A stretch of 64,000 nt of DNA from the NCBI GenBank assembly GCA_930633525.1, contig CAKNFP010000001.1:124001-188000 (forward strand). The letters are read 5' to 3'. A program made the position numbers and the translations under genes. This stretch comes from Hyphomicrobiales bacterium. Its GTDB lineage: Bacteria; Pseudomonadota; Alphaproteobacteria; Rhizobiales; Beijerinckiaceae. The notes beneath the pieces are model-generated. The model worked only from the letters and a program-made list of their open reading frames with translations, was not told where the DNA came from and made no database searches. Positions 1 to 64,000 of the stretch are shown piece after piece (position 1 is the stretch's first letter; every line of letters starts with the position of its first letter).

Positions 1-831
1 CTCAAGACCGGCCTGACGCTTGTTGCCGTCGGCTTGATCTATCTCGCCTTGCTTGCTGCGCTGCGCCAGCGGGCCCGCACGCGCGCCGCGATGGAACAGG
101 CACGGCTCAACGCGCTCGATTCGCGTCTCGCCCATGCCTCGCGCGTCAATGCGCTCGGCGAGATGGCGAGCGGCCTCGCGCATGAACTCACGCAGCCCCT
201 CACGGCCATCCTCGCGCAAGCACAGGCCTCACGGCGGCTGCTCAGCCGTGGAGACACGGGGGCGCTGGCTCCCGTGCTCGACGATACTGTGACCCAGGCG
301 CGCCGGGTTTCCGCGATCCTCGATCGGTTTCGCAACTGGTCGCGCCCGCAGCGCATCTCAGCGATCGCGTTCGATCTGCGCGAGGCCGTGCGTAACGTGC
401 AGGCGCTGCTTGGGCCGCAGGCGGCCCAGCATGGCGCGCAGGTGGAATTCGAAGTACCTGAAAACCCCGTGTCCGTGGTCGCCGACTCTGTTGAAATGGA
501 GCAGGTTGTGTTCAACCTCGTGCGCAACGCGATCGAGGCAGCGGGCCGCGAGAGCGGCGGCGGCAGGGTTTGGGTCAGGTTGCGGCAGGAGGAAAGCGGG
601 ATCGTGCTTGAAGTCGCCGACAATGGGCCTGGCGTGGCAGATGCGCTGCGCCCTCGCCTGTTCACGCCATTTACGACGACACGCGCAGGCGGCACCGGCC
701 TCGGGCTGGCGCTGAGCCAACGTCTCGTGGAGCGGGCCGGCGGAGAAATCGCCCTGGTGGACGGTGGTCCGGGCGCGACCTTCCAGGTCGTTCTTCCGCG
801 CGGCGAGCCCTATTCCGTGGCTGCGCAATGA
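1..831 (+). CDS. Sensor histidine kinase, C-terminal part (5' end outside window)
   Basis: The reading frame is open from base 1, so the N-terminal sensor part lies before the window. The visible part starts with a hydrophobic segment (the last membrane helix), followed by a helical linker and a HisKA-like H box, LAHELTQPL, in which His is the expected phosphorylation site. The HExxQPL form is typical of the FixL/TtrS-like kinases. The N box (NLVRNAIEAA), G1 box (DNGPGV) and G2 box (GTGLGLALS) of the HATPase domain follow, so the ATP-binding half is complete. The stop codon overlaps the start of the response regulator gene (ATGA at 828-831), which indicates translational coupling and a cognate pair. 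The signal sensed cannot be told from this fragment. Confidence 0.93.
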   Translation, partial: LKTGLTLVAVGLIYLALLAALRQRARTRAAMEQARLNALDSRLAHASRVNALGEMASGLAHELTQPLTAILAQAQASRRLLSRGDTGALAPVLDDTVTQARRVSAILDRFRNWSRPQRISAIAFDLREAVRNVQALLGPQAAQHGAQVEFEVPENPVSVVADSVEMEQVVFNLVRNAIEAAGRESGGGRVWVRLRQEESGIVLEVADNGPGVADALRPRLFTPFTTTRAGGTGLGLALSQRLVERAGGEIALVDGGPGATFQVVLPRGEPYSVAAQ

Positions 832-1436
832 TCCGCCCTGTCTATCTGCTGGATGATGATGAGGCGGTGCGCAAGGCGCTCAGTCTGCTCCTGTCCACTG
901 TCGGTATCAAAACGGTCAGCTTTGCCGATCCGACGGTGTTTCTTGCCCAGGTGCCGAAACTCGAGCCCGGTTGCCTGATCCTCGACATTCGTATGCCGGT
1001 CATGTCCGGCCTGAAGCTGCAGGAGCGACTGGTGGCGATAGGGGTCGACTGGCCGACCATCGTCATTTCCGGCCATGGTGATATCGAGGCCTGCCGCCGT
1101 GCCTTTCGCAACGGCGCGGTCGATTTTCTATCCAAGCCGGTTGATGAAGAGGACTTGATCGATGCGATCCAAAAGGGGCAGGAGGCGCTGGAGCGCGCCC
1201 TGAGCCGCCGCGCGGAGCGGGCCGAAACGCTGGCGTTGCTTGCCGCATTGACACCGCGCGAGCGCGAGGTGATCGACCGTATCGCGGAAGGGTTTACGAC
1301 GCGCCAGATCGCCGAAGGGCTGGGCCTGTCGCCCCGCACGGTCGAGAGCCACCGGGCTGCCATTGGCGCCAAGCTCGGCACGACGTCGCAGGCTGAAATT
1401 ACGCGCCTCTGGCTCGAAGGGCGCGACGGTCCGTAG
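828..1436 (+). CDS. FixJ/TtrR-family response regulator with LuxR-type HTH
   Basis: The 202-residue protein has a receiver domain (about 1-120) with the acidic pocket D9-D11, phospho-acceptor D53 in ILDIRMP, S81 and K103. A LuxR-type helix-turn-helix follows at about 138-182 (LTPREREVI and RTVESHRAAI motifs). It is thus a DNA-binding transcription factor activated by phosphorylation, presumably by the kinase whose gene it overlaps by four bases. The likely nearest target is the secreted HbpS-like gene 84 bp downstream, because a tandem repeat lies in that gap. The domain assignment is clear. The regulon is inference. Confidence 0.95.
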   Translation: MIRPVYLLDDDEAVRKALSLLLSTVGIKTVSFADPTVFLAQVPKLEPGCLILDIRMPVMSGLKLQERLVAIGVDWPTIVISGHGDIEACRRAFRNGAVDFLSKPVDEEDLIDAIQKGQEALERALSRRAERAETLALLAALTPREREVIDRIAEGFTTRQIAEGLGLSPRTVESHRAAIGAKLGTTSQAEITRLWLEGRDGP

Positions 1437-1439
1437 AAC

Positions 1440-1469
1440 TACGGATACGTCCGCAAGGCGTACGCATAC
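1440..1469. promoter_or_regulatory. Tandem TACGnATAC direct repeat, candidate response-regulator site
   Basis: TACGGATAC (1440-1448) and TACGCATAC (1461-1469) start exactly 21 bp apart, which is two helical turns. They lie just after the response regulator stop and 52-81 bp before the next gene's start. Same-face direct repeats upstream of a promoter fit an activator dimer or tandem site. Assignment to this regulator is inference from position only. Confidence 0.45.
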
Positions 1470-1520
1470 CCGCCACAAGCTGTGCGGCCTAGTTTCCTTC
1501 AACAACGTCGAAAGGAAACC

Positions 1521-2009
1521 ATGATGATCCGCAAACTCGTCTTCGCAGCCGCGCTTTTGGCCCCGCTCGCCGCTGTCGCGCAGGAACTGCCCAGCGCGCC
1601 CTATCTGCCGCTCGATGTTGCGACGAAGGCCGCGGATGCAGCGCTGAAGTCCTGCCTCGCCGAAGGCCACAATGTCAGCGTCGCTATCGTGGCGCGTGAC
1701 GGCGCGACCAAGGTGCTCCTGAAGGCTGACAATTCCGGTCCGCATACCGTGACGAGCGCGCAAGGCAAGGCCTTCACATCTGCTGCCCTGGGCCGCGATA
1801 CGGCGGGGCTCGCCGAGTTCATTGCCTCCAAGCCCGCCAACACCGGTTTGCGCGACATGGACGCGCGCATGGTTATCCAGGCTGGCGGCCTGCCGGTGAA
1901 GATGGGCAAGGCCCTGGTCGGTGGTATCGGGGTCGGCGGGGCTCCGTCCGGCGATATCGATGCGGGTTGCGCGGTTGCCGGCTTGAAGGCGATCGGCGCG
2001 GCGCAGTAA
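1521..2009 (+). CDS. Secreted GlcG/HbpS-family (DUF336) protein
   Basis: The 162-residue product starts with a clear Sec signal peptide (MMIRKLVFAAALLAPLAAVAQ, predicted cut after AVA). The rest is one GlcG/HbpS-like domain with the family's LPLDVATKAADAAL start, the VSVAIVARDG strand and the glycine-rich GGIGVGGAPSGDIDAGCA end. Family members include the haem-binding HbpS of Streptomyces, which works outside the cell with the SenS-SenR two-component system. The start at 1521 follows GAAAGGAAACC, a good ribosome site; an upstream in-frame start at 1482 lacks one. Its place directly after a two-component pair mirrors the SenS/SenR/HbpS layout. Haem binding here is inferred, not seen. Confidence 0.88.
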   Translation: MMIRKLVFAAALLAPLAAVAQELPSAPYLPLDVATKAADAALKSCLAEGHNVSVAIVARDGATKVLLKADNSGPHTVTSAQGKAFTSAALGRDTAGLAEFIASKPANTGLRDMDARMVIQAGGLPVKMGKALVGGIGVGGAPSGDIDAGCAVAGLKAIGAAQ

Positions 2010-2072
2010 GCGCCGCCATGCAACCCGGTGCAGCCCGCTTCTGCGGGCGCTCCTTGGTCCGGAGATGCCGCA

Positions 2073-2747
2073 ATGCTGCGTATGGTCCTTGTTTTCGCAT
2101 GGGTCGCCGCGACAACTGCCGCGCATGCCCAAACGGCGCCGTCGCGTTCAGAGATGGCCGCATATCGGGGCCTGCATCAGGCCGCGCAAAGCGGCGATGC
2201 CGGCGAGATCCGACGCCTTGCCGCGGCCGGTGCGGACGTCAATGAACGTGATCGGCACGGTCGCGCGCCGGTTCACGTCGCGGCTTTCGCATCCAGTGAC
2301 GGGGCCCTGCGGGCTTTGGCCGCCGCCGGCGCTGACATGAACGCGCTTGAAAACCAGGCTTATGACGTCGTCACCATTGCCGCCGTTGCGGATGATCCCG
2401 GGCTGATGACGCTGGCCATCGCGCTCGGCAATGATCCGGGACTGACGACGAGTCCTTATCGGGGAACGGCATTGATTGCCGCCGCGCATCTCGGGCATGT
2501 CGAGGTTGTCCGGCGTCTGATTGCCGCTGGCGCGTCGCTCGACCATGTCAACAACCTCGGTTGGACCGCGCTCATGGAGGCTGTCGTCCTCGGCGATGGC
2601 GGCCTCAATCACCAGCAGGTCGTCCGCCTGCTTGTCGAAGCAGGCGCAGATCAATCGAAAGCGGACCGGGATGGGGTTTCCCCGCTCGCCCATGCGCGCG
2701 CACGCGGATATGCCGAGATTGCGAGTTTACTGGAAAAGCGCCGTTGA
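2073..2747 (+). CDS. Secreted ankyrin-repeat protein
   Basis: This protein of 224 residues has a signal peptide (MLRMVLVFAWVAATTAAHAQ) and then about five ankyrin repeats. The consensus pieces are visible: LHQAAQSGDAGEIRRLAAAGADVN, GRAPVHVAAF, GTALIAAAHLGHVEVVRRLIAAGAS, GWTALMEAVV and VSPLAHARARGYAEIASLLE. The start at 2073 is preceded by CCGGAG and gives a proper signal peptide. A small hairpin (GCCCGC-TTCT-GCGGGC, 2033-2048) lies between this gene and the HbpS-like gene. Ankyrin repeats bind proteins; a periplasmic partner, perhaps the HbpS-like protein, is possible but not shown. Confidence 0.88.
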   Translation: MLRMVLVFAWVAATTAAHAQTAPSRSEMAAYRGLHQAAQSGDAGEIRRLAAAGADVNERDRHGRAPVHVAAFASSDGALRALAAAGADMNALENQAYDVVTIAAVADDPGLMTLAIALGNDPGLTTSPYRGTALIAAAHLGHVEVVRRLIAAGASLDHVNNLGWTALMEAVVLGDGGLNHQQVVRLLVEAGADQSKADRDGVSPLAHARARGYAEIASLLEKRR

Positions 2748-2882
2748 GCGCCTAATGCGGAAACCGGCGAGCCTCCACACTGGAGAAAATCCGACAAGGA
2801 TGGAAACATCGGCTTTTATCCCTGTCGTTGAATTTGCTCGTCCAATTTTAGGCGGAGCGAGCCCGCAACAGACGGACTTGCG

Positions 2883-4040
2883 CTAGAGCCGCGCCACAGC
2901 AAGCGCGAGCGTCTGAGCACGCGTTAAAAGCGTATCGAGCTCGATGTATTCTTCCTCCGTATGGGACCCGCCCCCGACGGGACCGACCCCGCAGAGGGTG
3001 GGAATGCCCTGCGCGCAGGGAATGCCGGCGTCAGAGCAGCCGCCCGAGAACTCCTCGCCGAAGTGGCAGCCGAGCGACGCGGCTGCGGTGTCATAGATCG
3101 CGTAGAGGGCACGTTCCGGCTCGGACTGCACAAGGGGCAGGAATTCGCCGGTGATCGTCAGTTCGGCACTCGCCCCCGCCACGTCTTCTTCATCGACGAT
3201 GGCTTGCACGGCGGCGAGCATCCGATCCCGCTCGCCTGGCTCGACGTAGCGAAGGTCAAGCTCCGCGAAGGCATCCGGCGCCACGGTATTGAGCGTCAAG
3301 CCGCCGCCGACGACGCCGACATTCACGGTCGTGCCCGCCTGAAGGTCCGTCAGGGCATGAAGCCGGATGGTCTTTCGCGCCAGCGCCTCGATGGCGCTGA
3401 TGCCATGGGTGAAATGTGATCCCGAATGGGCCGCGCGGCCACGGACGTCGATGCGCATGAACAGTCCACCCTTGCGCCCGACGGTCACATTGCCGCTCGG
3501 TCGGCCGGGTTCGCCGTTGAAGACTGCTCTGACACCCGCGACCTCCCGGGCGATGACATCGCGGGACCAGGGCGATGCGATCTCCTCGTCCCCCGTGAAC
3601 AGGCCTACGACCGGCCTCCGCGCGATGCCGAGCGCCGCCATCGCCGCGAGAACGAAGGCGTGGATGACCAGCCCTCCCTTCATGTCGGCGACGCCCGGGC
3701 CATAGGCGCGATCGCCAAGGATGGTGAAGGGCCGCCGCGACACCTCGCCGCTCGGGAAAACCGTATCCCGATGGCCGAGCAGCATCACCGGAGCATTGTT
3801 GCGGTCGCCCGAGGGGACAGTCGCGCGAATGATGTCGCCGAACGTCTCATGGGGAATGATATCGCTTTGGACACCTGCGGCATCGAGGAAGTGGATGATG
3901 CGTGCGCCGACTGCATCAACTCCCTTTTTATCCAGGGTATTGCTGTCGATATTCACGAGATCCGCCAATAGTGCGACCATGGCGTCTCGTCGCTCGACGA
4001 ACCATGCTGCGAGCGCTTTTTCCAGATCCGCGTCGGCCAT
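2883..4040 (-). CDS. M20-family metallocarboxypeptidase (CPG2-like)
   Basis: The 385-residue protein has the M20 zinc-site signature: GHRDTVFPSG, GVADMKGG, TGDEEI (with the catalytic Glu), FNGEPG, and the C-terminal GGGSHTEEEYIEL. The central lid/dimerisation domain includes RAAHSGSHFTHG. The arrangement matches glutamate carboxypeptidase (CPG2)-type enzymes that cleave a C-terminal amino acid or an amide bond from an N-acyl or peptide substrate. It has no signal peptide, so it is cytoplasmic, in contrast to secreted CPG2. It is the last gene of the minus-strand catabolic operon, 100 bp after the DUF1330 gene, and probably hydrolyses a pathway intermediate. The substrate is unknown. Confidence 0.92.
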   Translation of the reverse strand: MADADLEKALAAWFVERRDAMVALLADLVNIDSNTLDKKGVDAVGARIIHFLDAAGVQSDIIPHETFGDIIRATVPSGDRNNAPVMLLGHRDTVFPSGEVSRRPFTILGDRAYGPGVADMKGGLVIHAFVLAAMAALGIARRPVVGLFTGDEEIASPWSRDVIAREVAGVRAVFNGEPGRPSGNVTVGRKGGLFMRIDVRGRAAHSGSHFTHGISAIEALARKTIRLHALTDLQAGTTVNVGVVGGGLTLNTVAPDAFAELDLRYVEPGERDRMLAAVQAIVDEEDVAGASAELTITGEFLPLVQSEPERALYAIYDTAAASLGCHFGEEFSGGCSDAGIPCAQGIPTLCGVGPVGGGSHTEEEYIELDTLLTRAQTLALAVARL

Positions 4041-4140
4041 AGCTTTTACTCCAAGTCAAAACCTCGCGGGAGCTGCCTGCTCCAACGAACGGAAAACTGT
4101 GTCACGGGCTGGAGTGCCGCGGCCGGGACGACCGCAGCTG

Positions 4141-4431
4141 TCAGCTGGGCACGATCAGCTTTGCTGAGGAGCGCGCACTCTTCTGACGCATGGCGTTCAA
4201 GATCCGAACCTCGTCGGATCCGAACCAGGTCCGGGCTGTCTCGGCATCGGGAAATTCGATCACCGACATGCGGTCGAAGGGCGTATCGCCCTCGAGACGC
4301 TCCGTGAAACCGCGCGCCAAGGGCTTGCCGCCATGTTTCTGTATCGTAGCAGGCACCTGGCTCCGATATTCCTCATAGGCTGCGGGTTCGGTAACCTCAA
4401 CCTCGATGACAACATAGGCTGGCATGGTCAC
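4141..4431 (-). CDS. DUF1330 family protein
   Basis: This is a 96-residue protein of the dimeric ferredoxin-like (ABM/EthD-like) fold. It shows the typical DUF1330 pieces: YVVIEVEVTEPAAYEEYRSQV near the start, GGKPLARG in the middle, and VIEFPDAETARTWF before the C-terminus. Members occur in many catabolic operons and have no settled role. It lies 4 bp after the GntR regulator gene and shares its strand, so it is very likely co-transcribed. A role as a small isomerase or binding protein is possible. Confidence 0.9.
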   Translation of the reverse strand: MTMPAYVVIEVEVTEPAAYEEYRSQVPATIQKHGGKPLARGFTERLEGDTPFDRMSVIEFPDAETARTWFGSDEVRILNAMRQKSARSSAKLIVPS

Positions 4432-4435
4432 GCTC

Positions 4436-5200
4436 CTAAAGGCTGGAGGGCGTCAAACGGGCCGCGAGTTCTTCCTGCGCCTGTTTGACAGCCGACAAAT
4501 GCTCGGAAGGATTGGATATCGGCAGGTCACCGCTCTCGTCGCTGCGAACGCGGCGAACCGCTTCCTCAACTGTCACGCCGACCGCTTGGATATGGGCTAT
4601 CATCGCCGCCTGCGCCGCGTCGCCATCGCGGGCACGAAGGGCCTTGAGTATGGCCAGATGCTGTTCCGCATGCGTCTGGGAATCCGATCGCCCATAGAAG
4701 GGGAGCATCTCCTCGGTGATCGCATACTCGTAAAAATCGCCGATGATCTTGATCAGCCGATGGCGATGTGACGCCCGTGCAATCGCCCCGTGGAAGATAT
4801 TGTTGAGCGCCGCGCGCTCGGCGATGGACGTGGAATCGATGGCCGAGATGCTGGCATGGCAGACAGCGTCGATTTCGTCGATCTCGATATCGGTGGCATG
4901 TTCAGCCGCGAGGCGCGCGGCATAGCCCTCGAGCACTTGGCGAATGCCGAATATCTCGTGGAGTTCCGTGGCCATGTCGGCAACCACCTTGGCAGTGCCA
5001 TCCTCTTTCACGAAGCCCTGGGCAAGCAGGCGGGATATGGCGTCACGCACGGGCGTGCGGCTCACGCCGAAATCCTCGGCAACGCGGCTTTCGACAAGTC
5101 GGGTGCCTGGCTGAAGTGTGCCACGCAGAATGGCACGCTTCAGCTGCTCATACACTTGAGGCACAATCGTATTGCGTGCCTTGATCTTGTCGAAGCTCAT
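4436..5200 (-). CDS. GntR-family transcriptional regulator, FCD subgroup
   Basis: The 254-residue protein has an N-terminal winged helix (VYEQLKRAILRGTLQPGTRLVESRVAEDFGVSRTPVRDAI, here quoted as overlapping short motifs LKRAILRGTL and VSRTPVRDAI). An all-helical FCD ligand domain follows, with the metal-site His residues in HGAIARASHRHRL and HLAILKALRARD. Such regulators usually bind a carboxylate and release DNA. It sits within the operon between the M24 gene (14 bp gap) and the DUF1330 gene (4 bp gap), so it probably controls the operon that encodes it. I see no clear inverted repeat directly before this gene. Confidence 0.94.
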   Translation of the reverse strand: MSFDKIKARNTIVPQVYEQLKRAILRGTLQPGTRLVESRVAEDFGVSRTPVRDAISRLLAQGFVKEDGTAKVVADMATELHEIFGIRQVLEGYAARLAAEHATDIEIDEIDAVCHASISAIDSTSIAERAALNNIFHGAIARASHRHRLIKIIGDFYEYAITEEMLPFYGRSDSQTHAEQHLAILKALRARDGDAAQAAMIAHIQAVGVTVEEAVRRVRSDESGDLPISNPSEHLSAVKQAQEELAARLTPSSL

Positions 5201-5213
5201 CGCTATTCCATTG

Positions 5214-6362
5214 CTACCGCACGAAAAGACGGCGATCCGACTTGGTAAGCCGCTCGGCGCCTGCAGGTGTCACCAGTATCGTATCACTAAAAGCAAGACC
5301 CTGTGCGTATGTGTACATATGAAAGACCATGCCAGCTTCGAGCGTCCAGTCCGATTGCGGGAGGAAAGCACGCGTGAAGTCGCTGGTCTTCGGCAATCCA
5401 ATGTATCCCAAGGTGTACCCGGTAAAGTTCGTATAGGTCTCGCGCAATCCTGAATCAAGCACAGCGCGGCGCAGGATCCCGTCCACGTCACGGGCCGGGG
5501 CGCCGGGCTTCATCGCCTCGAACTGGGCCTGCTGCGCTGCGAGCAGGATACTGGCGGCGCGTGCGAGATCAGGCTCCGGCTCGCCCAGCACGGTGGAGCG
5601 CATGATCCGCGCCCCATAGCCGCGGACGAGGGGGATTGATTCCACATGCAGGATGTCGCCGGTCTCAAACCGGTGGTCACCGAGGCGCCCGTGCAGGGAA
5701 TCGGTTCTCTTGCCCGCGGCCAGCAATGCGCTGCGACCGTTGTCGGCGCCCTCGCGAAGGGCCGTTGCATACAACACCGCAGCACATTCGCGCTCGCTGA
5801 CACCGGGCGCCGCGGCGTTGATGCTGGCGATCAGCGCGGCATCGGCAATCCGCGAGGCTTCTCGCAAATAGGCGATTTCCCGCTCCGACTTGATAAGGCG
5901 AATTTCCCAGATCACCTTGGAAAAATCGATGAAGCGCGCGTTGGGCAAGGCGCTTTCGATGGCGCGGAAACGCCCGACGGGGAGAAAATGCGAGTCGAAT
6001 TCCACGGCGATCGAGCGGCCAGCCCATCCTCTTTTTTGCACGACGGCGGTGAGGATGGCGACGGGATCCTCATCATCGCCGAACGAAACATAGTCCTTTA
6101 CCCAGGATTGTTCGGTGAACGTCGGCGCATCGAGCGTCCGGACAATCACGACCGGATCGCCGTCAAGCGGCAGAAGGGCCGGCTGGTAAATCGCGGCGGG
6201 TGGGACATAGCCGAACAGATAGGCCATGTGCTCGACGCAATCGACGAGCAGGACATCCGCACCGCGCGCCCGCATCTCGCCTCGGACCTTGGCGATCCTG
6301 GCTTCGTATTCAGCCGTCGGGAAGGCCCTGTGGGCCGTGTCCGCTTCAGGGACTACGCTCAT
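5214..6362 (-). CDS. M24 'pita-bread' hydrolase lacking metal ligands (EutD/creatinase-like)
   Basis: The protein has about 382 residues, with a creatinase-type N-terminal domain and an M24 catalytic fold. Counting from the upstream ATG at 6368, the five metal-ligand positions are changed: HVES (241-244) for the first Asp, ARIMRST (253-259) for the second, TGYTLGY (316-322) where the His-Gly motif is expected, FHMYTY (349-354) for the EPG Glu, and FSDT (360-363) for the last Glu. The TGYxxG and FHxx patterns resemble metal-free M24 enzymes such as ectoine hydrolase. The start at 6362 is favoured because GGGGGA abuts the ATG at 6368 but is well spaced from 6362. It may hydrolyse a cyclic or C-N substrate, or be a pseudoenzyme. 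Confidence 0.86.
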   Translation of the reverse strand: MSVVPEADTAHRAFPTAEYEARIAKVRGEMRARGADVLLVDCVEHMAYLFGYVPPAAIYQPALLPLDGDPVVIVRTLDAPTFTEQSWVKDYVSFGDDEDPVAILTAVVQKRGWAGRSIAVEFDSHFLPVGRFRAIESALPNARFIDFSKVIWEIRLIKSEREIAYLREASRIADAALIASINAAAPGVSERECAAVLYATALREGADNGRSALLAAGKRTDSLHGRLGDHRFETGDILHVESIPLVRGYGARIMRSTVLGEPEPDLARAASILLAAQQAQFEAMKPGAPARDVDGILRRAVLDSGLRETYTNFTGYTLGYIGLPKTSDFTRAFLPQSDWTLEAGMVFHMYTYAQGLAFSDTILVTPAGAERLTKSDRRLFVR

Positions 6363-6374
6363 CCTCATTCCCCC

Positions 6375-7475
6375 TTATCGCATCACTGTGAGCGCGCGGG
6401 TCGCGTCGTTGAACGACCGTCCGCCTTCATCGGTGACGAGCATAATGTTCTCGATGCGCACGCCCCAGCGCCCTTCGATGTAGATGCCGGGCTCGTTGGA
6501 AAAAACCATGCCGGGCGCGAGCCTGAGTGCGTTGCCATCGATGATGTAGGGCTCTTCATGGGCCTCGATCCCCATGCCATGGCCGAGCCTGTGCAGAAAC
6601 TGGGGGCCATGTCCGGCCGCCTCGATGACCTGGCGGGCGGCACGATCGATCGCCTGCGCTTCCACCCCGGGACGGATAGCGCGGGAGGCCGCTTCGTAGG
6701 CCGCGTTGACGACATCGTAGATCGCGACAAAGGATGGATCCGGCTCACCCGCCACAGGGGTGCGGCAGGTATCCATGTAGTAGCCATCGAGGGTCGCGGC
6801 GAAATCGATGACCACGGGATCGCCGGGTTGGATGACGCGGTCGGAATGGTGGTGGAGGGGCGAGGCGCCGTTGGGGCCGCTGCCGACATCGCACCAGGCC
6901 ATGGGATCGAAGCCCTGCGCGGCAACGCGCTCGCCGATCTGGCGTACCACGTCCCGCTCGGTGACGCCGACAAGGTGGCCATTCGCGAAAAAGTCGGCCC
7001 AGATCGCATCGAAGCGGTGCGCCGCGTCGGTCAGCAGGGCAATTTCACGTTCGTCCTTGTGCAGACGGGCGGCGGCCGTGATGGGCGAGGCGTCGACGAA
7101 ACGGGCTTTCGGGGAGAGGCCTTGCAACCGCAGCAGAAACGAACTCCAGAAGTGGCCGTTCACCGCGATTGTCCGCGCGCCTATGTCCTCACCGTAGGCA
7201 GCAACGCGCGCGAGCGGGTTGTCTGTCTCGCCCCACGCCTCGACATCGAAAATTCGCCCGAGATCCTGCACCAGTGGGACTTGAAGACGTGGAACGACGA
7301 TACGGGGCCGCCCCGATTGGGGCAGCAGAACCGCGTTAAAGCGCTCGGTCAATGGCAGCTTGCGGCCGATCAAATGATACATTTCGGCGGACGGCGCGAT
7401 GATCGCCAGATCGACGCCATGTTGCGCCAGTCCGTCCTGCAGAGATGAGACACGATCCAAGACAAGGGCATTCAT
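6375..7475 (-). CDS. M24-family metallopeptidase (Xaa-Pro peptidase-like)
   Basis: The protein has 366 residues with an N-terminal creatinase-like domain and a C-terminal M24 domain in which all five metal ligands can be placed: D224 (VIDFA), D235 (YMDTC), H299 (LGHGMG), E328 (SNEPGIY) and E342 (RIENI). It should therefore bind two divalent metals and cleave an X-Pro or related C-N bond, in contrast to its degenerate neighbour 12 bp downstream. The ATG at 7475 overlaps the TGA of the flavin reductase gene and follows AGGAA, so translation is coupled. An in-frame ATG at 7505 lies within the upstream gene and is less likely. The two M24 genes may be an active/inactive or two-step pair. Confidence 0.92.
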   Translation of the reverse strand: MNALVLDRVSSLQDGLAQHGVDLAIIAPSAEMYHLIGRKLPLTERFNAVLLPQSGRPRIVVPRLQVPLVQDLGRIFDVEAWGETDNPLARVAAYGEDIGARTIAVNGHFWSSFLLRLQGLSPKARFVDASPITAAARLHKDEREIALLTDAAHRFDAIWADFFANGHLVGVTERDVVRQIGERVAAQGFDPMAWCDVGSGPNGASPLHHHSDRVIQPGDPVVIDFAATLDGYYMDTCRTPVAGEPDPSFVAIYDVVNAAYEAASRAIRPGVEAQAIDRAARQVIEAAGHGPQFLHRLGHGMGIEAHEEPYIIDGNALRLAPGMVFSNEPGIYIEGRWGVRIENIMLVTDEGGRSFNDATRALTVMR

Positions 7476-7999
7476 GCTGATGGTTCCTGCTGCTTGGATG
7501 GCCACTCGCCGTAGTGGCGCCTGAAGAACATGAGAGGGACACCACCCTCGGCTTCACCGCGCAAGACGAGCCCGACGAAGATAAGGTGATCGCCGGTCTC
7601 GATTGTTTTCACGACTCGGCACTCGGCATAAGCCAGCGCGCCGGCAATCAACGGCAAGCCAAGCTCTCCCTCGATCATGGGAAGTCCTGCGAATTTGTCT
7701 TCCACGCGGGATGCGAAGAGTTCAGCAATAGCCTGTTGGCCGCGATCGAGAAAATTGACAGCGAATCGTTCGCTTTCGGCGACGACCTGCGCCGTGAAGC
7801 GATCCCGCCCCAGGCACACCAGCAACTGCGGCGGATTGAGCGATACCGAACTGACGGCATTCGCCGTGAGCCCCACCGGCCTGCCTTCGGCACTGCGGGT
7901 TGTGATCACCGTCACCCCCGTCGGGAAGGAGCCCATGATCTCGCGGAATGCCGTCGATGAGACAGCGTCGCCGATAGTCGGGTCATGACGCATGGTCAT
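7472..7999 (-). CDS. Flavin reductase-like FMN-binding protein (HpaC-type)
   Basis: The 175-residue protein has the flavin reductase domain features: FREIMGSFPTGVTVITT at the start, GLTANAVSSVSLNPPQLLVCLG in the middle and a C-terminal HLIFVGLVL strand. HpaC-type proteins reduce free FMN or FAD with NAD(P)H and supply it to a separate oxygenase. The best candidate partner here is the acyl-CoA-dehydrogenase-fold protein at 12289-13551 in the same operon. The start could also be ATG 7993. Partner assignment is inference. Confidence 0.93.
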   Translation of the reverse strand: MTMRHDPTIGDAVSSTAFREIMGSFPTGVTVITTRSAEGRPVGLTANAVSSVSLNPPQLLVCLGRDRFTAQVVAESERFAVNFLDRGQQAIAELFASRVEDKFAGLPMIEGELGLPLIAGALAYAECRVVKTIETGDHLIFVGLVLRGEAEGGVPLMFFRRHYGEWPSKQQEPSA

Positions 8000-8060
8000 T
8001 GCTGATCTCCGTTGCGCGTTCTAGCGCCAGAACTTCCAAAGTAAACGGCGCCGCTTTTTC

Positions 8061-8858
8061 TCAGGCCCAACGTCGCGCCTTTTTCACCAGGTTCGCCGCA
8101 ACCATCACCATGACCGTCAGGGCTATGAGAAAGGTGGATACGGCCGCGATCGTCGGCTCGATCTCCAGCATGACGCTGTTCCAGATGCGCACGGCCAATG
8201 TCTGTGCATTCGGGCCTCCCAGGAAAAGCGGGATGACGAGTTCATCGAAGGAGGTGAGGAACGCGAACAGGCCCGCCGAGATGATGCCGGGCGCGATCAG
8301 CGGCAAGGTGACTTTGCGGAAAGCCTGGAACCGGCTCGCGCCGAGGCTCATCGCGGCGTTCTCGAGTCGCGAATCCACGCCCTGGAGCGTCGCGGAAAGG
8401 ACGACGATCGCAATCGGCATGACGACGACGGTATGGCCTATCGCGATCGCGATGACCGTCCCGCCCATCCCGATACGCGCAAAGACGAAATAGAGCGCGA
8501 TCGCGGTGATGATCACCGGTACGATCATGGGAGCGAGCAACAGCCCATAGACCAGTGTCTTGCGCGAAAAATCACTGCGCACCAGCGGGATCGCGGCAAG
8601 CGTGGAGACGACGATGGTAAGGCCGGCCGACAAGGTCGCGACCTGTACACTGACCCAGATGGCTGACAGCCAGTCCTTGTTGCCGAAAAACCGCTCATAC
8701 CACTGCAACGAGAACCCCGGCGGCGGAAAGCTCAGGTATTGGGCCGAGCTGAAGGACACCGGGATGATGATCAGCACCGGTGCCATGAGAAAGGCGAGCA
8801 TGACCCAGGCGGCGATCCGCACCGGCAGGCCAGGATTGATGAGCGCGTCCGATCCCAT
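8061..8858 (-). CDS. ABC transporter permease, PotC-type
   Basis: This is a 265-residue inner-membrane permease with about six helices and the binding-protein-dependent EAA-like loop (ENAAMSLGASRFQAFRKVTLPLIAPGI, seen as NAAMSLGAS and TLPLIAPGI). It pairs with the permease encoded directly upstream. The ATG at 8858 comes 2 bp after the upstream gene's TAG; an upstream in-frame start would lie inside that gene. It belongs to the spermidine/putrescine/thiamine-type importer family, whose substrates include polyamines, phosphonates and other small cations. The cluster gives no direct evidence for polyamines. Confidence 0.93.
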   Translation of the reverse strand: MGSDALINPGLPVRIAAWVMLAFLMAPVLIIIPVSFSSAQYLSFPPPGFSLQWYERFFGNKDWLSAIWVSVQVATLSAGLTIVVSTLAAIPLVRSDFSRKTLVYGLLLAPMIVPVIITAIALYFVFARIGMGGTVIAIAIGHTVVVMPIAIVVLSATLQGVDSRLENAAMSLGASRFQAFRKVTLPLIAPGIISAGLFAFLTSFDELVIPLFLGGPNAQTLAVRIWNSVMLEIEPTIAAVSTFLIALTVMVMVAANLVKKARRWA

Positions 8859-8860
8859 GG

Positions 8861-9766
8861 CTACACCTTGCTGGTGAGGAGCTGCTTCAGCCCGACGACG
8901 CGGGCATACAGGCTGAAGCAAGCCAATGTGATGATGAGCAGGATGACGGCAATCGCGGAGGCAAAGTTGAAGTTCAACAGAACATCGACTTGATACGCGA
9001 TGATGGAGGCCAGCATCTGGTCGCGATCGCCGCCCATCAGCCTGGGCGTGATATAGAAGCCCGCCGCCAGAATGAAGACAAGCAGGGAGCCGCCCGCGAC
9101 GCCCGGCATGCTGAGCGGGAAATAGATCCGCCAGAACGCCGACCAGCGACTGGCACCCAGGCTCTGCGCCACCGCGACGAACCGACCGTCAATGCCGCGC
9201 ATGACGCTGTATAGCGTGAGTACCATATAGGGAAGCATGGTATAAACCATGCCGATCATCAGACCGCTGCGGTTGTAAATCAGCTGCGTCTCGCCGAAGC
9301 CGAGCGTCATCAGAGCGGTGTTGACTATGCCATTCGGCCTCAGGATCACCATCCAGCCATAGGTGCGCACGAGAATACTCGTCATGAACGGCAGCATGAC
9401 GCATAACATCATGAACGAACGTACTGTCGGGCCGGAATTGGCGAGGACGTAGGCCAGGGGGTAACCTACGATGAGACTGAAGACGGTTGTCAGAAATGCG
9501 ATTTCGATCGTCAGGAGCAGCACGCGGATATAGATCGCGCGTGAAAAGAAAGCTTCGTAGTTTTGAATCGTGAAGCCGCCCTGACTGTCACGAAAGGAGC
9601 GAAGCACGACGTCAAACAGGGGATAAGCGAAGAATACCGCCAGCAATGCCAGTGCGGGCACCAGCAGCCAAAGCTGCCCTCCGCGCCACGATGCTTTTGT
9701 TCCACCGCCGGTTGCCGCGGATTCGGAAACGCGCACGGTGCCCTGGCTGTCCACTTGAAGGGTCAT
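8861..9766 (-). CDS. ABC transporter permease, PotB-type
   Basis: The 301-residue protein has a cytoplasmic N-terminus of about 30 residues, a first membrane helix (LWLLVPALALLAVFFAYPLF) and about five more helices. The EAA-type loop reads VAQSLGASRWSAFWRIYFPLSMPG, with the core QSLGAS. It forms the membrane channel with the PotC-type permease. The stop lies 2 bp before the next permease start and the gene begins 3 bp after the ATPase gene, so the importer genes are tightly linked. Confidence 0.93.
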   Translation of the reverse strand: MTLQVDSQGTVRVSESAATGGGTKASWRGGQLWLLVPALALLAVFFAYPLFDVVLRSFRDSQGGFTIQNYEAFFSRAIYIRVLLLTIEIAFLTTVFSLIVGYPLAYVLANSGPTVRSFMMLCVMLPFMTSILVRTYGWMVILRPNGIVNTALMTLGFGETQLIYNRSGLMIGMVYTMLPYMVLTLYSVMRGIDGRFVAVAQSLGASRWSAFWRIYFPLSMPGVAGGSLLVFILAAGFYITPRLMGGDRDQMLASIIAYQVDVLLNFNFASAIAVILLIITLACFSLYARVVGLKQLLTSKV

Positions 9767-9769
9767 CTG

Positions 9770-10918
9770 TCAGTGCCCCCCGGCCGGCGCCGGTGGCAGG
9801 ATGCGGGCATCGGCCCGCGCCCACCGCACGCGCACCGCATCGCCCTCGGCAAATCGCCTGTGCTCCATGCTCTGGCGCGCGGCCTTGACCACGAGTGTTT
9901 CCATGAGCGCCGGCCGGTTCTCGCCCACGGCCACATGGTAGCGGATGGCGTCGCCGAGATAGGTGACCGCCGCTATGCGTCCCGCCCAGGTGTTCTCCGG
10001 CTCGTCCGGGCCATCATTGCTTTCGATACTGAGACTTTCAGGCCGCAGTGATGCCGCGACATGGTCTCCCGCCTGGAAGCCGTCGGCGCGGGCGATGATC
10101 CGGCGTCCCGTGGGATGGTCGATGCGCAAGGTTCCGTCTGTATGCGTTGCCATGACGACGCCGCGCACGAGGTTCGTATCGCCCATGAAGCCAGCGACGA
10201 AGGCAGTCGCGGGGCGATCATAGAGATCTTCAGGCGAGCCGCTCTGCTCAATACGCCCACCTTGCATGACGACAATCTGGTCCGCCATGGTCAGGGCCTC
10301 CTCCTGATCATGGGTGACATAGATCACCGTGACGTCGAGACGGCGCTGGAGGGCCTTCAATTCGATTTGCAGGGATGAGCGCAGCTTCTTGTCCAGCGCG
10401 CCCAGAGGCTCGTCCATCAAGAGGACACGTGGTTCAAACACAAGCGCGCGCGCCAGGGCGACGCGCTGCTGCTGCCCGCCAGACAATTCACGCGGATACC
10501 GTTTGCCAAGACCCGCGAGTTCCACGGTTTCAAGCATACGCGCAACACGCTGGGCGATTTCTGCCTGAGGGACGCGACGCATGACAAGTGGAAAGGCAAC
10601 GTTGTCGAATACCGTCATATGGGGGAAAAGCGCATAGTTCTGGAATACGACGCCGAGATCACGCTTCTGCGGTGGAAGTGCCGCGATGTCCCGGCCAGAA
10701 ACCAGGATGCGGCCGCGGGTCGGCGCAACGAAGCCGGCGATCATCATCAATGTGGTCGTCTTGCCTGAACCGCTTGGACCCAGAACCGTGCAGAACTGGC
10801 CTGCGCCGACGGAGAGGTCAATTCCGCTCACAGCCACGAAGCTGGCATAGGTTTTCCAAAGATTTTCGAGGACGATGGGGGTTCCGCCTGCTCCGTCCTG
10901 CATGTGGCTCATCGACAT
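9770..10918 (-). CDS. ABC transporter ATP-binding protein, PotA-type
   Basis: The 382-residue ATPase has Walker A GPSGSGKTT, the Q loop in VFQNYALFPHMTV, signature LSGGQQQRVALA, Walker B VLLMDEPLGALD and the switch His in VTHDQEEAL. A C-terminal TOBE-type regulatory domain covers about residues 250-370. It energises the two permeases encoded just downstream. An alternative start two codons in (10912) is possible. The gene starts 246 bp after the substrate-binding protein gene, and that gap holds the G/C homopolymer block. Confidence 0.94.
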   Translation of the reverse strand: MSMSHMQDGAGGTPIVLENLWKTYASFVAVSGIDLSVGAGQFCTVLGPSGSGKTTTLMMIAGFVAPTRGRILVSGRDIAALPPQKRDLGVVFQNYALFPHMTVFDNVAFPLVMRRVPQAEIAQRVARMLETVELAGLGKRYPRELSGGQQQRVALARALVFEPRVLLMDEPLGALDKKLRSSLQIELKALQRRLDVTVIYVTHDQEEALTMADQIVVMQGGRIEQSGSPEDLYDRPATAFVAGFMGDTNLVRGVVMATHTDGTLRIDHPTGRRIIARADGFQAGDHVAASLRPESLSIESNDGPDEPENTWAGRIAAVTYLGDAIRYHVAVGENRPALMETLVVKAARQSMEHRRFAEGDAVRVRWARADARILPPAPAGGH

Positions 10919-11098
10919 ACCCTGCTGCTCTCAAAATGGACCGACTGCGTCGAGACGTGAAAGGAGCGGAAAGTCAGGCGCTGGCGTGCCGCCAATGTCG
11001 GCGCGGACCCGGGGGCCTTCGAGACCCACCGGGCACGCATGGGAAGGCAGGACGTTTCTGCACCTGAAGCTTCGCTCTCTTCACGAGCGGCGGGGGTG

Positions 11099-11156
11099 CC
11101 CCCCCCCCCCCCCCCCCCCGGGGGGGGGGGGGGGGCGGCCCCCCCCCCCCCCCCCC
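11099..11156. repeat. C21-G16-CGG-C18 homopolymer block
   Basis: Bases 11099-11119 are 21 C, 11120-11135 are 16 G, then CGG, then 18 C at 11139-11156. The arms can pair into a GC-only hairpin, and each strand also carries long G runs able to form quadruplex structure. It lies 8 bp after the stop of the solute-binding protein gene and before the ATPase gene of the same importer. If real it could act as an mRNA-stabilising or attenuating hairpin, or vary in length. Such blocks are also a classic place for assembly or base-calling errors. Confidence 0.9.
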
Positions 11157-11164
11157 ACGACGCC

Positions 11165-12253
11165 TCATCCGAGAAGAAATTCTTCCCAGCGGGTTGCGAC
11201 CTGCGCTCTGTTCTTGAGCCACCAGTCGGCGTTCTGTTCAAAGCCCTTCTTGGCGATGGCCGGGAAGGTCGGCAGGGTCTCGGCGACGTCTTGAGCGATG
11301 AATTCGAACGCGCGCTTGTTCTCGGGACTCAACCCGATTTGCGGCAGCGTCCTCGCTTGCGCTTCCGGACTGGACGAATAGTCGAGAAGACGCAAGGCCG
11401 CGTCGCGGTTGGGAGCGTTCTTCAGCACGGCGGTGTACTCCGTGAGACGCATCGCCTGGTTCCATTCGACGGCCAGCGGAGCTCCGCCCTTGCGCAGTGC
11501 CTCCACACGGTTGGTCCAGAGACTGCCCAGGACCGCGGTTTTCTCCGCGAGAAGGGATGCGCCCAACGCGCCGCTATCGAAGAATTTCACGACATGCGGT
11601 TTGATCTGCCGGAGCTTGGCAAACGCGCGATCGATATCCAGGGGGTAAAGCTGCTCCACAGGGACGCCGTCGGCCAGAAGCGCGAACTCGAGGTTAGGCG
11701 CGATGGCCTTTGCATCCTGCAGCATCCGCTTGCCGGGAAAGCTGTTCACGTCCCAGAATTGCTTCCAGTCCGTTGGATGGGCCTTCGGGAAGGCTTCCGT
11801 ATTGTAGACGAGCGCTTCGGCGAAAGAGGCATAGCTGAGGAAATCGGGCCCGACCGTGCCGATGTCTTTCGGATCGGTGTATTCGAAGCGCGATACATCC
11901 AGGGGCTGTAGCGCGCCCTTGGCCTGAAGCGTCAGGATCGCGACGGCGTTGCCCTCGACAATATCAAGTTCACGTGACCCGGCTTCCACCATGGCCAGCA
12001 ACTTGCCGGTATTGGCCGCCACGCCGACAACCTCGATGCCGGTTTTCTGCGTGAAACTGTTCCAGGTGCCGGCTTGCAATGCATCCTGGTAGGACCCTCC
12101 CGAGGTCCGCACCAGAACACGGCCGCCGCTTTGGGCGCGAATGACATTCGGAGCGGCGATCGCCGCCGCTCCAACCGCTATGCCCCCTATGACCGACCGA
12201 CGTGAGTAGGTCGATCGGCGGGTCATGCCATCAGAATGCGTCTTATCGGTCAT
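11165..12253 (-). CDS. ABC importer substrate-binding protein, PotD-like, Tat signal
   Basis: The 362-residue protein has an N-terminal twin-arginine signal (YSRRSVIGGIAVGAAAIAAP) and ends the signal near VIRAQ. The mature part has the family 1/PotD features GGRVLVRTSGGSYQDA and PTDWKQFWDV (about residue 170). It is a periplasmic receptor for the importer whose ATPase and permeases follow on the same strand. Use of the Tat route implies folding in the cytoplasm before export. The stop precedes the homopolymer block by 8 bp. The ligand is unknown. Confidence 0.93.
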   Translation of the reverse strand: MTDKTHSDGMTRRSTYSRRSVIGGIAVGAAAIAAPNVIRAQSGGRVLVRTSGGSYQDALQAGTWNSFTQKTGIEVVGVAANTGKLLAMVEAGSRELDIVEGNAVAILTLQAKGALQPLDVSRFEYTDPKDIGTVGPDFLSYASFAEALVYNTEAFPKAHPTDWKQFWDVNSFPGKRMLQDAKAIAPNLEFALLADGVPVEQLYPLDIDRAFAKLRQIKPHVVKFFDSGALGASLLAEKTAVLGSLWTNRVEALRKGGAPLAVEWNQAMRLTEYTAVLKNAPNRDAALRLLDYSSSPEAQARTLPQIGLSPENKRAFEFIAQDVAETLPTFPAIAKKGFEQNADWWLKNRAQVATRWEEFLLG

Positions 12254-12288
12254 TATGTTCCCCTGTTATTGATGAGAATACCGACTAT

Positions 12289-13551
12289 TTACGCGATAGC
12301 AGAGAGTTTCTCCTGCGGGTTGAAGCCAAAATCACGCCATGTCTTCGGATGATCCAGCTTTTGACCGTATTTTGTTTTCGAGAATTGGCGTCCTCCGTCG
12401 AGAATGCCTGCCGCAAGTTGTCCCATCAGCTGCGTATCCCGCGTGTGCAGCATGCTAGCCTTCACTTCGCGCCAGAAACGCTCGAAGGGGTGGAAGGTGA
12501 ACAGCGCGCGTGCGCCGCAGATCTCGAAGGCCTTGTCCGCGGCGTTGAGGGCCACTTTCTTGGATGTATGCAGAGCACGATATGATGCAAGAATTGCCTC
12601 GTCAAAGCGTTCCTGATCCCATAACCACACGGCATACATGTAGGATGCGCGGGCGGCCTGGATGCCGGACTCAATCTCGGCGAGATTATACATCAGCACT
12701 TCGTCGCGGCTGAGGTAGTTCCGGGCTTTGATGAACTCGATGATGTTGTCGACGATGCCCTGAGCGCAGCCGACGAGATGGGCCGCGTGCGAGCACTCGT
12801 AGGTGTAGGGGTCCTTCTGAACGAAGTCGCCCGGCTCGCCCATGACGTCCTGCCAGGGGATGAACACGTTATCCAGCTTCGCGGTCCAGGAGACCGTGCC
12901 GCGCAGGCCGATGGACTCGCTCCAGCTATCGTCGAAGGTGAGGCCGGCCGCGGTGCGCGGCACGATCGAAATGACCAGACCTTCGCCGTTGCTTTTCGCT
13001 CCGGGGGCGAGAGCCCAGAAGGCGAGCAGGTCGGCTGCCGGCGCCATCGAGCAGAAGTGCTTCTCGCCCGTGGCGCGGAAGCCGCCATCGACGGGCTCGA
13101 AGAGGGAATCGAAGGTCAGCTTTGTCGCAACGTTTTCCGCCTTGAACTGCCGTGGATTGACCTCGCTACCCAAGGATCCCATCAGAGCATCGTCATTGAC
13201 GATCTGGCCTAGCCACCTCTCTTTCTGAGCCTTGCTGCCCATGCGGCTGACAAGGCCGACCTGGTGAAAGTGAATCAACAGGTTCCAGGCCGTCGTGGGG
13301 CATATACGTGCGAGTTCTTCAGCAACTGCAAACTGGGTCATGCCCAGGCTTCCGCGCCGTTGCGGATTGGAGCCGCCGAATTCTTTGGGAACCTGCAGAA
13401 GATGGAATTTTTGCTTCTTTAGTTCCGCGAAATTCTCTTCGGGAAAAGCGGCTTCCCGATCGTACTTATCAGCATTGGCCTGGAGCAGGGGGCCGAGCGC
13501 GCGGGCCCGTTCAACCCATTCGCGTTGTTCGGCGCTGAGTGAAAAATCCAT
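12289..13551 (-). CDS. Acyl-CoA-dehydrogenase-fold flavoprotein (possible two-component monooxygenase)
   Basis: The 420-residue protein starts MDFSLSAEQREWVERAR and has the N-terminal helical, middle beta (GEKHFCSMAPAADLLAFWA) and C-terminal helical domains of the acyl-CoA dehydrogenase fold. The C-terminus (EICGARALFTFHPFERFWREVKA, core GARALFTFHP) looks like the DszC/HsaA/NcnH type of FMNH2-dependent oxygenases rather than true dehydrogenases. The start at 13551 follows GAGGTGGG; a longer form starting at 13602 would lack a ribosome site. It is the first gene of the operon and an oxygenase paired with the flavin reductase at 7472-7999 is plausible. A plain dehydrogenase remains possible. 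Confidence 0.88.
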   Translation of the reverse strand: MDFSLSAEQREWVERARALGPLLQANADKYDREAAFPEENFAELKKQKFHLLQVPKEFGGSNPQRRGSLGMTQFAVAEELARICPTTAWNLLIHFHQVGLVSRMGSKAQKERWLGQIVNDDALMGSLGSEVNPRQFKAENVATKLTFDSLFEPVDGGFRATGEKHFCSMAPAADLLAFWALAPGAKSNGEGLVISIVPRTAAGLTFDDSWSESIGLRGTVSWTAKLDNVFIPWQDVMGEPGDFVQKDPYTYECSHAAHLVGCAQGIVDNIIEFIKARNYLSRDEVLMYNLAEIESGIQAARASYMYAVWLWDQERFDEAILASYRALHTSKKVALNAADKAFEICGARALFTFHPFERFWREVKASMLHTRDTQLMGQLAAGILDGGRQFSKTKYGQKLDHPKTWRDFGFNPQEKLSAIA

Positions 13552-13564
13552 GATCTGCCCACCT

Positions 13565-13581
13565 CTGTATACGGGATACAG
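13565..13581. promoter_or_regulatory. Inverted repeat CTGTAT-n5-ATACAG, candidate GntR operator
   Basis: CTGTATACGGGATACAG has perfect 6-bp arms around a 5-bp spacer. It lies 14 bp upstream of the start of the first operon gene, where bound protein would block initiation. Its GTATAC core also occurs in the sites before the GntR gene at 18746. Confidence 0.45.
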
Positions 13582-14116
13582 AATTCTGGACTCGGAATGC
13601 ATGGCGTGTCAAGCGAGGATAAATCACATCGCTGATCGGAGAGGTTTATGAGAGGGAGCGCGGCGTGGGTTTAAGCCGTGCCAACAGCGTCGACAGGAAT
13701 GCGATCCCGCAGCGGGCGCCCCGGGGTCTCGATCACGCGGCGAAATTGCGAATGACGTCAGACGACATCCGCCCCCCAAATCCTGCCGGCAAGGCGGATA
13801 TCCGGCTTCTCTGGGATATGAGGCGGGGCGCTGTTGGGGCGGAGGCTGGCGAGCCGCCACGATCTGCGTGGGGGCTGAAGAATTTGCCGCTCCATCCGCA
13901 TCCGATCGCGGCTTTTGCTTTGAAATATCGCGCGGAAGGCGCAAGCCCGCCTGGAGTTGCAGGGGTGAGTGCTGGCGATATCGGCAGGCCGCCTCATTGA
14001 GCGACGGCGCTTGGCCGTAAACAATCTGGTTGGTCTTGATGCAGATGTATCGGCTGGCGCGGGACCGCGCCAACCGTTCGTATTACTGTCGTCAAGCTGG
14101 AGCTTGGTGCCGCGCG
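13582..14116. other. Intergenic stretch without a supported gene
   Basis: This 535-bp stretch separates the DppC-type permease gene from the next operon, both on the minus strand. Open frames exist on both strands but show no known motif, no convincing start and an Arg/Pro/Ala-rich make-up typical of random GC-rich sequence. No Walker A or ABC signature remnant of the missing importer ATPases is recognisable. Confidence 0.6.
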
Positions 14117-15013
14117 TTACTCGAGGCGCGGGTCCAGCACATCGCGCAGCCCGTCGCCGAACAGGTTCAGTCCAAGGACTGTCAGGCCGATCACAATGCC
14201 GGGGCACAGGGTGATCCACGGCGCCTCGACCACATAGTCCCGGCCGTCTGCGATGATATTGCCCCAGCTCGGCGTCGGCGGCGGCGGCCCGACGCCGAGA
14301 AAGCTCAGGGCGGCGTCCGCCAGAACCGCATAGGCAAAGATGAACGTCAGATCGATGATGAGCGGCGCCATGCTGTTGGGCAGGATATGCCGCAGCAGAA
14401 TACGAAAGTTGTTGACGCCAGCCATGCGCGCGGCTTCGACATATTCGGAATTACGCAACACCATGACGGCGGCGCGCATGATCCTGGCCGTGCGCGGCAT
14501 ATAGGCGATCGACAATGCGATCACGACATTGACGACGCCGCTGCCGAGGGCGGCCGCGATGCCGATCGCCAGCATAAGCGATGGAAAAGCCATCAGCGCA
14601 TCCATGACGCGCATCAGGATTCCATCCAGCTTGCGATAGTAGCCGGCGAGCGCGCCAATGAGCGTGCCGCCGATGCCCGCAATCGCGACAACCGCAATCC
14701 CGATGAACAACGAGAGGTGTCCACCGTAGACGACGCGCAGAAATATATCCCGCCCGTAATGATCCGTTCCGAACCAATGCTCCGCCGAAGGGGGCAGGAA
14801 CCGGGTGCGGAAGCTGAGGCGCATTGGATCGCCGGTAAGAATAAACGGTCCCAGGAGCGCGAAGGCGGTGATGATTACCATGATGACCGCGCCAATCATC
14901 AAGCCCTTGTGCGCGATGCACCGCCGCAAGAGACGCGAACTCTGGCTCGCGCCCGACCGCCCATCGGTGAAGGCTCCCTCGACGCCGGCGAGGGCAACTG
15001 TGGACTTATCCAT
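14117..15013 (-). CDS. ABC transporter permease, DppC/OppC-type
   Basis: The 298-residue membrane protein has the OppC_N segment and first helix (GLMIGAVIMVIITAFALLGPF) followed by five more helices. The EAA-type loop is VEAARMAGVNNFRILLRHILPN, core AARMAG. The HWFGTDHYGRDIFLRVVYGG motif is typical of DppC. It overlaps the DppB-type gene by 8 bp. No DppD/DppF ATPase gene follows; the next gene downstream is 565 bp away and belongs to another operon. Confidence 0.94.
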   Translation of the reverse strand: MDKSTVALAGVEGAFTDGRSGASQSSRLLRRCIAHKGLMIGAVIMVIITAFALLGPFILTGDPMRLSFRTRFLPPSAEHWFGTDHYGRDIFLRVVYGGHLSLFIGIAVVAIAGIGGTLIGALAGYYRKLDGILMRVMDALMAFPSLMLAIGIAAALGSGVVNVVIALSIAYMPRTARIMRAAVMVLRNSEYVEAARMAGVNNFRILLRHILPNSMAPLIIDLTFIFAYAVLADAALSFLGVGPPPPTPSWGNIIADGRDYVVEAPWITLCPGIVIGLTVLGLNLFGDGLRDVLDPRLE

Positions 15014-15950
15014 TCTTCACCCGTGGGTCGAGATAGGCGTAAAGAACGTCGATCGTCAGGTTTATGAGTACCATTGCCAATGCGACGGCGAGGAGCGAGC
15101 CCTGGATGACAGGATAATCCCGTCTCAGAATGCCTTGCACAACCAGGCGCCCCACGCCGGGCAGCGAGAAAATCTCCTCGATGACGACCGCGCCGGAGAG
15201 GGCAACATTCACGAGGATGCCGACGACTGTAATGACGGGGATCAGGACGTTGGAGAAGGCGTGTCGGCCGATAACGGTATTTTCGCCCACACCCTTGGCG
15301 CGTGCGGTTCGCACGTAGTCCTGCCGCAGGACCTCCAGGGTCGTTGCACGCGTCATCCGGGCGAGAAGTCCGATCTGGAAAGCAGCGAGGGCGATCGCCG
15401 GCAAGGTGAGAGACCGGAGACAACCTATGACGCTTTCACTCAGCGGCACATAGCCCCCCGATGGCAGCCATTCCAGATGGACCGAGAAGAGCAGGATCGC
15501 GGCAATGCTGAGCCAGAACGTCGGAAGGGAAACGCCAAGCAAAGCAACCGTCATGATCGCCGTATCGGTCCAGCGATTATGATTATAGGCTGCGATAAGG
15601 CCGGCTAGAATTCCAAGCGGAACCGTCAATACCATTGAATAAAGCGTCAATAGCAAGGTGACGGGAAAGCGTTCGGCGATGGCCTGTGCCACGCTGCGCC
15701 CGAGCATATAGGACATGCCGAGATCAAGGTGAGCGAGGTTCGTCAGCCAGAGAATGAACTGCTCAAGAATGGGCCGATCGAGCCCAAGGCTGCTGCGGAT
15801 CGATGCGATCTGATCAGCTGTCGCATCCGGTCCCGCGATCACCTGTGCGGCGTCGCCGGGGATGATATGGATGAGACCGAATGCGAGTAGGCTGACGAGA
15901 AGCAAGACTGGAATTGCGCCAGTCAATCGGCGCGCAATATACACCATCAT
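15006..15950 (-). CDS. ABC transporter permease, DppB/OppB-type
   Basis: The 314-residue membrane protein begins with MMVYIARRLTGAIPVLLLVS, the usual DppB first helix. It has the HIIPGD motif, the loop RATTLEVLRQDYVRTARAKG and the typical C-terminal AYLDPRVKNG. It forms the membrane pore with the DppC-type protein. It begins 24 bp after the binding protein gene on the same strand, so the three genes are one transcription unit. Confidence 0.94.
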   Translation of the reverse strand: MMVYIARRLTGAIPVLLLVSLLAFGLIHIIPGDAAQVIAGPDATADQIASIRSSLGLDRPILEQFILWLTNLAHLDLGMSYMLGRSVAQAIAERFPVTLLLTLYSMVLTVPLGILAGLIAAYNHNRWTDTAIMTVALLGVSLPTFWLSIAAILLFSVHLEWLPSGGYVPLSESVIGCLRSLTLPAIALAAFQIGLLARMTRATTLEVLRQDYVRTARAKGVGENTVIGRHAFSNVLIPVITVVGILVNVALSGAVVIEEIFSLPGVGRLVVQGILRRDYPVIQGSLLAVALAMVLINLTIDVLYAYLDPRVKNG

Positions 15951-15974
15951 TGCTTATGATACCTGGTGAATGCG

Positions 15975-17549
15975 TTATGTGTACCAGATGTCCCACAGAC
16001 GAATTCCGTCATATGGCACAAAATTGGCGATGGAGGATTTCGTCGCCTGCTTGATGTTGCGGTCGCCGATCTTCAGCTGCTGGACTTGGCTGTTGATATG
16101 CGTCTCGATCGTCTGCCAGGCAGCTTTCTGCTCCTGCTTGGTTGTGGCAGCCAGCAACTTGACCCACGCGTCTTCCATAGCCGCGTCATCTTTGTAGAAA
16201 GACCAGTTGCTGCTGCCGGAGACCAGCCGTTGATACTGGAACGGTCCGAGGAGCGGCTGGATGGCGTAGGCCGTGCTGAACAGGTTGTGCGTTGTCGGAT
16301 CGTTTCTGCGGGCATTGGCGCCTGGCCAATCGAGAACATCCAGGCGGATCTTCATGCCGGCCGCTTTGAGCTGTTCGGCCATGACCACCGCGACTTCCTG
16401 GAGCGAGGGAATATCACCGCTTGTCAGGATGACGATTTCCTCGCCGCGATAGCCGGCCTCGGCGAGCAGCGCTTTCGCGCGCGCGGTATCGTTCAGGTTA
16501 TAGATCAGCTGGTCCGCGTTGCTCGGGTAGAATTCGCTGTCCTTGTAAACGAATGACGGGTTCAGGTCGAAAGCGCCTTCGGCGGCGATGGCCATCAGTT
16601 CTTCCTGGCCAATCGCGGCCTGGATGGCCTGCCGCACGAGAAGCTTGTCCGTCGGGGCTCTTTGGACATTCACGGGGACGACGTTGATGCTGCGCTTCGT
16701 CTGCTCGTAGATTTTGAAGCGGTTGTCCTTTTCCAGGCGCGCGGCGGCCTGGATGGGCACTTCGTCCAGAATGTCGTATTGGCCGCTTTGAAGTCCGGCC
16801 ACGCGTCCGCTGGCTTCGGACACGACAGCAAAGGCGATGTCATCGACATAGGCCTGCCTGTAGCCGCCATATCCGTCCCGCGTCTTATAGGCGGTGTTGG
16901 GCGCATAGTCGGCAAACCGGCGCCCTCGAAGCCGTGTGACGCCGTCCCAATCCACGAAGGAGAAGGGTCCCGTCGAGATCGGCCGGGCCTGGTTGGCCTC
17001 CTTGTCGCATTCCTCCGCGGGTATGATCGTCATGGGGGAGGCGGGGGATTTGATCAGTTCCAGCCAGCTCGGCATGGACGATTTCAGCTCCACGACCAGC
17101 GTGCTGGCGTCGGGCGTACTGATGCGGTCGACATTGGCGAGACGTGCCTTTTCCGGGCTGACGCGCGCATAGCGCTCGAGCGAGCGTTTCGCATCCTCGG
17201 AGGTCATTGCCTTGCCATTATGAAATGGCACGTTTTTGCGGAGCCGGAAGGTATAAGTGCGGAAATCCGGCGACACGTTCAGGTCTTCCGCCAGCTGCAG
17301 CTGAGCCGATCCGCGTTCATCGATGGTAACCAGTGTCTCGCACATATGCATGAGCACGTTGCGCGCCACTTGCGATCGTGAAAAATGGGGGTCGACAGTT
17401 TCAGTTGCCGCGCTCATTGCGACAGTAACACTTCCCCCTTTCTTGGGCTGAGCGGCCCCTTGCGCCGCGGCGTACGCAGGCAAGCCAAGTGTGCCCGCTG
17501 CAATACCGGCAGAAGCCTGCAGCATTTGCCGTCTGGTCACGTCGATCAT
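15975..17549 (-). CDS. ABC importer substrate-binding protein, family 5 (DppA-like), Tat signal
   Basis: The 524-residue protein has a twin-arginine-like signal (VTRRQMLQASAGIAAGTLGL) and an SBP family 5 body: DPHFSRSQVARNVLMHMCETL, VPFHNGKAMTSEDAKRSLERY and STGPFSFVDWD. Proteins of this family bind peptides, opines, sugars or glutathione. The start at 17549 follows GAGGGG; an in-frame ATG at 17600 is possible but lacks a comparable site. The gene follows the 2-hydroxyacid dehydrogenase gene by 113 bp and precedes the two permease genes. The ligand is unknown. Confidence 0.92.
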   Translation of the reverse strand: MIDVTRRQMLQASAGIAAGTLGLPAYAAAQGAAQPKKGGSVTVAMSAATETVDPHFSRSQVARNVLMHMCETLVTIDERGSAQLQLAEDLNVSPDFRTYTFRLRKNVPFHNGKAMTSEDAKRSLERYARVSPEKARLANVDRISTPDASTLVVELKSSMPSWLELIKSPASPMTIIPAEECDKEANQARPISTGPFSFVDWDGVTRLRGRRFADYAPNTAYKTRDGYGGYRQAYVDDIAFAVVSEASGRVAGLQSGQYDILDEVPIQAAARLEKDNRFKIYEQTKRSINVVPVNVQRAPTDKLLVRQAIQAAIGQEELMAIAAEGAFDLNPSFVYKDSEFYPSNADQLIYNLNDTARAKALLAEAGYRGEEIVILTSGDIPSLQEVAVVMAEQLKAAGMKIRLDVLDWPGANARRNDPTTHNLFSTAYAIQPLLGPFQYQRLVSGSSNWSFYKDDAAMEDAWVKLLAATTKQEQKAAWQTIETHINSQVQQLKIGDRNIKQATKSSIANFVPYDGIRLWDIWYT

Positions 17550-17662
17550 TGCAATAACCCCTCGTTTTTGTTGGACGGTCGTTTCGCGTTTTGCGACCAT
17601 CGCCTCCCTGCGGATTTGGTGCGCCCGCGTCTTGGGCGTGTCGGTAGGTTCCCGCTTCCCGC

Positions 17663-18595
17663 TCAGAGCACTGGCGTCGGAAGCGGACGGTTTTCGAAGA
17701 AAGCGCTGACATTGGCGATGACGAGGTCACAGGCGTCTTCCCATGTCTCGAACGTTCCGCCGCCGCGGTGCGGCATCAGCACGACATTCCGGGCTGTCAA
17801 CAGGTCCGACGGCACACGCGGCTCATGCTCGAAAACATCGAGACCAGCGCCCCCGATCACACCGTTTTTCAAAGCAGCGACGAGGGCGCTCTCGTCGATG
17901 ATGGAGCCGCGCGCGATATTGACGATGAGGCCTTTGGGGCCGAGCGCCTCAAGCACCGACGCATCGACGATATGATGGGTCGCGGCGCCGCCTGGGCAGG
18001 CAACGATCAGGAAATCGGACCGGCTGGCCAGTTCGCGAGCCGTCCCGCAATACTCGAAATTCACATCCGTCCGGGGGCGACGGTTATGATACACGACCGG
18101 CATGTCAAAGCCCGCGGCGCGGCGTGCTATCGCGAGGCCTATGCGGCCGAGGCCCAGAATCCCGAGGGTCCGGCCATGCATGCGCGGCACGAGCGGATAC
18201 TCGCTGGTCTCCCACTTGCCTGACCGCACAAAGGCATCGCCGCTTGCGATGTGGCGCCCCACGGCCAGCAACAGCGCGAACGCCATGTCGGCCACACAGC
18301 CGTCGGTGACGTCCGGGGTGTTGGTCAGATGGATGCGGCGATCACGCAGCGCCCCAGTGTCGATCCGTTCGTAGCCCGCGCCGCCGTTGGCCACGAGACG
18401 CAAGCGCGGCAACGCGTTCAGCAGGCTTGCACTGAGCGCTCCGGACGATGTCAAGGCTTCGATACGAGCGGCGACGTCCCCGTCGAGATCGGCGGGGTCA
18501 CCCGTCGTCAGGTGGTGCAGGGAGAAGTGGCTGGCGAGCCGATCCAGATACCAGTCCGGACGGCTTCCGACGACGAGCAACTCCCGCTTTTCCAT
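17663..18595 (-). CDS. D-2-hydroxyacid dehydrogenase (NAD(P)-dependent)
   Basis: The 310-residue enzyme has the D-isomer 2-hydroxyacid dehydrogenase layout. The Rossmann loop is LGILGLGRIGLAIA, the catalytic Arg sits in VNIARGSIID, the Glu in LDVFEHEP and the His in MPHRGGGT. The last motif replaces the common PHxGSAT, so the substrate pocket differs from that of phosphoglycerate dehydrogenase. It should interconvert a 2-oxo acid and a D-2-hydroxy acid, for example glyoxylate, hydroxypyruvate or a longer acid. It heads the operon with the dipeptide-type importer, divergent from the GntR regulator at 18746. Confidence 0.93.
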   Translation of the reverse strand: MEKRELLVVGSRPDWYLDRLASHFSLHHLTTGDPADLDGDVAARIEALTSSGALSASLLNALPRLRLVANGGAGYERIDTGALRDRRIHLTNTPDVTDGCVADMAFALLLAVGRHIASGDAFVRSGKWETSEYPLVPRMHGRTLGILGLGRIGLAIARRAAGFDMPVVYHNRRPRTDVNFEYCGTARELASRSDFLIVACPGGAATHHIVDASVLEALGPKGLIVNIARGSIIDESALVAALKNGVIGGAGLDVFEHEPRVPSDLLTARNVVLMPHRGGGTFETWEDACDLVIANVSAFFENRPLPTPVL

Positions 18596-18610
18596 ATCGC
18601 TCCTCCAAGA

Positions 18611-18645
18611 ACCTGTCTAATCGTATACCGTTTTACACGACAGGT
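18611..18645. promoter_or_regulatory. Nested inverted repeats before the 2-hydroxyacid dehydrogenase gene
   Basis: ACCTGTC (18611-18617) and GACAGGT (18639-18645) are perfect 7-bp arms. Between them lies TCGTATACCGTTTTACACGA (18621-18640), itself an imperfect palindrome. The block starts 16 bp upstream of the dehydrogenase start, inside the divergent promoter region shared with the GntR gene. An operator for that regulator is the simplest reading. Confidence 0.5.
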
Positions 18646-18720
18646 AGACGCACATTTCAATAAGCGCGATCCAGCCCGACGATGAAGGTCAAGCTGATGA
18701 CGATCGCTATTGCGCTATAA

Positions 18721-18738
18721 TCGTATAACAGTATACAA
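18721..18738. promoter_or_regulatory. Inverted repeat TCGTATA-n4-TATACAA, candidate autoregulatory operator
   Basis: The arms match at 6 of 7 positions around ACAG. The site ends 7 bp before the ATG of the GntR gene at 18746, so it overlaps the ribosome-binding area. It shares the TCGTATA half-site with 18621-18627. Autoregulation is inferred. Confidence 0.5.
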
Positions 18739-18745
18739 TCTGTAG

Positions 18746-19528
18746 ATGGTCAAGAGGCGCTTCGATAAATCGGCGGTTTTTTCTTTCCCGGCCCAACTCC
18801 GCGGAGAGCACGCCACGGCTGTCGACTGGGTGCCGCTGCGACCACGCACGCTTGTCGACATGGTGATCGAGGCTGTGGTCGCGGCGGTTTCGAGGGGGCT
18901 CATCCTGCCGGGCGACCGGGTTGTGGAAACTGAGCTTGCTCAGCGTCTCGGCATCAGTCGTGTGCCGGTGCGGGAGGCGCTGCGCGTCCTCCAAAGCCAG
19001 GGCCTCGTGACGAGCGAGCCCCACAAGAGCACGCGGCTCATGCCGGTGTCTCGGGAGCGGATCAACAATCTCATCGAAACGCGCGTTGCGCTGGAGACAA
19101 CGGCTGCCCTGCGGGCCATCCGCGAGGGCAGAAATGGCGAGGCGGAGTTGCGCATCTTGAATGATCGCCTGGCGCAGATGGAATACGCCAGTGCCCAGGA
19201 CGATTCGTATGGATTTGCGATGGCCGATGCGGATTTCCATCGGGCGCTCTGCCAGTTCAGCGGCAATGATGTTCTATGCGAGGTCTGGGAAGGTCTATCC
19301 CGACAAGCGACGATCTTTTTCGGGCTTTCAACGCTGTCCAAACCCATGACCGAGATCATCGAAGAGCATCTGTCGCTCATCGATGTTTTCCGCGGGGGCG
19401 ACATTGCTGTGGTAACGCATGCGCTTCAGGAACACATCGTTGATCAGACGCGGAAGGTCGATTTCGAGGGGATCGTGGCGGCCCGACGCGCTGAACGCGA
19501 CGCGATCGCACGTCAGGCCTCTGCCTGA
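18746..19528 (+). CDS. GntR-family transcriptional regulator, FCD subgroup
   Basis: The 260-residue protein has an unusually long N-terminus of about 30 residues before the winged helix (ILPGDRVVETELAQRLGISR, then VPVREALRVLQSQGLV). The FCD domain carries ligand/metal positions in ADADFHRALCQFSGN and EIIEEHLSLIDVFRGGD. It is divergent from the 2-hydroxyacid dehydrogenase/Dpp operon across 150 bp that hold two inverted repeats, so it probably represses that operon and itself. It converges with the LeuD-like gene. Confidence 0.94.
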   Translation: MVKRRFDKSAVFSFPAQLRGEHATAVDWVPLRPRTLVDMVIEAVVAAVSRGLILPGDRVVETELAQRLGISRVPVREALRVLQSQGLVTSEPHKSTRLMPVSRERINNLIETRVALETTAALRAIREGRNGEAELRILNDRLAQMEYASAQDDSYGFAMADADFHRALCQFSGNDVLCEVWEGLSRQATIFFGLSTLSKPMTEIIEEHLSLIDVFRGGDIAVVTHALQEHIVDQTRKVDFEGIVAARRAERDAIARQASA

Positions 19529-19531
19529 CGT
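19510..19531 (+). terminator. Hairpin overlapping the GntR stop codon
   Basis: ACGTCAGGC and GCCTGACGT form a perfect 9-bp stem with a CTCT loop, covering the last codons and TGA of the regulator gene. No T-run follows, so it is at best a weak or Rho-assisted terminator between convergent genes. Confidence 0.35.
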
Positions 19532-19607
19532 GAGCAAGGGGCCTGGGGTGCAGGTGTCGCAGGCTGCGCCAGGCTATGGCGTCTTCGAATTGCGCTGAAG
19601 ACCGCGA

Positions 19608-20234
19608 CTAGGCGCGTCTATCGTGGGCGTTTTGATACCACGGCGTCGCAGTTTCAGTCCGTGCTTCCCAGGCTTCAATATCCGACATGTGCTTGGTGGT
19701 AAGGCCAATGTCGTCCAGGCCTTCGAGAAGGACCAGGCGTTCCGCGGCGGGTATCGCGAAGGGGATAGGCTCGCCGCCTGGCCCCGAGAGTGTCTGGTTC
19801 TCGAGGTCGGCGGTAAACGGCGCGCCGTCGGCGTCGACGACACGCTGGGCCAGGGTGGCGAAGCTCTCCGTGTCGAGGATTACCGGCAGCACACCATTCT
19901 GCAGGCAATTCTCCCGGAACTGATCGGCGAGGCTCGGTGCGACGACGCAGGAAATGCCGTTGGCGAGAAGCGCCCAGACCGCGGCCTCGCGAGAGCTGCC
20001 GCAGCCGAAATTGGCGCCCGTCACCAGAATTGCCGGATTCTGGAATTGCGGCATGTTCAGCACGTGGCTCGGCACGGGCTCGCCCTTGTCGTCCCAACGG
20101 GAGCGCATGAAAAGCATCTTGCGATAGTCGGGCTGAAGTTTCCGGGCGAGCTGGATGGGCGAGATCTCGTCCGTGTTGATATCGTCTTCGAGCATCGGGA
20201 CCGCCGCGCCGGTCGCCCTCGTGAAAGCCTGCAT
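19608..20234 (-). CDS. leuD: LeuD-like small subunit of an aconitase-family hydro-lyase
   Basis: The 208-residue protein has the swivel domain of 3-isopropylmalate dehydratase small subunits: EDDINTDEISPIQLARKL near the start and NFGCGSSREAAVWALL at about 75-90. True LeuD proteins have REHAPWAL there, so A84 replaces a conserved His and P is also lost. The start lies right after the LeuC stop (TGA then ATG), so the subunits are made together. No leuA or leuB is nearby; the neighbours are catabolic. I therefore read it as a paralogue for another hydroxy-diacid, such as a substituted malate/maleate, with leucine synthesis as the alternative. Confidence 0.9.
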   Translation of the reverse strand: MQAFTRATGAAVPMLEDDINTDEISPIQLARKLQPDYRKMLFMRSRWDDKGEPVPSHVLNMPQFQNPAILVTGANFGCGSSREAAVWALLANGISCVVAPSLADQFRENCLQNGVLPVILDTESFATLAQRVVDADGAPFTADLENQTLSGPGGEPIPFAIPAAERLVLLEGLDDIGLTTKHMSDIEAWEARTETATPWYQNAHDRRA

Positions 20235-21641
20235 TCACGCCTCCGCTAGTTGGCGAACGTCGACGATGGCGCCGGCGATTGCCGCCGCGGCCGCCATGCC
20301 CGGGCTCACCAGATGGGTTCGCACACCGGGACCTTGCCGGCCCTCGAAATTGCGGTTTGTGGTGGAAAGCACCCGTTCACCGGGACGGCCGCGATCGCCA
20401 TTGCCGCCGGCGCACATCGAACAGGCGGATTCCGCCCAGTAGAAGCCCGCCTCGCGGAAGATGGCATCAAGGCCCAAGGCCTCGGCCTCGCGGCGCACGA
20501 TGGTTGAGCCGGGCGAGATCATGGCAACCACGCCTTCAGCGACCTTGCGGCCACGCACGATGGCCGCCGCCTCCTGCAGATCAGGAATGCGGCCGTTGGT
20601 GCAGGATCCGATGAAGACCCTGTCCACCTTCAGGCCCTGTAGTGGCTCGCCGGCCCGGAGGTCCATGTAGGTCAGTGCCTTGGTCAGGGCATGCCGGTCG
20701 GACTCTCCCTCGCCAAGCGACGCCGGTACGCTGTCGCGGATCCCGATAACCTGTCCCGGGGTAGTGCCCCATGTGATCTGCGGTTCAAGCGTGCCGCAAT
20801 CGATGGTGATATCCCGGTCGAATTCCGCGCCTTCGTCTGAATGCAGGGTGCTCCAGTAATCCAGTGCGCGATTCCAGTCCTCACCGATGGGAGCGAAGGG
20901 CCTTCCCTTCAGCCAGGCCAAGGTGGTCTCATCGGCCGCGACAAAGCCGCTCCGCCCGCCCATCTCGACGGTGAGGTTGCACAATGTCATGCGCGCTTCG
21001 ATGCTCATGGCGCGGACCACCGTGCCGGCATATTCGATGGCGTGCCCGTTTGCCCCGGAGACGCCGATCGTGCCGATGATATGCAGGGCGACATCCTTTG
21101 CCGTCACATGCGGCTGCAGCCTGCCTTCAAGGTTGATGCGCATGGTCTTCGGTCTCTTCATCGCGAGGACCTGCGTCGCCAGCACATGTTCGAGCTCTGT
21201 CGTCCCACAGCCGAAGGACAGCGCGCCGAGCGCCCCCACCGTCGCTGCGTGACTATCCGGAACGCAATCGGTCGCCCCGGGCAGCACCATGCCGAGCTCC
21301 GGCCCAATGACGTGGGAGATGCCTTGGTCGGGATCACCCACGTCAAAAATGCGAAAGCCAAATTCAGCCGCGCCGGCGCGTTGCGCGCGCAGGAACGGCG
21401 TGCCCTCCGGGTTGGTCGTATCGTCGCGGCCGGGCTGGCTGGATATCGTGTGGTCCTGAACCGCGAAGGTCAGGTCCGGCCGGCGAACCCGGCGCCCGGC
21501 CTTGCGCAGCTTCTCGAACGCCTTGGGGCCGTGCAGCTCATGGACGATATTGCGGTCCATGTAGATGATTTCGCGACCATCGATGCGCCGGGCTACAAGA
21601 TGGGCTTCCCAGATCTTATGAAAGAGCGTACGGGCGACCAT
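20235..21641 (-). CDS. leuC: LeuC-like large subunit of an aconitase-family hydro-lyase
   Basis: The 468-residue protein has the aconitase fold and three 4Fe-4S cysteines, C347 (IGSCTNGR), C407 and C410 (SACSMC). The active-site segment RNFEGRQG is kept. The sequence after the cluster is AGGNGDRGRPGERVLST, where leucine-pathway enzymes usually have LxMNxDxxxPGERCAST. It should catalyse dehydration and rehydration of a 2-hydroxy diacid. It lies 65 bp after the enoyl-CoA-hydratase-like gene and directly before the LeuD-like gene. Distant context and the altered LeuD pocket argue for a catabolic substrate. Confidence 0.92.
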   Translation of the reverse strand: MVARTLFHKIWEAHLVARRIDGREIIYMDRNIVHELHGPKAFEKLRKAGRRVRRPDLTFAVQDHTISSQPGRDDTTNPEGTPFLRAQRAGAAEFGFRIFDVGDPDQGISHVIGPELGMVLPGATDCVPDSHAATVGALGALSFGCGTTELEHVLATQVLAMKRPKTMRINLEGRLQPHVTAKDVALHIIGTIGVSGANGHAIEYAGTVVRAMSIEARMTLCNLTVEMGGRSGFVAADETTLAWLKGRPFAPIGEDWNRALDYWSTLHSDEGAEFDRDITIDCGTLEPQITWGTTPGQVIGIRDSVPASLGEGESDRHALTKALTYMDLRAGEPLQGLKVDRVFIGSCTNGRIPDLQEAAAIVRGRKVAEGVVAMISPGSTIVRREAEALGLDAIFREAGFYWAESACSMCAGGNGDRGRPGERVLSTTNRNFEGRQGPGVRTHLVSPGMAAAAAIAGAIVDVRQLAEA

Positions 21642-21706
21642 CGCTGCCTCTCCTAGGGCAAGTCCGTCTGTTGCGGACTTGCTCGGCTTAGAAATCGGAT
21701 CTTGGT

Positions 21707-22441
21707 CTAGATGCTCGGCTTGACCAGGGCCATTAGCGTACCGGCATATTCAGAAGCCATCTCAGGGGATAGCTGCGGTGCTTTGCTGATATACCGTTTG
21801 ATCGTCTCCAGCAGCAGCCGCTTGCGCGACGCCAGTGCTGAGAGATAGGCGGCGCAACTCTCCTCGAAGGCCTCTGCCGGAAACACCTTGCTCACCAGAC
21901 CAAGCGCCAGCGCGTCCTCAGCGGAAATTTCCTCGCCCGAATAAATCAGATGCGCCAGCGCTTTCTCAGGCAGCTTGCGTATAAGCGCAGACATGGCGAG
22001 CGTCGCCGGGATCGCATGCTTGATCTCGGGCAAGGCGAAGCGTGCGCCGTGCACGGCAAGGGTAATATCGCATCCGCCGGCCAATGCCGCGCCGAAGCCG
22101 ATGGCGTTGCCCTGGACGCAGGCGACGACAGGGATCGGGCATGCGGCGATGGCATCGTAGACGTCCAGCGTCACACCCATCTGCTTCTGGCGCGCATCCC
22201 AGGGCCGAGCTTCCGCCGGCTCTCCCTTGCCATTGCGGCCGAGGCAGAAGGCCGCTCCACCCGGTGCGATCGCGACAACCGAAACATCGGGATCCGCGCC
22301 CGCGATGCGGATCGCCTCGCTGAGCATCGTCATCTGTTGACGTGTCAGCACGTTTCCGGTGTCGGCGCCGCCCAGGTCAATCCAGGCGACAGCCGCTTCC
22401 ATCCTGACCAATCGCGGTCCGTTATCGGAAATTGTGAGCAT
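21707..22441 (-). CDS. Enoyl-CoA hydratase/isomerase family protein
   Basis: The 244-residue protein has the crotonase fold. The oxyanion-hole segments are visible as AFCLGRNGKG and the central NAIGFGAALAGGCDITLAV, followed by ARFALPEIKHAIPA. The usual first catalytic Glu region is not clearly kept, so hydratase, isomerase or hydrolase activity are all open. It heads the operon with the LeuC/LeuD-like genes and is divergent from the CMD-family gene. It may process a CoA ester on the same route as the LeuCD-like enzyme. Confidence 0.9.
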   Translation of the reverse strand: MLTISDNGPRLVRMEAAVAWIDLGGADTGNVLTRQQMTMLSEAIRIAGADPDVSVVAIAPGGAAFCLGRNGKGEPAEARPWDARQKQMGVTLDVYDAIAACPIPVVACVQGNAIGFGAALAGGCDITLAVHGARFALPEIKHAIPATLAMSALIRKLPEKALAHLIYSGEEISAEDALALGLVSKVFPAEAFEESCAAYLSALASRKRLLLETIKRYISKAPQLSPEMASEYAGTLMALVKPSI

Positions 22442-22452
22442 TTTTCCTCAGA

Positions 22453-22460
22453 TTGCATAC
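22453..22460. promoter_or_regulatory. TTGCATAC element in a divergent promoter region
   Basis: TTGCATAC is the exact complement of the GTATGCAA core of the palindrome at 29814-29827. It sits 12 bp before the enoyl-CoA-hydratase-like gene and in front of the divergent CMD gene. A common regulator, perhaps the GntR protein encoded at 29957, is a reasonable guess. Confidence 0.35.
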
Positions 22461-22551
22461 GAGATTTATGATAGTGCATTTTTAAATCTCCTACTAGTGT
22501 ATTAATTGAACGAGTTGCCGTACAAGTTTCCAGCGGTTGTGGAGCAGGTGG

Positions 22552-23121
22552 ATGAGTCGATTCGAGATCGCCGAGACCGATTGGGACGAGCGGCAGCAAG
22601 CCTTCGCGGGGCGCATGCGGGGCGGAGCGCGCGGCAAGATCGGCGGGCCCTTCCTCAATCTCCTGCCGTCGCCCGATCTCGCGCAACGTGTTGCGGATCT
22701 CGGTGAATGGCTGCGTTTCAAGGGTTCACTGGCCGCGGATGTGCGAGAACTGGTTACGCTCGCGGCTGCCGAATTCTGGCGCTGTCCCTATGAATGGCTT
22801 GCCCATGCGCCGCTGGCCCGCAAGGCCGGGTTGGACGTCACCGCACTGGCCGGCCTCGCGCGGGGAGAGAGCGATGAGTCGCTGACATCCTCCCAACGTG
22901 TCGCGCTCGAAGCCGCCCGGGCCGTGCTTCGTTCGGGCAAGCTGGATGATGCGCAGTTCCAAAGGGTCGCCGAGGTGTTCGGGCGCGAGGGGGCCCTGGA
23001 AATCATCTGTCTCTGCGGGTATTACGGGCTGCTCGCCATGGTCATCCATTCAGGCCATGCGGATGCCGAGCAGCCTGACTGGCAAGAGGCGGTCAATACC
23101 ACGCTTCAGACCGCCGGCTGA
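22552..23121 (+). CDS. Carboxymuconolactone decarboxylase (CMD/AhpD-like) family protein
   Basis: The 189-residue protein shows the CMD-family pattern ELVTLAAAEFWRCPYEWLAHAPLARKAGL and a C-terminal EIICLCGYYGLLAMVIH segment. The AhpD-type CxxC is absent, so a peroxidase role is unlikely. A decarboxylase, lactonase-like or binding role is possible. The start at 22552 follows GGAGCAGGTGG. It is the first of four plus-strand genes (CMD, AbrB-type, two alpha/beta hydrolases) that are closely spaced. Confidence 0.9.
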   Translation: MSRFEIAETDWDERQQAFAGRMRGGARGKIGGPFLNLLPSPDLAQRVADLGEWLRFKGSLAADVRELVTLAAAEFWRCPYEWLAHAPLARKAGLDVTALAGLARGESDESLTSSQRVALEAARAVLRSGKLDDAQFQRVAEVFGREGALEIICLCGYYGLLAMVIHSGHADAEQPDWQEAVNTTLQTAG

Positions 23122-23123
23122 CG

Positions 23124-24170
23124 ATGCGGGCTGTTCTCCACGCAATCGCCGCGTTGTTGATCGGCGCATGTGGCGGCACGGTTTTTCTGTTCCTCCATCT
23201 GCCGTTGCCGTGGACACTCGGCTCACTGACCGCTGTGGGCATCGCTGCGGCGATGGGGAGTCCGTTCCTCATTCCGGCCCAGGTCCGGCATGTCGCCCGC
23301 CCCGTCGTTGGTGTACTGGCTGGCAGCACCTTCACGGCAGATGTGTTGGCCAGCATGCTGCTCTGGTGGCCGATCATCCCGGCGATGCTCGTCTACACGT
23401 TGGCCACGGCGTTCCTTGGCTGGCTCTACTTCCAGCGGCTGTGCAAATTTGATCGCGGCACGGCACTGTTCGCCAGCTTTCCTGGCGGTCTTGGCGAACT
23501 GACCCTGCTCGGTGGCTCGCTCGGCGCGGACAGTCGCAAGCTTGCGCTCGTCCATTCGGCGCGCGTCATCACGGTCATCTTCTGCGTGCCCTTCCTGGTG
23601 CAAGCGCTGGTCGCCGGGCCTCTGACCGGCAGCAATGTCGCGGTCGCGGCCGCCCACAGCAACACCATCGCGCCACTCGACTGGCTCATTCTCGGGGCCT
23701 GCGCGGTTGGCGGATATTTCGCGCGCAACGCCTTCCGCCTTGTCGGCGGTGCGATGGTCGCGGCCCTGCTGTTCAGCGCCGTGGCGCATGCGAGCGGGCT
23801 GACAGGCGCGCAGCCGCCCTCGTGGCTGGTCGCGCTGGTTCAGGTGACGATCGGCGCCATCGTCGGCTCAAGATTGGGCGGCACCACCCATCGCGAGCTC
23901 GGGCGCACCATGTTGCAGGGCGCGCTCTGGTCGCTCGTGCTGATCGGTCTGGCCGTCGTGACCGCCTTCGCTTGCAGCCAGCTCATCGACTTCGACGTAC
24001 CGACCCTCATTCTGGCGCTTTCGCCGGGCGGCTTGGTGGAAATCACGCTGCTGGCCTACGCGATAGGCTTCGAGGTCGCCTTTGTCGTCACGACCCAGAT
24101 CTGCCGGATCGTCGGCACGATGGTTCTGGCGCCGCTGATGTTTCAGCTTTTCGAGAACAGAAATCAATGA
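23124..24170 (+). CDS. AbrB-family membrane protein (AmoA-type, putative transporter)
   Basis: The 348-residue protein is strongly hydrophobic with about ten membrane helices in two similar halves; GSTFTADVLASMLLWWPIIP and VGSRLGGTTHRELG mark equivalent places. Both halves hold the LSPGGL/FPGGL motif (FASFPGGLGELTLLG and LALSPGGLVEITLLA). This family is often misnamed after the AbrB regulator or ammonia monooxygenase. It is an integral membrane protein of unknown transport function. It starts 2 bp after the CMD gene, and its stop overlaps an ATG of the next frame. A role in moving the pathway substrate is plausible. Confidence 0.9.
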   Translation: MRAVLHAIAALLIGACGGTVFLFLHLPLPWTLGSLTAVGIAAAMGSPFLIPAQVRHVARPVVGVLAGSTFTADVLASMLLWWPIIPAMLVYTLATAFLGWLYFQRLCKFDRGTALFASFPGGLGELTLLGGSLGADSRKLALVHSARVITVIFCVPFLVQALVAGPLTGSNVAVAAAHSNTIAPLDWLILGACAVGGYFARNAFRLVGGAMVAALLFSAVAHASGLTGAQPPSWLVALVQVTIGAIVGSRLGGTTHRELGRTMLQGALWSLVLIGLAVVTAFACSQLIDFDVPTLILALSPGGLVEITLLAYAIGFEVAFVVTTQICRIVGTMVLAPLMFQLFENRNQ

Positions 24171-24184
24171 CGATGGGAGACGAT

Positions 24185-24991
24185 ATGAGCGGAACCGTAT
24201 CGGCCGAGATGATCACACGCGGCGCGGAGGCCACGCTTGAAGTTCTGAAACAGGGCGAGGGCCCGCTGGTGGTCATGCTGCCGTCGCTGGGCCGCCCGGC
24301 GACGGACTTCGATCCCATCGCCGGCATCGTCGCGGAGCGCGGATATACGGTGTTGCGGCCGCAGCCCCGCGGCATCGGCCGGAGCACGTCGCCAGCCCCT
24401 TATAAAGACCTGCACGACTGTGCCGCGGATATCGCGACCGTGATCGAGGCCTTCGGCGGTGGCCCGGCCTTCGTCGCCGGACATGCGTTTGGCAACCGGG
24501 TCACGCGCATGCTGGCAACGGATCGGCCGGATCTGATCAGCGGCATATCGATCATCGCGGCCAATGTCGGTATCGCGCCCAGTGGTCCAAAGATGCGCGC
24601 CGCCATTCGGGCAAGCGCCAATGCCGACCTGCCGGACGACGAGCGGCTCGAGGCGCTGCGTTTTGCATTTTTCGCGCCCGGCAACGATCCGACGGGCTGG
24701 CTGAAGGATTGGTACCCGGAGGTGCTGGCGGCCCAGCGCCACGCCGGCGACCAGACGCCGCGTAGCGAGGACTATGCCGGCGGCACGGGGCCGTTGCTCT
24801 ATCTGCAGCCGGACACTGATCCGCTCGCCCATGTCGAGGATGCCGAAATTTTCAAGAGGGAGCTGGGCGATCGCGTGACCGTCGTTGTCATTCCCCATGC
24901 CAGCCATGCGGCCTTGCCCGAGCAACCGGATTTCATCGCCGCGCAATTGCTCTCCTTCATGGAGCGCGTCCATCCTGCGAGGGCGGCATGA
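24185..24991 (+). CDS. Alpha/beta-hydrolase-fold protein with Ala at the nucleophile position
   Basis: The 268-residue protein has the alpha/beta-hydrolase core: the oxyanion region MLPSLGRPATDF, the RPQPRGIGRS turn and the C-terminal HASHAALPEQPDF with the expected catalytic His. The nucleophile elbow reads AGHAFGN, so A101 stands where Ser, Cys or Asp normally sits. Hydrolysis through an acyl-enzyme is therefore not expected; lyase, cofactor-free or binding roles are possible. The start at 24185 follows GGGAGA; the ATG at 24167 that overlaps the AbrB-family stop is an alternative. The stop overlaps the next hydrolase gene (ATGA). Confidence 0.88.
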   Translation: MSGTVSAEMITRGAEATLEVLKQGEGPLVVMLPSLGRPATDFDPIAGIVAERGYTVLRPQPRGIGRSTSPAPYKDLHDCAADIATVIEAFGGGPAFVAGHAFGNRVTRMLATDRPDLISGISIIAANVGIAPSGPKMRAAIRASANADLPDDERLEALRFAFFAPGNDPTGWLKDWYPEVLAAQRHAGDQTPRSEDYAGGTGPLLYLQPDTDPLAHVEDAEIFKRELGDRVTVVVIPHASHAALPEQPDFIAAQLLSFMERVHPARAA

Positions 24992-25791
24992 CGGAGCTGC
25001 ACTGGACTGAACGCGACGGCGTCAGCCTCCATTACAAGCTGTCGGGATCCGGCAGGAGCCTCGTGCTGATCCACGAGCTTTCCGGGACGTCGGACAGCTG
25101 GGACGAGGTCCTGAAGCGGCTAGGCGGCGGCTACCGCGTGCTGCGCGCGGACCAGCGTGGCGCGGGGCTTTCCGAAAAAGTCCGGCAGCCTTTCGATGTC
25201 GCCGCGATGGCGCAGGATACCCTTGCCGCGATCACGGCTGCCGGCCTGGAAGCGCCCTACACGATTGCCGGTATAGCCTCCGGCGCGGCGATCGCCGTCG
25301 AGCTGGCTGCCATGCTGGGCGGTGACGTCGAGCAGCTTCTGCTGTGCTCGCCGGCGCTGAAGGCCAATCCCGACAGGCGCGACTACCTTCTGCAGCGCGG
25401 CGCGAAGGCTTGTCGGGAAGGTATGCGGTCGGTGATCGATGTTGTGTTCGAGCGCTCCTATCCGGAGGATATGATCGCGGATCGAGCCGTCTATGACGAA
25501 TACCGCTCCCGGTTCCTTGCCATCGACCCGTTCTGCTATGAACAGGCAAACGCCATGCTGGCCAACGTCGACGCCACGGTGGCGAAATCGAAGCTCAACT
25601 GCCCGGTGTTGGTGCTCGCTGGAACGCGTGACCTGCTGCGTCCGGTCGATCATGTGCGTGCCGACGTCGCCGGTATTGCTCACTGTGACCTGCGTGTCGT
25701 CGAAAGCGGTCACATCATGATCCTGCAGGCGCCGGAAGCGGTGGCCGGCGCCCTGCGCGACCTTCACCAGTCGAGGGGTGCGAAGGCGTAA
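24988..25791 (+). CDS. Second alpha/beta-hydrolase-fold protein with Ala at the nucleophile position
   Basis: The 267-residue protein starts with the common WTERDGVSLHYKLSGSG and has HELSGTSDSW, ADQRGAGLSEKV, GTRDLLRP (acid) and ESGHIMILQAPE (His). The elbow is AGIASGA, which puts A97 at the nucleophile position of G-x-Nu-x-G, with S98 one residue late. It thus keeps the Asp-His pair but not the nucleophile, as does the protein encoded just upstream. It ends in convergence with the metallo-beta-lactamase-fold gene, overlapping it by 28 bp. Confidence 0.9.
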   Translation: MTELHWTERDGVSLHYKLSGSGRSLVLIHELSGTSDSWDEVLKRLGGGYRVLRADQRGAGLSEKVRQPFDVAAMAQDTLAAITAAGLEAPYTIAGIASGAAIAVELAAMLGGDVEQLLLCSPALKANPDRRDYLLQRGAKACREGMRSVIDVVFERSYPEDMIADRAVYDEYRSRFLAIDPFCYEQANAMLANVDATVAKSKLNCPVLVLAGTRDLLRPVDHVRADVAGIAHCDLRVVESGHIMILQAPEAVAGALRDLHQSRGAKA

Positions 25792-26651
25792 TCGTCGCCG
25801 CGTCGCTCAACAAGCCCGCGGTAGGGCCATCCGAAATGCATCGGCATGACGATGGCCCGGCTGCGCGCCGCCCGCGCCAGGAACGCCGCCCGCGTCTGCC
25901 GGGCGCGCTCGGGCCAGATGCAGTAGCGCGTGTTGAGCTCCGGAAAGCGAATCTGGAGCGGGCTATGCATGATGTCGGCTGCAAAGACGGCGCTTCCGCC
26001 CGAGCCGTCGGTCAGCCATAGCGCGACTTGCCCGGGCGTGTGGCCGGCTGCATCCTCGACGCTGAACCGGTCGAGCAGCAGATCGCCCGGCTCGAAGAGA
26101 TCGACAAGCCCGGCATCGATGAGCGGGACCACGCTGTCAGCCCAGGCACCGCTGTTGATGCCCGTGTCGCCCCCCTCGTAGCGCTCGCGCACATGGTCGA
26201 ATTCCACACGCGGAATATGGTGGCGCGCATTGGGAAAAGCGGGTCGCCAGGCATCGTCCCGCATAATGGTGCATCCGCCGACGTGGTCGGCATGCAGGTG
26301 GGTCAGGATGACGTCCGTGACGCTGTCCGCGGTCGCGCCCGCCGCCGCGAGCCAAGCCGGGGCGAGCGTGTTCAGCCTATTCTGGCGTTCTGCGGGGCGG
26401 GTCTTTCCGTTGCCGATACCGGGGTCGATGAGCACGGTCGTCGTGCCGAATTGCACGATCCAGATCTGAATCGTGACGACCAGTCGATCGATCGACGGCT
26501 GATAGTGATGAGGAGCGAGCCAGCCGGCTTCACCATCGAGTGCGGCCGCTGGCAGATCGGGAAAAAGGAAAGCCGGATCATGGGTCGGCCCGGACATCTC
26601 CAGGACGCGCGTGATGCGGAGGTCGCCGAATTGGCAAGACTGACATAGCAT
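25764..26651 (-). CDS. Metallo-beta-lactamase-fold hydrolase
   Basis: The 295-residue protein has the HLHADHVGG zinc motif at about residue 110, the downstream His in GHTPGQ, the bridging Asp in FAADIMHS and the last His in MPMHFGWP. All ligands for a two-metal site are therefore present. It resembles the lactonase/quorum-quenching-like or N-acyl hydrolase branch without signal peptide. A lactone or ester intermediate of the neighbouring pathway is a possible substrate. It is downstream of a terminator that ends the TTT operon, so it likely has its own promoter. Confidence 0.93.
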   Translation of the reverse strand: MLCQSCQFGDLRITRVLEMSGPTHDPAFLFPDLPAAALDGEAGWLAPHHYQPSIDRLVVTIQIWIVQFGTTTVLIDPGIGNGKTRPAERQNRLNTLAPAWLAAAGATADSVTDVILTHLHADHVGGCTIMRDDAWRPAFPNARHHIPRVEFDHVRERYEGGDTGINSGAWADSVVPLIDAGLVDLFEPGDLLLDRFSVEDAAGHTPGQVALWLTDGSGGSAVFAADIMHSPLQIRFPELNTRYCIWPERARQTRAAFLARAARSRAIVMPMHFGWPYRGLVERRGDDYAFAPLDW

Positions 26652-26671
26652 TTCCGTCTCCCCATGAAGGA

Positions 26672-26709
26672 TAAAGAAAAGCAGCCAGTCCCATCGCGGG
26701 GCTGGCTGC
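26672..26709 (-). terminator. Rho-independent terminator after the TTT operon
   Basis: On the minus strand a stem of GCAGCCAG/CTGGCTGC extended by CCC/GGG (26681-26709) is followed by TTTTCTTTAT. It lies 21 bp after the stop of the Bug-family gene and before the metallo-beta-lactamase-fold gene. Confidence 0.8.
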
Positions 26710-26729
26710 TGATAGTGGACCAGAAAATC

Positions 26730-27713
26730 TCAGCGCGCGACGAGCTTGATACCGGCTTTCTCAAGGATACCCTTCAGCTGCGCGGTGTATTCGGTGATGA
26801 ACTTCAAGGTTTCCTCGGGAGTCGTGAAGGCAGCCTCGAAGCCATTTTCGACAACGTAGTCTTTCCATTCCTGCGTCTCGGTCGCCTTCCGGATCAGGTC
26901 GCTGTAGTACGCGACGACTTCCTTCGGTGTGCCGGGCGGCGCGACGATGCCGCGGATCTGCGGCAGATTCGGAATGTTGAAGCCCGCCTCCTGGAGCGTC
27001 GGAACATCCGGGAAGCTCGGTAGCCGCTTGTCTGCCACGGCAGCGATCACGCGCATCGCGCCACTGCGGACCTGAGAGGTTGCTTCACCGGGCTCCACGA
27101 TCATCATGTTGACGTGGCCACCGAGCAGCGCTGAAAGCCGCTCCCCACCCGATGGGAACGAGATGAACTGCCAGTCCGCGCCGGTCACGCCCATCAACAG
27201 CTGGCGCAAGACGTTCTCGCGCGCGAGCACCGATCCGCCCGACTGGCTGAGCTTGCCGGGCGTGGCCTTGGCGGCGTCGATGAAGTCCTGAAGCGTCTTG
27301 TATGGGGCGTCTGCCTTGACGGCGATAAGGCCCGGCTCACGGATAACCAGAGCGACAGGCGTCATGCTGGTCAACGGGTTCGTCGCTTCGGCCGAAACAA
27401 GCGGGTCCGTGATCCAGATGTTTGTGAATACGCCCAGCGTGTTTTCGTTGCCGGCCTTGCTCGCCAGATAGGCGGCTGCGGTCGTGCTGCCACCGCCGGG
27501 CTTGTTGGCGACCTGGATCCGAACGGGAGAGAGCTTGTTCTTATCGATGACCGAGATCAAGGCGCGGGCGAAAACGTCATTGCCCGATCCGGGGCCGGCA
27601 TGGACCGCGATTTCCAGCGGGCGCTTGGGCGTAAACTGTGCCTGTGCCGTGGACATGGGGGCGAGTGTCATGGTGGCCACGAACGCCGTGGCCAGCAAGG
27701 CAGAGAGTTTCAT
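26730..27713 (-). CDS. Bug-family periplasmic binding protein of a tripartite tricarboxylate transporter
   Basis: The 327-residue protein has a Sec signal peptide (MKLSALLATAFVATMTLAPM, cut near AQA) and the TctC/Bug pattern: RPLEIAVHAGPGSGNDVFAR, NKPGGGSTTAAAYLA, VGVTGADWQFISFPSGGE-like segment and LPSFPDVPTLQEAGF. Bug proteins bind carboxylates such as citrate, tartrate, terephthalate or nicotinate-like acids. It is the last gene of a tctB-tctA-tctC operon ended by a terminator. The ligand cannot be read from sequence; the surrounding genes suggest a dicarboxylic acid. Confidence 0.95.
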   Translation of the reverse strand: MKLSALLATAFVATMTLAPMSTAQAQFTPKRPLEIAVHAGPGSGNDVFARALISVIDKNKLSPVRIQVANKPGGGSTTAAAYLASKAGNENTLGVFTNIWITDPLVSAEATNPLTSMTPVALVIREPGLIAVKADAPYKTLQDFIDAAKATPGKLSQSGGSVLARENVLRQLLMGVTGADWQFISFPSGGERLSALLGGHVNMMIVEPGEATSQVRSGAMRVIAAVADKRLPSFPDVPTLQEAGFNIPNLPQIRGIVAPPGTPKEVVAYYSDLIRKATETQEWKDYVVENGFEAAFTTPEETLKFITEYTAQLKGILEKAGIKLVAR

Positions 27714-27745
27714 GCGTTCCTCCTATGGACGATTGTTGGTTTGCT

Positions 27746-29257
27746 TCAGGCGCCTTCGCTAATCGCGCGGACGCGCGCGCGATTGAACCAGCTGACCAGT
27801 GGCAACAGCAGGATGACGACTGCCGCTATCAGCAGGACCAGCGAGATGGGACGCTGGAAGAAGGTTGTGAGGTCGCCCTGCGACATCATCAGCGATTGGC
27901 GCAGCGCACGCTCCATGGCGTCGCCCAGCACGAAGCCGAGAATGAGCGGCGCGCTCGGGAAGCCCGTCTTGGCCATCAGGAAGCCGAGCAGACCGAATGC
28001 CGCGAGCAGCTCGACGTCGAAGATGCGTTCCGAGACGCTGTAGGCCCCGATGATGGACAGGCCGAAGATGACGGGAAACAGGATCCACGTCGGCACGCGC
28101 AAGAGCTGAGCGAAGAGCGGAACGAGCGGCAGGTTGAGAAGAAGCAGGACCACGTTGCCGACATACATCGAGGCGACGAGACCCCAAAAGATATCCGGTG
28201 ATTCCGTGATCATCAGCGGGCCGGGACGGATGCCCCAGAGAACGAGCGCCGACAACAGGATGGCGGTGGTGCCGCCGCCCGGAATGCCGAGCGTCAGCAG
28301 TGGGACGAGTGCGCCGCCGGTATCCGCGTTATTCGCGCCTTCCGGTGCTGCAAGCCCTTCCGGCGCCCCCTTGCCAAACATCTCCTTGCGCTTCGAGACA
28401 GCCTTCTCGATGCCGTAGGCGATGAAGGAGGCGATCGCCGACCCCGCGCCCGGCAGCACGCCGATGATGAAGCCGGTGAATGAGCCGTTCACGAATGCGA
28501 AGCGCGACGCCTTCAGTTCCTCACGGCTTGGCAGGAGATTGCGGAAGCCCTTCGGCACCGGGATCAGCGTGCCTTCCTGCCTGTGCTGGATGGTGGTCAG
28601 GATTTCCGCGATGGCAAAGACACCGATGGCGATCACGACGAAGTCGAGCCCGCCGAGAAGTTCACTGCGGCCAAAGGTGAAGCGTGACTGCGCGGAGAAA
28701 AGATCGATACCCACGGTGGATATCCATAGGCCGACCAGCAGCGCCAGCAGTCCCTTGAGCAGCGAGGCGCCCGAAAGCAGGACGACGAGCGAGAGGCCGA
28801 AGGCCATCAACGCGAAATATTCAGGCGCCGAGAAGGACAGGGCGAAGCGGGCGACCGCGGGGGCGACGAGCGTCAAAAGCACGATACCAACCGTGCCCGC
28901 GATGAAGGACGCGATCGCCGCGATGCCGAGCGCCGCGCCGGCGCGGCCGTTGCGCGCCATCTGGTAGCCGTCGATGCAGGATACGACGGAGCTCGACTCG
29001 CCCGGCATGTTGAGCAGGATCGACGTCGTCGAGCCACCGTACTTGGCGCCGTAATAGATGCCCGTCAGCATGATGATGCCGCCGGCAGGGTCCATGTTCA
29101 GCGTCAGAGGCATCAGGATTGCGATCGTCGCCGCTGGCCCGAGGCCGGGTAGAATTCCGACGACGGTCCCGAGAAAGCACCCGACGAAGCACCAGAGCAG
29201 GTTCTGCGGCACCAGAGCGATGCCGAAGCCATGGGCGAGCCCGTTGATAATGTCCAT
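27746..29257 (-). CDS. tctA: TctA-family large membrane subunit of a tripartite tricarboxylate transporter
   Basis: The 503-residue protein has about twelve membrane helices and typical TctA motifs: FLGTVVGILPGLGPAATIAI and the second-half PLLTLGIPGGGTTAILL, plus GSTTSILLNMPGE. The start at 29257 lies 2 bp after the TctB stop; longer frames upstream run through the TctB gene. It is the proton- or sodium-coupled channel that takes substrate from the Bug protein. Confidence 0.96.
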   Translation of the reverse strand: MDIINGLAHGFGIALVPQNLLWCFVGCFLGTVVGILPGLGPAATIAILMPLTLNMDPAGGIIMLTGIYYGAKYGGSTTSILLNMPGESSSVVSCIDGYQMARNGRAGAALGIAAIASFIAGTVGIVLLTLVAPAVARFALSFSAPEYFALMAFGLSLVVLLSGASLLKGLLALLVGLWISTVGIDLFSAQSRFTFGRSELLGGLDFVVIAIGVFAIAEILTTIQHRQEGTLIPVPKGFRNLLPSREELKASRFAFVNGSFTGFIIGVLPGAGSAIASFIAYGIEKAVSKRKEMFGKGAPEGLAAPEGANNADTGGALVPLLTLGIPGGGTTAILLSALVLWGIRPGPLMITESPDIFWGLVASMYVGNVVLLLLNLPLVPLFAQLLRVPTWILFPVIFGLSIIGAYSVSERIFDVELLAAFGLLGFLMAKTGFPSAPLILGFVLGDAMERALRQSLMMSQGDLTTFFQRPISLVLLIAAVVILLLPLVSWFNRARVRAISEGA

Positions 29258-29259
29258 GA

Positions 29260-29733
29260 TTAGATACCTAGCGCGCCGATGGGCAGATCGAGCTGCAACA
29301 AGACGACAAATATGAGCTTGAACACCGCAGTAATCGCCACAGATGCCACGATCGCTCGGAGCAGCGACTGCCGGAAGACGACGTGGATCAGGCAAAAGCA
29401 AAGCAGGGTGAAGGCGATGACGAAGCCGAGATAGGGCATGAAAGCCGTCGCGACGACAAACGCGAGCCAAGTAACGATGGCGCGGCCAACGCCCCGCCAA
29501 TCGATCGGCTCATGCGCCTCGCCGACGCCTCGGAAGAGAGCGCAGCCGACAAGCCCTAACGACAACACCACAATACAGATGCCGTACCACAGGGGGAAAA
29601 AACCAGGTCCCGGCCCGTTTGTGGTCATATAGTCCCAGGTGGAAGCCTTTGAGATTATGTAGGTCCCTAAGGCCGCCAAGAGAGCGCCGGAAACGATATC
29701 CCCGTCGCGAACGATACTGCCAAGTCGTGACAT
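29260..29733 (-). CDS. tctB: TctB-family small membrane subunit of a tripartite tricarboxylate transporter
   Basis: The 157-residue protein has four predicted membrane helices, beginning with GDIVSGALLAALGTYIISKA and the TNGPGPGFFPLWYGI motif that marks TctB. It is the first gene of the transporter operon, divergent from the GntR regulator at 29957. The 223-bp gap between them holds a palindrome and several TTATG/TATGCA elements. Confidence 0.94.
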   Translation of the reverse strand: MSRLGSIVRDGDIVSGALLAALGTYIISKASTWDYMTTNGPGPGFFPLWYGICIVVLSLGLVGCALFRGVGEAHEPIDWRGVGRAIVTWLAFVVATAFMPYLGFVIAFTLLCFCLIHVVFRQSLLRAIVASVAITAVFKLIFVVLLQLDLPIGALGI

Positions 29734-29813
29734 AAAGGGCGTTCCCCTGAATATTATGCACTTTATGGTCGCAATTTATGCATCGTTGTCCTTTGCGTCA
29801 ACATAAATCGAAT

Positions 29814-29827
29814 TCTTGTATGCAAGA
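29814..29827. promoter_or_regulatory. Palindrome TCTTG-TATG-CAAGA, candidate GntR operator
   Basis: Perfect 5-bp arms flank TATG, giving the core GTATGCAA. It lies in the divergent region between tctB and the GntR gene. TTATGCA elements also occur at 29754-29760 and 29776-29782 closer to tctB. The same 8-mer occurs, inverted, at 22453-22460. Confidence 0.5.
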
Positions 29828-29956
29828 TGACCTGTTTCGTATTGCACGCGGCGCGCAGCGGGGTTAAATCAGGATGCACTGCGTTTGTGTGCTGTCATCA
29901 TGCGCGGACAGGTTTATGCGTCGTACGCAATGGTGCCGGGACGGAGCGAAGGTTGA

Positions 29957-30637
29957 ATGGAAGTAGCGCCGAATTCGCGGAACAGGCTGCGTAACAAGAT
30001 CGAGGAGGATATCGTCAACGGCGTATTCCTCCCCGGGCAGCGCATGGATGAGGTGTCGGTCGCGGAGCGGTTCGGTGTCTCGCGAACGCCGGTACGTGAG
30101 GCGTTGATGCAACTGGCTTCAATCGGGCTGGTGGAAATTCGCCCGCGCCGTGGCGCCATCGTCGCGCAGATAGGGCCAGAGCGCCTCGTCCAGATGTTCG
30201 AGGTGATGGCTGAATATGAAAGCATGGCCGGCCGTCTGGCTGCGCGCAGATACACGGATGCCGACCGGGAGGCGATCTCGATACGCCACGCGGCCTGTGC
30301 CGATGCCGTGGCACGCGATGACTCCGTGACATACTATGAAGAGAACGAGGCTTTCCACTTCGCCATCTATGCGGCGAGCCACAACGATTTCCTGATTGAA
30401 CAGGCCACCGCGCTGCACAGGCGCTTGAAGCCTTACCGCCGCCGCCGCCAGCGCTTTCGCAAACGCATGCACGTCTCCTTCGCCGAACACGAGCGGATCG
30501 TGGAAGCCATTTTCGCGATGGATGGCGAGCGGGCATCCGGCCTGTTGCGCTCCCACATCATCATGCAGGGCGAGCAATTCAACGACTTCATCGCATCGCT
30601 GCAGCTCGACGATATGGGCGACCCGGCAGGTCGCTGA
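29957..30637 (+). CDS. GntR-family transcriptional regulator, FCD subgroup
   Basis: The 226-residue protein has the winged helix (IVNGVFLPGQRMDEVSVAER then FGVSRTPVREALMQL) and a helical FCD domain with metal/ligand positions in ENEAFHFAIYAASHN and HVSFAEHERIVEAIF. It is divergent from the TTT operon and converges with the ICL/PEP-mutase-family gene, ending 1 bp before it. It is the likely regulator of carboxylate uptake and probably of the flanking catabolic genes. Confidence 0.94.
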   Translation: MEVAPNSRNRLRNKIEEDIVNGVFLPGQRMDEVSVAERFGVSRTPVREALMQLASIGLVEIRPRRGAIVAQIGPERLVQMFEVMAEYESMAGRLAARRYTDADREAISIRHAACADAVARDDSVTYYEENEAFHFAIYAASHNDFLIEQATALHRRLKPYRRRRQRFRKRMHVSFAEHERIVEAIFAMDGERASGLLRSHIIMQGEQFNDFIASLQLDDMGDPAGR

Positions 30638-30638
30638 C

Positions 30639-31544
30639 TTAAGTCCTGGGGCTGTTCCGCCGCGCCAGGATGTCTGCAGCGCGATCGTCGTAGGATTTTT
30701 CTCTGGACTGGAATTCGCCCAATCTGACGAGCTCGTAGTACTCGGGCAAGGGCATGAGTTGGTCGGCGAGATCGGCCGTGCTGCCGGTCGCTGCAAGCTT
30801 GGCGATTGCCTTTCGTACGCCCTGCGCAGCCGCAAATAAGCTGATCGACGGCATCGTGACCGCCGCTACCCCGATCTCGCGCATGCCTTCCAGGCCCGCT
30901 GGATGCTCACCGGCGGCTTGCGACAGCGTGGCGAAATGCGGACCGGGTATTTCCGCCATCGAACGGGTGATCTGCTCACGCGTATCGGCACCCTGCGGTT
31001 TGGCCATGTCGACGCCGGCCTCGACGAACATCTGGCAGCGCTCGATCGCATCGTCGAGCCCTGTCAGGCTCAGGCAATCCGTGCGCGTGCCGATGAAGAA
31101 GCGCTCATCCGTCCGAGCATCGAGCGCGGCTGCAATGCGCGACAGCATGATCTCGACCGGCACGACCTGCTTTCCCGGCAAATAGCCGCAGCGGTTAGGA
31201 AAGACCTGGTCGCTGAAGAACAGACCGGCCGCCCCCGTCGCCTCGAGAGCGCGGACCGCCTTCGCAACATTATGCACGCCGCCGAAGCCGGTATCCGCGT
31301 CCACATAGACCGGGATTTCAACGGCGCCGACGATGCGGGCGTAGTGATCGACCATGTCCCGCATGTTCGACTGGCCGCCGTCAGGCTCGCCCATCATCGA
31401 GCCGATCGCCGCATAGCCTCCGGCGACGAGTGCGTGAAACCCTTCCGCCTCGATGATCCGCGCCGAAAGTCCGTCATAGGCGCCGGGCATGACCAGCAGA
31501 TCGCGGTCATCGACGAGTTCCCGGAACTTCGTGCGTCGGCTCAT
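30639..31544 (-). CDS. Isocitrate lyase/PEP mutase superfamily lyase with altered active-site loop
   Basis: The 301-residue TIM-barrel protein has PGAYDGLSARI, the metal-binding VDADTGFGG (D82, D84) and the loop SDQVFPNRCGYLPGK. Methylisocitrate lyase and relatives have EDQ and K[KR]CGH; here S111 replaces Glu, N117 replaces Lys and Y121 replaces His, while C119 is kept. The superfamily includes methylisocitrate lyase, dimethylmalate lyase and oxaloacetate decarboxylase, all acting on 2-oxo or 2-hydroxy diacids. Given the LeuCD-like hydro-lyase nearby, cleavage of a substituted malate to pyruvate and an acid is a good guess. It is divergent from the RraA-like gene. Confidence 0.92.
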   Translation of the reverse strand: MSRRTKFRELVDDRDLLVMPGAYDGLSARIIEAEGFHALVAGGYAAIGSMMGEPDGGQSNMRDMVDHYARIVGAVEIPVYVDADTGFGGVHNVAKAVRALEATGAAGLFFSDQVFPNRCGYLPGKQVVPVEIMLSRIAAALDARTDERFFIGTRTDCLSLTGLDDAIERCQMFVEAGVDMAKPQGADTREQITRSMAEIPGPHFATLSQAAGEHPAGLEGMREIGVAAVTMPSISLFAAAQGVRKAIAKLAATGSTADLADQLMPLPEYYELVRLGEFQSREKSYDDRAADILARRNSPRT

Positions 31545-31618
31545 GTGAAGGCTCCTGCGAAAAGACCCGTTGCTGATCGGTCCCGTTCTAGATCTCAGCC
31601 GGATTTATGTACACAAAA

Positions 31619-31662
31619 ATGCTTGCCTTGTAGACAGAAGGCGCGGTGTTGTCGGCAAGCAT
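31619..31662. promoter_or_regulatory. 9-bp inverted repeat in the lyase/RraA divergent region
   Basis: ATGCTTGCC (31619-31627) and GGCAAGCAT (31654-31662) are perfect complements 26 bp apart. GACA/TGTC-type half-sites lie between them. Position in a 299-bp divergent region suggests an operator or looped site; a leader hairpin is the alternative. Confidence 0.4.
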
Positions 31663-31843
31663 CCGGCTGCCTGCCCTCATCCGGAGATGCGACCGCAGCG
31701 CGGTGCCTATTCATCGGACATCAGACAAATTTTCGGTAAGATCGGCGTCTGACAGTGGCCTTAGGCTGCCTTCTCGCTCATTATCTCCGGCGGGAGTGAC
31801 GCCTCACAGGCATCCAATCAGATCACGCAAGCCGGAGAAGCCG

Positions 31844-32557
31844 ATGCTGTCTGCAGAAACCCGCCAGAAGCTGAAATCCGTGAGCACCGCGACGCTGAGC
31901 ACGGCGCTGTTCAAGCGGGGATTGCGCAACCAGTTCATCCAGGATGTCAGCCCCTTGCAGTTCAAGGGCGATAACATGGTGGGTGAGGCTTTCACGCTCC
32001 GCTATATCCCGGCGCGCGAGGATCTGAATACCATCGACGTTTTTCGCGACCGCTCCCACCCGCAGCGCAAGGCCGTTGAAGAATGCCCGCCGGGCGCTGT
32101 GATGGTCTTCGACAGCCGCAAGGATGCGCGTGCGGCTTCGGCTGGCGCCATTCTCGTCTCCCGGCTCATGATGCGCGGGGCCGCCGGTGTCGTCACCGAT
32201 GGCGGTTTTCGCGACAGCCCCGATATCGCGGCCCTTGCCATCCCAGCTTATCACCATCGCCCTTCTGCACCGACCAATCTGACCCATCATCAGGCGCTCG
32301 ACATCAATGTGCCGATCGGATGCGGTGATGTCGCCGTGTTTCCCGAGGATGTCATCGTCGGCGATGGTGAGGGCGTGATCGTCATCCCGGCCCATCTCGC
32401 CGACGAGATCGCGAGCGAGGCGGTGGAAATGACCGCCTTCGAGGATTTCGTCCAGCAGGAGGTCCTCAAGGGTCGCTCAATCCTCGGTCTTTATCCACCC
32501 ACAGATCCCCAGACGCAGACCGATTACACGGCATGGCGGCAGGCCAACGGTCGCTAG
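31844..32557 (+). CDS. RraA-like protein (HMG/CHA-aldolase or RraA family)
   Basis: The 237-residue protein has the RraA fold motifs: LSTATLSTALFKRGLRNQF near the start, ASAGAILVSRLMMRGAAGVV, then TDGGFRDSPDI, and the C-terminal VGDGEGVIVIPAHLADEI. In the family the GxxRD motif and an acidic group bind Mg and pyruvate-type ligands in 4-hydroxy-4-methyl-2-oxoglutarate aldolases. In a catabolic cluster a pyruvate aldolase or oxaloacetate decarboxylase role is likelier than RNase E inhibition. The start at 31844 has GGAGAAG upstream; a longer frame from 31646 has no support. Confidence 0.9.
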   Translation: MLSAETRQKLKSVSTATLSTALFKRGLRNQFIQDVSPLQFKGDNMVGEAFTLRYIPAREDLNTIDVFRDRSHPQRKAVEECPPGAVMVFDSRKDARAASAGAILVSRLMMRGAAGVVTDGGFRDSPDIAALAIPAYHHRPSAPTNLTHHQALDINVPIGCGDVAVFPEDVIVGDGEGVIVIPAHLADEIASEAVEMTAFEDFVQQEVLKGRSILGLYPPTDPQTQTDYTAWRQANGR

Positions 32558-32705
32558 CTCTGGCCGTGAGGTTTAGGGTCGATGCGGCTATCTTCGGAAC
32601 TGGCGCCTTTCTTGCTTTTATGTTCACTCCAGCTGAAGAGAATCGGTGTTTGATGGCCGGAAAGGCCGCCTTCAGGTTCCTTGGCTGGCCTGGGATCTGT
32701 TGTTT

Positions 32706-33203
32706 ATGACGAAAGCCTCGCCTTACAATCCGTTATCCCTCCTCGCCCTCGTGCGCGAGCTCGTCGAGCGCGTCGGCAGCGGTGACGCAAAAATGAGCGC
32801 CGCTGAGGGCGATGATGAGCGGCTCGCCCTCGCGACATTGCTGGTGCATGTCGCCCGCATCGACGGCATTATTGTCCCGGCCGAATGGGCGCGCCTGGAA
32901 GCGGTGCTCAGAGACGAATTTTCCCTCACGTCAACCGATGCCGAGGCGCTCGCCGCCCAGGGCGATCTGGCAGACCGCGGCAGCGCCGATGTCGAGACAT
33001 TGATCGCGCCATTGCGCCGCCGCCTTGATATCGCCGCAAGAACGCGTCTTCTCCATTTGGCGTGGGATCTGGCGCAGGCCGATGGCGAAGTGCGCGAACT
33101 TGAGGACGATCTGATCTGGCAGCTGGCGCGCTTGCTTGGTCTCGATGAGGCCGTCGTCGCCGATCTGCGCCGCCAGCCCCCCGATTTACCTGAGGGCCGT
33201 TGA
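32706..33203 (+). CDS. TerB-family (tellurite-resistance-like) protein
   Basis: The 165-residue all-helical protein carries two TerB-type acidic motifs: ATLLVHVARIDGIIVPAEWARL and LHLAWDLAQADGEVRELEDDLIW, both Asp/Glu-rich and likely to bind a divalent metal. Such small stand-alone TerB proteins are common in alphaproteobacteria and have no proven tellurite role. It lies 3 bp before the glutamine amidotransferase gene and is probably co-transcribed with it. Confidence 0.88.
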   Translation: MTKASPYNPLSLLALVRELVERVGSGDAKMSAAEGDDERLALATLLVHVARIDGIIVPAEWARLEAVLRDEFSLTSTDAEALAAQGDLADRGSADVETLIAPLRRRLDIAARTRLLHLAWDLAQADGEVRELEDDLIWQLARLLGLDEAVVADLRRQPPDLPEGR

Positions 33204-33206
33204 AGC

Positions 33207-34031
33207 ATGCACGATAGAGCGGCCCGTCCTTTGGATATCCGCCCACGGGCGGGCCATGTACGGGCAAGGCAACCGGTCCTCATGGTCCTGCACCAGGAGC
33301 ATTCTTCGCCCGGGCGGGTAGGGCGGCTGATCGCCGCTCAGGGGCATGCTCTCGATATCCGCCGTCCACGGTTCGGAGATCCGCTGCCGGATACGCTTGA
33401 AGCCCACGATGGCGTGGTCATCTTTGGCGGCCCGATGAGCGCCAATGACGACGAGCCCTGGCTACGCGGTGAGATCGATTGGATCGGCCGTGTTCTCAAG
33501 GAAGAAAAGCCCTTCCTCGGGCTTTGCCTGGGTGCGCAGATGCTCGTCAAGCATATGGGCGGGCGCGTCGCGGGACACGCGGAGGGACGGGCAGAAATCG
33601 GTTACTTCCCGATCCTTCCCACCTTCGCAGGAGAAGACTTCGCCAGCCGCCTCGGCGTTCCCTGGCCGTCCCATGTCTATCAGTGGCACCGCGAGGGGCT
33701 TGATGATCCTGCCGGTGTATCGGTCCTCGCAACGGGGACGGACTTTCCCGTGCAGGCCATCCAGGTTGGTCCGGCCGCCTTCGGCTTTCAGTTTCATCCG
33801 GAGGTGACGCACGCCATGGTCTATCGCTGGACGACGCGTGGTGTGGAACGGCTCGCCTTGCCCGGCGCCCAGGAGGCCCGGCTCCACCATAGCGGCCGTT
33901 TCATGTATGACGGCGCCGTCGCCGCTTGGCTCGATATGTTTCTGAAGCGATGGCTCCAAGAATCACCGATGGGATCACCGATGGGATCACCGACGGCGAT
34001 CCCCGGGCCAATGGCGCCTGCGGCCGACTGA
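33207..34031 (+). CDS. Class I glutamine amidotransferase-like protein
   Basis: The protein of up to 274 residues has the class I triad: nucleophile Cys in FLGLCLGAQM, and His-Glu in FQFHPEVT. The VVIFGGPMSANDDEPWL motif fits the GuaA-like GATase1 subfamily, which can act as stand-alone gamma-glutamyl hydrolase or amidotransferase partners. The N-terminal 25 residues are low-complexity, so the ATG at 33282 (MVLHQEHSSPG) is a possible true start. The C-terminus ends in an SPMGSPMGSPT repeat encoded by a 12-bp tandem repeat. Confidence 0.91.
   Translation: MHDRAARPLDIRPRAGHVRARQPVLMVLHQEHSSPGRVGRLIAAQGHALDIRRPRFGDPLPDTLEAHDGVVIFGGPMSANDDEPWLRGEIDWIGRVLKEEKPFLGLCLGAQMLVKHMGGRVAGHAEGRAEIGYFPILPTFAGEDFASRLGVPWPSHVYQWHREGLDDPAGVSVLATGTDFPVQAIQVGPAAFGFQFHPEVTHAMVYRWTTRGVERLALPGAQEARLHHSGRFMYDGAVAAWLDMFLKRWLQESPMGSPMGSPTAIPGPMAPAAD
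33962..33997. repeat. 12-bp tandem repeat, three copies, in the amidotransferase gene
   Basis: The unit ATCACCGATGGG occurs at 33962-33973 and 33974-33985 and, with two changes (ATCACCGACGGC), at 33986-33997. It is in frame and adds SPMG units near the C-terminus, so copy number changes would not shift the frame. Confidence 0.85.
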
Positions 34032-34038
34032 GACCGGA

Positions 34039-34686
34039 TCAGCGAGAGATCGTGACAGGAGCGCCAGACTTGGCGATCACGCCATTATAGGCGCCCGAGC
34101 CCCCTTTCAGGCGGGCGACTACGCTGCCGCGGGAATAGAGGTAAACCTCGTCGTCACGCAAGTCCCAGGCGTTGACGGTCTGCAGGTCCTTGTTGGCGCA
34201 GCCCGACGTCGACGCGCGATACAGGTCGAGCGACGGCGAGCTCGACAGCGTTACGCGGCACGAGCCGCCGGTCGCCTCGCGTGCGGTCCAGGTGCCGGTA
34301 ATCGCCGTACGCGATGCCGGCGCGCGCGGCGTCGGTGCGCTCGCGCCACCGCCAGGCGTGCCAAGGCTTGCCATGCTGTCAGGCTTTGGCTGGCCAAGCA
34401 TGGGATCGACAGGTGCGGGGGCGCCAGGCATCGGGAAGTTCGGATCCGAGGCAACGGATGTGCCGGGCGCCGGCGGCAGGGGGCTTGCAATGACGGTCGG
34501 TGCGGGGCCTGGCGCAATGGGCTCCATGTCGTCGCTGATCGCGCGCGAATTACTCCCGGGGCGAGGCTGGACACCGCCGGACCGGTCGGAGAAACGATCG
34601 GAGCTTGTGCAGGCGCTGAGACCGAGCAGCATCACAGCTGCCACGACGGGCCATTTGGATCCAAAATCACGCACGATCAACTGCAT
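34039..34686 (-). CDS. Inh/Omp19-type protease-inhibitor lipoprotein
   Basis: The 215-residue protein has a lipoprotein signal with lipobox LSAC (cut before Cys, in VAAVMLLGLSACTSS). A long Pro/Ala/Gly-rich linker of about 100 residues follows. The C-terminal domain (ITGTWTAREATGGSCRVTLS to the end, with two Cys) matches the AprI/Inh beta-barrel of metalloprotease inhibitors and of Brucella Omp19. It is therefore an outer-membrane or periplasmic lipoprotein. The start at 34686 is chosen because it gives the signal peptide; a longer frame from 34752 does not add one. Confidence 0.87.
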   Translation of the reverse strand: MQLIVRDFGSKWPVVAAVMLLGLSACTSSDRFSDRSGGVQPRPGSNSRAISDDMEPIAPGPAPTVIASPLPPAPGTSVASDPNFPMPGAPAPVDPMLGQPKPDSMASLGTPGGGASAPTPRAPASRTAITGTWTAREATGGSCRVTLSSSPSLDLYRASTSGCANKDLQTVNAWDLRDDEVYLYSRGSVVARLKGGSGAYNGVIAKSGAPVTISR

Positions 34687-34826
34687 CCTCTGCGCTCTCC
34701 CGCATACTCGCCGAGTTCGGTCAAGACCTGCGTCAGCTCGGAGCTCCCTCAATGGTGTGCCTTAAGCGGAGGCATTGAGCAAGTACTGAGCATCGTCAAC
34801 CATTCACCGTGGCCATCAAAAACGGC

Positions 34827-35198
34827 CTATGCGGCTTCGGTATGACAGACCGCCTCGATATTGTGGCCGTCCAGATCCCGCACGAAAGCACCATAATAAT
34901 TGGGATGATAATGAGGCCGCAGCCCGGGTGCGCCGTTATCCGTCGCGCCGGCCGCCAGCGCGGCGGCATGGAAAGCGTCGACGGCGGCTCGCGTCTCCGC
35001 GCGGAAGGCGATGTGAATGGGTGGAGAGGTAGGACCGCCGGCGGCTATCCAGAGATCAGGCTTCCCGTCACGGCCGAAGCCCGCCGTGGCATCCGCGAAT
35101 TCCATCACCACGCTATACCCGAGGGGCGCCAAAGCCGTGGTGTAGAAGGCTTTGGCCTTGGTGTAATCGGAAACCTGAAGGCTGAGATGATCGATCAT
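34827..35198 (-). CDS. VOC-family (glyoxalase/dioxygenase fold) protein
   Basis: The 123-residue protein begins IDHLSLQVSDYTKAKAFYTTAL and ends GAFVRDLDGHNIEAVCH, the two halves of a single vicinal-oxygen-chelate domain. It has H3-type and Glu metal positions in IDHLS and NIEAVC. The function is unknown; relatives include fosfomycin or bleomycin resistance proteins and small lyases. It follows sdhB by 58 bp on the same strand. Confidence 0.92.
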   Translation of the reverse strand: MIDHLSLQVSDYTKAKAFYTTALAPLGYSVVMEFADATAGFGRDGKPDLWIAAGGPTSPPIHIAFRAETRAAVDAFHAAALAAGATDNGAPGLRPHYHPNYYGAFVRDLDGHNIEAVCHTEAA

Positions 35199-35256
35199 GA
35201 GTGCCTCCCGATGTCACGGGCCGGCCATCGGGGCCAGCCGTCCGACCTGGCAGCCG

Positions 35257-36042
35257 TCAGACCTGGCGAACGACCATCATTTGCTTGATCTCTGCGATGG
35301 CCTTCGCAGGATTGAGGCCCTTCGGGCACACATTCGCACAATTCATGATCGTGTGGCAGCGATAAAGGCGGAAGGGATCCTCGAGCTGGTCCAGCCGCTC
35401 GCCGGTGGCTTCGTCGCGCGAGTCGATCAGCCAGCGATAGGCTTGCAGCAAAGCCGCGGGGCCGAGATAGCGATCGCCATTCCACCAATAGCTCGGGCAG
35501 GAGGTCGAACAGCAGGCGCAGAGGATGCACTCATAAAGACCGTCGAGCTTCTGCCGGTCTTCGTGGCTCTGTCGCCATTCTTTTTCGGGAGCCGGCGTCG
35601 TCGTCTGGAGCCAGGGCTCGATCGAGGCATGCTGGGCGTAGAAACGCGTGAGATCCGGCACGAGGTCCTTGACCACGGGCATATGCGGCAAGGGATAGAT
35701 CTTCACCACGCCCTTGCGCACGACTTCGTCAATGCCCTTGGTGCAGGCGAGCGTGTTGGCGCCATCGATGTTCATGGCGCAGGAGCCGCAGATGCCCTCT
35801 CGGCAGGAGCGCCGGAAGGTCAGCGTCGGATCGACCTTGTTCTTGATCCAGATGATGGCGTCGAGCACCATCGGGCCGCAATCGTCCCGATCCACCGTGT
35901 AGGTGTCGATCCGCGGGTTCTCGCCCGTGTCCGGATCCCAGCGGTAGACGCGGAAATCGGTCGTGTGCTTGGCGCCGGCCGGCTTCGGCCACACCTTGCC
36001 TTCAGTCATCCGGGAATTTTTGGGAAGGGCGAATTCGGCCAT
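35257..36042 (-). CDS. sdhB: Succinate dehydrogenase iron-sulfur subunit
   Basis: The 261-residue subunit shows all three cluster motifs: [13 protein letters not shown] (2Fe-2S, N-terminal plant-ferredoxin domain), [16 protein letters not shown] (4Fe-4S) and [15 protein letters not shown] (3Fe-4S). It links the FAD subunit to the membrane anchor in complex II. It is the last gene of the sdhCDAB operon, 42 bp after sdhA. Confidence 0.98.
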
Positions 36043-36084
36043 ATCCTGAACCTCAACGACCGCCGGCAGGGCGAGCCAACGCGA

Positions 36085-37932
36085 TCAATAAACGCGAGCC
36101 TTGGGCTCGATGTACTGGATCTCGTTCGACATGGTGTAGCTGTGGACCGGCCGGTAATCGAGCGCGACGCTCTTCTTCGTCTCGTCGACCCAGGCCAGGG
36201 TGTGCTTCATCCAGTTCACGTCGTCGCGGCTCGCATAGTCCTCGCGGGCATGGGCGCCACGGCTTTCGGTGCGGTTGGCCGCGCCTTCCATGGTCACGAC
36301 GGCCTGGGTGATGAGATTGTCGAATTCCAGCGTCTCGACGAGATCGGAATTCCAGATCAGCGAGCGGTCGGTGACCTTGATGTCGGCCGCGCCCGTCCAG
36401 ACGTCCTTGATCAAGGCGCGCCCCTCTTCCAGCACCTCGCCGGTGCGGAACACGGCGCAGTTCGACTGCATGGTGCGCTGCATCTGCAGGCGCAGTTCGG
36501 CAGTCGGCGTGCCGCCGTTCGCGTAGCGGAGCTTGTCGAGACGGCTCAGCGACATCTCCGCGGAATCGGCCGGGAGATTGGCGTGCTTCTCGCCGGGCTT
36601 CACGAGCTCGGCGGCGCGCAGGCCGGCGGCGCGGCCGAACACCACGAGATCGATCAGCGAGTTGGAACCGAGACGGTTGGCGCCGTGCACCGACACGCAG
36701 GCAGCCTCACCGAGCGCCATCAGGCCAGGAACGATGAAGTCAGGATTGCCATCCTTCAGCGTCACGACCTCGCCGTGGTAGTTCGTGGGAATGCCGCCCA
36801 TGTTGTAGTGCACGGTTGGCAGAACCGGGATCGGCTCCTTGGTCACGTCGACGCCCGCGAAGATCTTCGCCGATTCCGAGATGCCGGGAAGGCGCTCGTG
36901 CAGGACGGCCGGATCGAGATGGTCGAGGTGCAGGAAGATATGGTCTTTTTGCTTGCCGACGCCGCGGCCCTCACGGATTTCCATGGTCATGGAACGCGAG
37001 ACCATGTCGCGCGGAGCGAGGTCCTTCACCGATGGCGCATAACGCTCCATGAAGCGCTCGCCTTCGGAATTCGTGAGATAGCCGCCCTCGCCACGCGCGC
37101 CCTCGGTGATCAGGCAGCCTGAACCGTAGATGCCGGTGGGGTGGAACTGCACGAATTCCATGTCCTGCAGGGGCAGGCCGGCGCGCAGCACCATGGCGTT
37201 GCCATCGCCGGTGCAGGTGTGGGCTGATGTCGCCGAGAAATAGGCGCGGCCGTAGCCGCCGGTCGCCAGCATCACGAGATGGGCGCGGAAGCGGTGGAGC
37301 GTGCCGTCGTCGAGCTTGAGCGCGATCACGCCGCGGCAGCGGCCTTCCTCATCCATGATGAGGTCGATGGCGAAATACTCGATGAAGAATTCGGTGTTGT
37401 TGCGGACGGCCTGGCCATACAGCGTGTGCAGGATGGCGTGTCCGGTGCGGTCCGCGGCGGCGCAGGTGCGCTGGGCGGGCGGGCCCCTGCCGAAATCCGT
37501 GGTCATGCCGCCGAACGGCCGCTGGTAGATCCGGCCATCCTCGGTACGCGAGAAGGGCACGCCCCAGTGCTCGAGCTCATAGACGGCGGCGGGCGCGTTG
37601 CGCACGAGATATTCGATGGAGTCCTGGTCGCCCAGCCAGTCCGATCCCTTGACGGTATCGTACATGTGCCACTGCCAGTTGTCGGGGCCCATGTTGGCGA
37701 GGGAGGCGGCGACGCCACCCTGGGCGGCGACCGTATGCGAGCGCGTCGGGAACACCTTGGTGATGCAGGCTGTCCTGAGGCCAGCCTCGCTGCAGCCGAC
37801 GGTCGCGCGCAGGCCGGCGCCGCCGGCACCGACGATGATCACGTCGAAAGTGTGATCCGTGATCGGATAGGCACGACCGTTGATGCTGGGCGTGGATGCG
37901 CCGAAGGTCGTGGTCTGGGACGCCTGAGCCAT
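36085..37932 (-). CDS. sdhA: Succinate dehydrogenase flavoprotein subunit
   Basis: The 615-residue subunit has the dinucleotide-binding [17 protein letters not shown], the covalent FAD His in SHTVAAQGG and the substrate site [10 protein letters not shown]. The C-terminus has [21 protein letters not shown], core DYRPVH, typical of SdhA. It oxidises succinate to fumarate in the TCA cycle at the inner membrane. It starts 3 bp after sdhD. Confidence 0.99.
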
Positions 37933-37935
37933 GAC

Positions 37936-38331
37936 TTAAATCCCGAAGGCGATCTTGAGAACCGCAAAGGTCGCGGCCGCACCAATGACGACGGCGAAGA
38001 AGGTGTTGGCCATCACGGCGATGACCTTGGCACCTTCAGAATGCACATAGTCCTCGATGATGACCTGCATGCCGAGGCGCATATGAATGACGCCCGACAG
38101 AATGAAGAGAAGCAGCAGGATGGCGATCAGCGGCTGGCTGATGGCAAGGCGCGCATCTTCGAAATCACGTCCCGCCACTGACACGACGATGATGATGAAG
38201 GCGATCGCCAGCGGCACGTTGGCGACGGCGGTCAGCCGCTGCAGCCAGAAATGTTCTGTGCCGGATTTCGCCGAGCCGAGGCCGCGGACGCGGCCAGCCG
38301 GGGTGCGGATGGAGAATTTGAACTGCGACAT
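37936..38331 (-). CDS. sdhD: Succinate dehydrogenase membrane anchor subunit
   Basis: The 131-residue protein has three membrane helices. It begins with RTPAGRVRGLGSAKSGTEHFWLQRLTAVANVPL, whose GTEHFWLQR segment is typical of alphaproteobacterial SdhD, and carries the haem-ligand His in SGVIHMRLGMQVIIEDY. With SdhC it binds haem b and ubiquinone. It follows sdhC by 9 bp. Confidence 0.96.
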   Translation of the reverse strand: MSQFKFSIRTPAGRVRGLGSAKSGTEHFWLQRLTAVANVPLAIAFIIIVVSVAGRDFEDARLAISQPLIAILLLLFILSGVIHMRLGMQVIIEDYVHSEGAKVIAVMANTFFAVVIGAAATFAVLKIAFGI

Positions 38332-38340
38332 GGCGCTCCC

Positions 38341-38754
38341 TCAGCTCAGGCTCAGGCCGACGGCCCACACGAGAAGCGTGAGCGCGGCCGATGCGATGAG
38401 GCTGCCCTGAGCCAGCATGAGCCGCTCTTTCGGCTCGAAGCCGCGGCCGAAATCCCACATGAAATGGCGGAGGCCGCCCATCATGTGGTGCAGCAGCGCC
38501 CAAGTGTAGCCGAACAGGATGAGGTAGCCGAGCCAGGACCCCATGAACCACTGCACCCACTCGAAGGCGCGAGGACCGCTGGCCAGCGCGACAAGCCAGA
38601 TGACTAGGAGCAGGGTGCCGACATAGAGCGCGCCACCGGTGACACGGTGAACGACCGACATCGCCATCGTCCAGGTCCAACGCCAGACTTGCAGATGGGG
38701 AGAAAGAGGCCGGCTGTGAGCCGGCTGGGACGTGGGCGCTTTGGCCTCGGCCAT
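38341..38754 (-). CDS. sdhC: Succinate dehydrogenase cytochrome b556 subunit
   Basis: The 137-residue protein has three membrane helices and the SdhC motifs RPLSPHLQVWRW, HRVTGGALYVGT and the haem-associated HHMMGGLRHFMWD. It heads the sdhCDAB operon. The 183-bp region before it holds two inverted repeats, and the gene further upstream on this strand encodes a defunct isochorismatase-like protein. Confidence 0.97.
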   Translation of the reverse strand: MAEAKAPTSQPAHSRPLSPHLQVWRWTWTMAMSVVHRVTGGALYVGTLLLVIWLVALASGPRAFEWVQWFMGSWLGYLILFGYTWALLHHMMGGLRHFMWDFGRGFEPKERLMLAQGSLIASAALTLLVWAVGLSLS

Positions 38755-38870
38755 GGGCGGGTCTCCGGAGACCTCTCGGAACAGGTGGGTAGTCTAGAGT
38801 TAGTCGAAGTTGTTCCGGTTGGTACTCAATATGGGCGGTAATCGCAATGCAGTAAGGGGGGCAACGTGGT

Positions 38871-38929
38871 GACAAAATTGAAATTCTGTCATTCTGCGCC
38901 CCTCCCGTTATCCCTTGTGACGGGGATAA
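38871..38929. promoter_or_regulatory. Two inverted repeats upstream of sdhC
   Basis: GACAAAATT (38871-38879) and AATTCTGTC (38882-38890) form one imperfect palindrome; the only non-perfect pair is a G-T pair. TTATCCC (38908-38914) and GGGATAA (38923-38929) form a perfect 7-bp repeat with an 8-bp spacer. Both lie 117-175 bp upstream of sdhC. The second could also be a hairpin ending the upstream transcript, but has no T-run. Confidence 0.4.
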
Positions 38930-38937
38930 GTTAACAT

Positions 38938-39435
38938 TTAGAGCGTGTTGGCCGGGAGCGTCGGCCAGGGCCTTTTCCGGCCGGCCGAGAGCGCGACGCC
39001 GGCGGCGATTGCGGCGGAAGATGCGATTTTCGCACCTGCAACAGACACGAACGCATCGGATGCGGCGTTCTCGTCGCCCATGATGATGACGCGATAACCA
39101 AGGCTCGCGGCTTCAGTGCCGCCTTGGATGAGAGGAACGGTATCGCTTGCGGTTGCCAGGACGATGGTCGTGATGCCGGCCGCCGTCAGGCGCGGATCGA
39201 GTTCGGTGCCGGAGAAGATGCCGGCCGCGCCATGGGTCATCACGGGGATGTCCGCGTCTGTCTCCCGAACGGGATCATGCGCCGGCGTCAGGATGGCGCG
39301 CGGCATGTTCGCGCTACACCAGGCGGCGATCAGGGCGGCCAGCGGTTCCTCGCGGAGTGACGGCGCGGCGGTCCCCGCGCTGAGAACGAGAAGGGCGGTG
39401 TCCTGCGGCAGGCGCACTGGCGTCGTCATGGCCAT
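38938..39435 (-). CDS. Isochorismatase-like protein without the catalytic triad
   Basis: The 165-residue protein follows the isochorismatase (cysteine hydrolase) fold, as seen in GIFSGTELDPRLTAAGITTI and the later EAASLGYRVIIMGDENAA. Active members need Asp after the first strand, a Lys and a Cys in TxxC. Here the first strand reads LLVLSAG (no Asp), the Lys region is MTHGAAGIF, and V100 replaces the Cys in SDTVPLI. A hydrolase is therefore not expected. It lies 16 bp after folD on the same strand and upstream of sdhC. It may be a structural or binding protein, or be decaying. Confidence 0.75.
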   Translation of the reverse strand: MAMTTPVRLPQDTALLVLSAGTAAPSLREEPLAALIAAWCSANMPRAILTPAHDPVRETDADIPVMTHGAAGIFSGTELDPRLTAAGITTIVLATASDTVPLIQGGTEAASLGYRVIIMGDENAASDAFVSVAGAKIASSAAIAAGVALSAGRKRPWPTLPANTL

Positions 39436-39451
39436 GGTCCGAAATTCGCTC

Positions 39452-40345
39452 TTACACGACGGTGTCTTCGAGGCCGCGGCGCAGCCGCGCGGCGGTCAGC
39501 GTATTCCTCAACAGGCAGGCAATGGTCATGGGGCCGACACCGCCGGGGACGGGGGTGATCGCCCGCGCCTTGGCCCGCGCCGCCTCGAAGGCGACATCGC
39601 CGATGAGGCGCGTCTTGCCCTCGCCGAGCTCGGGTGCGGGGACGCGGTTGATGCCGACGTCTATGACAATGGCACCGTCCTTCACATGGTCGGCACCGAG
39701 CATATCGGGCCGGCCGACGGCGGCGACGAGGATATCGGCGCGGCGGCACACCGCCGCGAGGTCGCGGGTCCGCGAATGGGCGATCGTCACGGTTGCGTTC
39801 TGTTGCAGAAGCAACTGGGCGATCGGCTTGCCGACGAGATTGGAGCGGCCGACGACGACGGCCTCGGCCCCGGAGATATCAGGCGCGACGGAGTTGATGA
39901 GCATCATCGAGCCGAGCGGCGTGCAGGGTACGAGGCCGACGCGGCCGCTCGCGAGGCGCCCCGCGCTGGCGTCGGTGAGGCCGTCCACGTCCTTGAGCGG
40001 ATCGATCGCGGCGATGACCGGCGTTGCGTCGAGGCCAGCGGGAAGGGGCAACTGGACGAGGATGCCATCGACGGCGTCGTCGGCGTTGAGACGTCGCACC
40101 AGCGCTTCCAGATCCTGCTGGCTCACGCTCGCCGGCAGCTTGTGCTCGATGGAGCGCATGCCGATTTCGACCGTCTGCTTCGCCTTCGACCTGACGTAGA
40201 CCTGACTCGCCGGATCCTCGCCCACCAAGACGACCGCGAGGCCGGGAACCTGGCCAACGGATGCCCGGAAGGCGGCGACAGCTCCTGTCAGACGTTCGCG
40301 CAAGCCGGCTGCGAAAGCTTTGCCGTCGATAATTGTCGCGCTCAC
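39452..40345 (-). CDS. folD: Bifunctional methylenetetrahydrofolate dehydrogenase/cyclohydrolase
   Basis: The 297-residue enzyme has FolD motifs: [14 protein letters not shown] (with the catalytic Lys), [26 protein letters not shown] and [14 protein letters not shown]. It makes 10-formyl-THF from methylene-THF with NADP. The start codon is GTG at 40345, overlapping the stop of the DUF167 gene (GTGA). Co-translation with the upstream genes is likely. Confidence 0.98.
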
Positions 40346-40713
40346 TGGCCTGCTCCTCGATCACTGCTCTGCGATATCATGCCGAGCATTGCGGTGAGGC
40401 GCTCGGCTATCTCTGTTGCGTTGCCGGCCAGCGCAATCGTCTTGAGACGCATACGATGGCCGCTCTTCAAGCTGGCCGCGGAGGCCGGCAGCCCGGCCGC
40501 CTTCGCCAGCATCGCCAAAAGCGCGGCGTTCGCCGCGCCATCTTCCGCGGCTACCCGGACGCGGGCCTTGAGGACGGCGCGCCCATCCGACAGCACGGCG
40601 ATACCGTCGAGAGCATCACGTCCCCCTCGCGGCGTCAGGCGCACGCTGACGATGAGGGTGCCAGTCTGATCGGCACGCCAAGGATAGACCTCACAAGAGG
40701 ATGCTGTAGGCAT
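40342..40713 (-). CDS. DUF167 (YggU-like) protein
   Basis: The 123-residue protein shows the DUF167 core [19 protein letters not shown], then [28 protein letters not shown] and the TEIAERL end. The family is small, alpha/beta and of unknown role, often encoded next to YggT. It overlaps the yggT-like gene by 23 bp in another frame and folD by 4 bp. Confidence 0.94.
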
Positions 40714-40981
40714 ATTCCCTGATCAGGCTGGAGATGAACCACAGCAACAGCAGCAGAATCACCGGCGAGATATCGACGCCGCCGAGATTGGGAAGAATGT
40801 TGCGGATCGGCCGCAACGCGGGTTCCGTGATCTGGTACAGAAAATTGCCAATGGCCCGCACGATGTCATTGCGGGGGTTCATCACATTGAAAGCCACCAG
40901 CCAGCTCATGATCGCCGAGGCGATGACGAGATACGAGTAGATATCGATGACGGTAAGAAGGAGATTGATGAAAGAGATCAT
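40691..40981 (-). CDS. YggT-family membrane protein
   Basis: The 96-residue protein has two membrane helices and the YggT motif TEPALRPIRNILPNLGGVDISPVILLL, core PALRPIRNILP. The family is linked to osmotic stress and septum/membrane integrity in some bacteria. It is the first gene of a YggT-DUF167-folD unit and is divergent from the tRNA-Ala gene. Confidence 0.94.
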   Translation of the reverse strand: MISFINLLLTVIDIYSYLVIASAIMSWLVAFNVMNPRNDIVRAIGNFLYQITEPALRPIRNILPNLGGVDISPVILLLLLWFISSLIREYAYSILL

Positions 40982-41166
40982 GAGCGCGCCTGACGTTGCA
41001 TCACCGGGTCTGTGTAGCCGTGGTATCCCGGCGGCACAAGAATTGTGCGCGAAAGGCGGGGCCGCGTTTGGCGCAGACCGGCCTTGAACATTTCGTAGGA
41101 GGGGCCGTTCTGGACGATTGACATTGCCTATGGAGGCGCCCTACAACGCGCAAACCCGCCGGGTCG

Positions 41167-41242
41167 GGGGCTGTAGCTCAGATGGGAGAGCGCTGCAATC
41201 GCACTGCAGAGGTCAGGGGTTCGATTCCCCTCAGCTCCACCA
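41167..41242 (+). tRNA. tRNA-Ala (anticodon CGC)
   Basis: The 76-nt gene folds into a standard cloverleaf. The acceptor GGGGCTG pairs with CAGCTCC (one G-T), the D arm is GCTC-AGATGGGA-GAGC, the anticodon arm is CTGCA-ATCGCAC-TGCAG with anticodon CGC, and the T arm has GGTTCGATT with AGGGG/CCCCT. The CCA end is encoded. It decodes GCG codons, which should be common in this GC-rich genome. Confidence 0.97.
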
Positions 41243-41257
41243 GCCTCTTGGAGGCTG
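41241..41257 (+). terminator. Hairpin abutting the tRNA 3' end
   Basis: CAGCCTC-TTG-GAGGCTG forms a 7-bp stem starting at the last bases of the encoded CCA. No T-run follows directly, so it may be a processing or weak termination structure. Confidence 0.35.
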
Positions 41258-41339
41258 TCTGGAATTCCAATCCAATCTCCCAAATTATGACCCTTTTCGC
41301 CTGGCCTTGATCCGCCGGACCTGCGCGCGCGGTGCCCCC

Positions 41340-42881
41340 TTAGGGTCCCGGGGAAAAGAGCGCAAGCACCAGCGTCTTGAGCCGGGCAAGCGCGGGTTGC
41401 TCCGACGACACCATGCGCTCGAAGGCCGCGAATGAGCGGTCGAGCCGGTCGAGTTCCCTTTGCTTATCCGCGCCTGTCAGAAACGAATGAGCGATCGCGT
41501 TCCGGGCGATCGCCTTGAGCTGGCGATAGCCAAGGCCGTGGTCGCGGGCGGCGCGGTAATATTCGTTGCCAAGGTCGATGCGGGAGACGCCCGCGTCGTC
41601 CGTTGCGAGGACGACGGGCACGCCCGAGGCGAGATAGATCGAGATCGGGTGTTCCTTGCCACGCACGCCCAGGATGACATCGCTGGATGTCAGCGCGATT
41701 TCGATGGTGACGCCACGGCGGCGCATCTCGGCGAGCAGGCTGTCCATGTCGCGCTCGAAGACCACCGCCGTGCCGTGCCCGATACGTCGGGCTCCTGCTG
41801 TCTCGACCGCATCGCGGATATGGAAATCGAGATCGGGCGGTGGGACGAGCCCCATCCACAATTCGCCGGCATGCAACGCGACCGGCACATCGTCGCGGGC
41901 GAGATAGCGGATCCAGCGCATGTGGGTGCGATAGTCTCGCAACGAAATCCGGTAATCTTCAGGGCCGACATAGTTGATGCCTACCACGATATGCGGAGCC
42001 TTGCGGACCAGGGCCGTGGCGAGCGCCGTCTGCGCGAAGACCTCTATGGGCGCGCTGTTCCGATTGATCTGGGCGATGAAACGGAAGGTGACGCCACAAC
42101 CCGGATTCTGTTTGTCAGATCCGCAGTCGCGCAGACGCTCGATCCGGGCGATCATGTCAGAAAGTTGCTCTGCTCTCGCCGTCACCAATTCGGCAAGTCC
42201 GTGGCGTTCGAGAGCCTCCAGCATCGCGGCAGGCTCGGCCTCCTGGGCGATTGCCTGCGCCATCCGCTGACGCTGTTCCCCTTCGAAGAAGGTCGCCATG
42301 AACTCGACGTATTGCACTGCCTCGGCATCGTATTGCCGGAGCTGGTCCACCGTCATCTCGGCGATGCTTTGCGCGGTCTTATCCCAGTGGTCTCCGCCGG
42401 TTGCGGCGTTGAACTTGCCGAACGTGCCGAAGAACTGGTCGTGTCCTGAGGGGACTTCGGGTGATGGCAGGAACCAGCGCATGGACAGTGCATTGATCAG
42501 GAGATCGTAGTTCGTCTGGCCATTCCGCCCGGATACAGCATCGGCAACCGGTATGGCAGATGGATCAGCACCGCATGGCTGATCCTGAGAGGCGCCCGCA
42601 GGTGGCGCCATCAGCGTCATGTCGGAGCGCCTCAGGCAAAGCCCGTCGCGTATCGCCCATGAGACGTAGCGTTCCGCGTAAACGGCGCCGGACAGATGCG
42701 TGTGGAGATCGCCCCCTTTCGGCATGCGGCGCAGCAGGGCCCGCATGCGCGAGTGGTCCTCACGCGATGTTTCGAAATAGGCGGCGGTCGCGATTTCGGA
42801 GGTGTTGCGCGTGACGACAAGGACGCGGGCAAGAAGCCCTATCGCCGCGAGTAGGAGAATGATCCAGAAAATACGGCGCAA
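41340..42881 (-). CDS. Membrane-anchored adenosine-deaminase-family (ADGF-like) protein
   Basis: The 513-residue protein starts with one membrane helix (IFWIILLLAAIGLLARVLVV), so the catalytic domain faces the periplasm. The adenosine/AMP deaminase barrel motifs are present: GGDLHTHLSGAVYAER (first metal site), ALHAGELWMG, RIGHGTAVV and the C-terminal VLATDDAGVSR. The spacing and anchor resemble ADGF/CECR1-type extracellular deaminases rather than the cytoplasmic Add. It may deaminate external adenosine or a related nucleoside. It is monocistronic, divergent from the CPBP gene. Confidence 0.9.
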   Translation of the reverse strand: MRRIFWIILLLAAIGLLARVLVVTRNTSEIATAAYFETSREDHSRMRALLRRMPKGGDLHTHLSGAVYAERYVSWAIRDGLCLRRSDMTLMAPPAGASQDQPCGADPSAIPVADAVSGRNGQTNYDLLINALSMRWFLPSPEVPSGHDQFFGTFGKFNAATGGDHWDKTAQSIAEMTVDQLRQYDAEAVQYVEFMATFFEGEQRQRMAQAIAQEAEPAAMLEALERHGLAELVTARAEQLSDMIARIERLRDCGSDKQNPGCGVTFRFIAQINRNSAPIEVFAQTALATALVRKAPHIVVGINYVGPEDYRISLRDYRTHMRWIRYLARDDVPVALHAGELWMGLVPPPDLDFHIRDAVETAGARRIGHGTAVVFERDMDSLLAEMRRRGVTIEIALTSSDVILGVRGKEHPISIYLASGVPVVLATDDAGVSRIDLGNEYYRAARDHGLGYRQLKAIARNAIAHSFLTGADKQRELDRLDRSFAAFERMVSSEQPALARLKTLVLALFSPGP

Positions 42882-43268
42882 AGCTGTCCCCGAAGATGCG
42901 GAAAACGATTTAGCCTAGCCTAAGCTCTCGCCCGGGGGAATGTGGCAGTGATACGCGATAACGACAGGCGACCGACTAGTCCCATGCGAATTGGGGCTGA
43001 TGTAGTGTCCCTGCGCTCGGGATTGCGGGCAGGATCCCGTCGATCCATGACCCACCCGCCCGCGCGCTGACCGGAGGTAGGGCTTCACAATATCGCCTGT
43101 TCGTGTGTATTGACCGTCGAGCGCCGGTGGTAAGGAGTCGCGAGGCTCCCAGCGCTTCCGGTCGAGGCCGCCTGGTAGCAACGATGGATCGCCGATCTTC
43201 GCCATGGCGACAGGCGAGCCTCCCTGGAGATCCTCGCCTATCTCGCGATCGGATCATGTGGTGTGAGC
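42882..43268. other. 387-bp divergent intergenic stretch
   Basis: This is the promoter region between the adenosine-deaminase-like gene (minus) and the CPBP gene (plus). A 96-codon minus-strand frame at 42915-43205 exists but has no known motif, membrane segment or convincing start. I see no clear operator or terminator. Confidence 0.55.
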
Positions 43269-44204
43269 ATGCAGAGCCGGCCTCCCTTCATCCGTTACCT
43301 CGACAAAGCGCGCGGTGGTCGTCTCAGCATCGGGCTCCTTGTGGCCGGCTGTGTCGTCACGGTCCTGATCTGCTTTATCGCACAGTTCTTCATCGTGGCC
43401 TTTGCGAGCCTTTTCTTCAGCCTCGTGGACGGCGAGGCCAGCGGGGAGGAGGCTTTTCTGACGACCGCCGACCTCCTGGCGACCCCGAGCGGCATGTTCA
43501 TCATGCTGGCTTCCATCGGCACCATCTGGATTGGCGTCTGGCTGTCGCTGGCGCGGCTGCAGAAGCGCCCGCCGTCGAGCGTGCTCGGCGCGGACGGGCG
43601 TATCACGCGGGATCATTTCATCCGCGGGGCCCTCGCCGCGCTCTTCGCAAGCTTCATCGCGGAATTCGCGGCCTACGTGGTCGATCCCTCACTCGCTCCC
43701 GGCGATATCGGCTTCGGCACCTGGCTCGTCTGGCTCGTCCCGTTCGTTGTCATTCTCCTGGTCCAGACCTCCGCTGAGGAGGTTCTGTTCCGGGGCTATA
43801 TCATGCAGATCCTCGGAGCGCGCTTCGCTAGTCCGTGGATCTGGGCGGGCATCCCGACGCTCATCTTCACCCTGCTCCACTGGGATTCAGAGGCGACGGG
43901 CTGGATGAACGCGGCGCTCCTCGCGAATATCGCCGCTTTCGCCTTGGTGACGGTCATCGCGGTCGTCATCACCGGCGATCTCGGCGCCGCGATGGGCATG
44001 CATTTCGGCGCGAATCTGTTCGCCTTCCTTATCGTGTCGCATCAGGGGGTGAGCAATTCGGTGGCGCTGCTCCAGGCGCGGCCCTTCGAGGCGCCGGACT
44101 GGGCTGCAAGCGATGCCATATCCTTCGGCGCCATCGGCGTCGCATCGATTGTCGGAACATTGTGGCTGCTGGTCGATCCGCGCTCGCCGCTGCGCCTGCG
44201 GTGA
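43269..44204 (+). CDS. CPBP-family intramembrane glutamic endopeptidase
   Basis: The 311-residue protein has about eight membrane helices. It carries the CAAX/Abi motifs: SAEEVLFRGYIMQ (catalytic Glu pair and Arg), LIFTLLHWDSEATG (His) and AAMGMHFGANL (third motif). It is an Rce1-like membrane protease, substrate unknown; bacterial members act in bacteriocin immunity or membrane protein quality control. GTG at 43263 is an alternative start. Confidence 0.92.
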   Translation: MQSRPPFIRYLDKARGGRLSIGLLVAGCVVTVLICFIAQFFIVAFASLFFSLVDGEASGEEAFLTTADLLATPSGMFIMLASIGTIWIGVWLSLARLQKRPPSSVLGADGRITRDHFIRGALAALFASFIAEFAAYVVDPSLAPGDIGFGTWLVWLVPFVVILLVQTSAEEVLFRGYIMQILGARFASPWIWAGIPTLIFTLLHWDSEATGWMNAALLANIAAFALVTVIAVVITGDLGAAMGMHFGANLFAFLIVSHQGVSNSVALLQARPFEAPDWAASDAISFGAIGVASIVGTLWLLVDPRSPLRLR

Positions 44205-44328
44205 CCGGCTCACCCGTAGAAGGCTGGCCTCTCGGAGATGCGGTCATGGACATCCAAGGATGGGGGACGTTGCCATTTCCGTTCATCCCGGCTTTTTTCG
44301 TCGACCGCTGAGGAATGGTACGGCTGGA

Positions 44329-45045
44329 ATGACCGATACACCCCGTCTGCACAGGATCAGGTTTGATCGGGTTCAACTGGCGCGTGGTGGACGCAAGCTG
44401 TTCGATGGGCTTGATCTGACCCTCTCCGAGCGACGGGTCGGGCTGATCGGCGACAATGGCTCTGGCAAAAGCTCGCTTCTGCGGCTGATCAATGGCCTCA
44501 TATTGCCGGACGCCGGCGACGTGTGGTTCGGCGGGCGCGACACGCGACGCCACCGGAGGGAGTTGCCAGGCGAGATCGGCTTCGTCTTCCAGAACCCGGA
44601 CCATCAGATCATCTTTCCGACGGTGGGTGAGGAGGTCGCCTTCGCCTTCGGCAATCGCGGAGTGAAGGGGCGTGCGGCTGAAGCCGAGGCGGCCCGTTGC
44701 CTTGCCGAGCACGGCTGCCCCGGCTGGGAGAACCGGGCGGTGCATGAATTGTCAGGCGGCGAGCGCCAGCGCGTGGCGATCATCAGCGTGCTGGCGGCGC
44801 AGCCTTCGCTGCTGCTTCTGGACGAGCCCTTCGCCAGCCTCGACCTGCCGATGCGCATGGCGTTCCGGCGGCTGATCAGGGAGCTGCCGCTGCAGATCGT
44901 CATGGCCAGCCACGATCTCGAGCTGGTCGCGGATTGCGACCGCGTCGTCTGGCTGGAAGGGGGGCGGATCGGGGACGATGGCGATCCCGGTCGCATCCTG
45001 CCGGCCTATCATGAGGCGGCTGCGCGCCGTGCCCTGGCACCATGA
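44329..45045 (+). CDS. bioM: Biotin ECF transporter ATPase BioM
   Basis: The 238-residue ATPase has Walker A GDNGSGKSS, Q loop FVFQNPDHQIIFPTVGEEV, signature LSGGERQRVAII and Walker B LLLLDEPFASLD. It is a CbiO-type energy-coupling ATPase encoded with BioN and BioY, the arrangement of the dedicated biotin importer of alphaproteobacteria. The start at 44329 precedes the fold by the expected distance; longer frames run into non-conserved sequence. The stop overlaps bioN (ATGA). Confidence 0.95.
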   Translation: MTDTPRLHRIRFDRVQLARGGRKLFDGLDLTLSERRVGLIGDNGSGKSSLLRLINGLILPDAGDVWFGGRDTRRHRRELPGEIGFVFQNPDHQIIFPTVGEEVAFAFGNRGVKGRAAEAEAARCLAEHGCPGWENRAVHELSGGERQRVAIISVLAAQPSLLLLDEPFASLDLPMRMAFRRLIRELPLQIVMASHDLELVADCDRVVWLEGGRIGDDGDPGRILPAYHEAAARRALAP

Positions 45046-45704
45046 TCTCGGCCTATCTCGCGCGCCCCACCTGGCTGCACCGGGTGCCGGCCGGAGCAAA
45101 GCTCATGGCAGTCGCCGCGATCAGCATAGCCGTGCTGCCGGTGTCCGACTGGCGGTTGCTCTTGCTTGGTCATTGCGTCGTGCTGGGCATCTACGGGACG
45201 CTGGGGCGAGAAGCCCTCATGCATGTCACGGCGCTGAAGCCGCTTGCGCCAATCCTTGTCGGCATCGGTCTCCTGCAGGTCTGGGCGGACAGCTGGGAGG
45301 CGGCCGCCGTATCGGTATTGCGCATTGTCCTGATGGTCCTGGCCGCCGATCTCGTCACGATGACGACGACGCTGCGCGCGCTGATGGCAGCGGTGGAGCC
45401 GGTGTTGCGCCCCCTGCGCCTCTTCGGGCTCGATCCGGAACGGTTATCCCTGGCGGTTGCGCTTGTGTTGCGTTTCGTGCCGGTGCTGCTTGCCCTTTGG
45501 CAAGCCCGCGAGGAAGCTTGGCGCGCCCGGTCCAGCAGCCGGCGACCGCTGCGCCTCGTCGCGAACTTTGTGGCGGAAACGCTCGTGATGGCCGATCATG
45601 TGTCGGAATCGCTTGACGCGCGGGGCTTTTCATCGCGAGAAGCTGGGAAGCACAAACAGCGCTCGGCACCGGCAGAACCGTCGGCCGATCGCGACAGGGA
45701 GTAG
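45042..45704 (+). CDS. bioN: Biotin ECF transporter transmembrane protein BioN
   Basis: The 220-residue CbiQ-like protein has about five membrane helices and the Ala-Arg-Gly motif region LDARGFSSRE near the C-terminus, which couples to the ATPase. The N-terminus PTWLHRVPAGAKLMAVAAIS is typical. It is translationally coupled to bioM and lies 2 bp before bioY. Confidence 0.94.
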   Translation: MISAYLARPTWLHRVPAGAKLMAVAAISIAVLPVSDWRLLLLGHCVVLGIYGTLGREALMHVTALKPLAPILVGIGLLQVWADSWEAAAVSVLRIVLMVLAADLVTMTTTLRALMAAVEPVLRPLRLFGLDPERLSLAVALVLRFVPVLLALWQAREEAWRARSSSRRPLRLVANFVAETLVMADHVSESLDARGFSSREAGKHKQRSAPAEPSADRDRE

Positions 45705-45706
45705 GC

Positions 45707-46261
45707 ATGGACACGCGTCATCTCGTACGCATCGCTCTCTTCGCGGCTCTTCTCGGCGTGCTCGGCCTGTTCCCGGCTTTCAATCTCCCCTTCGTGGCCG
45801 GCGTGCCGATCACCATGCAGACGCTCGGGGTGATGTTGGCGGGCGTGCTGCTCGGCGCGCGTTACGGCACCGCTGCCATCTGCCTCTTTATCGCGGTCGT
45901 GTTGCTGGGTGCGCCCCTTCTGGCGGGAGGGAGGGGCGGCATCGGCGTGCTCGCCGGGCCGACCGCCGGTTTCCTCATCGGCTGGATTCCGGGGGTTGCC
46001 GTCACCGGCTGGGCGATGGCGCGGCTTTCGCGCCTGCCTGTTCTCTGGGCCGCCATCGTCGCTTCCATCATCGGCGGCATCGTGGTCGTCTATGCGCTTG
46101 GTATCGCCTGGCTCGCCTTTTCGGCGAAGCTCAGCCTTCAGCAGGCGGCGCTCGGCAGCCTGCTGTTCGTGCCGGGCGATCTCATCAAGGCGGTCGCGGC
46201 AGGCTGCGTTGCGGAAGCAACGCGGCGGCTTCAGCCATCCCTTTTCGTTCGCGAGCACTGA
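45707..46261 (+). CDS. bioY: Biotin-specific ECF transporter S component BioY
   Basis: The 184-residue membrane protein has about six helices and BioY motifs: PFVAGVPITMQTLGVMLAGVLLGARYGT, GGRGGIGVLAGPTAGFLIG and FVPGDLIKAVAA. It binds biotin and gives the transporter its specificity. I see no BioR-type operator in the 124 bp before bioM. Confidence 0.97.
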   Translation: MDTRHLVRIALFAALLGVLGLFPAFNLPFVAGVPITMQTLGVMLAGVLLGARYGTAAICLFIAVVLLGAPLLAGGRGGIGVLAGPTAGFLIGWIPGVAVTGWAMARLSRLPVLWAAIVASIIGGIVVVYALGIAWLAFSAKLSLQQAALGSLLFVPGDLIKAVAAGCVAEATRRLQPSLFVREH

Positions 46262-46269
46262 GCGTCTCG

Positions 46270-46293
46270 CCAGAAGTATGGGCATGCTTCTGG
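46270..46293. terminator. Strong hairpin after bioY
   Basis: CCAGAAGTATG and CATGCTTCTGG (46270-46293) pair with one G-T wobble into a 10-11 bp stem around GG. It lies 8 bp after the bioY stop and 60 bp before the next gene. No T-run follows, so Rho-independent termination is doubtful. Confidence 0.45.
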
Positions 46294-46353
46294 AGGGATG
46301 CGATACACACACAAAGCGATGAGCCCGTCATCGATCTTCCGAGGAGTCCGGGA

Positions 46354-46590
46354 ATGCAGACCTTCTTCGTACAGATAAAATGCAAGCTGGGTAGAACTTA
46401 CGAGGTTGCCAGCGAGATCGCCGATCGCGAGATCGCCTCGGAAATCTATTCGATCGCCGGCGACTACGACATACTCGTGAAGTTTCATGTCGATGCGGAT
46501 GTGGACATCGGTCATTTCGTTGCCGAGAAGGTGCAGACCGTGCCCGGTATCGCGGATACACGGACGCTCATTACGTTCAAGGCATTCTGA
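46354..46590 (+). CDS. Stand-alone Lrp/AsnC ligand-binding (RAM) domain protein
   Basis: The 78-residue protein equals only the C-terminal RAM domain of Lrp/AsnC regulators: TFFVQIKCKLGRTYEVASEI, SIAGDYDILVKFHVDADVDI and VPGIADTRTLITFKAF. No helix-turn-helix is encoded upstream. Such proteins form rings and may bind amino acids or modulate full-length Lrp proteins. GAGGAG at nine bases before the ATG supports the start. Confidence 0.92.
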   Translation: MQTFFVQIKCKLGRTYEVASEIADREIASEIYSIAGDYDILVKFHVDADVDIGHFVAEKVQTVPGIADTRTLITFKAF

Positions 46591-46637
46591 TAAGACAGGA
46601 GCGCATCGCTGCGCCTCGCCGGGGCCGGTTCCCGCTC

Positions 46638-47114
46638 TCACGCAGCGCGGCGTGTCGCTCCGGAAGTGGTGCGCCAACGCGATTTCTCATCGATCAGGCC
46701 GAGCCGCAAGGCGATGATGGCCTCCAGCTCCGCGCGTCGGCGCGGTGACTGGCGATTGCGGAGAGCGATCACCGTCGTCAGTTCGGTCACGATGATGTTG
46801 TGCAAGGCGATGCACTGTCTGCGATCAAGGCCTAGTCGATCATAGGTCTGGTACAGACAAGCGATGATCGATTGCCTGTCGCAGCCGGTATCAGCGAGGA
46901 GCGTCATGATGGCCGCGCCGTGAATCCGGCTCAATTGCTCGGATAGCTCCGGGTTATTCCGGAGGATATGAGCATAGACCGGATTGACGACGTCATGAAT
47001 GACCGGAAAGGCCCAAGAAAAAGAGATATTCAGCTGGTCAGGGTCATGGGTAATACTTGTAGCGCCATCGGCTTCTTCAATATTGGAAAATGATGTTGGC
47101 CACGCATAGCCCAT
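46638..47114 (-). CDS. Hypothetical helical protein
   Basis: I do not recognise this 158-residue protein. It is predicted mostly helical; the central part (VNPVYAHILRNNPELSEQLS to ALHNIIVTELTTVIA) has the heptad-like look of a globin or sensor helical bundle, with His at about 41 and 112. The C-terminus is Arg-rich. An AT-rich region upstream (47115-47220) fits a promoter. It converges with the RAM-domain gene. Confidence 0.7.
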   Translation of the reverse strand: MGYAWPTSFSNIEEADGATSITHDPDQLNISFSWAFPVIHDVVNPVYAHILRNNPELSEQLSRIHGAAIMTLLADTGCDRQSIIACLYQTYDRLGLDRRQCIALHNIIVTELTTVIALRNRQSPRRRAELEAIIALRLGLIDEKSRWRTTSGATRRAA

Positions 47115-47542
47115 GGCAGCCCCCTATCTTTGCAATCGCTCTATTCAAGATCAGTATCGTTAATAAATATCTAACTGGAGAATATTGATAGTATATTAAC
47201 CCTCTTACTAATATGCTCAGAGCCTAGCCTTCTTCCGTCGGCGGCTCAACCTGTGAAACGTAGCTATGGAGTTGTCCTCAGCGCTTATCGTGGGCTAGTT
47301 TTTGCAAAGGATGGCGGAGTTCGGCGACCCGCCAGGCTTGCGGGGATGATGCGCCACGAATTTGCGGCCGGAGTGATTTGCCTCCCCCCGTTCGGTCAAA
47401 TTCTGGTATGTCGGTGGTTGCATTTCCAGCCGCATTGACCGGTGCCGCGCCCATGACGTCAGACACTTCGCAGGAAAAGTCCAAACCAGACAATCCCGAC
47501 GGGAAAAAGCTTGATCGGGAGCGGCCCGGCCCAGCGGCTGCG
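47115..47542. other. Intergenic region with an AT-rich promoter-like part
   Basis: The first 100 bases are notably AT-rich (ATCAGTATCG, TTAATAAATA, GATAGTATATTAA), unlike the GC-rich surroundings, and likely contain the promoter of the minus-strand hypothetical gene. The rest leads into the aldo/keto reductase gene, whose exact start is uncertain, so part of this stretch may be coding. Confidence 0.5.
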
Positions 47543-48598
47543 ATGACGCCGGGCCCTATCGCGAGGCGCCACCTCGGCGGGACGGATCTCGACGTCCCGG
47601 TTCTCGGCTTCGGCACGGCGCCGCTCGGGGATCTTTACCAGCGGCTTGACGAAGACGCGGCGCTGGCCACCATTGCCGCAGCGGTCGAGGGTGGCATCCG
47701 CCTGTTCGACAGTTCTCCTTTGTACGGAAGCGGCCTCGCCGAGCATCGCCTCGGCACCGGGCTGCGCCGCCTGCCGCGCGATCAGGTGATCATCTCGACC
47801 AAGGTCGGCCGCGTCATGGACCCGTGGCGCCCATCATCGGCTCCTGTATCATCGGGCGCCGCCAAGGAAGTGGCGGCACCTGGCTTTGCCGGCGGCCTGC
47901 CGCATCGCGCGCAGTTCGACTATTCCTATGACGGCACGCTGCGGTCGCTCGAGCAATCCTTGCTGCGCCTGGGGACTGACCATGTCGAGATCGTCCTTGT
48001 CCATGATATCGACATATGGACCCACGGGGCCGATGCCATCGAGGGGCGGGTCGCGGAGGTGATGCAGGGGGCCTATCCGGCCTTGAGGCGACTGCGTGAC
48101 GAAGGCGTCGTGCGCGCGATCGGCATCGGCGTCAACGAGGCGGACATGTGCGAGCGCTTCGTGCGCATGGCCGATATCGACTGCGTGCTGCTGGCCGGGC
48201 GCTACTCACTGCTGGAACAGCCCGCCTTGGAGAGCTTCCTGCCGCTGGCGCTGGAGCGCAAGGTCGGCGTGATGCTGGGCGGCGTGTTCAATTCGGGCAT
48301 TCTCGCCACCGGCGCTGTTCCCGGCGCGCGCTATAATTATAAGCCCGCGCCGCAGCCTATCATGGACCGCGTGGCGGCGATCGAGGCCACCTGCAAGGTG
48401 CATGGTGTCCCGCTGGCCAAGGCAGCGATGCAATTCGCGCTCGGGCATCCTGCGGTCGCGACGCTCATTCTCGGCGGCGTCGCGCCGGGCGAGGTGCGCG
48501 CCAATATCGCGGCCTTCGCCACGCCTGTGCCGGCGGCTCTCTGGGCCGATCTCAAGCAGAAAGGCCTGCTGCAACCCGAGGCGCCGGTGCCGGCATGA
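47543..48598 (+). CDS. Aldo/keto reductase (D-threo-aldose 1-dehydrogenase-like)
   Basis: The protein has at least 351 residues, beginning at the conserved ARRHLGGTDLDVPVLGFG. AKR catalytic positions are visible: Asp and Tyr in IRLFDSSPLYGSGLAEHRLG, Lys in ISTKVGRV and His in IVLVHDIDIW. The family includes fucose/arabinose 1-dehydrogenases and pyridoxal dehydrogenase. In-frame ATGs at 47408 and 47453 would add a low-complexity N-terminus; none has a clear ribosome site. The next two genes are sugar-related. Confidence 0.9.
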   Translation: MTPGPIARRHLGGTDLDVPVLGFGTAPLGDLYQRLDEDAALATIAAAVEGGIRLFDSSPLYGSGLAEHRLGTGLRRLPRDQVIISTKVGRVMDPWRPSSAPVSSGAAKEVAAPGFAGGLPHRAQFDYSYDGTLRSLEQSLLRLGTDHVEIVLVHDIDIWTHGADAIEGRVAEVMQGAYPALRRLRDEGVVRAIGIGVNEADMCERFVRMADIDCVLLAGRYSLLEQPALESFLPLALERKVGVMLGGVFNSGILATGAVPGARYNYKPAPQPIMDRVAAIEATCKVHGVPLAKAAMQFALGHPAVATLILGGVAPGEVRANIAAFATPVPAALWADLKQKGLLQPEAPVPA

Positions 48599-48662
48599 TG
48601 GCCGCGCGCGCTCCGGCTCGCATCCAGCTCTTCCACACCTGACCGACTGATGAGGAAAACGC

Positions 48663-49112
48663 ATGCTCAAGGGCCTTGATCCGCTGCTGACGCCGGATCT
48701 CCTGTGGGTTCTCGCCGCTATGGGGCATGGTGATGACATCGCCATTGTCGATGCCAATTTCCCCGCGGAGGCGGTGGCCCGTGCAACGGCGTCGGGTAAG
48801 CTCGTACGCCTGCCGGCGTTGACCCTGGCCCGGGCCGTGGAGGCCGTCCTATCGGTCCTGCCGATCGACGATTTCGTGTCCGATCCCGTCCGCCGCATGG
48901 AAATCGTTGGCGATCGCGACACCGTCCCCGCCATCCAGCAGGAGGTCCAGCGCGTGGTCGACGCCGCCGCGGGACGGCCATTGCCGGCCGAGGGGATCGA
49001 GCGCTTCGCGTTCTACGACGCCGCACGAAAGGCCTTCGCCGTGGTCCAGGTCGGAGACCTCCGGCCCTATGGGTGTTTTCTCGTTCGCAAGGGCGTGATC
49101 CTGGCGGAATAG
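48663..49112 (+). CDS. RbsD/FucU-family sugar mutarotase
   Basis: The 149-residue protein has the FucU pattern: LKGLDPLLTPDLLWVLAAMGHGDDIAIVDANFPAE with the catalytic His in MGHGD, and the C-terminal VQVGDLRPYGCFLVRKGVI. It interconverts anomers of L-fucose or a related sugar. It lies between an aldose-dehydrogenase-like gene and a UxaA-type dehydratase gene, which suggests one sugar-acid pathway. Confidence 0.95.
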   Translation: MLKGLDPLLTPDLLWVLAAMGHGDDIAIVDANFPAEAVARATASGKLVRLPALTLARAVEAVLSVLPIDDFVSDPVRRMEIVGDRDTVPAIQQEVQRVVDAAAGRPLPAEGIERFAFYDAARKAFAVVQVGDLRPYGCFLVRKGVILAE

Positions 49113-49150
49113 ATCGCGGATACCATTGACGAAGGCTCGTTTACGCGGAT

Positions 49151-49168
49151 CTAACATGTTAGGCCTAA
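49151..49168. promoter_or_regulatory. Overlapping palindromes before the UxaA-type gene
   Basis: CTAACATGTTAG (49151-49162) and TTAGGCCTAA (49159-49168) are perfect palindromes that share half-sites, giving CTAAC-GTTAG-CTAAC in a row. They lie 138-155 bp before the dehydratase start. A sugar-responsive repressor site is likely; no regulator gene is adjacent. Confidence 0.45.
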
Positions 49169-49305
49169 CTGCTCGATTGGAACGAGTCCAAGAGAGCGAG
49201 ATGCCGTAGCGCAATGGCTCTTGCGTATTGCGCCGTCCGTGACAATTTGTGCGATGAAAACGAAGGAGCGAGCCGCAATATCCGCGGCTTGAGGAAAATC
49301 CGTCC

Positions 49306-50847
49306 ATGGATCAGTTAGTTTCGGAGCGCCCCCGGGCTTCCCGCACCATCCGGCTAAATGACGCCGACAACATCATCGTTGCCGTCGATCCGATCGAGCC
49401 GGGCGCCGTGGCCGAAGACGTTGTCGCGACGGCGCGCGTGCCGCGCGGCCACAAGATGGCGATCGTGCCGATCGCTCAGGGTGAGCCGGTCCGCAAGTTC
49501 GGGCAGATCATCGGCTTCGCCTCCACCGCGATCGCCCCCGGTGATTGGGTGCACGAACACAATGTCGAGATGCATGAGTTCGCGCGTGAATATCATTTTG
49601 CCGAGGACGCGCGTGATGAGCCCGTGCTGCCGCTCACCGAGCAGGCGACGTTTCAGGGCTTCCGCCGCGCCAACGGCAAGGTTGGCACGCGCAACTACAT
49701 CGGCATCCTCACCTCGGTGAATTGCTCGGCGACCGTGGCGCGCTACATCGCCAAGGAGATCGAGCGCTCGGGGCTTCTCGACGATCACCCCAATATCGAT
49801 GGCGTCATCCCGCTCGTGCACGGGGGCGGCTGTGCCCTCGATGTGAAGGGCGAGGGTTATGAGATCCTCAAGCGCACCCAATGGGGCTATGCCACGAACC
49901 CCAACATGGCCGGCGTCCTCATGGTGGGCCTCGGCTGCGAGGGCTTCCAGATCAGCCGCTGGATGGAGGCTTATGGCGTGAAGGAGAGCGACACCTTCCG
50001 CTCCTTCGTCATCCAGGATGTCGGCGGCACCAAAAAGACGGTTGCCGCGGGCGTGGAGGCCATCCGCGACATGCTGCCGATCGTGGGGCAGGCCAAGCGC
50101 ACCACGGTGCCTGCCTCCGAGATCGTGCTGGCGCTGCAGTGCGGCGGGTCCGACGGCTACTCCGGCATCACGGCCAATCCCGCGCTTGGCGCGGCGGTCG
50201 ATATCCTCGTCCACCAGGGCGGCACCGCCATCCTGTCGGAAACGCCCGAGATCTATGGGGCCGAGCATCTGCTCACGCGCCGCGCGGCCGATCGCGCGAC
50301 CGGCGAGAAGCTCGTCTCCATGATCCAATGGTGGGAGGACTACACCGCCCGCAACAAGATGGAGATGAACAACAATCCATCGCCCGGCAACAAGGCTGGC
50401 GGCCTCACCACGATCCTCGAGAAGTCACTGGGCGCGGCCGCCAAGGGTGGCACGAAGACGCTCGCCGGCGTCTATCACTATGCCGAGCCCATCGACCGGC
50501 ATGGCTTTGTCTACATGGACACGCCCGGCTACGATCCGGTCTCGGCCACCGGGCAGGTGGCTGGCGGCGCCAATGTGCTGTGCTTCACCACCGGTCGCGG
50601 TTCCGCCTATGGCTGCAAGCCGACCCCTTCGATCAAGATCGCGACGAACACCGTGATGTACGAGCGCATGATCGACGACATGGATCTCAACTGCGGTGAT
50701 GTGCTCGACGGGGTCTCGATTGCCGACAAGGGCAAGGAGATCTTCGAGAAGGTCCTGAAGGTCGCTTCGGGTGAGCGCTCGAAGTCCGAGGAGAACGGTT
50801 ACGGCGACACCGAATTCGTGCCGTGGCAAGTCGGCGCGACCATGTGA
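49306..50847 (+). CDS. UxaA-family altronate dehydratase-like hydro-lyase
   Basis: The 513-residue protein has an N-terminal SAF domain (about 10-105; ARVPRGHKMAIVPIAQGEPV) and the C-terminal altronate dehydratase domain with GTRNYIGILTSVNCSATVA, HGGGCALDVKGEGYEIL, LALQCGGSDGYSGITANPALG and FTTGRGSAYGCKPTPSIKI. It dehydrates a sugar acid to a 2-keto-3-deoxy acid, using iron or manganese. With FucU and the aldose dehydrogenase it could work on an L-fuconate or galactonate-type acid. The order of reactions is inferred. Confidence 0.94.
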   Translation: MDQLVSERPRASRTIRLNDADNIIVAVDPIEPGAVAEDVVATARVPRGHKMAIVPIAQGEPVRKFGQIIGFASTAIAPGDWVHEHNVEMHEFAREYHFAEDARDEPVLPLTEQATFQGFRRANGKVGTRNYIGILTSVNCSATVARYIAKEIERSGLLDDHPNIDGVIPLVHGGGCALDVKGEGYEILKRTQWGYATNPNMAGVLMVGLGCEGFQISRWMEAYGVKESDTFRSFVIQDVGGTKKTVAAGVEAIRDMLPIVGQAKRTTVPASEIVLALQCGGSDGYSGITANPALGAAVDILVHQGGTAILSETPEIYGAEHLLTRRAADRATGEKLVSMIQWWEDYTARNKMEMNNNPSPGNKAGGLTTILEKSLGAAAKGGTKTLAGVYHYAEPIDRHGFVYMDTPGYDPVSATGQVAGGANVLCFTTGRGSAYGCKPTPSIKIATNTVMYERMIDDMDLNCGDVLDGVSIADKGKEIFEKVLKVASGERSKSEENGYGDTEFVPWQVGATM

Positions 50848-50863
50848 CGATGCCAAAGGCGTG

Positions 50864-50889
50864 ATCGCGGCCGGATTCCCGGCCGCGAT
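50864..50889 (+). terminator. Strong hairpin after the UxaA-type gene
   Basis: ATCGCGGCCGG and CCGGCCGCGAT form a perfect 11-bp stem with an ATTC loop, 17 bp after the stop. The tail TGCGAGCCTTT is only mildly T-rich. It is the likely 3' end of the sugar-gene transcript. Confidence 0.65.
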
Positions 50890-51009
50890 TGCGAGCCTTT
50901 GCGGCATCGAAGGCGATTGCAGGGACGTGAGCGTGGATGGTATGGGGCGCGAGCCCCGGTTCGGCCAAGTCAGGTCCGACCAAGCCATGTTCAATCGGTT
51001 CGCTTCATT

Positions 51010-52170
51010 GTGACAGCCCGCTCCGTCCTGTTCCTCATCACCGAAGACTGGTTCTTCGTCTCGCATTTCCTGCCAATGGCCCGGAAAGCGCGGGAGATGG
51101 GCCTTGATGTCACGGTGGTGACACGCGTACGGGCCCATCGGGCCGAGATCGAGGCGACGGGTGCGCGCGTCATCGCGCTCGATGCGGAACGGCGCAGCCT
51201 CAATCCCCTGGCTGTCCTCAGCTATCTCAGGACCCTCATTCAGATCCTCAGGGATGAACGCCCCGATATCCTGCACTGCATTGCCCTCAGGGTGATCCTG
51301 CTGGGTGGCGTCGCCGCGCGCTTCGCGAAGATTCGCAATCGTGTCTATGCGGTCACCGGCTTCGGCTTCCTCGGAGCGCGGCGGGATCTCGCCGGTCGGC
51401 TGGCGCGTCTCGGGCTCAGCGCTATTCTGCGCGGGCCGCTGGATGGCGGGGGAACGCGCTATCTGTTTGAAAACGAGGATGATCCGCGGGTGCTGGGGCT
51501 CAGCCCCGCCGACCCAAGGGTGCTGATCGTCGGTGGCGCGGGCGTCGACCCGGAGGCTTATCCGGTGGCGCCCATGCCGGCCTTGCCGCCGCTTCGGGTG
51601 GCTGTGGTGGCGCGCATGCTGTGGTCCAAGGGCATCGACCTTGCCGTCGAGGCCGTACGCCGCGCGCGCCTCGCAGGGGCCGACGTGACGCTGTCGCTCT
51701 ACGGAGCCCCCGACCCGTCCAATCCCAAGGCTGTGCCGGCAGAGCGCCTGCGTGCCTGGGGAGAGATTCCCGGCGTTCACTGGCACGGCCCGACACGGGA
51801 TCCGGCGGCCGTGTGGCGCGATCACCATGTCTGCCTTCTGCCATCACGTGGGGGGGAGGGGCTGCCACGAACCCTCCTCGAAGGCGCCATGTGCGGCAAG
51901 GCTCTCGTCACGACCGACGTCCCCGGCTGTCGCAGCCTGGTGCGGGACGGGGTCGAGGGGTTCGTTGTTCCAGCGGAGGCGGGTGCTCTTGCCGAGGCCT
52001 TGCAGCGCCTTGCCGCCGATCCGGCGCTCGTTGCGCGGTTCGGTGGCGCCGCCCGCAGCCGCATCTTGACGGGTTACACGGAACGGCATGTCATGGAGGC
52101 GGTAGGCCGCCTTTACGCCGGGCTTCTGGATGAATTGGCCCTGGCCGGCCGAACGGAGGTGAAGCCATGA
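51010..52170 (+). CDS. Glycosyltransferase family 4 protein
   Basis: The 386-residue protein starts SVLFLITEDWFFVSHFLPMA, the usual N-terminus of capsular/lipid-linked GT4 enzymes, with ILHCIALRVILLGG in the first domain. The C-terminal domain has LRVAVVARMLWSKGID and the EGLPRTLLEGAMCGK motif with the catalytic Glu pair. No ATG is near; the GTG at 51010 begins right at the conserved N-terminus. The stop overlaps the methyltransferase gene (ATGA). It probably adds a sugar to a surface glycan. Confidence 0.9.
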   Translation: MTARSVLFLITEDWFFVSHFLPMARKAREMGLDVTVVTRVRAHRAEIEATGARVIALDAERRSLNPLAVLSYLRTLIQILRDERPDILHCIALRVILLGGVAARFAKIRNRVYAVTGFGFLGARRDLAGRLARLGLSAILRGPLDGGGTRYLFENEDDPRVLGLSPADPRVLIVGGAGVDPEAYPVAPMPALPPLRVAVVARMLWSKGIDLAVEAVRRARLAGADVTLSLYGAPDPSNPKAVPAERLRAWGEIPGVHWHGPTRDPAAVWRDHHVCLLPSRGGEGLPRTLLEGAMCGKALVTTDVPGCRSLVRDGVEGFVVPAEAGALAEALQRLAADPALVARFGGAARSRILTGYTERHVMEAVGRLYAGLLDELALAGRTEVKP

Positions 52171-52856
52171 TCGGCGACACCGCGGCGGAGCGGCGCGCCT
52201 TTATCGAGGAGCATACCCGCCTCCTGCCCGTGCCTCATGCGCCGGAGATCAGTCTCTATGTCGCCGACGAGGCAACCGAGCTGTGGCAGAAGACCGAGGA
52301 GGAGATCGGCACGCTCGGTCTGCCGCCGCCTTTCTGGGCTTTTGCCTGGGCCGGGGGGCAGGCGCTGGCGCGCTATGTCATCGACAACCCGGATGTCGTA
52401 CGCGGCAGGCGGGTGCTTGATTTCGCGGCGGGTTCAGGGCTCGTCGGCATCGCGGCGGCGCGCGCCGGTGGCGTCGACGTGACATGCGCCGATATCGATG
52501 GCTTCGCTGTCTCCGCCATCGGCCTCAATGCCGCGGTGAACGGCGTTGCCGTGACGCCGATGACGCGGGATATCATCGGCCTCGACGAAGGCTGGGACGT
52601 GGTTCTCGCTGGCGATATCTTTTATGAGCGCGATCTCGCCGCGCGTGTCAGCGGGTGGCTCTCGTCTCTGGCAGCGCGGGGGGCCACCGTGCTGATTGGC
52701 GATCCCGGACGCAGCTATCTGCCCAAGGACCGGCTGGAAGCCCTCGCGACCTACCATGTCCCGGTGACGCGCGCCCTCGAGGACAGCGAGATCAAGCAAT
52801 CCTGCGTCTGGCAGTTCCGCTGCGGCCGGGATCAATCGGCGGCCTCCGCGTTGTGA
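52167..52856 (+). CDS. METTL20/ETFB-lysine-methyltransferase-like protein
   Basis: The 229-residue SAM-dependent methyltransferase has PPPFWAFAWAGGQALARYVIDNP, VLDFAAGSGLVGIAAA (SAM loop) and the VLAGDIFYE motif seen in the ETF-beta lysine methyltransferase branch of seven-beta-strand enzymes. Bacterial members methylate lysines of the electron transfer flavoprotein beta subunit. It overlaps the glycosyltransferase gene by four bases. The substrate here is inferred from family resemblance. Confidence 0.87.
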   Translation: MIGDTAAERRAFIEEHTRLLPVPHAPEISLYVADEATELWQKTEEEIGTLGLPPPFWAFAWAGGQALARYVIDNPDVVRGRRVLDFAAGSGLVGIAAARAGGVDVTCADIDGFAVSAIGLNAAVNGVAVTPMTRDIIGLDEGWDVVLAGDIFYERDLAARVSGWLSSLAARGATVLIGDPGRSYLPKDRLEALATYHVPVTRALEDSEIKQSCVWQFRCGRDQSAASAL

Positions 52857-52886
52857 GTTTTCCGGGGGTGTGCTAGCGCGGTCACC

Positions 52887-54668
52887 ATGAAACCGATCAA
52901 GCTGCCTGAGTTGCCCGGCGATACCATTCCCATGCTCGTGCGCCTGTGGCACGAATGGGTGAAGCCGCATTGGCCGACGCTTGCCGTCTCGTTGGTTCTG
53001 GTGGTGGTGATTGCGGCGACGACGGGCACTTATCCGCTGCTGATCTCGAAGGCCTTCGACGCTTTCACGGCAAAGGACGAGCGCGCATTGCTGCTGGCGC
53101 CGCTGGTCGTCATCGCGGCGACATTCGTGCGCGGCTTCGCCATGTATTTCCAGACGGTGCTGACCAACAAGGTGGTCACCCGGATCGAGGCCGACATGCA
53201 GAGCGCGCTCTACGCGCATCTCATCGACGGCGATCTGGCGCAGCTCTCTCGCGAGAGCCCTGCCACGCTCACGCAGCGCTTCAGCACGGATTTCATCTAT
53301 ATCAAGGAGGCGATGGCGCGGGTCTTCACAGTGTTGCTGCGCGATGGCGCCACGATGATCGCGCTCATCATCGCGATGCTGTGGATCGACCCGGTCCTCA
53401 CGCTCCTCGCCGGCGCGATTGCCCCCTTCGCCAGCCGCCCGATCGCCAAACTCGGCAAGCGTTTGCGGCGGGTCGCGACGTCAACACAGGAAGAGATAGG
53501 CGCGATGGCGAGCCTCGTTTCCGAGAGCCTGGGCGGCGCGCGCGTGGCCAAGACTTTTGGGCTGGAGGGTTACCTCAAGGAGCAGGCGCGCGGGGCTTTC
53601 GAGAAGGTGCGCGATCTCAAGATGAAGGCCGCCAACGCCCGCGCCCGGCTCGACCCGCTCCTTGAAGTCGCCGGAGGATTCGCGATTGCGGCTGTGTTGG
53701 CCTACACCGGCTGGCGCATCCTCGCCGGCACCAGCACCGTGGGCGACTTCACAGGCTTCGTCGCCGCCCTAATCTGGGCGGCCCAGCCCATCCGTACGCT
53801 CGGCAATCTCAATGCCATCGTGCAGGAGGCGATGTCCGCGCTGAAACGCTTCTACGCGGTCATGGACGAGAAGGCCACCATCGTCGACAAGCCGGGCGCC
53901 AAGCAGCTCGCGCTGGGCAAAGGCGAGCTCGCATTCGCGGATGTGCGCTTCAGCTACAATGCGGAGGCGTCAGCGCTGGACGGCATCGACCTCGTCCTGC
54001 CAGCCGGCCGCACCGCCGCACTTGTCGGCCGCTCCGGCTCGGGTAAGTCGACGCTGATGGCGCTCGTTCCGCGCCTCTATGACGTCACGGGCGGCGCGGT
54101 GTCGATCGATGGCCAGGACGTGCGCGACGTGACGGTGGCGAGCTTGCGGTCGGCGATCTCGGTGGTCAGCCAGGATGTGGTGATCTTCGACGACACCATC
54201 CGCGTCAATATCGCCTTTGGCCGTCCCGGCGCGAGCGATGCGGAGATCGAGGCCGCGGCGCGCGCCGCGGCGGCGCACGATTTCATCATGCGGTTGCCGG
54301 AGGGCTACGAGACACGAGCGGGCGATCGCGGCTCGCGCTTTTCCGGCGGTGAGCGGCAACGGCTGTCGCTGGCCCGCGCCATTCTCAAGAATGCGCCGAT
54401 CCTGCTTCTCGACGAGGCGACATCGGCGCTCGACGCGGAATCCGAGCGGCTGGTGCAGGATGCTTTGGCGGGGCTCATGCAGGGCCGCACCACGCTGGTC
54501 ATCGCCCACAGGCTGTCGACGGTGCGGCAGGCTGATCTCATCGTGGTGATGGACCGCGGCCGGATTGTCGAGACCGGCCGCCATGACGATCTGGTCGCGG
54601 CCGGCGGGCTTTATGCCAATTTCCATCGGCTGCAGCTGGCCGATGATGGCGAGATGCAGCCGGCGTGA
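52887..54668 (+). CDS. MsbA-like ABC exporter (half-transporter)
   Basis: The 593-residue protein has six helices in an N-terminal membrane domain (about 30-310) and a C-terminal ATPase with Walker A GRSGSGKST, signature FSGGERQRLSLA and Walker B ILLLDEATSALD. It works as a homodimer exporting lipids or drugs. The nearby glycosyltransferase gene makes a role in lipid or surface-glycan export possible, but many of these are multidrug or lipid-linked. It starts 30 bp after the methyltransferase gene. Confidence 0.94.
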   Translation: MKPIKLPELPGDTIPMLVRLWHEWVKPHWPTLAVSLVLVVVIAATTGTYPLLISKAFDAFTAKDERALLLAPLVVIAATFVRGFAMYFQTVLTNKVVTRIEADMQSALYAHLIDGDLAQLSRESPATLTQRFSTDFIYIKEAMARVFTVLLRDGATMIALIIAMLWIDPVLTLLAGAIAPFASRPIAKLGKRLRRVATSTQEEIGAMASLVSESLGGARVAKTFGLEGYLKEQARGAFEKVRDLKMKAANARARLDPLLEVAGGFAIAAVLAYTGWRILAGTSTVGDFTGFVAALIWAAQPIRTLGNLNAIVQEAMSALKRFYAVMDEKATIVDKPGAKQLALGKGELAFADVRFSYNAEASALDGIDLVLPAGRTAALVGRSGSGKSTLMALVPRLYDVTGGAVSIDGQDVRDVTVASLRSAISVVSQDVVIFDDTIRVNIAFGRPGASDAEIEAAARAAAAHDFIMRLPEGYETRAGDRGSRFSGGERQRLSLARAILKNAPILLLDEATSALDAESERLVQDALAGLMQGRTTLVIAHRLSTVRQADLIVVMDRGRIVETGRHDDLVAAGGLYANFHRLQLADDGEMQPA

Positions 54669-54671
54669 CGC

Positions 54672-55394
54672 CTATTCGCGATTCAGCAGGCGGTCGACCA
54701 TCATGTCGGACCAGAAGCGTGTCTTGAAATCGCGCTTCAGCGCCTCGGGGTCGTAATGCTCTTCCACCCAGGTGAAGAAATCGATGCCCTTGGCCTCCCC
54801 TTCGCGCTCGTAGAGGTCGAGGAAGGCATCGAGAATGCCGGTCTTGGCGAAGCGGAAATGGCCGTAGCGGGCTGAAAGCTGCCGCTTGGCCTCGGCCACC
54901 GGTTCATTCTCGGCAATCAGAAGGAAAAGCGCGGCCATGAAGCCGGCGCGGTCGGCGCCGGACTTGCAGTGGACGAGCACGGGGTACTCAAGATCCGCCA
55001 GGAGATCGCGCGCTGCGAACAGGGTTTCCTTGTCGGGCGCTTCGCGGGAGCGCAGCACGAATTCCTTGAGGCTGAGACCCGCGGCCGCGCATGCGTCGCG
55101 CTCGAGCGGCCAGGAGCCATAGTCGCGCCCCCCACGCAGATTGATGATCGTGCGGATCCCGTGCCGTGCGATGGCGCGCAACTGCGCCGGCGTGGGTTGG
55201 GCCGCACGCCAGAAGCGGTCGGTCACGCGGTGCCGGTTGAGATAGATGACGCGGAAGATGCCATGATCGACGAACAGCATGCTTGCAAAAGCGTTCGCGC
55301 GGTCAAGGAACCCGCCAAGCGGACGATCCCATCGGGCGATGCGGGCCATGCGCCGGGCGTAGCGCAATTCGGGCTTCAGTAATCGGTTGAGCAC
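54672..55394 (-). CDS. Dual-specificity/tyrosine phosphatase family protein
   Basis: The 240-residue protein has the CX5R phosphatase loop in VLVHCKSGADRAGFMAALFL and an upstream IINLRGGRDYGSWPLERDACAAAGL region with the possible general acid. It resembles the atypical DSP/DUF442-like phosphatases. It is encoded convergently with the ABC exporter gene, 3 bp apart. The substrate (protein, lipid or inositol phosphate) is unknown. Confidence 0.9.
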   Translation of the reverse strand: MLNRLLKPELRYARRMARIARWDRPLGGFLDRANAFASMLFVDHGIFRVIYLNRHRVTDRFWRAAQPTPAQLRAIARHGIRTIINLRGGRDYGSWPLERDACAAAGLSLKEFVLRSREAPDKETLFAARDLLADLEYPVLVHCKSGADRAGFMAALFLLIAENEPVAEAKRQLSARYGHFRFAKTGILDAFLDLYEREGEAKGIDFFTWVEEHYDPEALKRDFKTRFWSDMMVDRLLNRE

Positions 55395-55639
55395 GGATCC
55401 TCGAAATCAGCCTCTATGGTCCCGCCCATAGCAGGCCTCTGGCGAACCGGCAATCACCGCCGGTCCAGGATGTGGAGATGGGGCATGGGAGAGAGATGTC
55501 TCACCTTGTGCCGGTACCCGTGCAATCTGAGCACTCGCCCGCCATTTCTCAATGTTGTGAAGGAGATTTTAGTCAAGCCGCAGCTACCCGCTTTCGCGGG
55601 CCTTGTCGCAGACCCCGATATGGCCTTAGGATTGTCTCC

Positions 55640-56146
55640 ATGGGTGAGCTCGTCGTCAGTGTCCGTCGTCCAGTTCCCGCCGATGTGCCGGGCCTCACAG
55701 ACGTGCATGACGCAGCCTGGAGGGAGGCCTACCGTGGCGTCCTCCCAGGTCTTGCGCTGGAACGCATGATTGCCAAGCGCGGGCCGGTCTGGTGGTCGAC
55801 CATGATCCGCCGTGAACGTCCCCTCCTTGTTCTTGATCTCGGAGACCGCATCGGTGGTTATGTGAGCTATGGCCCGAGCCGCACGCTCAACATGACCCAG
55901 CGCGGCGAGATCGACGAGCTCTATCTCGATCCATTGTTCCAGGGCCTCGGCTTCGGTACGCGACTGTTTGCCACGGCACGGCGGGATCTCGCATCCAGCG
56001 GTCTCAAGGGGCTCGTGGTCTGGGCCCTGGCCGACAATGCGCGGGCCTGCGCTTTCTATGAAAGATTGGGTGGCCGGCGTGCTGGCACGGCGCCAGTGCG
56101 TTTCAGCGGTGTGACGCTGGACAAGGTGGCCTTCACTTTTCCATAG
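55640..56146 (+). CDS. GNAT-family N-acetyltransferase
   Basis: The 168-residue protein has the GNAT core: VSVRRPVPADVPGLTDVHDAAWREAYRG, EIDELYLDPLFQGLGFGTRLF with the acetyl-CoA loop QGLGFG, and NARACAFYERLGGRRAG. It transfers an acetyl group from acetyl-CoA to an amine. The start at 55640 begins the domain; upstream frame extensions are not conserved-looking. The acceptor is unknown. Confidence 0.92.
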   Translation: MGELVVSVRRPVPADVPGLTDVHDAAWREAYRGVLPGLALERMIAKRGPVWWSTMIRRERPLLVLDLGDRIGGYVSYGPSRTLNMTQRGEIDELYLDPLFQGLGFGTRLFATARRDLASSGLKGLVVWALADNARACAFYERLGGRRAGTAPVRFSGVTLDKVAFTFP

Positions 56147-56316
56147 AGCTCTTTGGTCCACTGCGCGGTGCCGGGCTACGCCGAGGCGCGGCGCCACCCT
56201 TTGGCGTGATGTCGCAAATTTGATTGGCCGGCTATTCGGGGCTTGCGGGCCCATGGCGCGGGCGGGTATGAACGCTCGCCGACATGGTGCAATGCAACAA
56301 TGCGTAAGAGGTCCCT

Positions 56317-56850
56317 ATGCGTCTCGATGCCGTCAAGATCGGCTCCAATCCCCCCGATACCATCAATGTCGTGATTGAGGTTCCCATCGGCGGCGAGCCT
56401 ATCAAGTATGAGCTCGACAAGGATGCCGGAACCCTGGTGGTCGACCGCTTCCTCTATACGGCGATGCGTTACCCCGGCAACTACGGCTTCATTCCGCATA
56501 CACTGTCGGATGACGGTGACCCCTGCGACGTGCTGGTTGCCAATACGCGTGCGATCATTCCCGGTGCCGTCATGGCCTGCCGCCCCGTCGGCGTCCTCCT
56601 GATGGAGGACGAATCCGGTGGCGACGAGAAGATCATCGCGGTTCCCTCGCCCAAGCTGACGATGCGTTACGACCGGGTGCAGAACTACAGCGACCTGCCC
56701 GATATCACGCTCAAGCAGATCGAGCATTTCTTCGAGCACTACAAGGATCTCGAGCCCAACAAATGGGTGAAGATCTCGCGCTGGGGCGATGCCGAGGAAG
56801 CCAAGGATCTCATCCGCAAGGCCATCGAGCGGGCGAACAATAAGGGTTGA
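56317..56850 (+). CDS. ppa: Inorganic pyrophosphatase
   Basis: The 177-residue enzyme has the family I site: [19 protein letters not shown], the signature [10 protein letters not shown] with the metal-binding Asp residues, and [29 protein letters not shown]. It splits pyrophosphate from biosynthetic reactions. A clear terminator follows. Confidence 0.98.
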
Positions 56851-56886
56851 GCCGGAGCGGCTCCCCTCATCAGTGATGAGTGACAG

Positions 56887-56923
56887 GAAGGCCGGTGTCG
56901 CGACGCCGGCCTTCTTTCGTTTA
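56887..56923 (+). terminator. Rho-independent terminator after ppa
   Basis: GAAGGCCGGTGTCG and CGACGCCGGCCTTC form a 14-bp stem with one G-T pair (56887-56914), followed by TTTCGTTT. It ends ppa transcription; on the opposite strand no T-run follows, so it is one-directional. Confidence 0.85.
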
Positions 56924-56964
56924 CGCGTTGGCAGGGATGGTTCGCAGCACCCGGCGGGCCGCTG

Positions 56965-57849
56965 TCATCGCGATGTCAGGATCTGCTCGGCGATGGCGAG
57001 ATGCAGGCGCTCCACCATCCGCCCATCGAGCGAAATAGCGCCGGCGCTCGCGTTTTCGGGCAGGGCGAAGGCCGCGACGATGGCCTCCGCCTCGGCGATC
57101 TCGTCGGCGGAAGGGGCGAAGGCCGCCTTGGCTGCCGCGATCTGGCTCGGATGGATCACCGTCTTGCCGTCGAAGCCGAGGTCGCGCCCCTGTGCACATT
57201 CGGCCGCGAAGCCTTCCGCGTCCCCGATAGCGTTGTAGACGGCATCGAGCACGGCAAGGCCATGGGCACGGGCAGCGACGACGATGGAGGTCAGCAGGGG
57301 CACGAGCGTCGCACGGCCTGGGGAAACGCGCATGCGTGTTTCCTTGGCGATATCATTGGCGCCGACCACCAGGCAGGCGAGGCCGGTTTCCCGCGCCGCC
57401 GTGACGATGTCGCGGAGGTTCAGGAGGGCGGCCGGCGTCTCGATCATCGCCCATAGCGCCAAGTCACCCGGCGCCCCCGCCCGGCGCATGGCGGCACCGA
57501 CACGGGCGAGATGGTCCGGGCTGGAGACCTTTGGGATCAGGACCGCGTCCGGCCAGCGCGGCGCATAGGCGAGCGCCGCGACATCATCGGCACCGAAGTC
57601 GGTGTCGAGGCCGTTGATGCGCAGGACGACGCGGAGTCCGGCCAGCGGGCCGGCAGGGTCGAGTGCGTCCCGCATCGCCCCCCGCGCCTCTGCCTTCATG
57701 GCGGGCGCGACCGCGTCCTCCAGGTCGAGGATGATGGCATCGGCATTAAGCGACCGTGCTTTTTCGATCGCGCGGCGATTGCTGGCCGGCATGTAAAGGA
57801 CACAATGCAGCGGGCCGGCCGGCGTCGGTTGCGATGCGGGACGCGTCAT
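56965..57849 (-). CDS. CitE-like CoA ester lyase (HpcH/HpaI aldolase family)
   Basis: The 294-residue TIM-barrel protein has LYMPASNRRAIEKA, ILDLEDAVAPAMK, VLRINGLDT, WAMIETPAALLNLRDI, VVGANDIAKETR and GFDGKTVIHPSQI. These fit the citrate/malyl-CoA lyase beta-subunit family. AGGAGG abuts the ATG at 57849 with no spacer, which is unusual; no better start was found nearby. It follows the 3-hydroxybutyrate dehydrogenase gene by 13 bp on the same strand. Confidence 0.92.
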   Translation of the reverse strand: MTRPASQPTPAGPLHCVLYMPASNRRAIEKARSLNADAIILDLEDAVAPAMKAEARGAMRDALDPAGPLAGLRVVLRINGLDTDFGADDVAALAYAPRWPDAVLIPKVSSPDHLARVGAAMRRAGAPGDLALWAMIETPAALLNLRDIVTAARETGLACLVVGANDIAKETRMRVSPGRATLVPLLTSIVVAARAHGLAVLDAVYNAIGDAEGFAAECAQGRDLGFDGKTVIHPSQIAAAKAAFAPSADEIAEAEAIVAAFALPENASAGAISLDGRMVERLHLAIAEQILTSR

Positions 57850-57862
57850 CCTCCTACGCCCG

Positions 57863-58645
57863 TCATTCGGCGACCCAGCCGCCGTCGATCTGCTGCATCG
57901 AGCCGGTGATGGAGCGTGCTGCATCGGACGCGAGGAACAGGGCGAGCGCGGCCACTTCCTCGACCTTGACGAACTCCTTGGTGGGCTGGGCGGCGAGCAG
58001 CACGTTCTTGGCTTCCGCCTCGCTGATGCCGCGGGCCTTGGCCTGGTCCGGGATCTGCTTTTCCACCAGCGGCGTCCAGACATAGCCGGGGCAGATGGCG
58101 TTGCAGGTGATGCCGAAGGTCGCGGTCTCCAGCGCCACGGTCTTGGTCAGGCCGGCGATGCCATGCTTGGCCGCGACATAGGCTGATTTGAAGGGCGAGG
58201 CCACGAGGGCATGGGCCGAGGCGGTGTTGATGATGCGGCCCCATTTGCGCGCCTTCATGCCCGGCACCGCGGCGCGGGTGGCATGGAACGCGGCCGAGAG
58301 ATTCAGGGCGATGATCATGTCCCACTTCTCCGGCGGGAACTCCTCGATCGGCGCCACATGCTGGATACCGGCATTGTTGACGAGCACGTCGACCGAGCCG
58401 AAGGTCTTTTCCGCGTCCGCGATCAGCTTGGCGCATTCCTCACCCTTGGTGAGATCGGCTGCGACATACGCGGCCTTGACGCCGAAATCCTTCTCGATGC
58501 CGCTGCGCTCCTTTTCGATCGCCGCCGCGTCGCCGAAACCGTTGATCACCACATTGGCACCGTCGCTGGCGAGGGCGCGCGCGATGGCAAGCCCGATGCC
58601 ACTCGTTGATCCGGTCACGACAGCCGTCCGCGATTTCAGTGACAT
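57863..58645 (-). CDS. bdhA: 3-hydroxybutyrate dehydrogenase (SDR family)
   Basis: The 260-residue SDR enzyme has the cofactor loop VTGSTSGIGLAIA, NNAG in VLVNNAGIQHVAPI, catalytic Ser/Tyr/Lys in NTASAHALVASPFKSAYVAAKH and the C-terminal SITGSMQQIDGGWVAE. The QHVAPIEEFP and HALVASPFKSAYVAAKHG segments are diagnostic of D-3-hydroxybutyrate dehydrogenase, which oxidises it to acetoacetate in PHB turnover. It precedes the CitE-like gene. Confidence 0.96.
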   Translation of the reverse strand: MSLKSRTAVVTGSTSGIGLAIARALASDGANVVINGFGDAAAIEKERSGIEKDFGVKAAYVAADLTKGEECAKLIADAEKTFGSVDVLVNNAGIQHVAPIEEFPPEKWDMIIALNLSAAFHATRAAVPGMKARKWGRIINTASAHALVASPFKSAYVAAKHGIAGLTKTVALETATFGITCNAICPGYVWTPLVEKQIPDQAKARGISEAEAKNVLLAAQPTKEFVKVEEVAALALFLASDAARSITGSMQQIDGGWVAE

Positions 58646-59078
58646 GATGTTACTCCTCGGGGAAAATCAAAGTGTGATCATGAGGCGAAGGAAGGAGGCC
58701 TCTCTGGGGCGTTCAATCGGCTGCTGAGCCTTACCAGGAGCCAAGCCTTACTACTCGCATGTTGCGATGCAACTGCAAAGCGCAGAGGCCGTATCACTCT
58801 TGCATGAAGGCATTGTCACAGGGGAGTCGCAGGGGGCCTTCAAGTTGCTGATGGTCGTCCCGATCTATGGAGAGGCAGGCCGGATCCCGGCCACACTGGC
58901 GCATCATGTGCGGTCCGTGATACGCAAGTGATTGAGATACTGGAGCCCGGTGGCGCGAGCCGGTATGATCCGAGCCGCATTTCAGGTGGCGGGCAAGACG
59001 GCAACGGCGGGTGGAGCAGCGGCAAGCGAGGTGAGATTGCCGGCAGTGACGATTTCCAAGAACTCGGGTCCCCAGACT
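58646..59078. promoter_or_regulatory. Divergent promoter region of bdhA and zur with a GTTGC-GAT-GCAAC repeat
   Basis: This 433-bp divergent region has no supported gene. GTTGC (58761-58765) and GCAAC (58769-58773) form a perfect inverted repeat 116 bp before bdhA; a TGC-type palindrome is the kind of site bound by PhaR/AniA-type PHB regulators, but the assignment is a guess. I see no clear AT-rich Zur box. Confidence 0.4.
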
Positions 59079-59648
59079 ATGTCCTCATCCCGAACGGGTC
59101 TGCGCCCGGACGACGCGGGCCACCATCGGCATGTCCATGGCGATGGAGATGCCCATGCCCATTCCCACGAGGATGATTGCGACCATGCGCAAGAGCGTGC
59201 GGCCCAGGCCCCGCAGGCGCTCGCCGCGGCGGAAGCCCTGTGCGAGCGGCTCGGCGTACGGCTGACGCCTATCCGCCGCGAGGTTCTCGAGACGTTGCTC
59301 GCCACGCATCGTCCCATGGGAGCCTATGATCTCGTCGAGGATCTGGCCCGACGTCACGAGCGGCGCATGGCGCCGATCACCGTCTATCGGGCGCTGGACT
59401 TTCTTCTCGAGCACGGCCTCATTCACAAGCTCGCCACGCAGAACGCCTTCGTGGCCTGCCCGCATCAGCATGCGGCCGACGAGCTCGTGATCTTCCTGAT
59501 CTGCGAGAGCTGTGGCGGCGTGGACGAGATATTCTCGTCGGAGCTGAGCGCCGCGATGCAGGGCATCCGCCGGAAGGCGCGGTTCACGCCGCGGGCCGAG
59601 GTGATCGAGATCACTGGCCTCTGCGGCCATTGTGGTGCGATGGCGTGA
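59079..59648 (+). CDS. zur: Zinc uptake regulator Zur (Fur family) with a His-rich N-terminus
   Basis: The 189-residue protein has the Fur-type winged helix: CERLGVRLTPIRREVLETLL, PMGAYDLVEDLAR and ITVYRALDFLLEHGLIHKL. The TVYRALDFLLE and HKLATQNAFVACPH segments match Zur better than Fur. Two structural CxxC pairs are present (CESCGG, CGHCGA). The N-terminal 45 residues hold many His and Asp (DDAGHHRHVHGDGDAHAHSH region), unusual in length, and could bind zinc. The start at 59079 is chosen because it begins just before this extension. Confidence 0.92.
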   Translation: MSSSRTGLRPDDAGHHRHVHGDGDAHAHSHEDDCDHAQERAAQAPQALAAAEALCERLGVRLTPIRREVLETLLATHRPMGAYDLVEDLARRHERRMAPITVYRALDFLLEHGLIHKLATQNAFVACPHQHAADELVIFLICESCGGVDEIFSSELSAAMQGIRRKARFTPRAEVIEITGLCGHCGAMA

Positions 59649-59712
59649 GTTTCCAAGGCTGTCGCGTCTGCGTCTTGAAGTGCTCCGCGCCGGCGGATAA
59701 GAGTGTCCACCC

Positions 59713-60996
59713 ATGAGTTTCGCCCCGATGGCCCTTCCCGATGCAATGCCTGAACTGAGTGGCCCGCGGCCGCGCCACCGCACGGTTGGGGTGGCTGTCG
59801 GGAACGTCATGGTGGGCGGTGGCGCCCCCGTCGCCGTTCAATCCATGACCAACACGGACACCGCGGATATCGACGGAACGGTCGCGCAGGTCGCCGCGCT
59901 GGCGCGGGCGGGGTCTGAACTCGTCCGCATCACGGTCGACCGCGACGAGGCGGCGCGGGCCGTTCCCCACATCCGGGACAAGCTGCGCGCCCGTGGCGTC
60001 CACGTGCCGATCGTCGGCGACTTTCATTTCATCGGCCACAAGCTGCTGGCGGACCATCCCGCTTGCGCTGAGGCGCTGGACAAATATCGAATCAATCCCG
60101 GCAATGTCGGCTTCAAGGAGAAGAAGGACCGGCAGTTCGGTATGATCGTCGAGGAGGCGGCGCGGCGCGGCAAGGCCGTGCGCATCGGCGCCAACTGGGG
60201 CTCGCTCGACCAGGAACTCCTGACCCGCCTGATGGATGCGAACGCGGACGCCGCCCGGCCGCTGCCGGCACGCACCGTGACCCAGGAGGCGATGGTCCAG
60301 TCGGCTCTTATCTCGGCGGAGAGGGCCGAGGAGATCGGGCTGCCACGCAATCGCATCATCCTGTCGGCGAAGGTGTCCGCCATTCAGGACCTGATCGCCG
60401 TCTACCGCGAGCTTGCCCGCCGTTCGGACTATGCGCTCCATCTCGGCCTCACCGAGGCGGGCATGGGCTCCAAGGGCATCGTGGCATCGTCGGCCGCCCT
60501 TGGCATTCTTCTGCAGGAAGGCATCGGCGATACCATTCGCTTTTCGCTGACGCCCGAACCCGGCGGCGACCGCACGGTGGAGGTGAAGGCGGCGCAGGAA
60601 CTCCTGCAGACCATGGGCTTCCGCACCTTCGTGCCGCTGGTCGCGGCCTGCCCGGGCTGCGGGCGGACCACGTCGACTGTTTTCCAGGAGCTGGCGCGTG
60701 ATATCCAGACATGGATTTCCACGTCCATGCCGGAGTGGAAGGCGCGCTATCCCGGCGTCGAGGCGCTGAACGTCGCTGTCATGGGCTGCATCGTCAACGG
60801 CCCTGGCGAGTCGAAACACGCCGATATCGGCATTTCGCTACCGGGTACGGGCGAGATGCCGGCCGCTCCCGTCTTCATCGATGGCGCCAAGGCGATGACT
60901 CTGCGTGGGCCGACGCTCGCTGCCGACTTCAAGGCTCTGGTGTCCGACTATATCGAGCGGCGTTTCGGCATGGGCGAAAGGCGCGCGGCCGAATAG
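59713..60996 (+). CDS. ispG: 4-hydroxy-3-methylbut-2-enyl diphosphate synthase (IspG/GcpE)
   Basis: The 427-residue enzyme begins with [30 protein letters not shown], core [11 protein letters not shown], and has the 4Fe-4S cysteines in [11 protein letters not shown] and [17 protein letters not shown]. It converts methylerythritol cyclodiphosphate to HMBPP in the MEP isoprenoid pathway. The prenyl synthase at the window end uses the same pathway's products. It starts 64 bp after zur. Confidence 0.98.
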
Positions 60997-61228
60997 GACG
61001 TTTCCTTCTGGGCGGGCGGCAGCATGAGGCAGAGGACCGGTTCGGTCGATTTTTCGGGATGGGTGCCTATGTGGGATCGCCGGCAGTCGTGGGAACTGTG
61101 TTTAAGCTTGAATGTTGATGCATCACGCATTGTCGGCGCCTGTCCGCTGTAGATGCGCCGAGGGGCCCCGGGTGAGATGAGAGACTTTCGGGTGTCCTTG
61201 CCAGAAGCCGACCCCATAGCAGGTCTCC

Positions 61229-63166
61229 ATGCATAAAGATGCGGCCTTGAGAGAGCGTGACGGCGCCGATGGTGTCGCTGATGGGGATGAAGGCGAGGGC
61301 CAATCTCATTCGGCTTCCTTTCCGATTTTGATGTTGGGCGCGGTCGGTGTCGTCTTCGGCGATATCGGCACGAGCCCGCTTTATGCGATGCGCGAGGCGA
61401 TCGCGGTCGCGACCGGGGGATCCGCGGTGACGCTGCGGGAAACCGTGCTCGGTGTCCTGTCGCTGATTCTGTGGTCGCTCATCCTGGTCGTGACCTGCAA
61501 ATATGTGCTGGTCTTGCTGAGAGCGGACAACAACGGCGAGGGCGGCACGCTCACGCTGGTGGCGCTCGTCCAGCGCAGCATGCGCAAGGGCCGCATGGCC
61601 ATCCTCATGCTCGGCGCGGTGGGGGCGGCGCTCTTTTACGGCGATGCTGTCATCACGCCGGCGATCTCGGTCTTGTCCGCGGTGGAGGGCGTCAAGCTCA
61701 CGACGCCGGAGCTCGACCCCTATGTCGTGCCGATCACCCTCTTGATCCTGATCGCTCTGTTCATGGTCCAGAGCCGTGGCACCGGTAAGGTCGCAGCCCT
61801 CTTCGGGCCGATCATGGCGTTGTGGTTCCTGAGCCTGGCCGGTCTTGGCCTTATCCATATCGCCGACGATCCGGACGTTTTCCGCGCCATCAATCCTGTC
61901 CACGGCGTCGCTTTTCTCGTGCATCACCCTGGTATCGCGCTCTTCATTCTCGGGGCGGTCTGTTTGTCGGTGACGGGGGCCGAGGCGCTCTACGCCGATC
62001 TCGGGCATTTCGGGCGCGGGCCGATACGGGCGGCTTGGCTCTGCTTCGTGTTTCCGGCGTTGGTGCTGAATTACTTCGGGCAAGGCGCGATGGTGCTGAG
62101 CAACCCCGCTGCTGCCGACAACCCGTTCTATCGCATGGTGCCGGAACCGCTCCTGGTTCCCTTCATCTGTATGGCAACGCTGGCGACGATCATCGCCAGC
62201 CAGGCCGTGATCACCGGGGCGTTCTCGCTGACGCGCCAGGCCATCCAGCTCGGCTTGCTGCCACGCATGCTGATCCGCTTCACCTCGGCGTCGCATTCCG
62301 GACAATTCTATATCCCGCGCGTCAATTCACTGCTTCTGATCGGCGTGCTGCTCCTCGTCGTTATGTTCGGCACGTCGAGCGCCTTGTCCCATGCCTATGG
62401 CATCTCCGTGTTCGGAGCGATGGTCGTGGACGGCATCCTGGCCATCATCTTCATCTGGAAGGGGTGGCGCTGGGCGTTCATGGCCGCCTTCGCCCTGATG
62501 GCGCCCTTCCTGACGATCGACCTCGCCTTCCTCTCCGCCAATCTGCTGAAACTGTTCTCGGGCGGTTTCGTGCCGCTGATGATGGCGGCCGTGCTCATTC
62601 TCATCATGTGGACATGGGTGAGGGGCAGCGCGATCCTCTTCGCCAAGACCCGCAAGACCGATGTGCCGCTGACCGAGCTTATCACCATGCTGGAGAAGAG
62701 CCCTCCGCATCGGGTCAGGGGGACGGCGGTCTTCTTGACGAGCGATCCGGACACGGCACCCTCGAGCTTGCTGCACAACCTGAAGCACAACAAGGTTCTG
62801 CACGAGAAGAACGTGGTCCTGACGGTCCGCACGTCTGATACGCCCCGCGTCAGCAATGCCGAGCGGGTGACCATGGAGCGCGTGACGGACAGCTTCTGGC
62901 GGATCGAGATGAAATTCGGCTATATGGAAATGCCGAACGTGCCCCGTGGTCTTGCGATCCTGCGCAAGCTCGGTTTCAAGTTCGACATCATGTCGACGTC
63001 GTTCTTCCTGTCGCGCCGCTCCATCCGGCCCGCCGCCCAGTCCGGCATGCCCCTGTGGCAGGACAAGCTCTTCATCGCGCTGGCGCGCAACGCCAGCGAC
63101 GCGACGGACTTCTTCCAGATTCCGACCGGCCGGGTCGTCGAGGTCGGCACCCAGGTTTCGGTTTGA
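61229..63166 (+). CDS. kup: KUP-family potassium uptake protein
   Basis: The 645-residue membrane protein has an acidic N-terminus of about 25 residues, then [22 protein letters not shown], typical of Kup, and about twelve helices. A C-terminal cytoplasmic domain of about 160 residues follows ([26 protein letters not shown]). It is a K+/H+ symporter. It ends directly before the convergent prenyl synthase gene. Confidence 0.97.
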
Positions 63167-64000
63167 TCAGGTCCGCCGCTGGGCGGTGAAACGCGCCGCG
63201 TCGCGCAGGATGTCCGCTTGCGGGCCGAAGCCGGACAGCGCCGCAATCGCCTCCGCGGCGATGGCGTCCCGCTCGGCGCGCGCGGCCGGCAGCCCCAGCA
63301 TGTCCACCAGGGTTCCCTTGCCCTTGTCGGCATCCTTGGCCGTGCGCTTGCCCATCGCCACCTCGTCGGCCTCCCGATCGAGCACGTCGTCGGCGATCTG
63401 GAAAGCGGCGCCGAGCGCCTTGCCGTAGGCCGCCAGGGCGCGCCGCTCGTCGGCCGTCGCCTGACCGAGAATGGCGCCGGCCTCGACGGAGAAGGCGAGC
63501 AGCGCACCGGTCTTCATGGCCTGCAAGGTGCGGATGCCGGCCTCACCGGGCGGGGCATCGCCGTAGCGTCCCTCTGCCGTGAGGTCGAGGATCTGCCCGC
63601 CAACCATCCCGCCGAGGCCTGCGGCGCGCGCCAGTCCACGCACGAGCTCAAGATGGGCCTGCACGTCATCGGACGCATGCGGTGTCGCGGCGAGTTCAAA
63701 TGCCAGTGTCAGCAGGGCGTCACCCGCGAGAATGGCGGTCGCTTCGTCGAAGGCGACATGCACGGTCGGGCGGCCGCGCCTGAGGTCGTCATCATCCATG
63801 GCGGGCAGGTCGTCATGGACCAGCGAATAGCAGTGCAGCACTTCCACCGCGCAGGCTGCGTTCATTGCATGGTCCATGTCACGTCCGAGAAGCCGGGCGG
63901 ACTCGATGACAAGGAACGGGCGCAGCCGTTTGCCGCCGCCAAGCACGGCATGTCGCATCGCGGCGAGCAGCCTTTCGGGGCGAGCGATCTCACCGTCGCG
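63167..64000 (-). CDS. ispA: Polyprenyl synthetase, IspA-type (5' end outside window)
   Basis: The frame stays open to the last base, so the N-terminal part is cut. The visible part has GGGKRLRPFLVIESARLLG, the first aspartate-rich motif in LVHDDLPAMDDDDLRRGRPTVH, and the second in FQIADDVLDREADEVAMGK. The two-residue insertion in DDLPAMDDD fits farnesyl/geranylgeranyl diphosphate synthases of the bacterial short-chain type. It condenses isopentenyl diphosphate units made through IspG. The codons before the ATG at 63958 (RPERLLAA) match the family, so that ATG is not the true start. Confidence 0.94.
   Translation of the reverse strand, partial: RDGEIARPERLLAAMRHAVLGGGKRLRPFLVIESARLLGRDMDHAMNAACAVEVLHCYSLVHDDLPAMDDDDLRRGRPTVHVAFDEATAILAGDALLTLAFELAATPHASDDVQAHLELVRGLARAAGLGGMVGGQILDLTAEGRYGDAPPGEAGIRTLQAMKTGALLAFSVEAGAILGQATADERRALAAYGKALGAAFQIADDVLDREADEVAMGKRTAKDADKGKGTLVDMLGLPAARAERDAIAAEAIAALSGFGPQADILRDAARFTAQRRT

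Follow-up and report, generated by a model that had tools for sequence, protein, structure and literature searches.

The stretch of DNA analyzed here (the window) comprises 64,000 nucleotides of contig CAKNFP010000001.1 from a Hyphomicrobiales bacterium. Between positions 19608 and 31544, it contains a conserved unit that runs from a gene for a LeuD-like protein through a gene for a divergent member of the ICL/PEP-mutase superfamily. A sequence-only reading had outlined a degradation block from 19608 to 32557. The unit is real, and all of the families named in that reading were recovered by Pfam and NCBIfam profile searches; its extent is shorter, and the RraA-like gene, proposed as a possible pyruvate aldolase of the block, lies outside it. 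The features are as follows.

19608 to 20234, minus strand: LeuD-like small subunit of an aconitase-family hydro-lyase (PF00694; above the cut-off of NCBIfam LeuD models)
20235 to 21641, minus strand: LeuC-like large subunit (PF00330; PRK12466 best; just above the cut-off of TIGR00170)
21707 to 22441, minus strand: crotonase-fold protein (PF00378)
22453 to 22462, no strand assigned: operator-like site TTGCATACGA in the divergent crotonase/CMD promoter
22537 to 23121, plus strand: carboxymuconolactone-decarboxylase (CMD) family protein (PF02627; start uncertain)
23124 to 24170, plus strand: AbrB-type membrane protein (PF05145, TIGR03082), a gene overlooked in the sequence-only reading
24167 to 24991, plus strand: alpha/beta-hydrolase 1 (GHAFGNR; start from a 274-aa database entry)
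24988 to 25791, plus strand: alpha/beta-hydrolase 2, PcaD-like (GIASG)
25764 to 26651, minus strand: MBL-fold hydrolase (PF00753; HLHADH metal motif)
26652 to 26729, minus strand: intergenic tctC-MBL region, terminator-like hairpin with a U-rich tail (fold z of -2.54)
26730 to 27713, minus strand: TctC substrate-binding protein (PF03401)
27746 to 29260, minus strand: TctA large permease (PF01970)
29260 to 29733, minus strand: TctB small permease (PF07331)
29816 to 29825, no strand assigned: operator-like palindrome TTGTATGCAA in the divergent tctB/gntR promoter
29957 to 30637, plus strand: GntR-FCD regulator (PF00392 and PF07729)
30639 to 31544, minus strand: divergent ICL/PEP-mutase superfamily protein with an NRCGYLPGK loop (PF13714)
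about 31841 to 32557, plus strand: RraA-like gene, outside the unit

The RraA-like gene belongs to the neighboring backbone, since it is kept in a genome of the same genus (G001) that lacks the block. The G001 copy is 95% identical and adjoins the same TerB/GATase/Inh neighbors as the copy in the window, and G001 has neither the LeuC clade nor the lyase. At 60% identity or more, the gene was found at none of 27 loci carrying island hydrolase 1, many of which are short contigs. A start at 31646, which fits the longest open reading frame, is unlikely for this gene. The order of genes from LeuD to the lyase is syntenic in genomes G002 and G003 and in Devosia enhydra, which lies outside the genus and shows full synteny of the block, indicating that the genes are grouped beyond chance.

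TctA, TctB, and TctC occur in one run and make up a complete tripartite tricarboxylate transporter (TTT) set, of which TctA is 91% identical in D. enhydra (L041). Pfam matches to TctBAC and to the GntR-FCD protein place both the carboxylate importer and the regulator within the unit, as had been claimed. Two promoters hold similar operator-like sites: TTGCATACGA is the same at loci L036, L037, and L041, the palindrome TTGTATGCAA is found at the same place at these three loci, and both sites are kept across four genomes, Devosia included. In the whole window, the pattern occurs at chance frequency (3 observed versus 2.99 expected), and what is unusual about it is only its placement and conservation. 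In the lyase promoter, operator-like matches have two mismatches at best. The tctC-MBL hairpin did not appear in a pattern scan that allowed only shorter loops.

Altered motifs and active sites in the island proteins

The LeuCD-like proteins had been regarded as nonbiosynthetic, and a phylogenetic tree upholds this view. Rather than grouping tightly with biosynthetic LeuC, the island proteins form one clade of 19 rows with an SH-aLRT value of 100 (tree built by a quick method), and 26 biosynthetic-type rows, among them LeuC of E. coli and that of the genome itself, stand apart from it. Rows L001 and L003 to L011, which duplicate L124 and other rows, respectively, were left out of the tree, as were the AcnA-type aconitase L002 and the partial gene L058. 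The window LeuC has the motif CSMC-AGGNGD versus the biosynthetic CSMC-L(A/G)MNxD, and the window LeuD has SREAAVWA versus SREHAPWA. Altered motifs are present in every island-type LeuC and LeuD (19 of 19), whereas the biosynthetic form is found at 25 of 25 biosynthetic-type LeuC loci; SREHAPWA occurs at 2 of these 25, the sole two with a LeuD match, as well as in E. coli and at the genome's own L124. The signature fades with distance, in that LeuC of genome G193 has CAGGMLD and the Roseomonas LeuD retains REHA. The island pair resembles LeuCD of leucine biosynthesis in its families, in its long LeuC, and in passing the NCBIfam cut-offs (LeuC, 579.3 against 560.25 for TIGR00170; LeuD, 148 against 116.25 for TIGR00171), although a LeuC relative at L059 falls under the former at 543.3. 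It differs in its separate clade and in the motifs CSMC-AGGNGD and SRE(A,G)AVW. Judged by sequence, the island LeuCD is not the biosynthetic pair and appears to be a repurposed leucine-pathway enzyme.

The product of 30639 to 31544 is probably a C-C lyase. None of the 8 NCBIfam models listed accepts it at cut-off (it scores 205.5 against the PrpB model, with a cut-off of 354.4). Its best PDB sequence match is the petal death protein (1zlp; 159.1 bits), and its predicted model has the ICL/PEP-mutase fold. Its active site was compared with those of PrpB and 1zlp, using an alignment that left out duplicates (L003, L005, and L009 to L011) and matches shorter than 140 aa. Among the matches listed, the window protein included, none of 120 keeps E115, K121, H125, or E188 (E. 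coli PrpB numbering): Lys has changed to Asn or Ser, His to Tyr, and Glu115 to Ser, Gly, Thr, or Asn. S45 is likewise lost from all 120, and N210 is replaced in 115 of them. A Lys, a His, and two Glu residues are common to PrpB and the petal death protein, and all four are absent from the window lyase, which is missing both the K(K/R)CGH loop of known lyases, with its Lys and His, and the Mg-pocket Glu. Because residues common to the known lyases of the superfamily have been lost, cleavage is not assured. Retained in 120 of 120 relatives among the matches listed are the loop Cys, Arg158 (the pyruvate contact in PrpB), and Asp58, Asp85, and Asp87 of the Mg pocket. Confidence in the predicted model is low at the active-site loops (pLDDT below 50 at residues 45 to 60, 85 to 88, and 120 to 122), and so we make no geometric claim about the active site. 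VIA-align placed the PrpB, PEP mutase, and petal-death entries at most about 2 Z units apart and therefore did not discriminate among them.

The two alpha/beta-hydrolase-fold proteins are nucleophile-less, as predicted: neither elbow in the window has Ser, Cys, or Asp, and each protein carries Ala at the position of the nucleophilic Ser while retaining the Asp and His. For hydrolase 1, the elbow residue is Ala in 120 of 120 relatives among the matches listed and at 81 of 82 loci, with Asp at the other (one of the two patterns used to fetch loci itself contains this Ala); for hydrolase 2, it is Ala at 4 of 4 loci. The predicted model of hydrolase 1 has a mean pLDDT of 92, and a fold search returned only generic alpha/beta-hydrolases (esterases, dehalogenases, and C-C hydrolases), which point to no particular function. 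Two Glu residues have catalytic roles in the crotonase fold, of which the island crotonase has one; the first is Ala at 15 of 15 loci, some of them duplicates. The closest curated models for the MBL-fold hydrolase are lactonases, below cut-off (66.5 of 360 bits for NF047979).

Conservation, rarity, and gene neighborhoods

Co-conservation of LeuCD with the lyase, another earlier claim, holds across related loci. At the 27 loci fetched with island hydrolase 1 at 60% identity or more, LeuD was found at 18, the lyase at 17, and LeuC at 16. Nine loci have none of the three, six of these being short or cut off at the gene; L044, L060, and L063 (20.8, 16.5, and 13.8 kb) are long yet lack LeuC, LeuD, and the lyase, which argues against obligate linkage. 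Loci fetched with LeuC agree (3 of 3; G002, G003, and G193), as does the single plasmid locus, from Roseomonas, that the lyase retrieved (1 of 1). The LeuCD-lyase pairing occurs in several families of bacteria, usually with a nucleophile-less alpha/beta-hydrolase next to it; in G193, the core occurs with no island hydrolase within 20 kb. No lyase lies within 1.5 kb on either side of 25 biosynthetic-type LeuC genes, stretches that would miss even the window lyase, 9 kb off, and no lyase match was found in 20 kb around the genome's own biosynthetic-type LeuC (one stretch).

At strict cut-offs, the LeuC clade was found in 1 of 296 other genomes of the order and 0 of 397 others of the phylum, and the lyase in 0 of 384 others of the class. 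This rarity is an estimate, since the order, class, and phylum sets were drawn samples in which scoring was limited to the few best candidates of each genome. Of 59 other relatives, two carry LeuC orthologues (93 to 94%), and these two belong to the same genus; relatives of the island are mainly in named Hyphomicrobiales. Queries of a plasmid collection with the lyase and hydrolase 1 proteins gave no sign of a plasmid-borne island: the lyase matched once, in Roseomonas at 48.5%, and hydrolase homologues at 37.5 to 42.7% turned up in 11 records.

Near the core, 12 of the 27 loci have a GST, 13 an orphan TctC-type binding protein, and 3 an arylmalonate-decarboxylase (AMDase)-family protein. The GST and AMDase-family enzymes could serve as cis-trans isomerases of a maleate-type acid. 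In G193, one MmgE/PrpD dehydratase-family gene adjoins LeuC and another lies about 4.3 kb past the lyase, which, as expected, would fit citrate/malate-type dehydration chemistry. HMG-CoA-lyase and CoA-transferase genes neighbor the Roseomonas locus. This evidence was too thin for naming a substrate from gene context.

LeuCD plus ICL-type pairs with importer genes nearby also occur elsewhere in the genome (L122 and L123) and at L038 to L040. Those LeuC proteins, however, fall in other clades, and the nearby genes are, by sequence, ABC type rather than TTT. Of the five lyases, two lack the Cys, and three have the canonical loop, Glu, and Asn residues at the positions compared.

A possible catabolic route and its alternatives

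We lean, by a little over even chances, toward a rare accessory catabolic island that imports and degrades a substituted C4-dicarboxylic acid of the malate/maleate type under GntR control, fed by the TTT. We infer the substrate, the order of steps, the chemistry of each step, and even the label "lyase"; an alkyl-malate or alkyl-maleate substrate is plausible. The acid, perhaps arriving as a lactone, would be taken up by TctBAC, and the GntR-FCD protein would sense it or a product, acting at TTGYATRCAA-like sites. The LeuCD-like enzyme might then move or add a hydroxyl group through dehydration and rehydration (2-R-malate, R-maleate, 3-R-malate), a reaction type shared by aconitase and isopropylmalate isomerase. 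The ICL/PEP-mutase-family protein, Mg dependent and with its loop Cys kept, would next split the resulting 2-hydroxy acid, releasing a smaller acid and an alpha-oxo acid, either glyoxylate or pyruvate. An upstream lactone or the side chain may be processed by the nucleophile-less hydrolases together with the crotonase, MBL-fold hydrolase, and CMD protein.

More tentatively, the island may embody an undescribed C-C cleaving route in which a new ICL/PEP-mutase clade, a nonbiosynthetic LeuCD, and a nucleophile-less hydrolase act on a branched or lactonized dicarboxylate, with LeuCD plus ICL-type pairs beside importers forming a general catabolic cassette, three of them in this genome. No description of such a gene cluster was found in the open-licence literature, among the matches listed. 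The methylcitrate cycle (AcnD/AcnB plus PrpB) similarly follows an aconitase-family hydratase with an ICL-superfamily lyase. The island differs in its two-subunit LeuCD-type hydro-lyase, in having no citrate-synthase-family gene among the block's Pfam matches, and in a lyase without the Glu115, Lys121, His125, and Glu188 of PrpB. Replacement of the canonical E, K, H, and E also distinguishes the island lyase from the petal death protein, its best PDB match and a representative of the 2-alkylmalate/oxaloacetate lyases.

These replacements would suit a less likely alternative, in which the ICL/PEP-mutase protein is no hydroxy-acid C-C lyase but works on an oxo acid, as a decarboxylase, hydrolase, or isomerase, and LeuCD feeds a different end step. 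The losses at S45 and N210 and the automatic name of a Roseomonas relative, oxaloacetate decarboxylase, point the same way, whereas the retained Cys, pyruvate-contacting Arg, and three Mg-pocket Asp residues, together with recurrent LeuCD pairing in other clades with canonical lyases (L122, L123, and L039), favor a lyase.

It is unlikely that the island is a patchwork in which LeuCD, the lyase, hydrolase 1, and the TTT importer make up the pathway and CMD, AbrB, MBL, and hydrolase 2 are passengers. At the 27 loci, CMD (at 40% or more) and AbrB recur in Devosia only, MBL and hydrolase 2 recur in Devosia and Microvirga only, and the terminator-like hairpin stands between tctC and MBL. However, the Microvirga MBL gene adjoins LeuCD and its hydrolase 2 adjoins hydrolase 1, 4-base overlaps connect AbrB with hydrolase 1 and hydrolase 1 with hydrolase 2, and the CMD-AbrB-hydrolase and crotonase-LeuCD genes share one divergent promoter with an operator-like site.

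In nicotinate fermentation, DmdAB and Dml, an aconitase-superfamily hydratase and an ICL-superfamily lyase, act on alkylated malate, and the sequence-only reading had drawn on this parallel. Despite the same two superfamilies, and some relatives being automatically named 2,3-dimethylmalate lyase in one source, a strict dimethylmaleate/dimethylmalate route homologous to these enzymes is highly improbable. The island LeuC is of the long type and scores 269.7 against TIGR02086 (cut-off, 410.15), the family to which DmdA belongs, and LeuD scores 59.7 against TIGR02087, the "LeuD/DmdB family" (cut-off, 108.95), both comparisons being with the family models. The island also has a TTT importer and a lyase active site that, set against PrpB and 1zlp, has lost a Lys, a His, and two Glu residues, and no Pfam family of the block is known to represent another nicotinate fermentation step. 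Least credible of all is a spare leucine-pathway LeuCD lying beside a carboxylate importer by chance: NCBIfam LeuC/LeuD models accept both subunits, but a second, biosynthetic-type LeuC with an SREHAPWA LeuD is already present elsewhere in the genome (L124), and the island pair has its separate clade, changed motifs, and conserved pairing with the lyase.

If the reading of the island as a catabolic unit for a substituted dicarboxylic acid is true, the automatic names on its relatives (3-isopropylmalate dehydratase, methylisocitrate lyase, 2,3-dimethylmalate lyase, oxaloacetate decarboxylase, and pimeloyl-ACP methyl ester carboxylesterase) would be misleading for the whole clade, and the signature of CSMC-AGGNGD in LeuC with RCGY in the lyase would help to tell core members apart. 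As a defined set of genes, the island gives a starting point for finding the substrate, and it may add a new, testable reaction to a superfamily that has been well studied.

Gene layout and boundaries of the island

The putative organic-acid catabolic island spans positions 19608 to 31544 of the window, in a genome of 7.16 Mb, and is arranged as follows.

Start of the island, minus strand: LeuD, LeuC, and crotonase, in a single run
Divergent from LeuD-LeuC-crotonase, plus strand: carboxymuconolactone-decarboxylase family protein (CMD), AbrB-type membrane protein, hydrolase 1, and hydrolase 2, in a single run
After the hydrolase run, minus strand: TctB-TctA-TctC, then the MBL-fold hydrolase (MBL)
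Plus strand: GntR-FCD gene
Minus strand: ICL/PEP-mutase-family gene (the lyase), convergent with GntR-FCD, with 1 base between

The sequence-only reading had listed the named families present, omitting the AbrB-type membrane protein. Because the tctC-MBL gap (26652-26729) holds a minus-strand hairpin followed by a U-rich stretch (-29.2 kcal/mol versus -21.4 for shuffles), MBL could be transcribed on its own or with attenuation.

The island run is syntenic in two same-genus genomes, G002 and G003, and the G003 lyase is full-length. Window 13666-19613 is missing from the corresponding place in G002, where the island adjoins the preceding acyl-CoA-dehydrogenase-family gene; this segment is therefore distinct from the island, through separate insertion or loss. 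A dipeptide-type ABC importer, a D-2-hydroxyacid dehydrogenase, and a second GntR-type regulator lie at 14117-19528. Farther out, 7472-13602 holds a flavin reductase, an ABC importer, and an acyl-CoA-dehydrogenase-family gene in series, a row that we take to resemble a reduced-flavin monooxygenase (organosulfur-type) cluster.

In a third same-genus genome, G001, neither the LeuC clade (best match, 52%) nor the island lyase (best match, 33%) was found, yet RraA is kept at 95% identity next to TerB, GATase, and Inh, and DNA similarity to the window ends at 31709. The RraA-like gene, previously counted as an island member, is therefore backbone; it also occurs in 0 of 27 hydrolase 1 loci, as scored by identity thresholds on many short contigs. 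A tRNA-Ala (CGC) gene lies at 41167-41242.

LeuCD and lyase clades

The genome carries four LeuC-like genes. In a tree of 50 LeuC rows, built by a quick method and with some long branches, 19 island-type rows (including that of the distant member G193) group as a single clade (SH-aLRT 100), apart from 26 biosynthetic-type rows, among them Escherichia coli LeuC and L124 of this genome; duplicates, the AcnA-type aconitase L002, and the partial gene L058 were left out. Near the cluster cysteines, LeuC reads CSMC-AG(G/S)NGD(R/K)G in 19/19 island-type loci and CSMC-L(A/G)MNxD in 25/25 biosynthetic-type loci. LeuD carries SRE(A/G)AVW in all 19 island-type loci and SREHAPWA in L124, E. coli, and 2 of the 25 biosynthetic-type loci, the sole two with a LeuD match. 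Distant members vary: G193 has CAGGMLD and RETAVW in LeuC and LeuD, respectively, and Roseomonas has CAGVNGD and REHAAW. Acceptance of the window proteins by the NCBIfam LeuC/LeuD models counts against a nonbiosynthetic reading; nevertheless, as judged from sequence, the island LeuCD is not biosynthetic.

In Pseudomonas aeruginosa PrpB, D60, D87, D89, and E117 make up the Mg pocket, KRCGH is the loop motif, and Y45, S47, G48, G49, and R160 are pyruvate contacts (PMC11982470); these numbers would equal E. coli PrpB numbers, used here, plus 2. Among the best 120 of 1,877 lyase hits, a clade by choice that includes the window protein, the three Asp, the Cys, and the Arg are kept in 120/120. The pocket Glu is replaced by Ser (103), Gly (9), Thr (4), or Asn (4), Lys by Asn (117) or Ser (3), His by Tyr (120), Glu188 by Met (62), Gln (52), Ile (5), or His (1), and Ser45 by Gly (119) or Val (1), while position 210 (Asn) holds Thr (115) or Asn (5). 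The Roseomonas lyase is intermediate, retaining Glu115, Lys121, and Asn210 with His-to-Tyr and Glu188-to-Gln changes, and is sister to 20 island rows (SH-aLRT 97 for those 20 and 99 for all 21 once it is added, with long branches flagged). The clade thus seems to have diverged stepwise from known lyases, and the island protein is a putative C-C lyase.

LeuCD pairing with an ICL-family gene recurs in further LeuC clades, namely, at L122 and L123 of the same genome and at L038, L039, and L040 in other genera. The two genes are adjacent at L123 (G000:C1:3874000-3893900) and about 9 kb apart at L122 (G000:C1:354000-373900), where an MmgE/PrpD gene adjoins the lyase. At the loop, Glu, and Asn positions compared, the L122, L123, and L039 lyases have the canonical residues; those of L038 and L040 lack the Cys. 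ABC importer genes, of branched-chain type as read by eye, lie close to L122 and L123. L122 also has an NADH:flavin-oxidoreductase-family (Oxidored_FMN) gene, and L123 has BKACE, HpcH/HpaI aldolase, and isochorismatase-family genes.

Hydrolases, co-conservation, and rarity

Hydrolase 1 was scanned for in named genomes with GHAFGNRV or (F/Y)AFFAPGN, and the best 80 of 153 matched places were kept. Its nucleophile position is Ala in 120/120 listed relatives and, with one fetching pattern containing that Ala, Ala in 81/82 loci and Asp in 1/82; the triad Asp and His are retained wherever the gene is complete. In hydrolase 2, the nucleophile position is Ala in 4/4 loci. In 15/15 crotonase loci, some being duplicate stretches of the same genomes, the first catalytic Glu of the usual pair is missing. 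All three are coherent families, not isolated degraded genes. Distant hydrolase 1 relatives (L067-L120 except L079; 38 to 49% identity) occur in Achromobacter, Bradyrhizobium, sphingomonads, Actinomycetota, and Chloroflexi; they retain the Ala in 52/53 cases, again with a pattern containing it, and the stretches fetched for them hold no LeuCD match.

Among 27 loci with hydrolase 1 at ≥60% identity, with partners called by identity thresholds on many short contigs, the partners include LeuD (18/27), lyase (17/27), LeuC (16/27), crotonase (9/27), and TctA (8/27); a GST occurs in 12/27 and an orphan TctC-type protein in 13/27. LeuC, LeuD, and lyase are all missing in nine loci, of which four have TctA and three (L044, L060, and L063) are long enough for true absence. 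The whole island was found in Devosia enhydra. In Microvirga antarctica, the locus comprises LeuCD, lyase, MBL, the two hydrolases, crotonase, and TctBAC, and GntR is replaced by a LysR-type gene.

Two loci were retrieved independently of hydrolase 1. G193, from a LeuC query, has LeuC-LeuD-lyase side by side, with no hydrolase 1 found within 20 kb. Roseomonas haemaphysalidis plasmid p546-2 (L131), from a lyase query, has the order GntR-TctC-LeuC-LeuD-lyase; this reduced module further includes CoA-transferase genes, genes of the HMG-CoA lyase family, and several binding proteins of TctC type. At an E value of 1e-168, the LeuC clade was found in 1/296 other genomes of the order and 0/397 others of the phylum, and the lyase at 1e-75 in 0/384 others of the class. 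The island LeuC/lyase clade is rare in these genome sets.

Candidate operators and relation to known families

At ≤1 mismatch, TTGYATRCAA has three matches in the window versus 2.99 expected, i.e., no excess, but two of the three fall in the divergent promoters tctB/gntR (223 bp) and crotonase/CMD (~110 bp). These two sites keep their places in G002, G003, and Devosia. The two Devosia promoters share only 51% and 61% identity with those of the window, and the 20.8-kb Devosia locus has no further match. For a pattern picked after inspecting the window, with same-genus sites common by descent, the probability of at least one chance match in random sequence of equal composition is, for the window, 0.019 at crotonase/CMD and 0.07 at tctB/gntR; the corresponding Devosia values are 0.0035 and 0.037. 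The lyase promoter has such sites at two mismatches only, and the Microvirga locus has none at ≤1 mismatch. Because both divergent promoters hold sites conserved in position to Devosia, these candidate operators support, without proving, a single regulon.

The island's chemistry would follow the known family reactions of aconitase, isopropylmalate isomerase, and ICL. Among the open-licence literature matches listed, no description of the island as a unit was found; its component families are already known.
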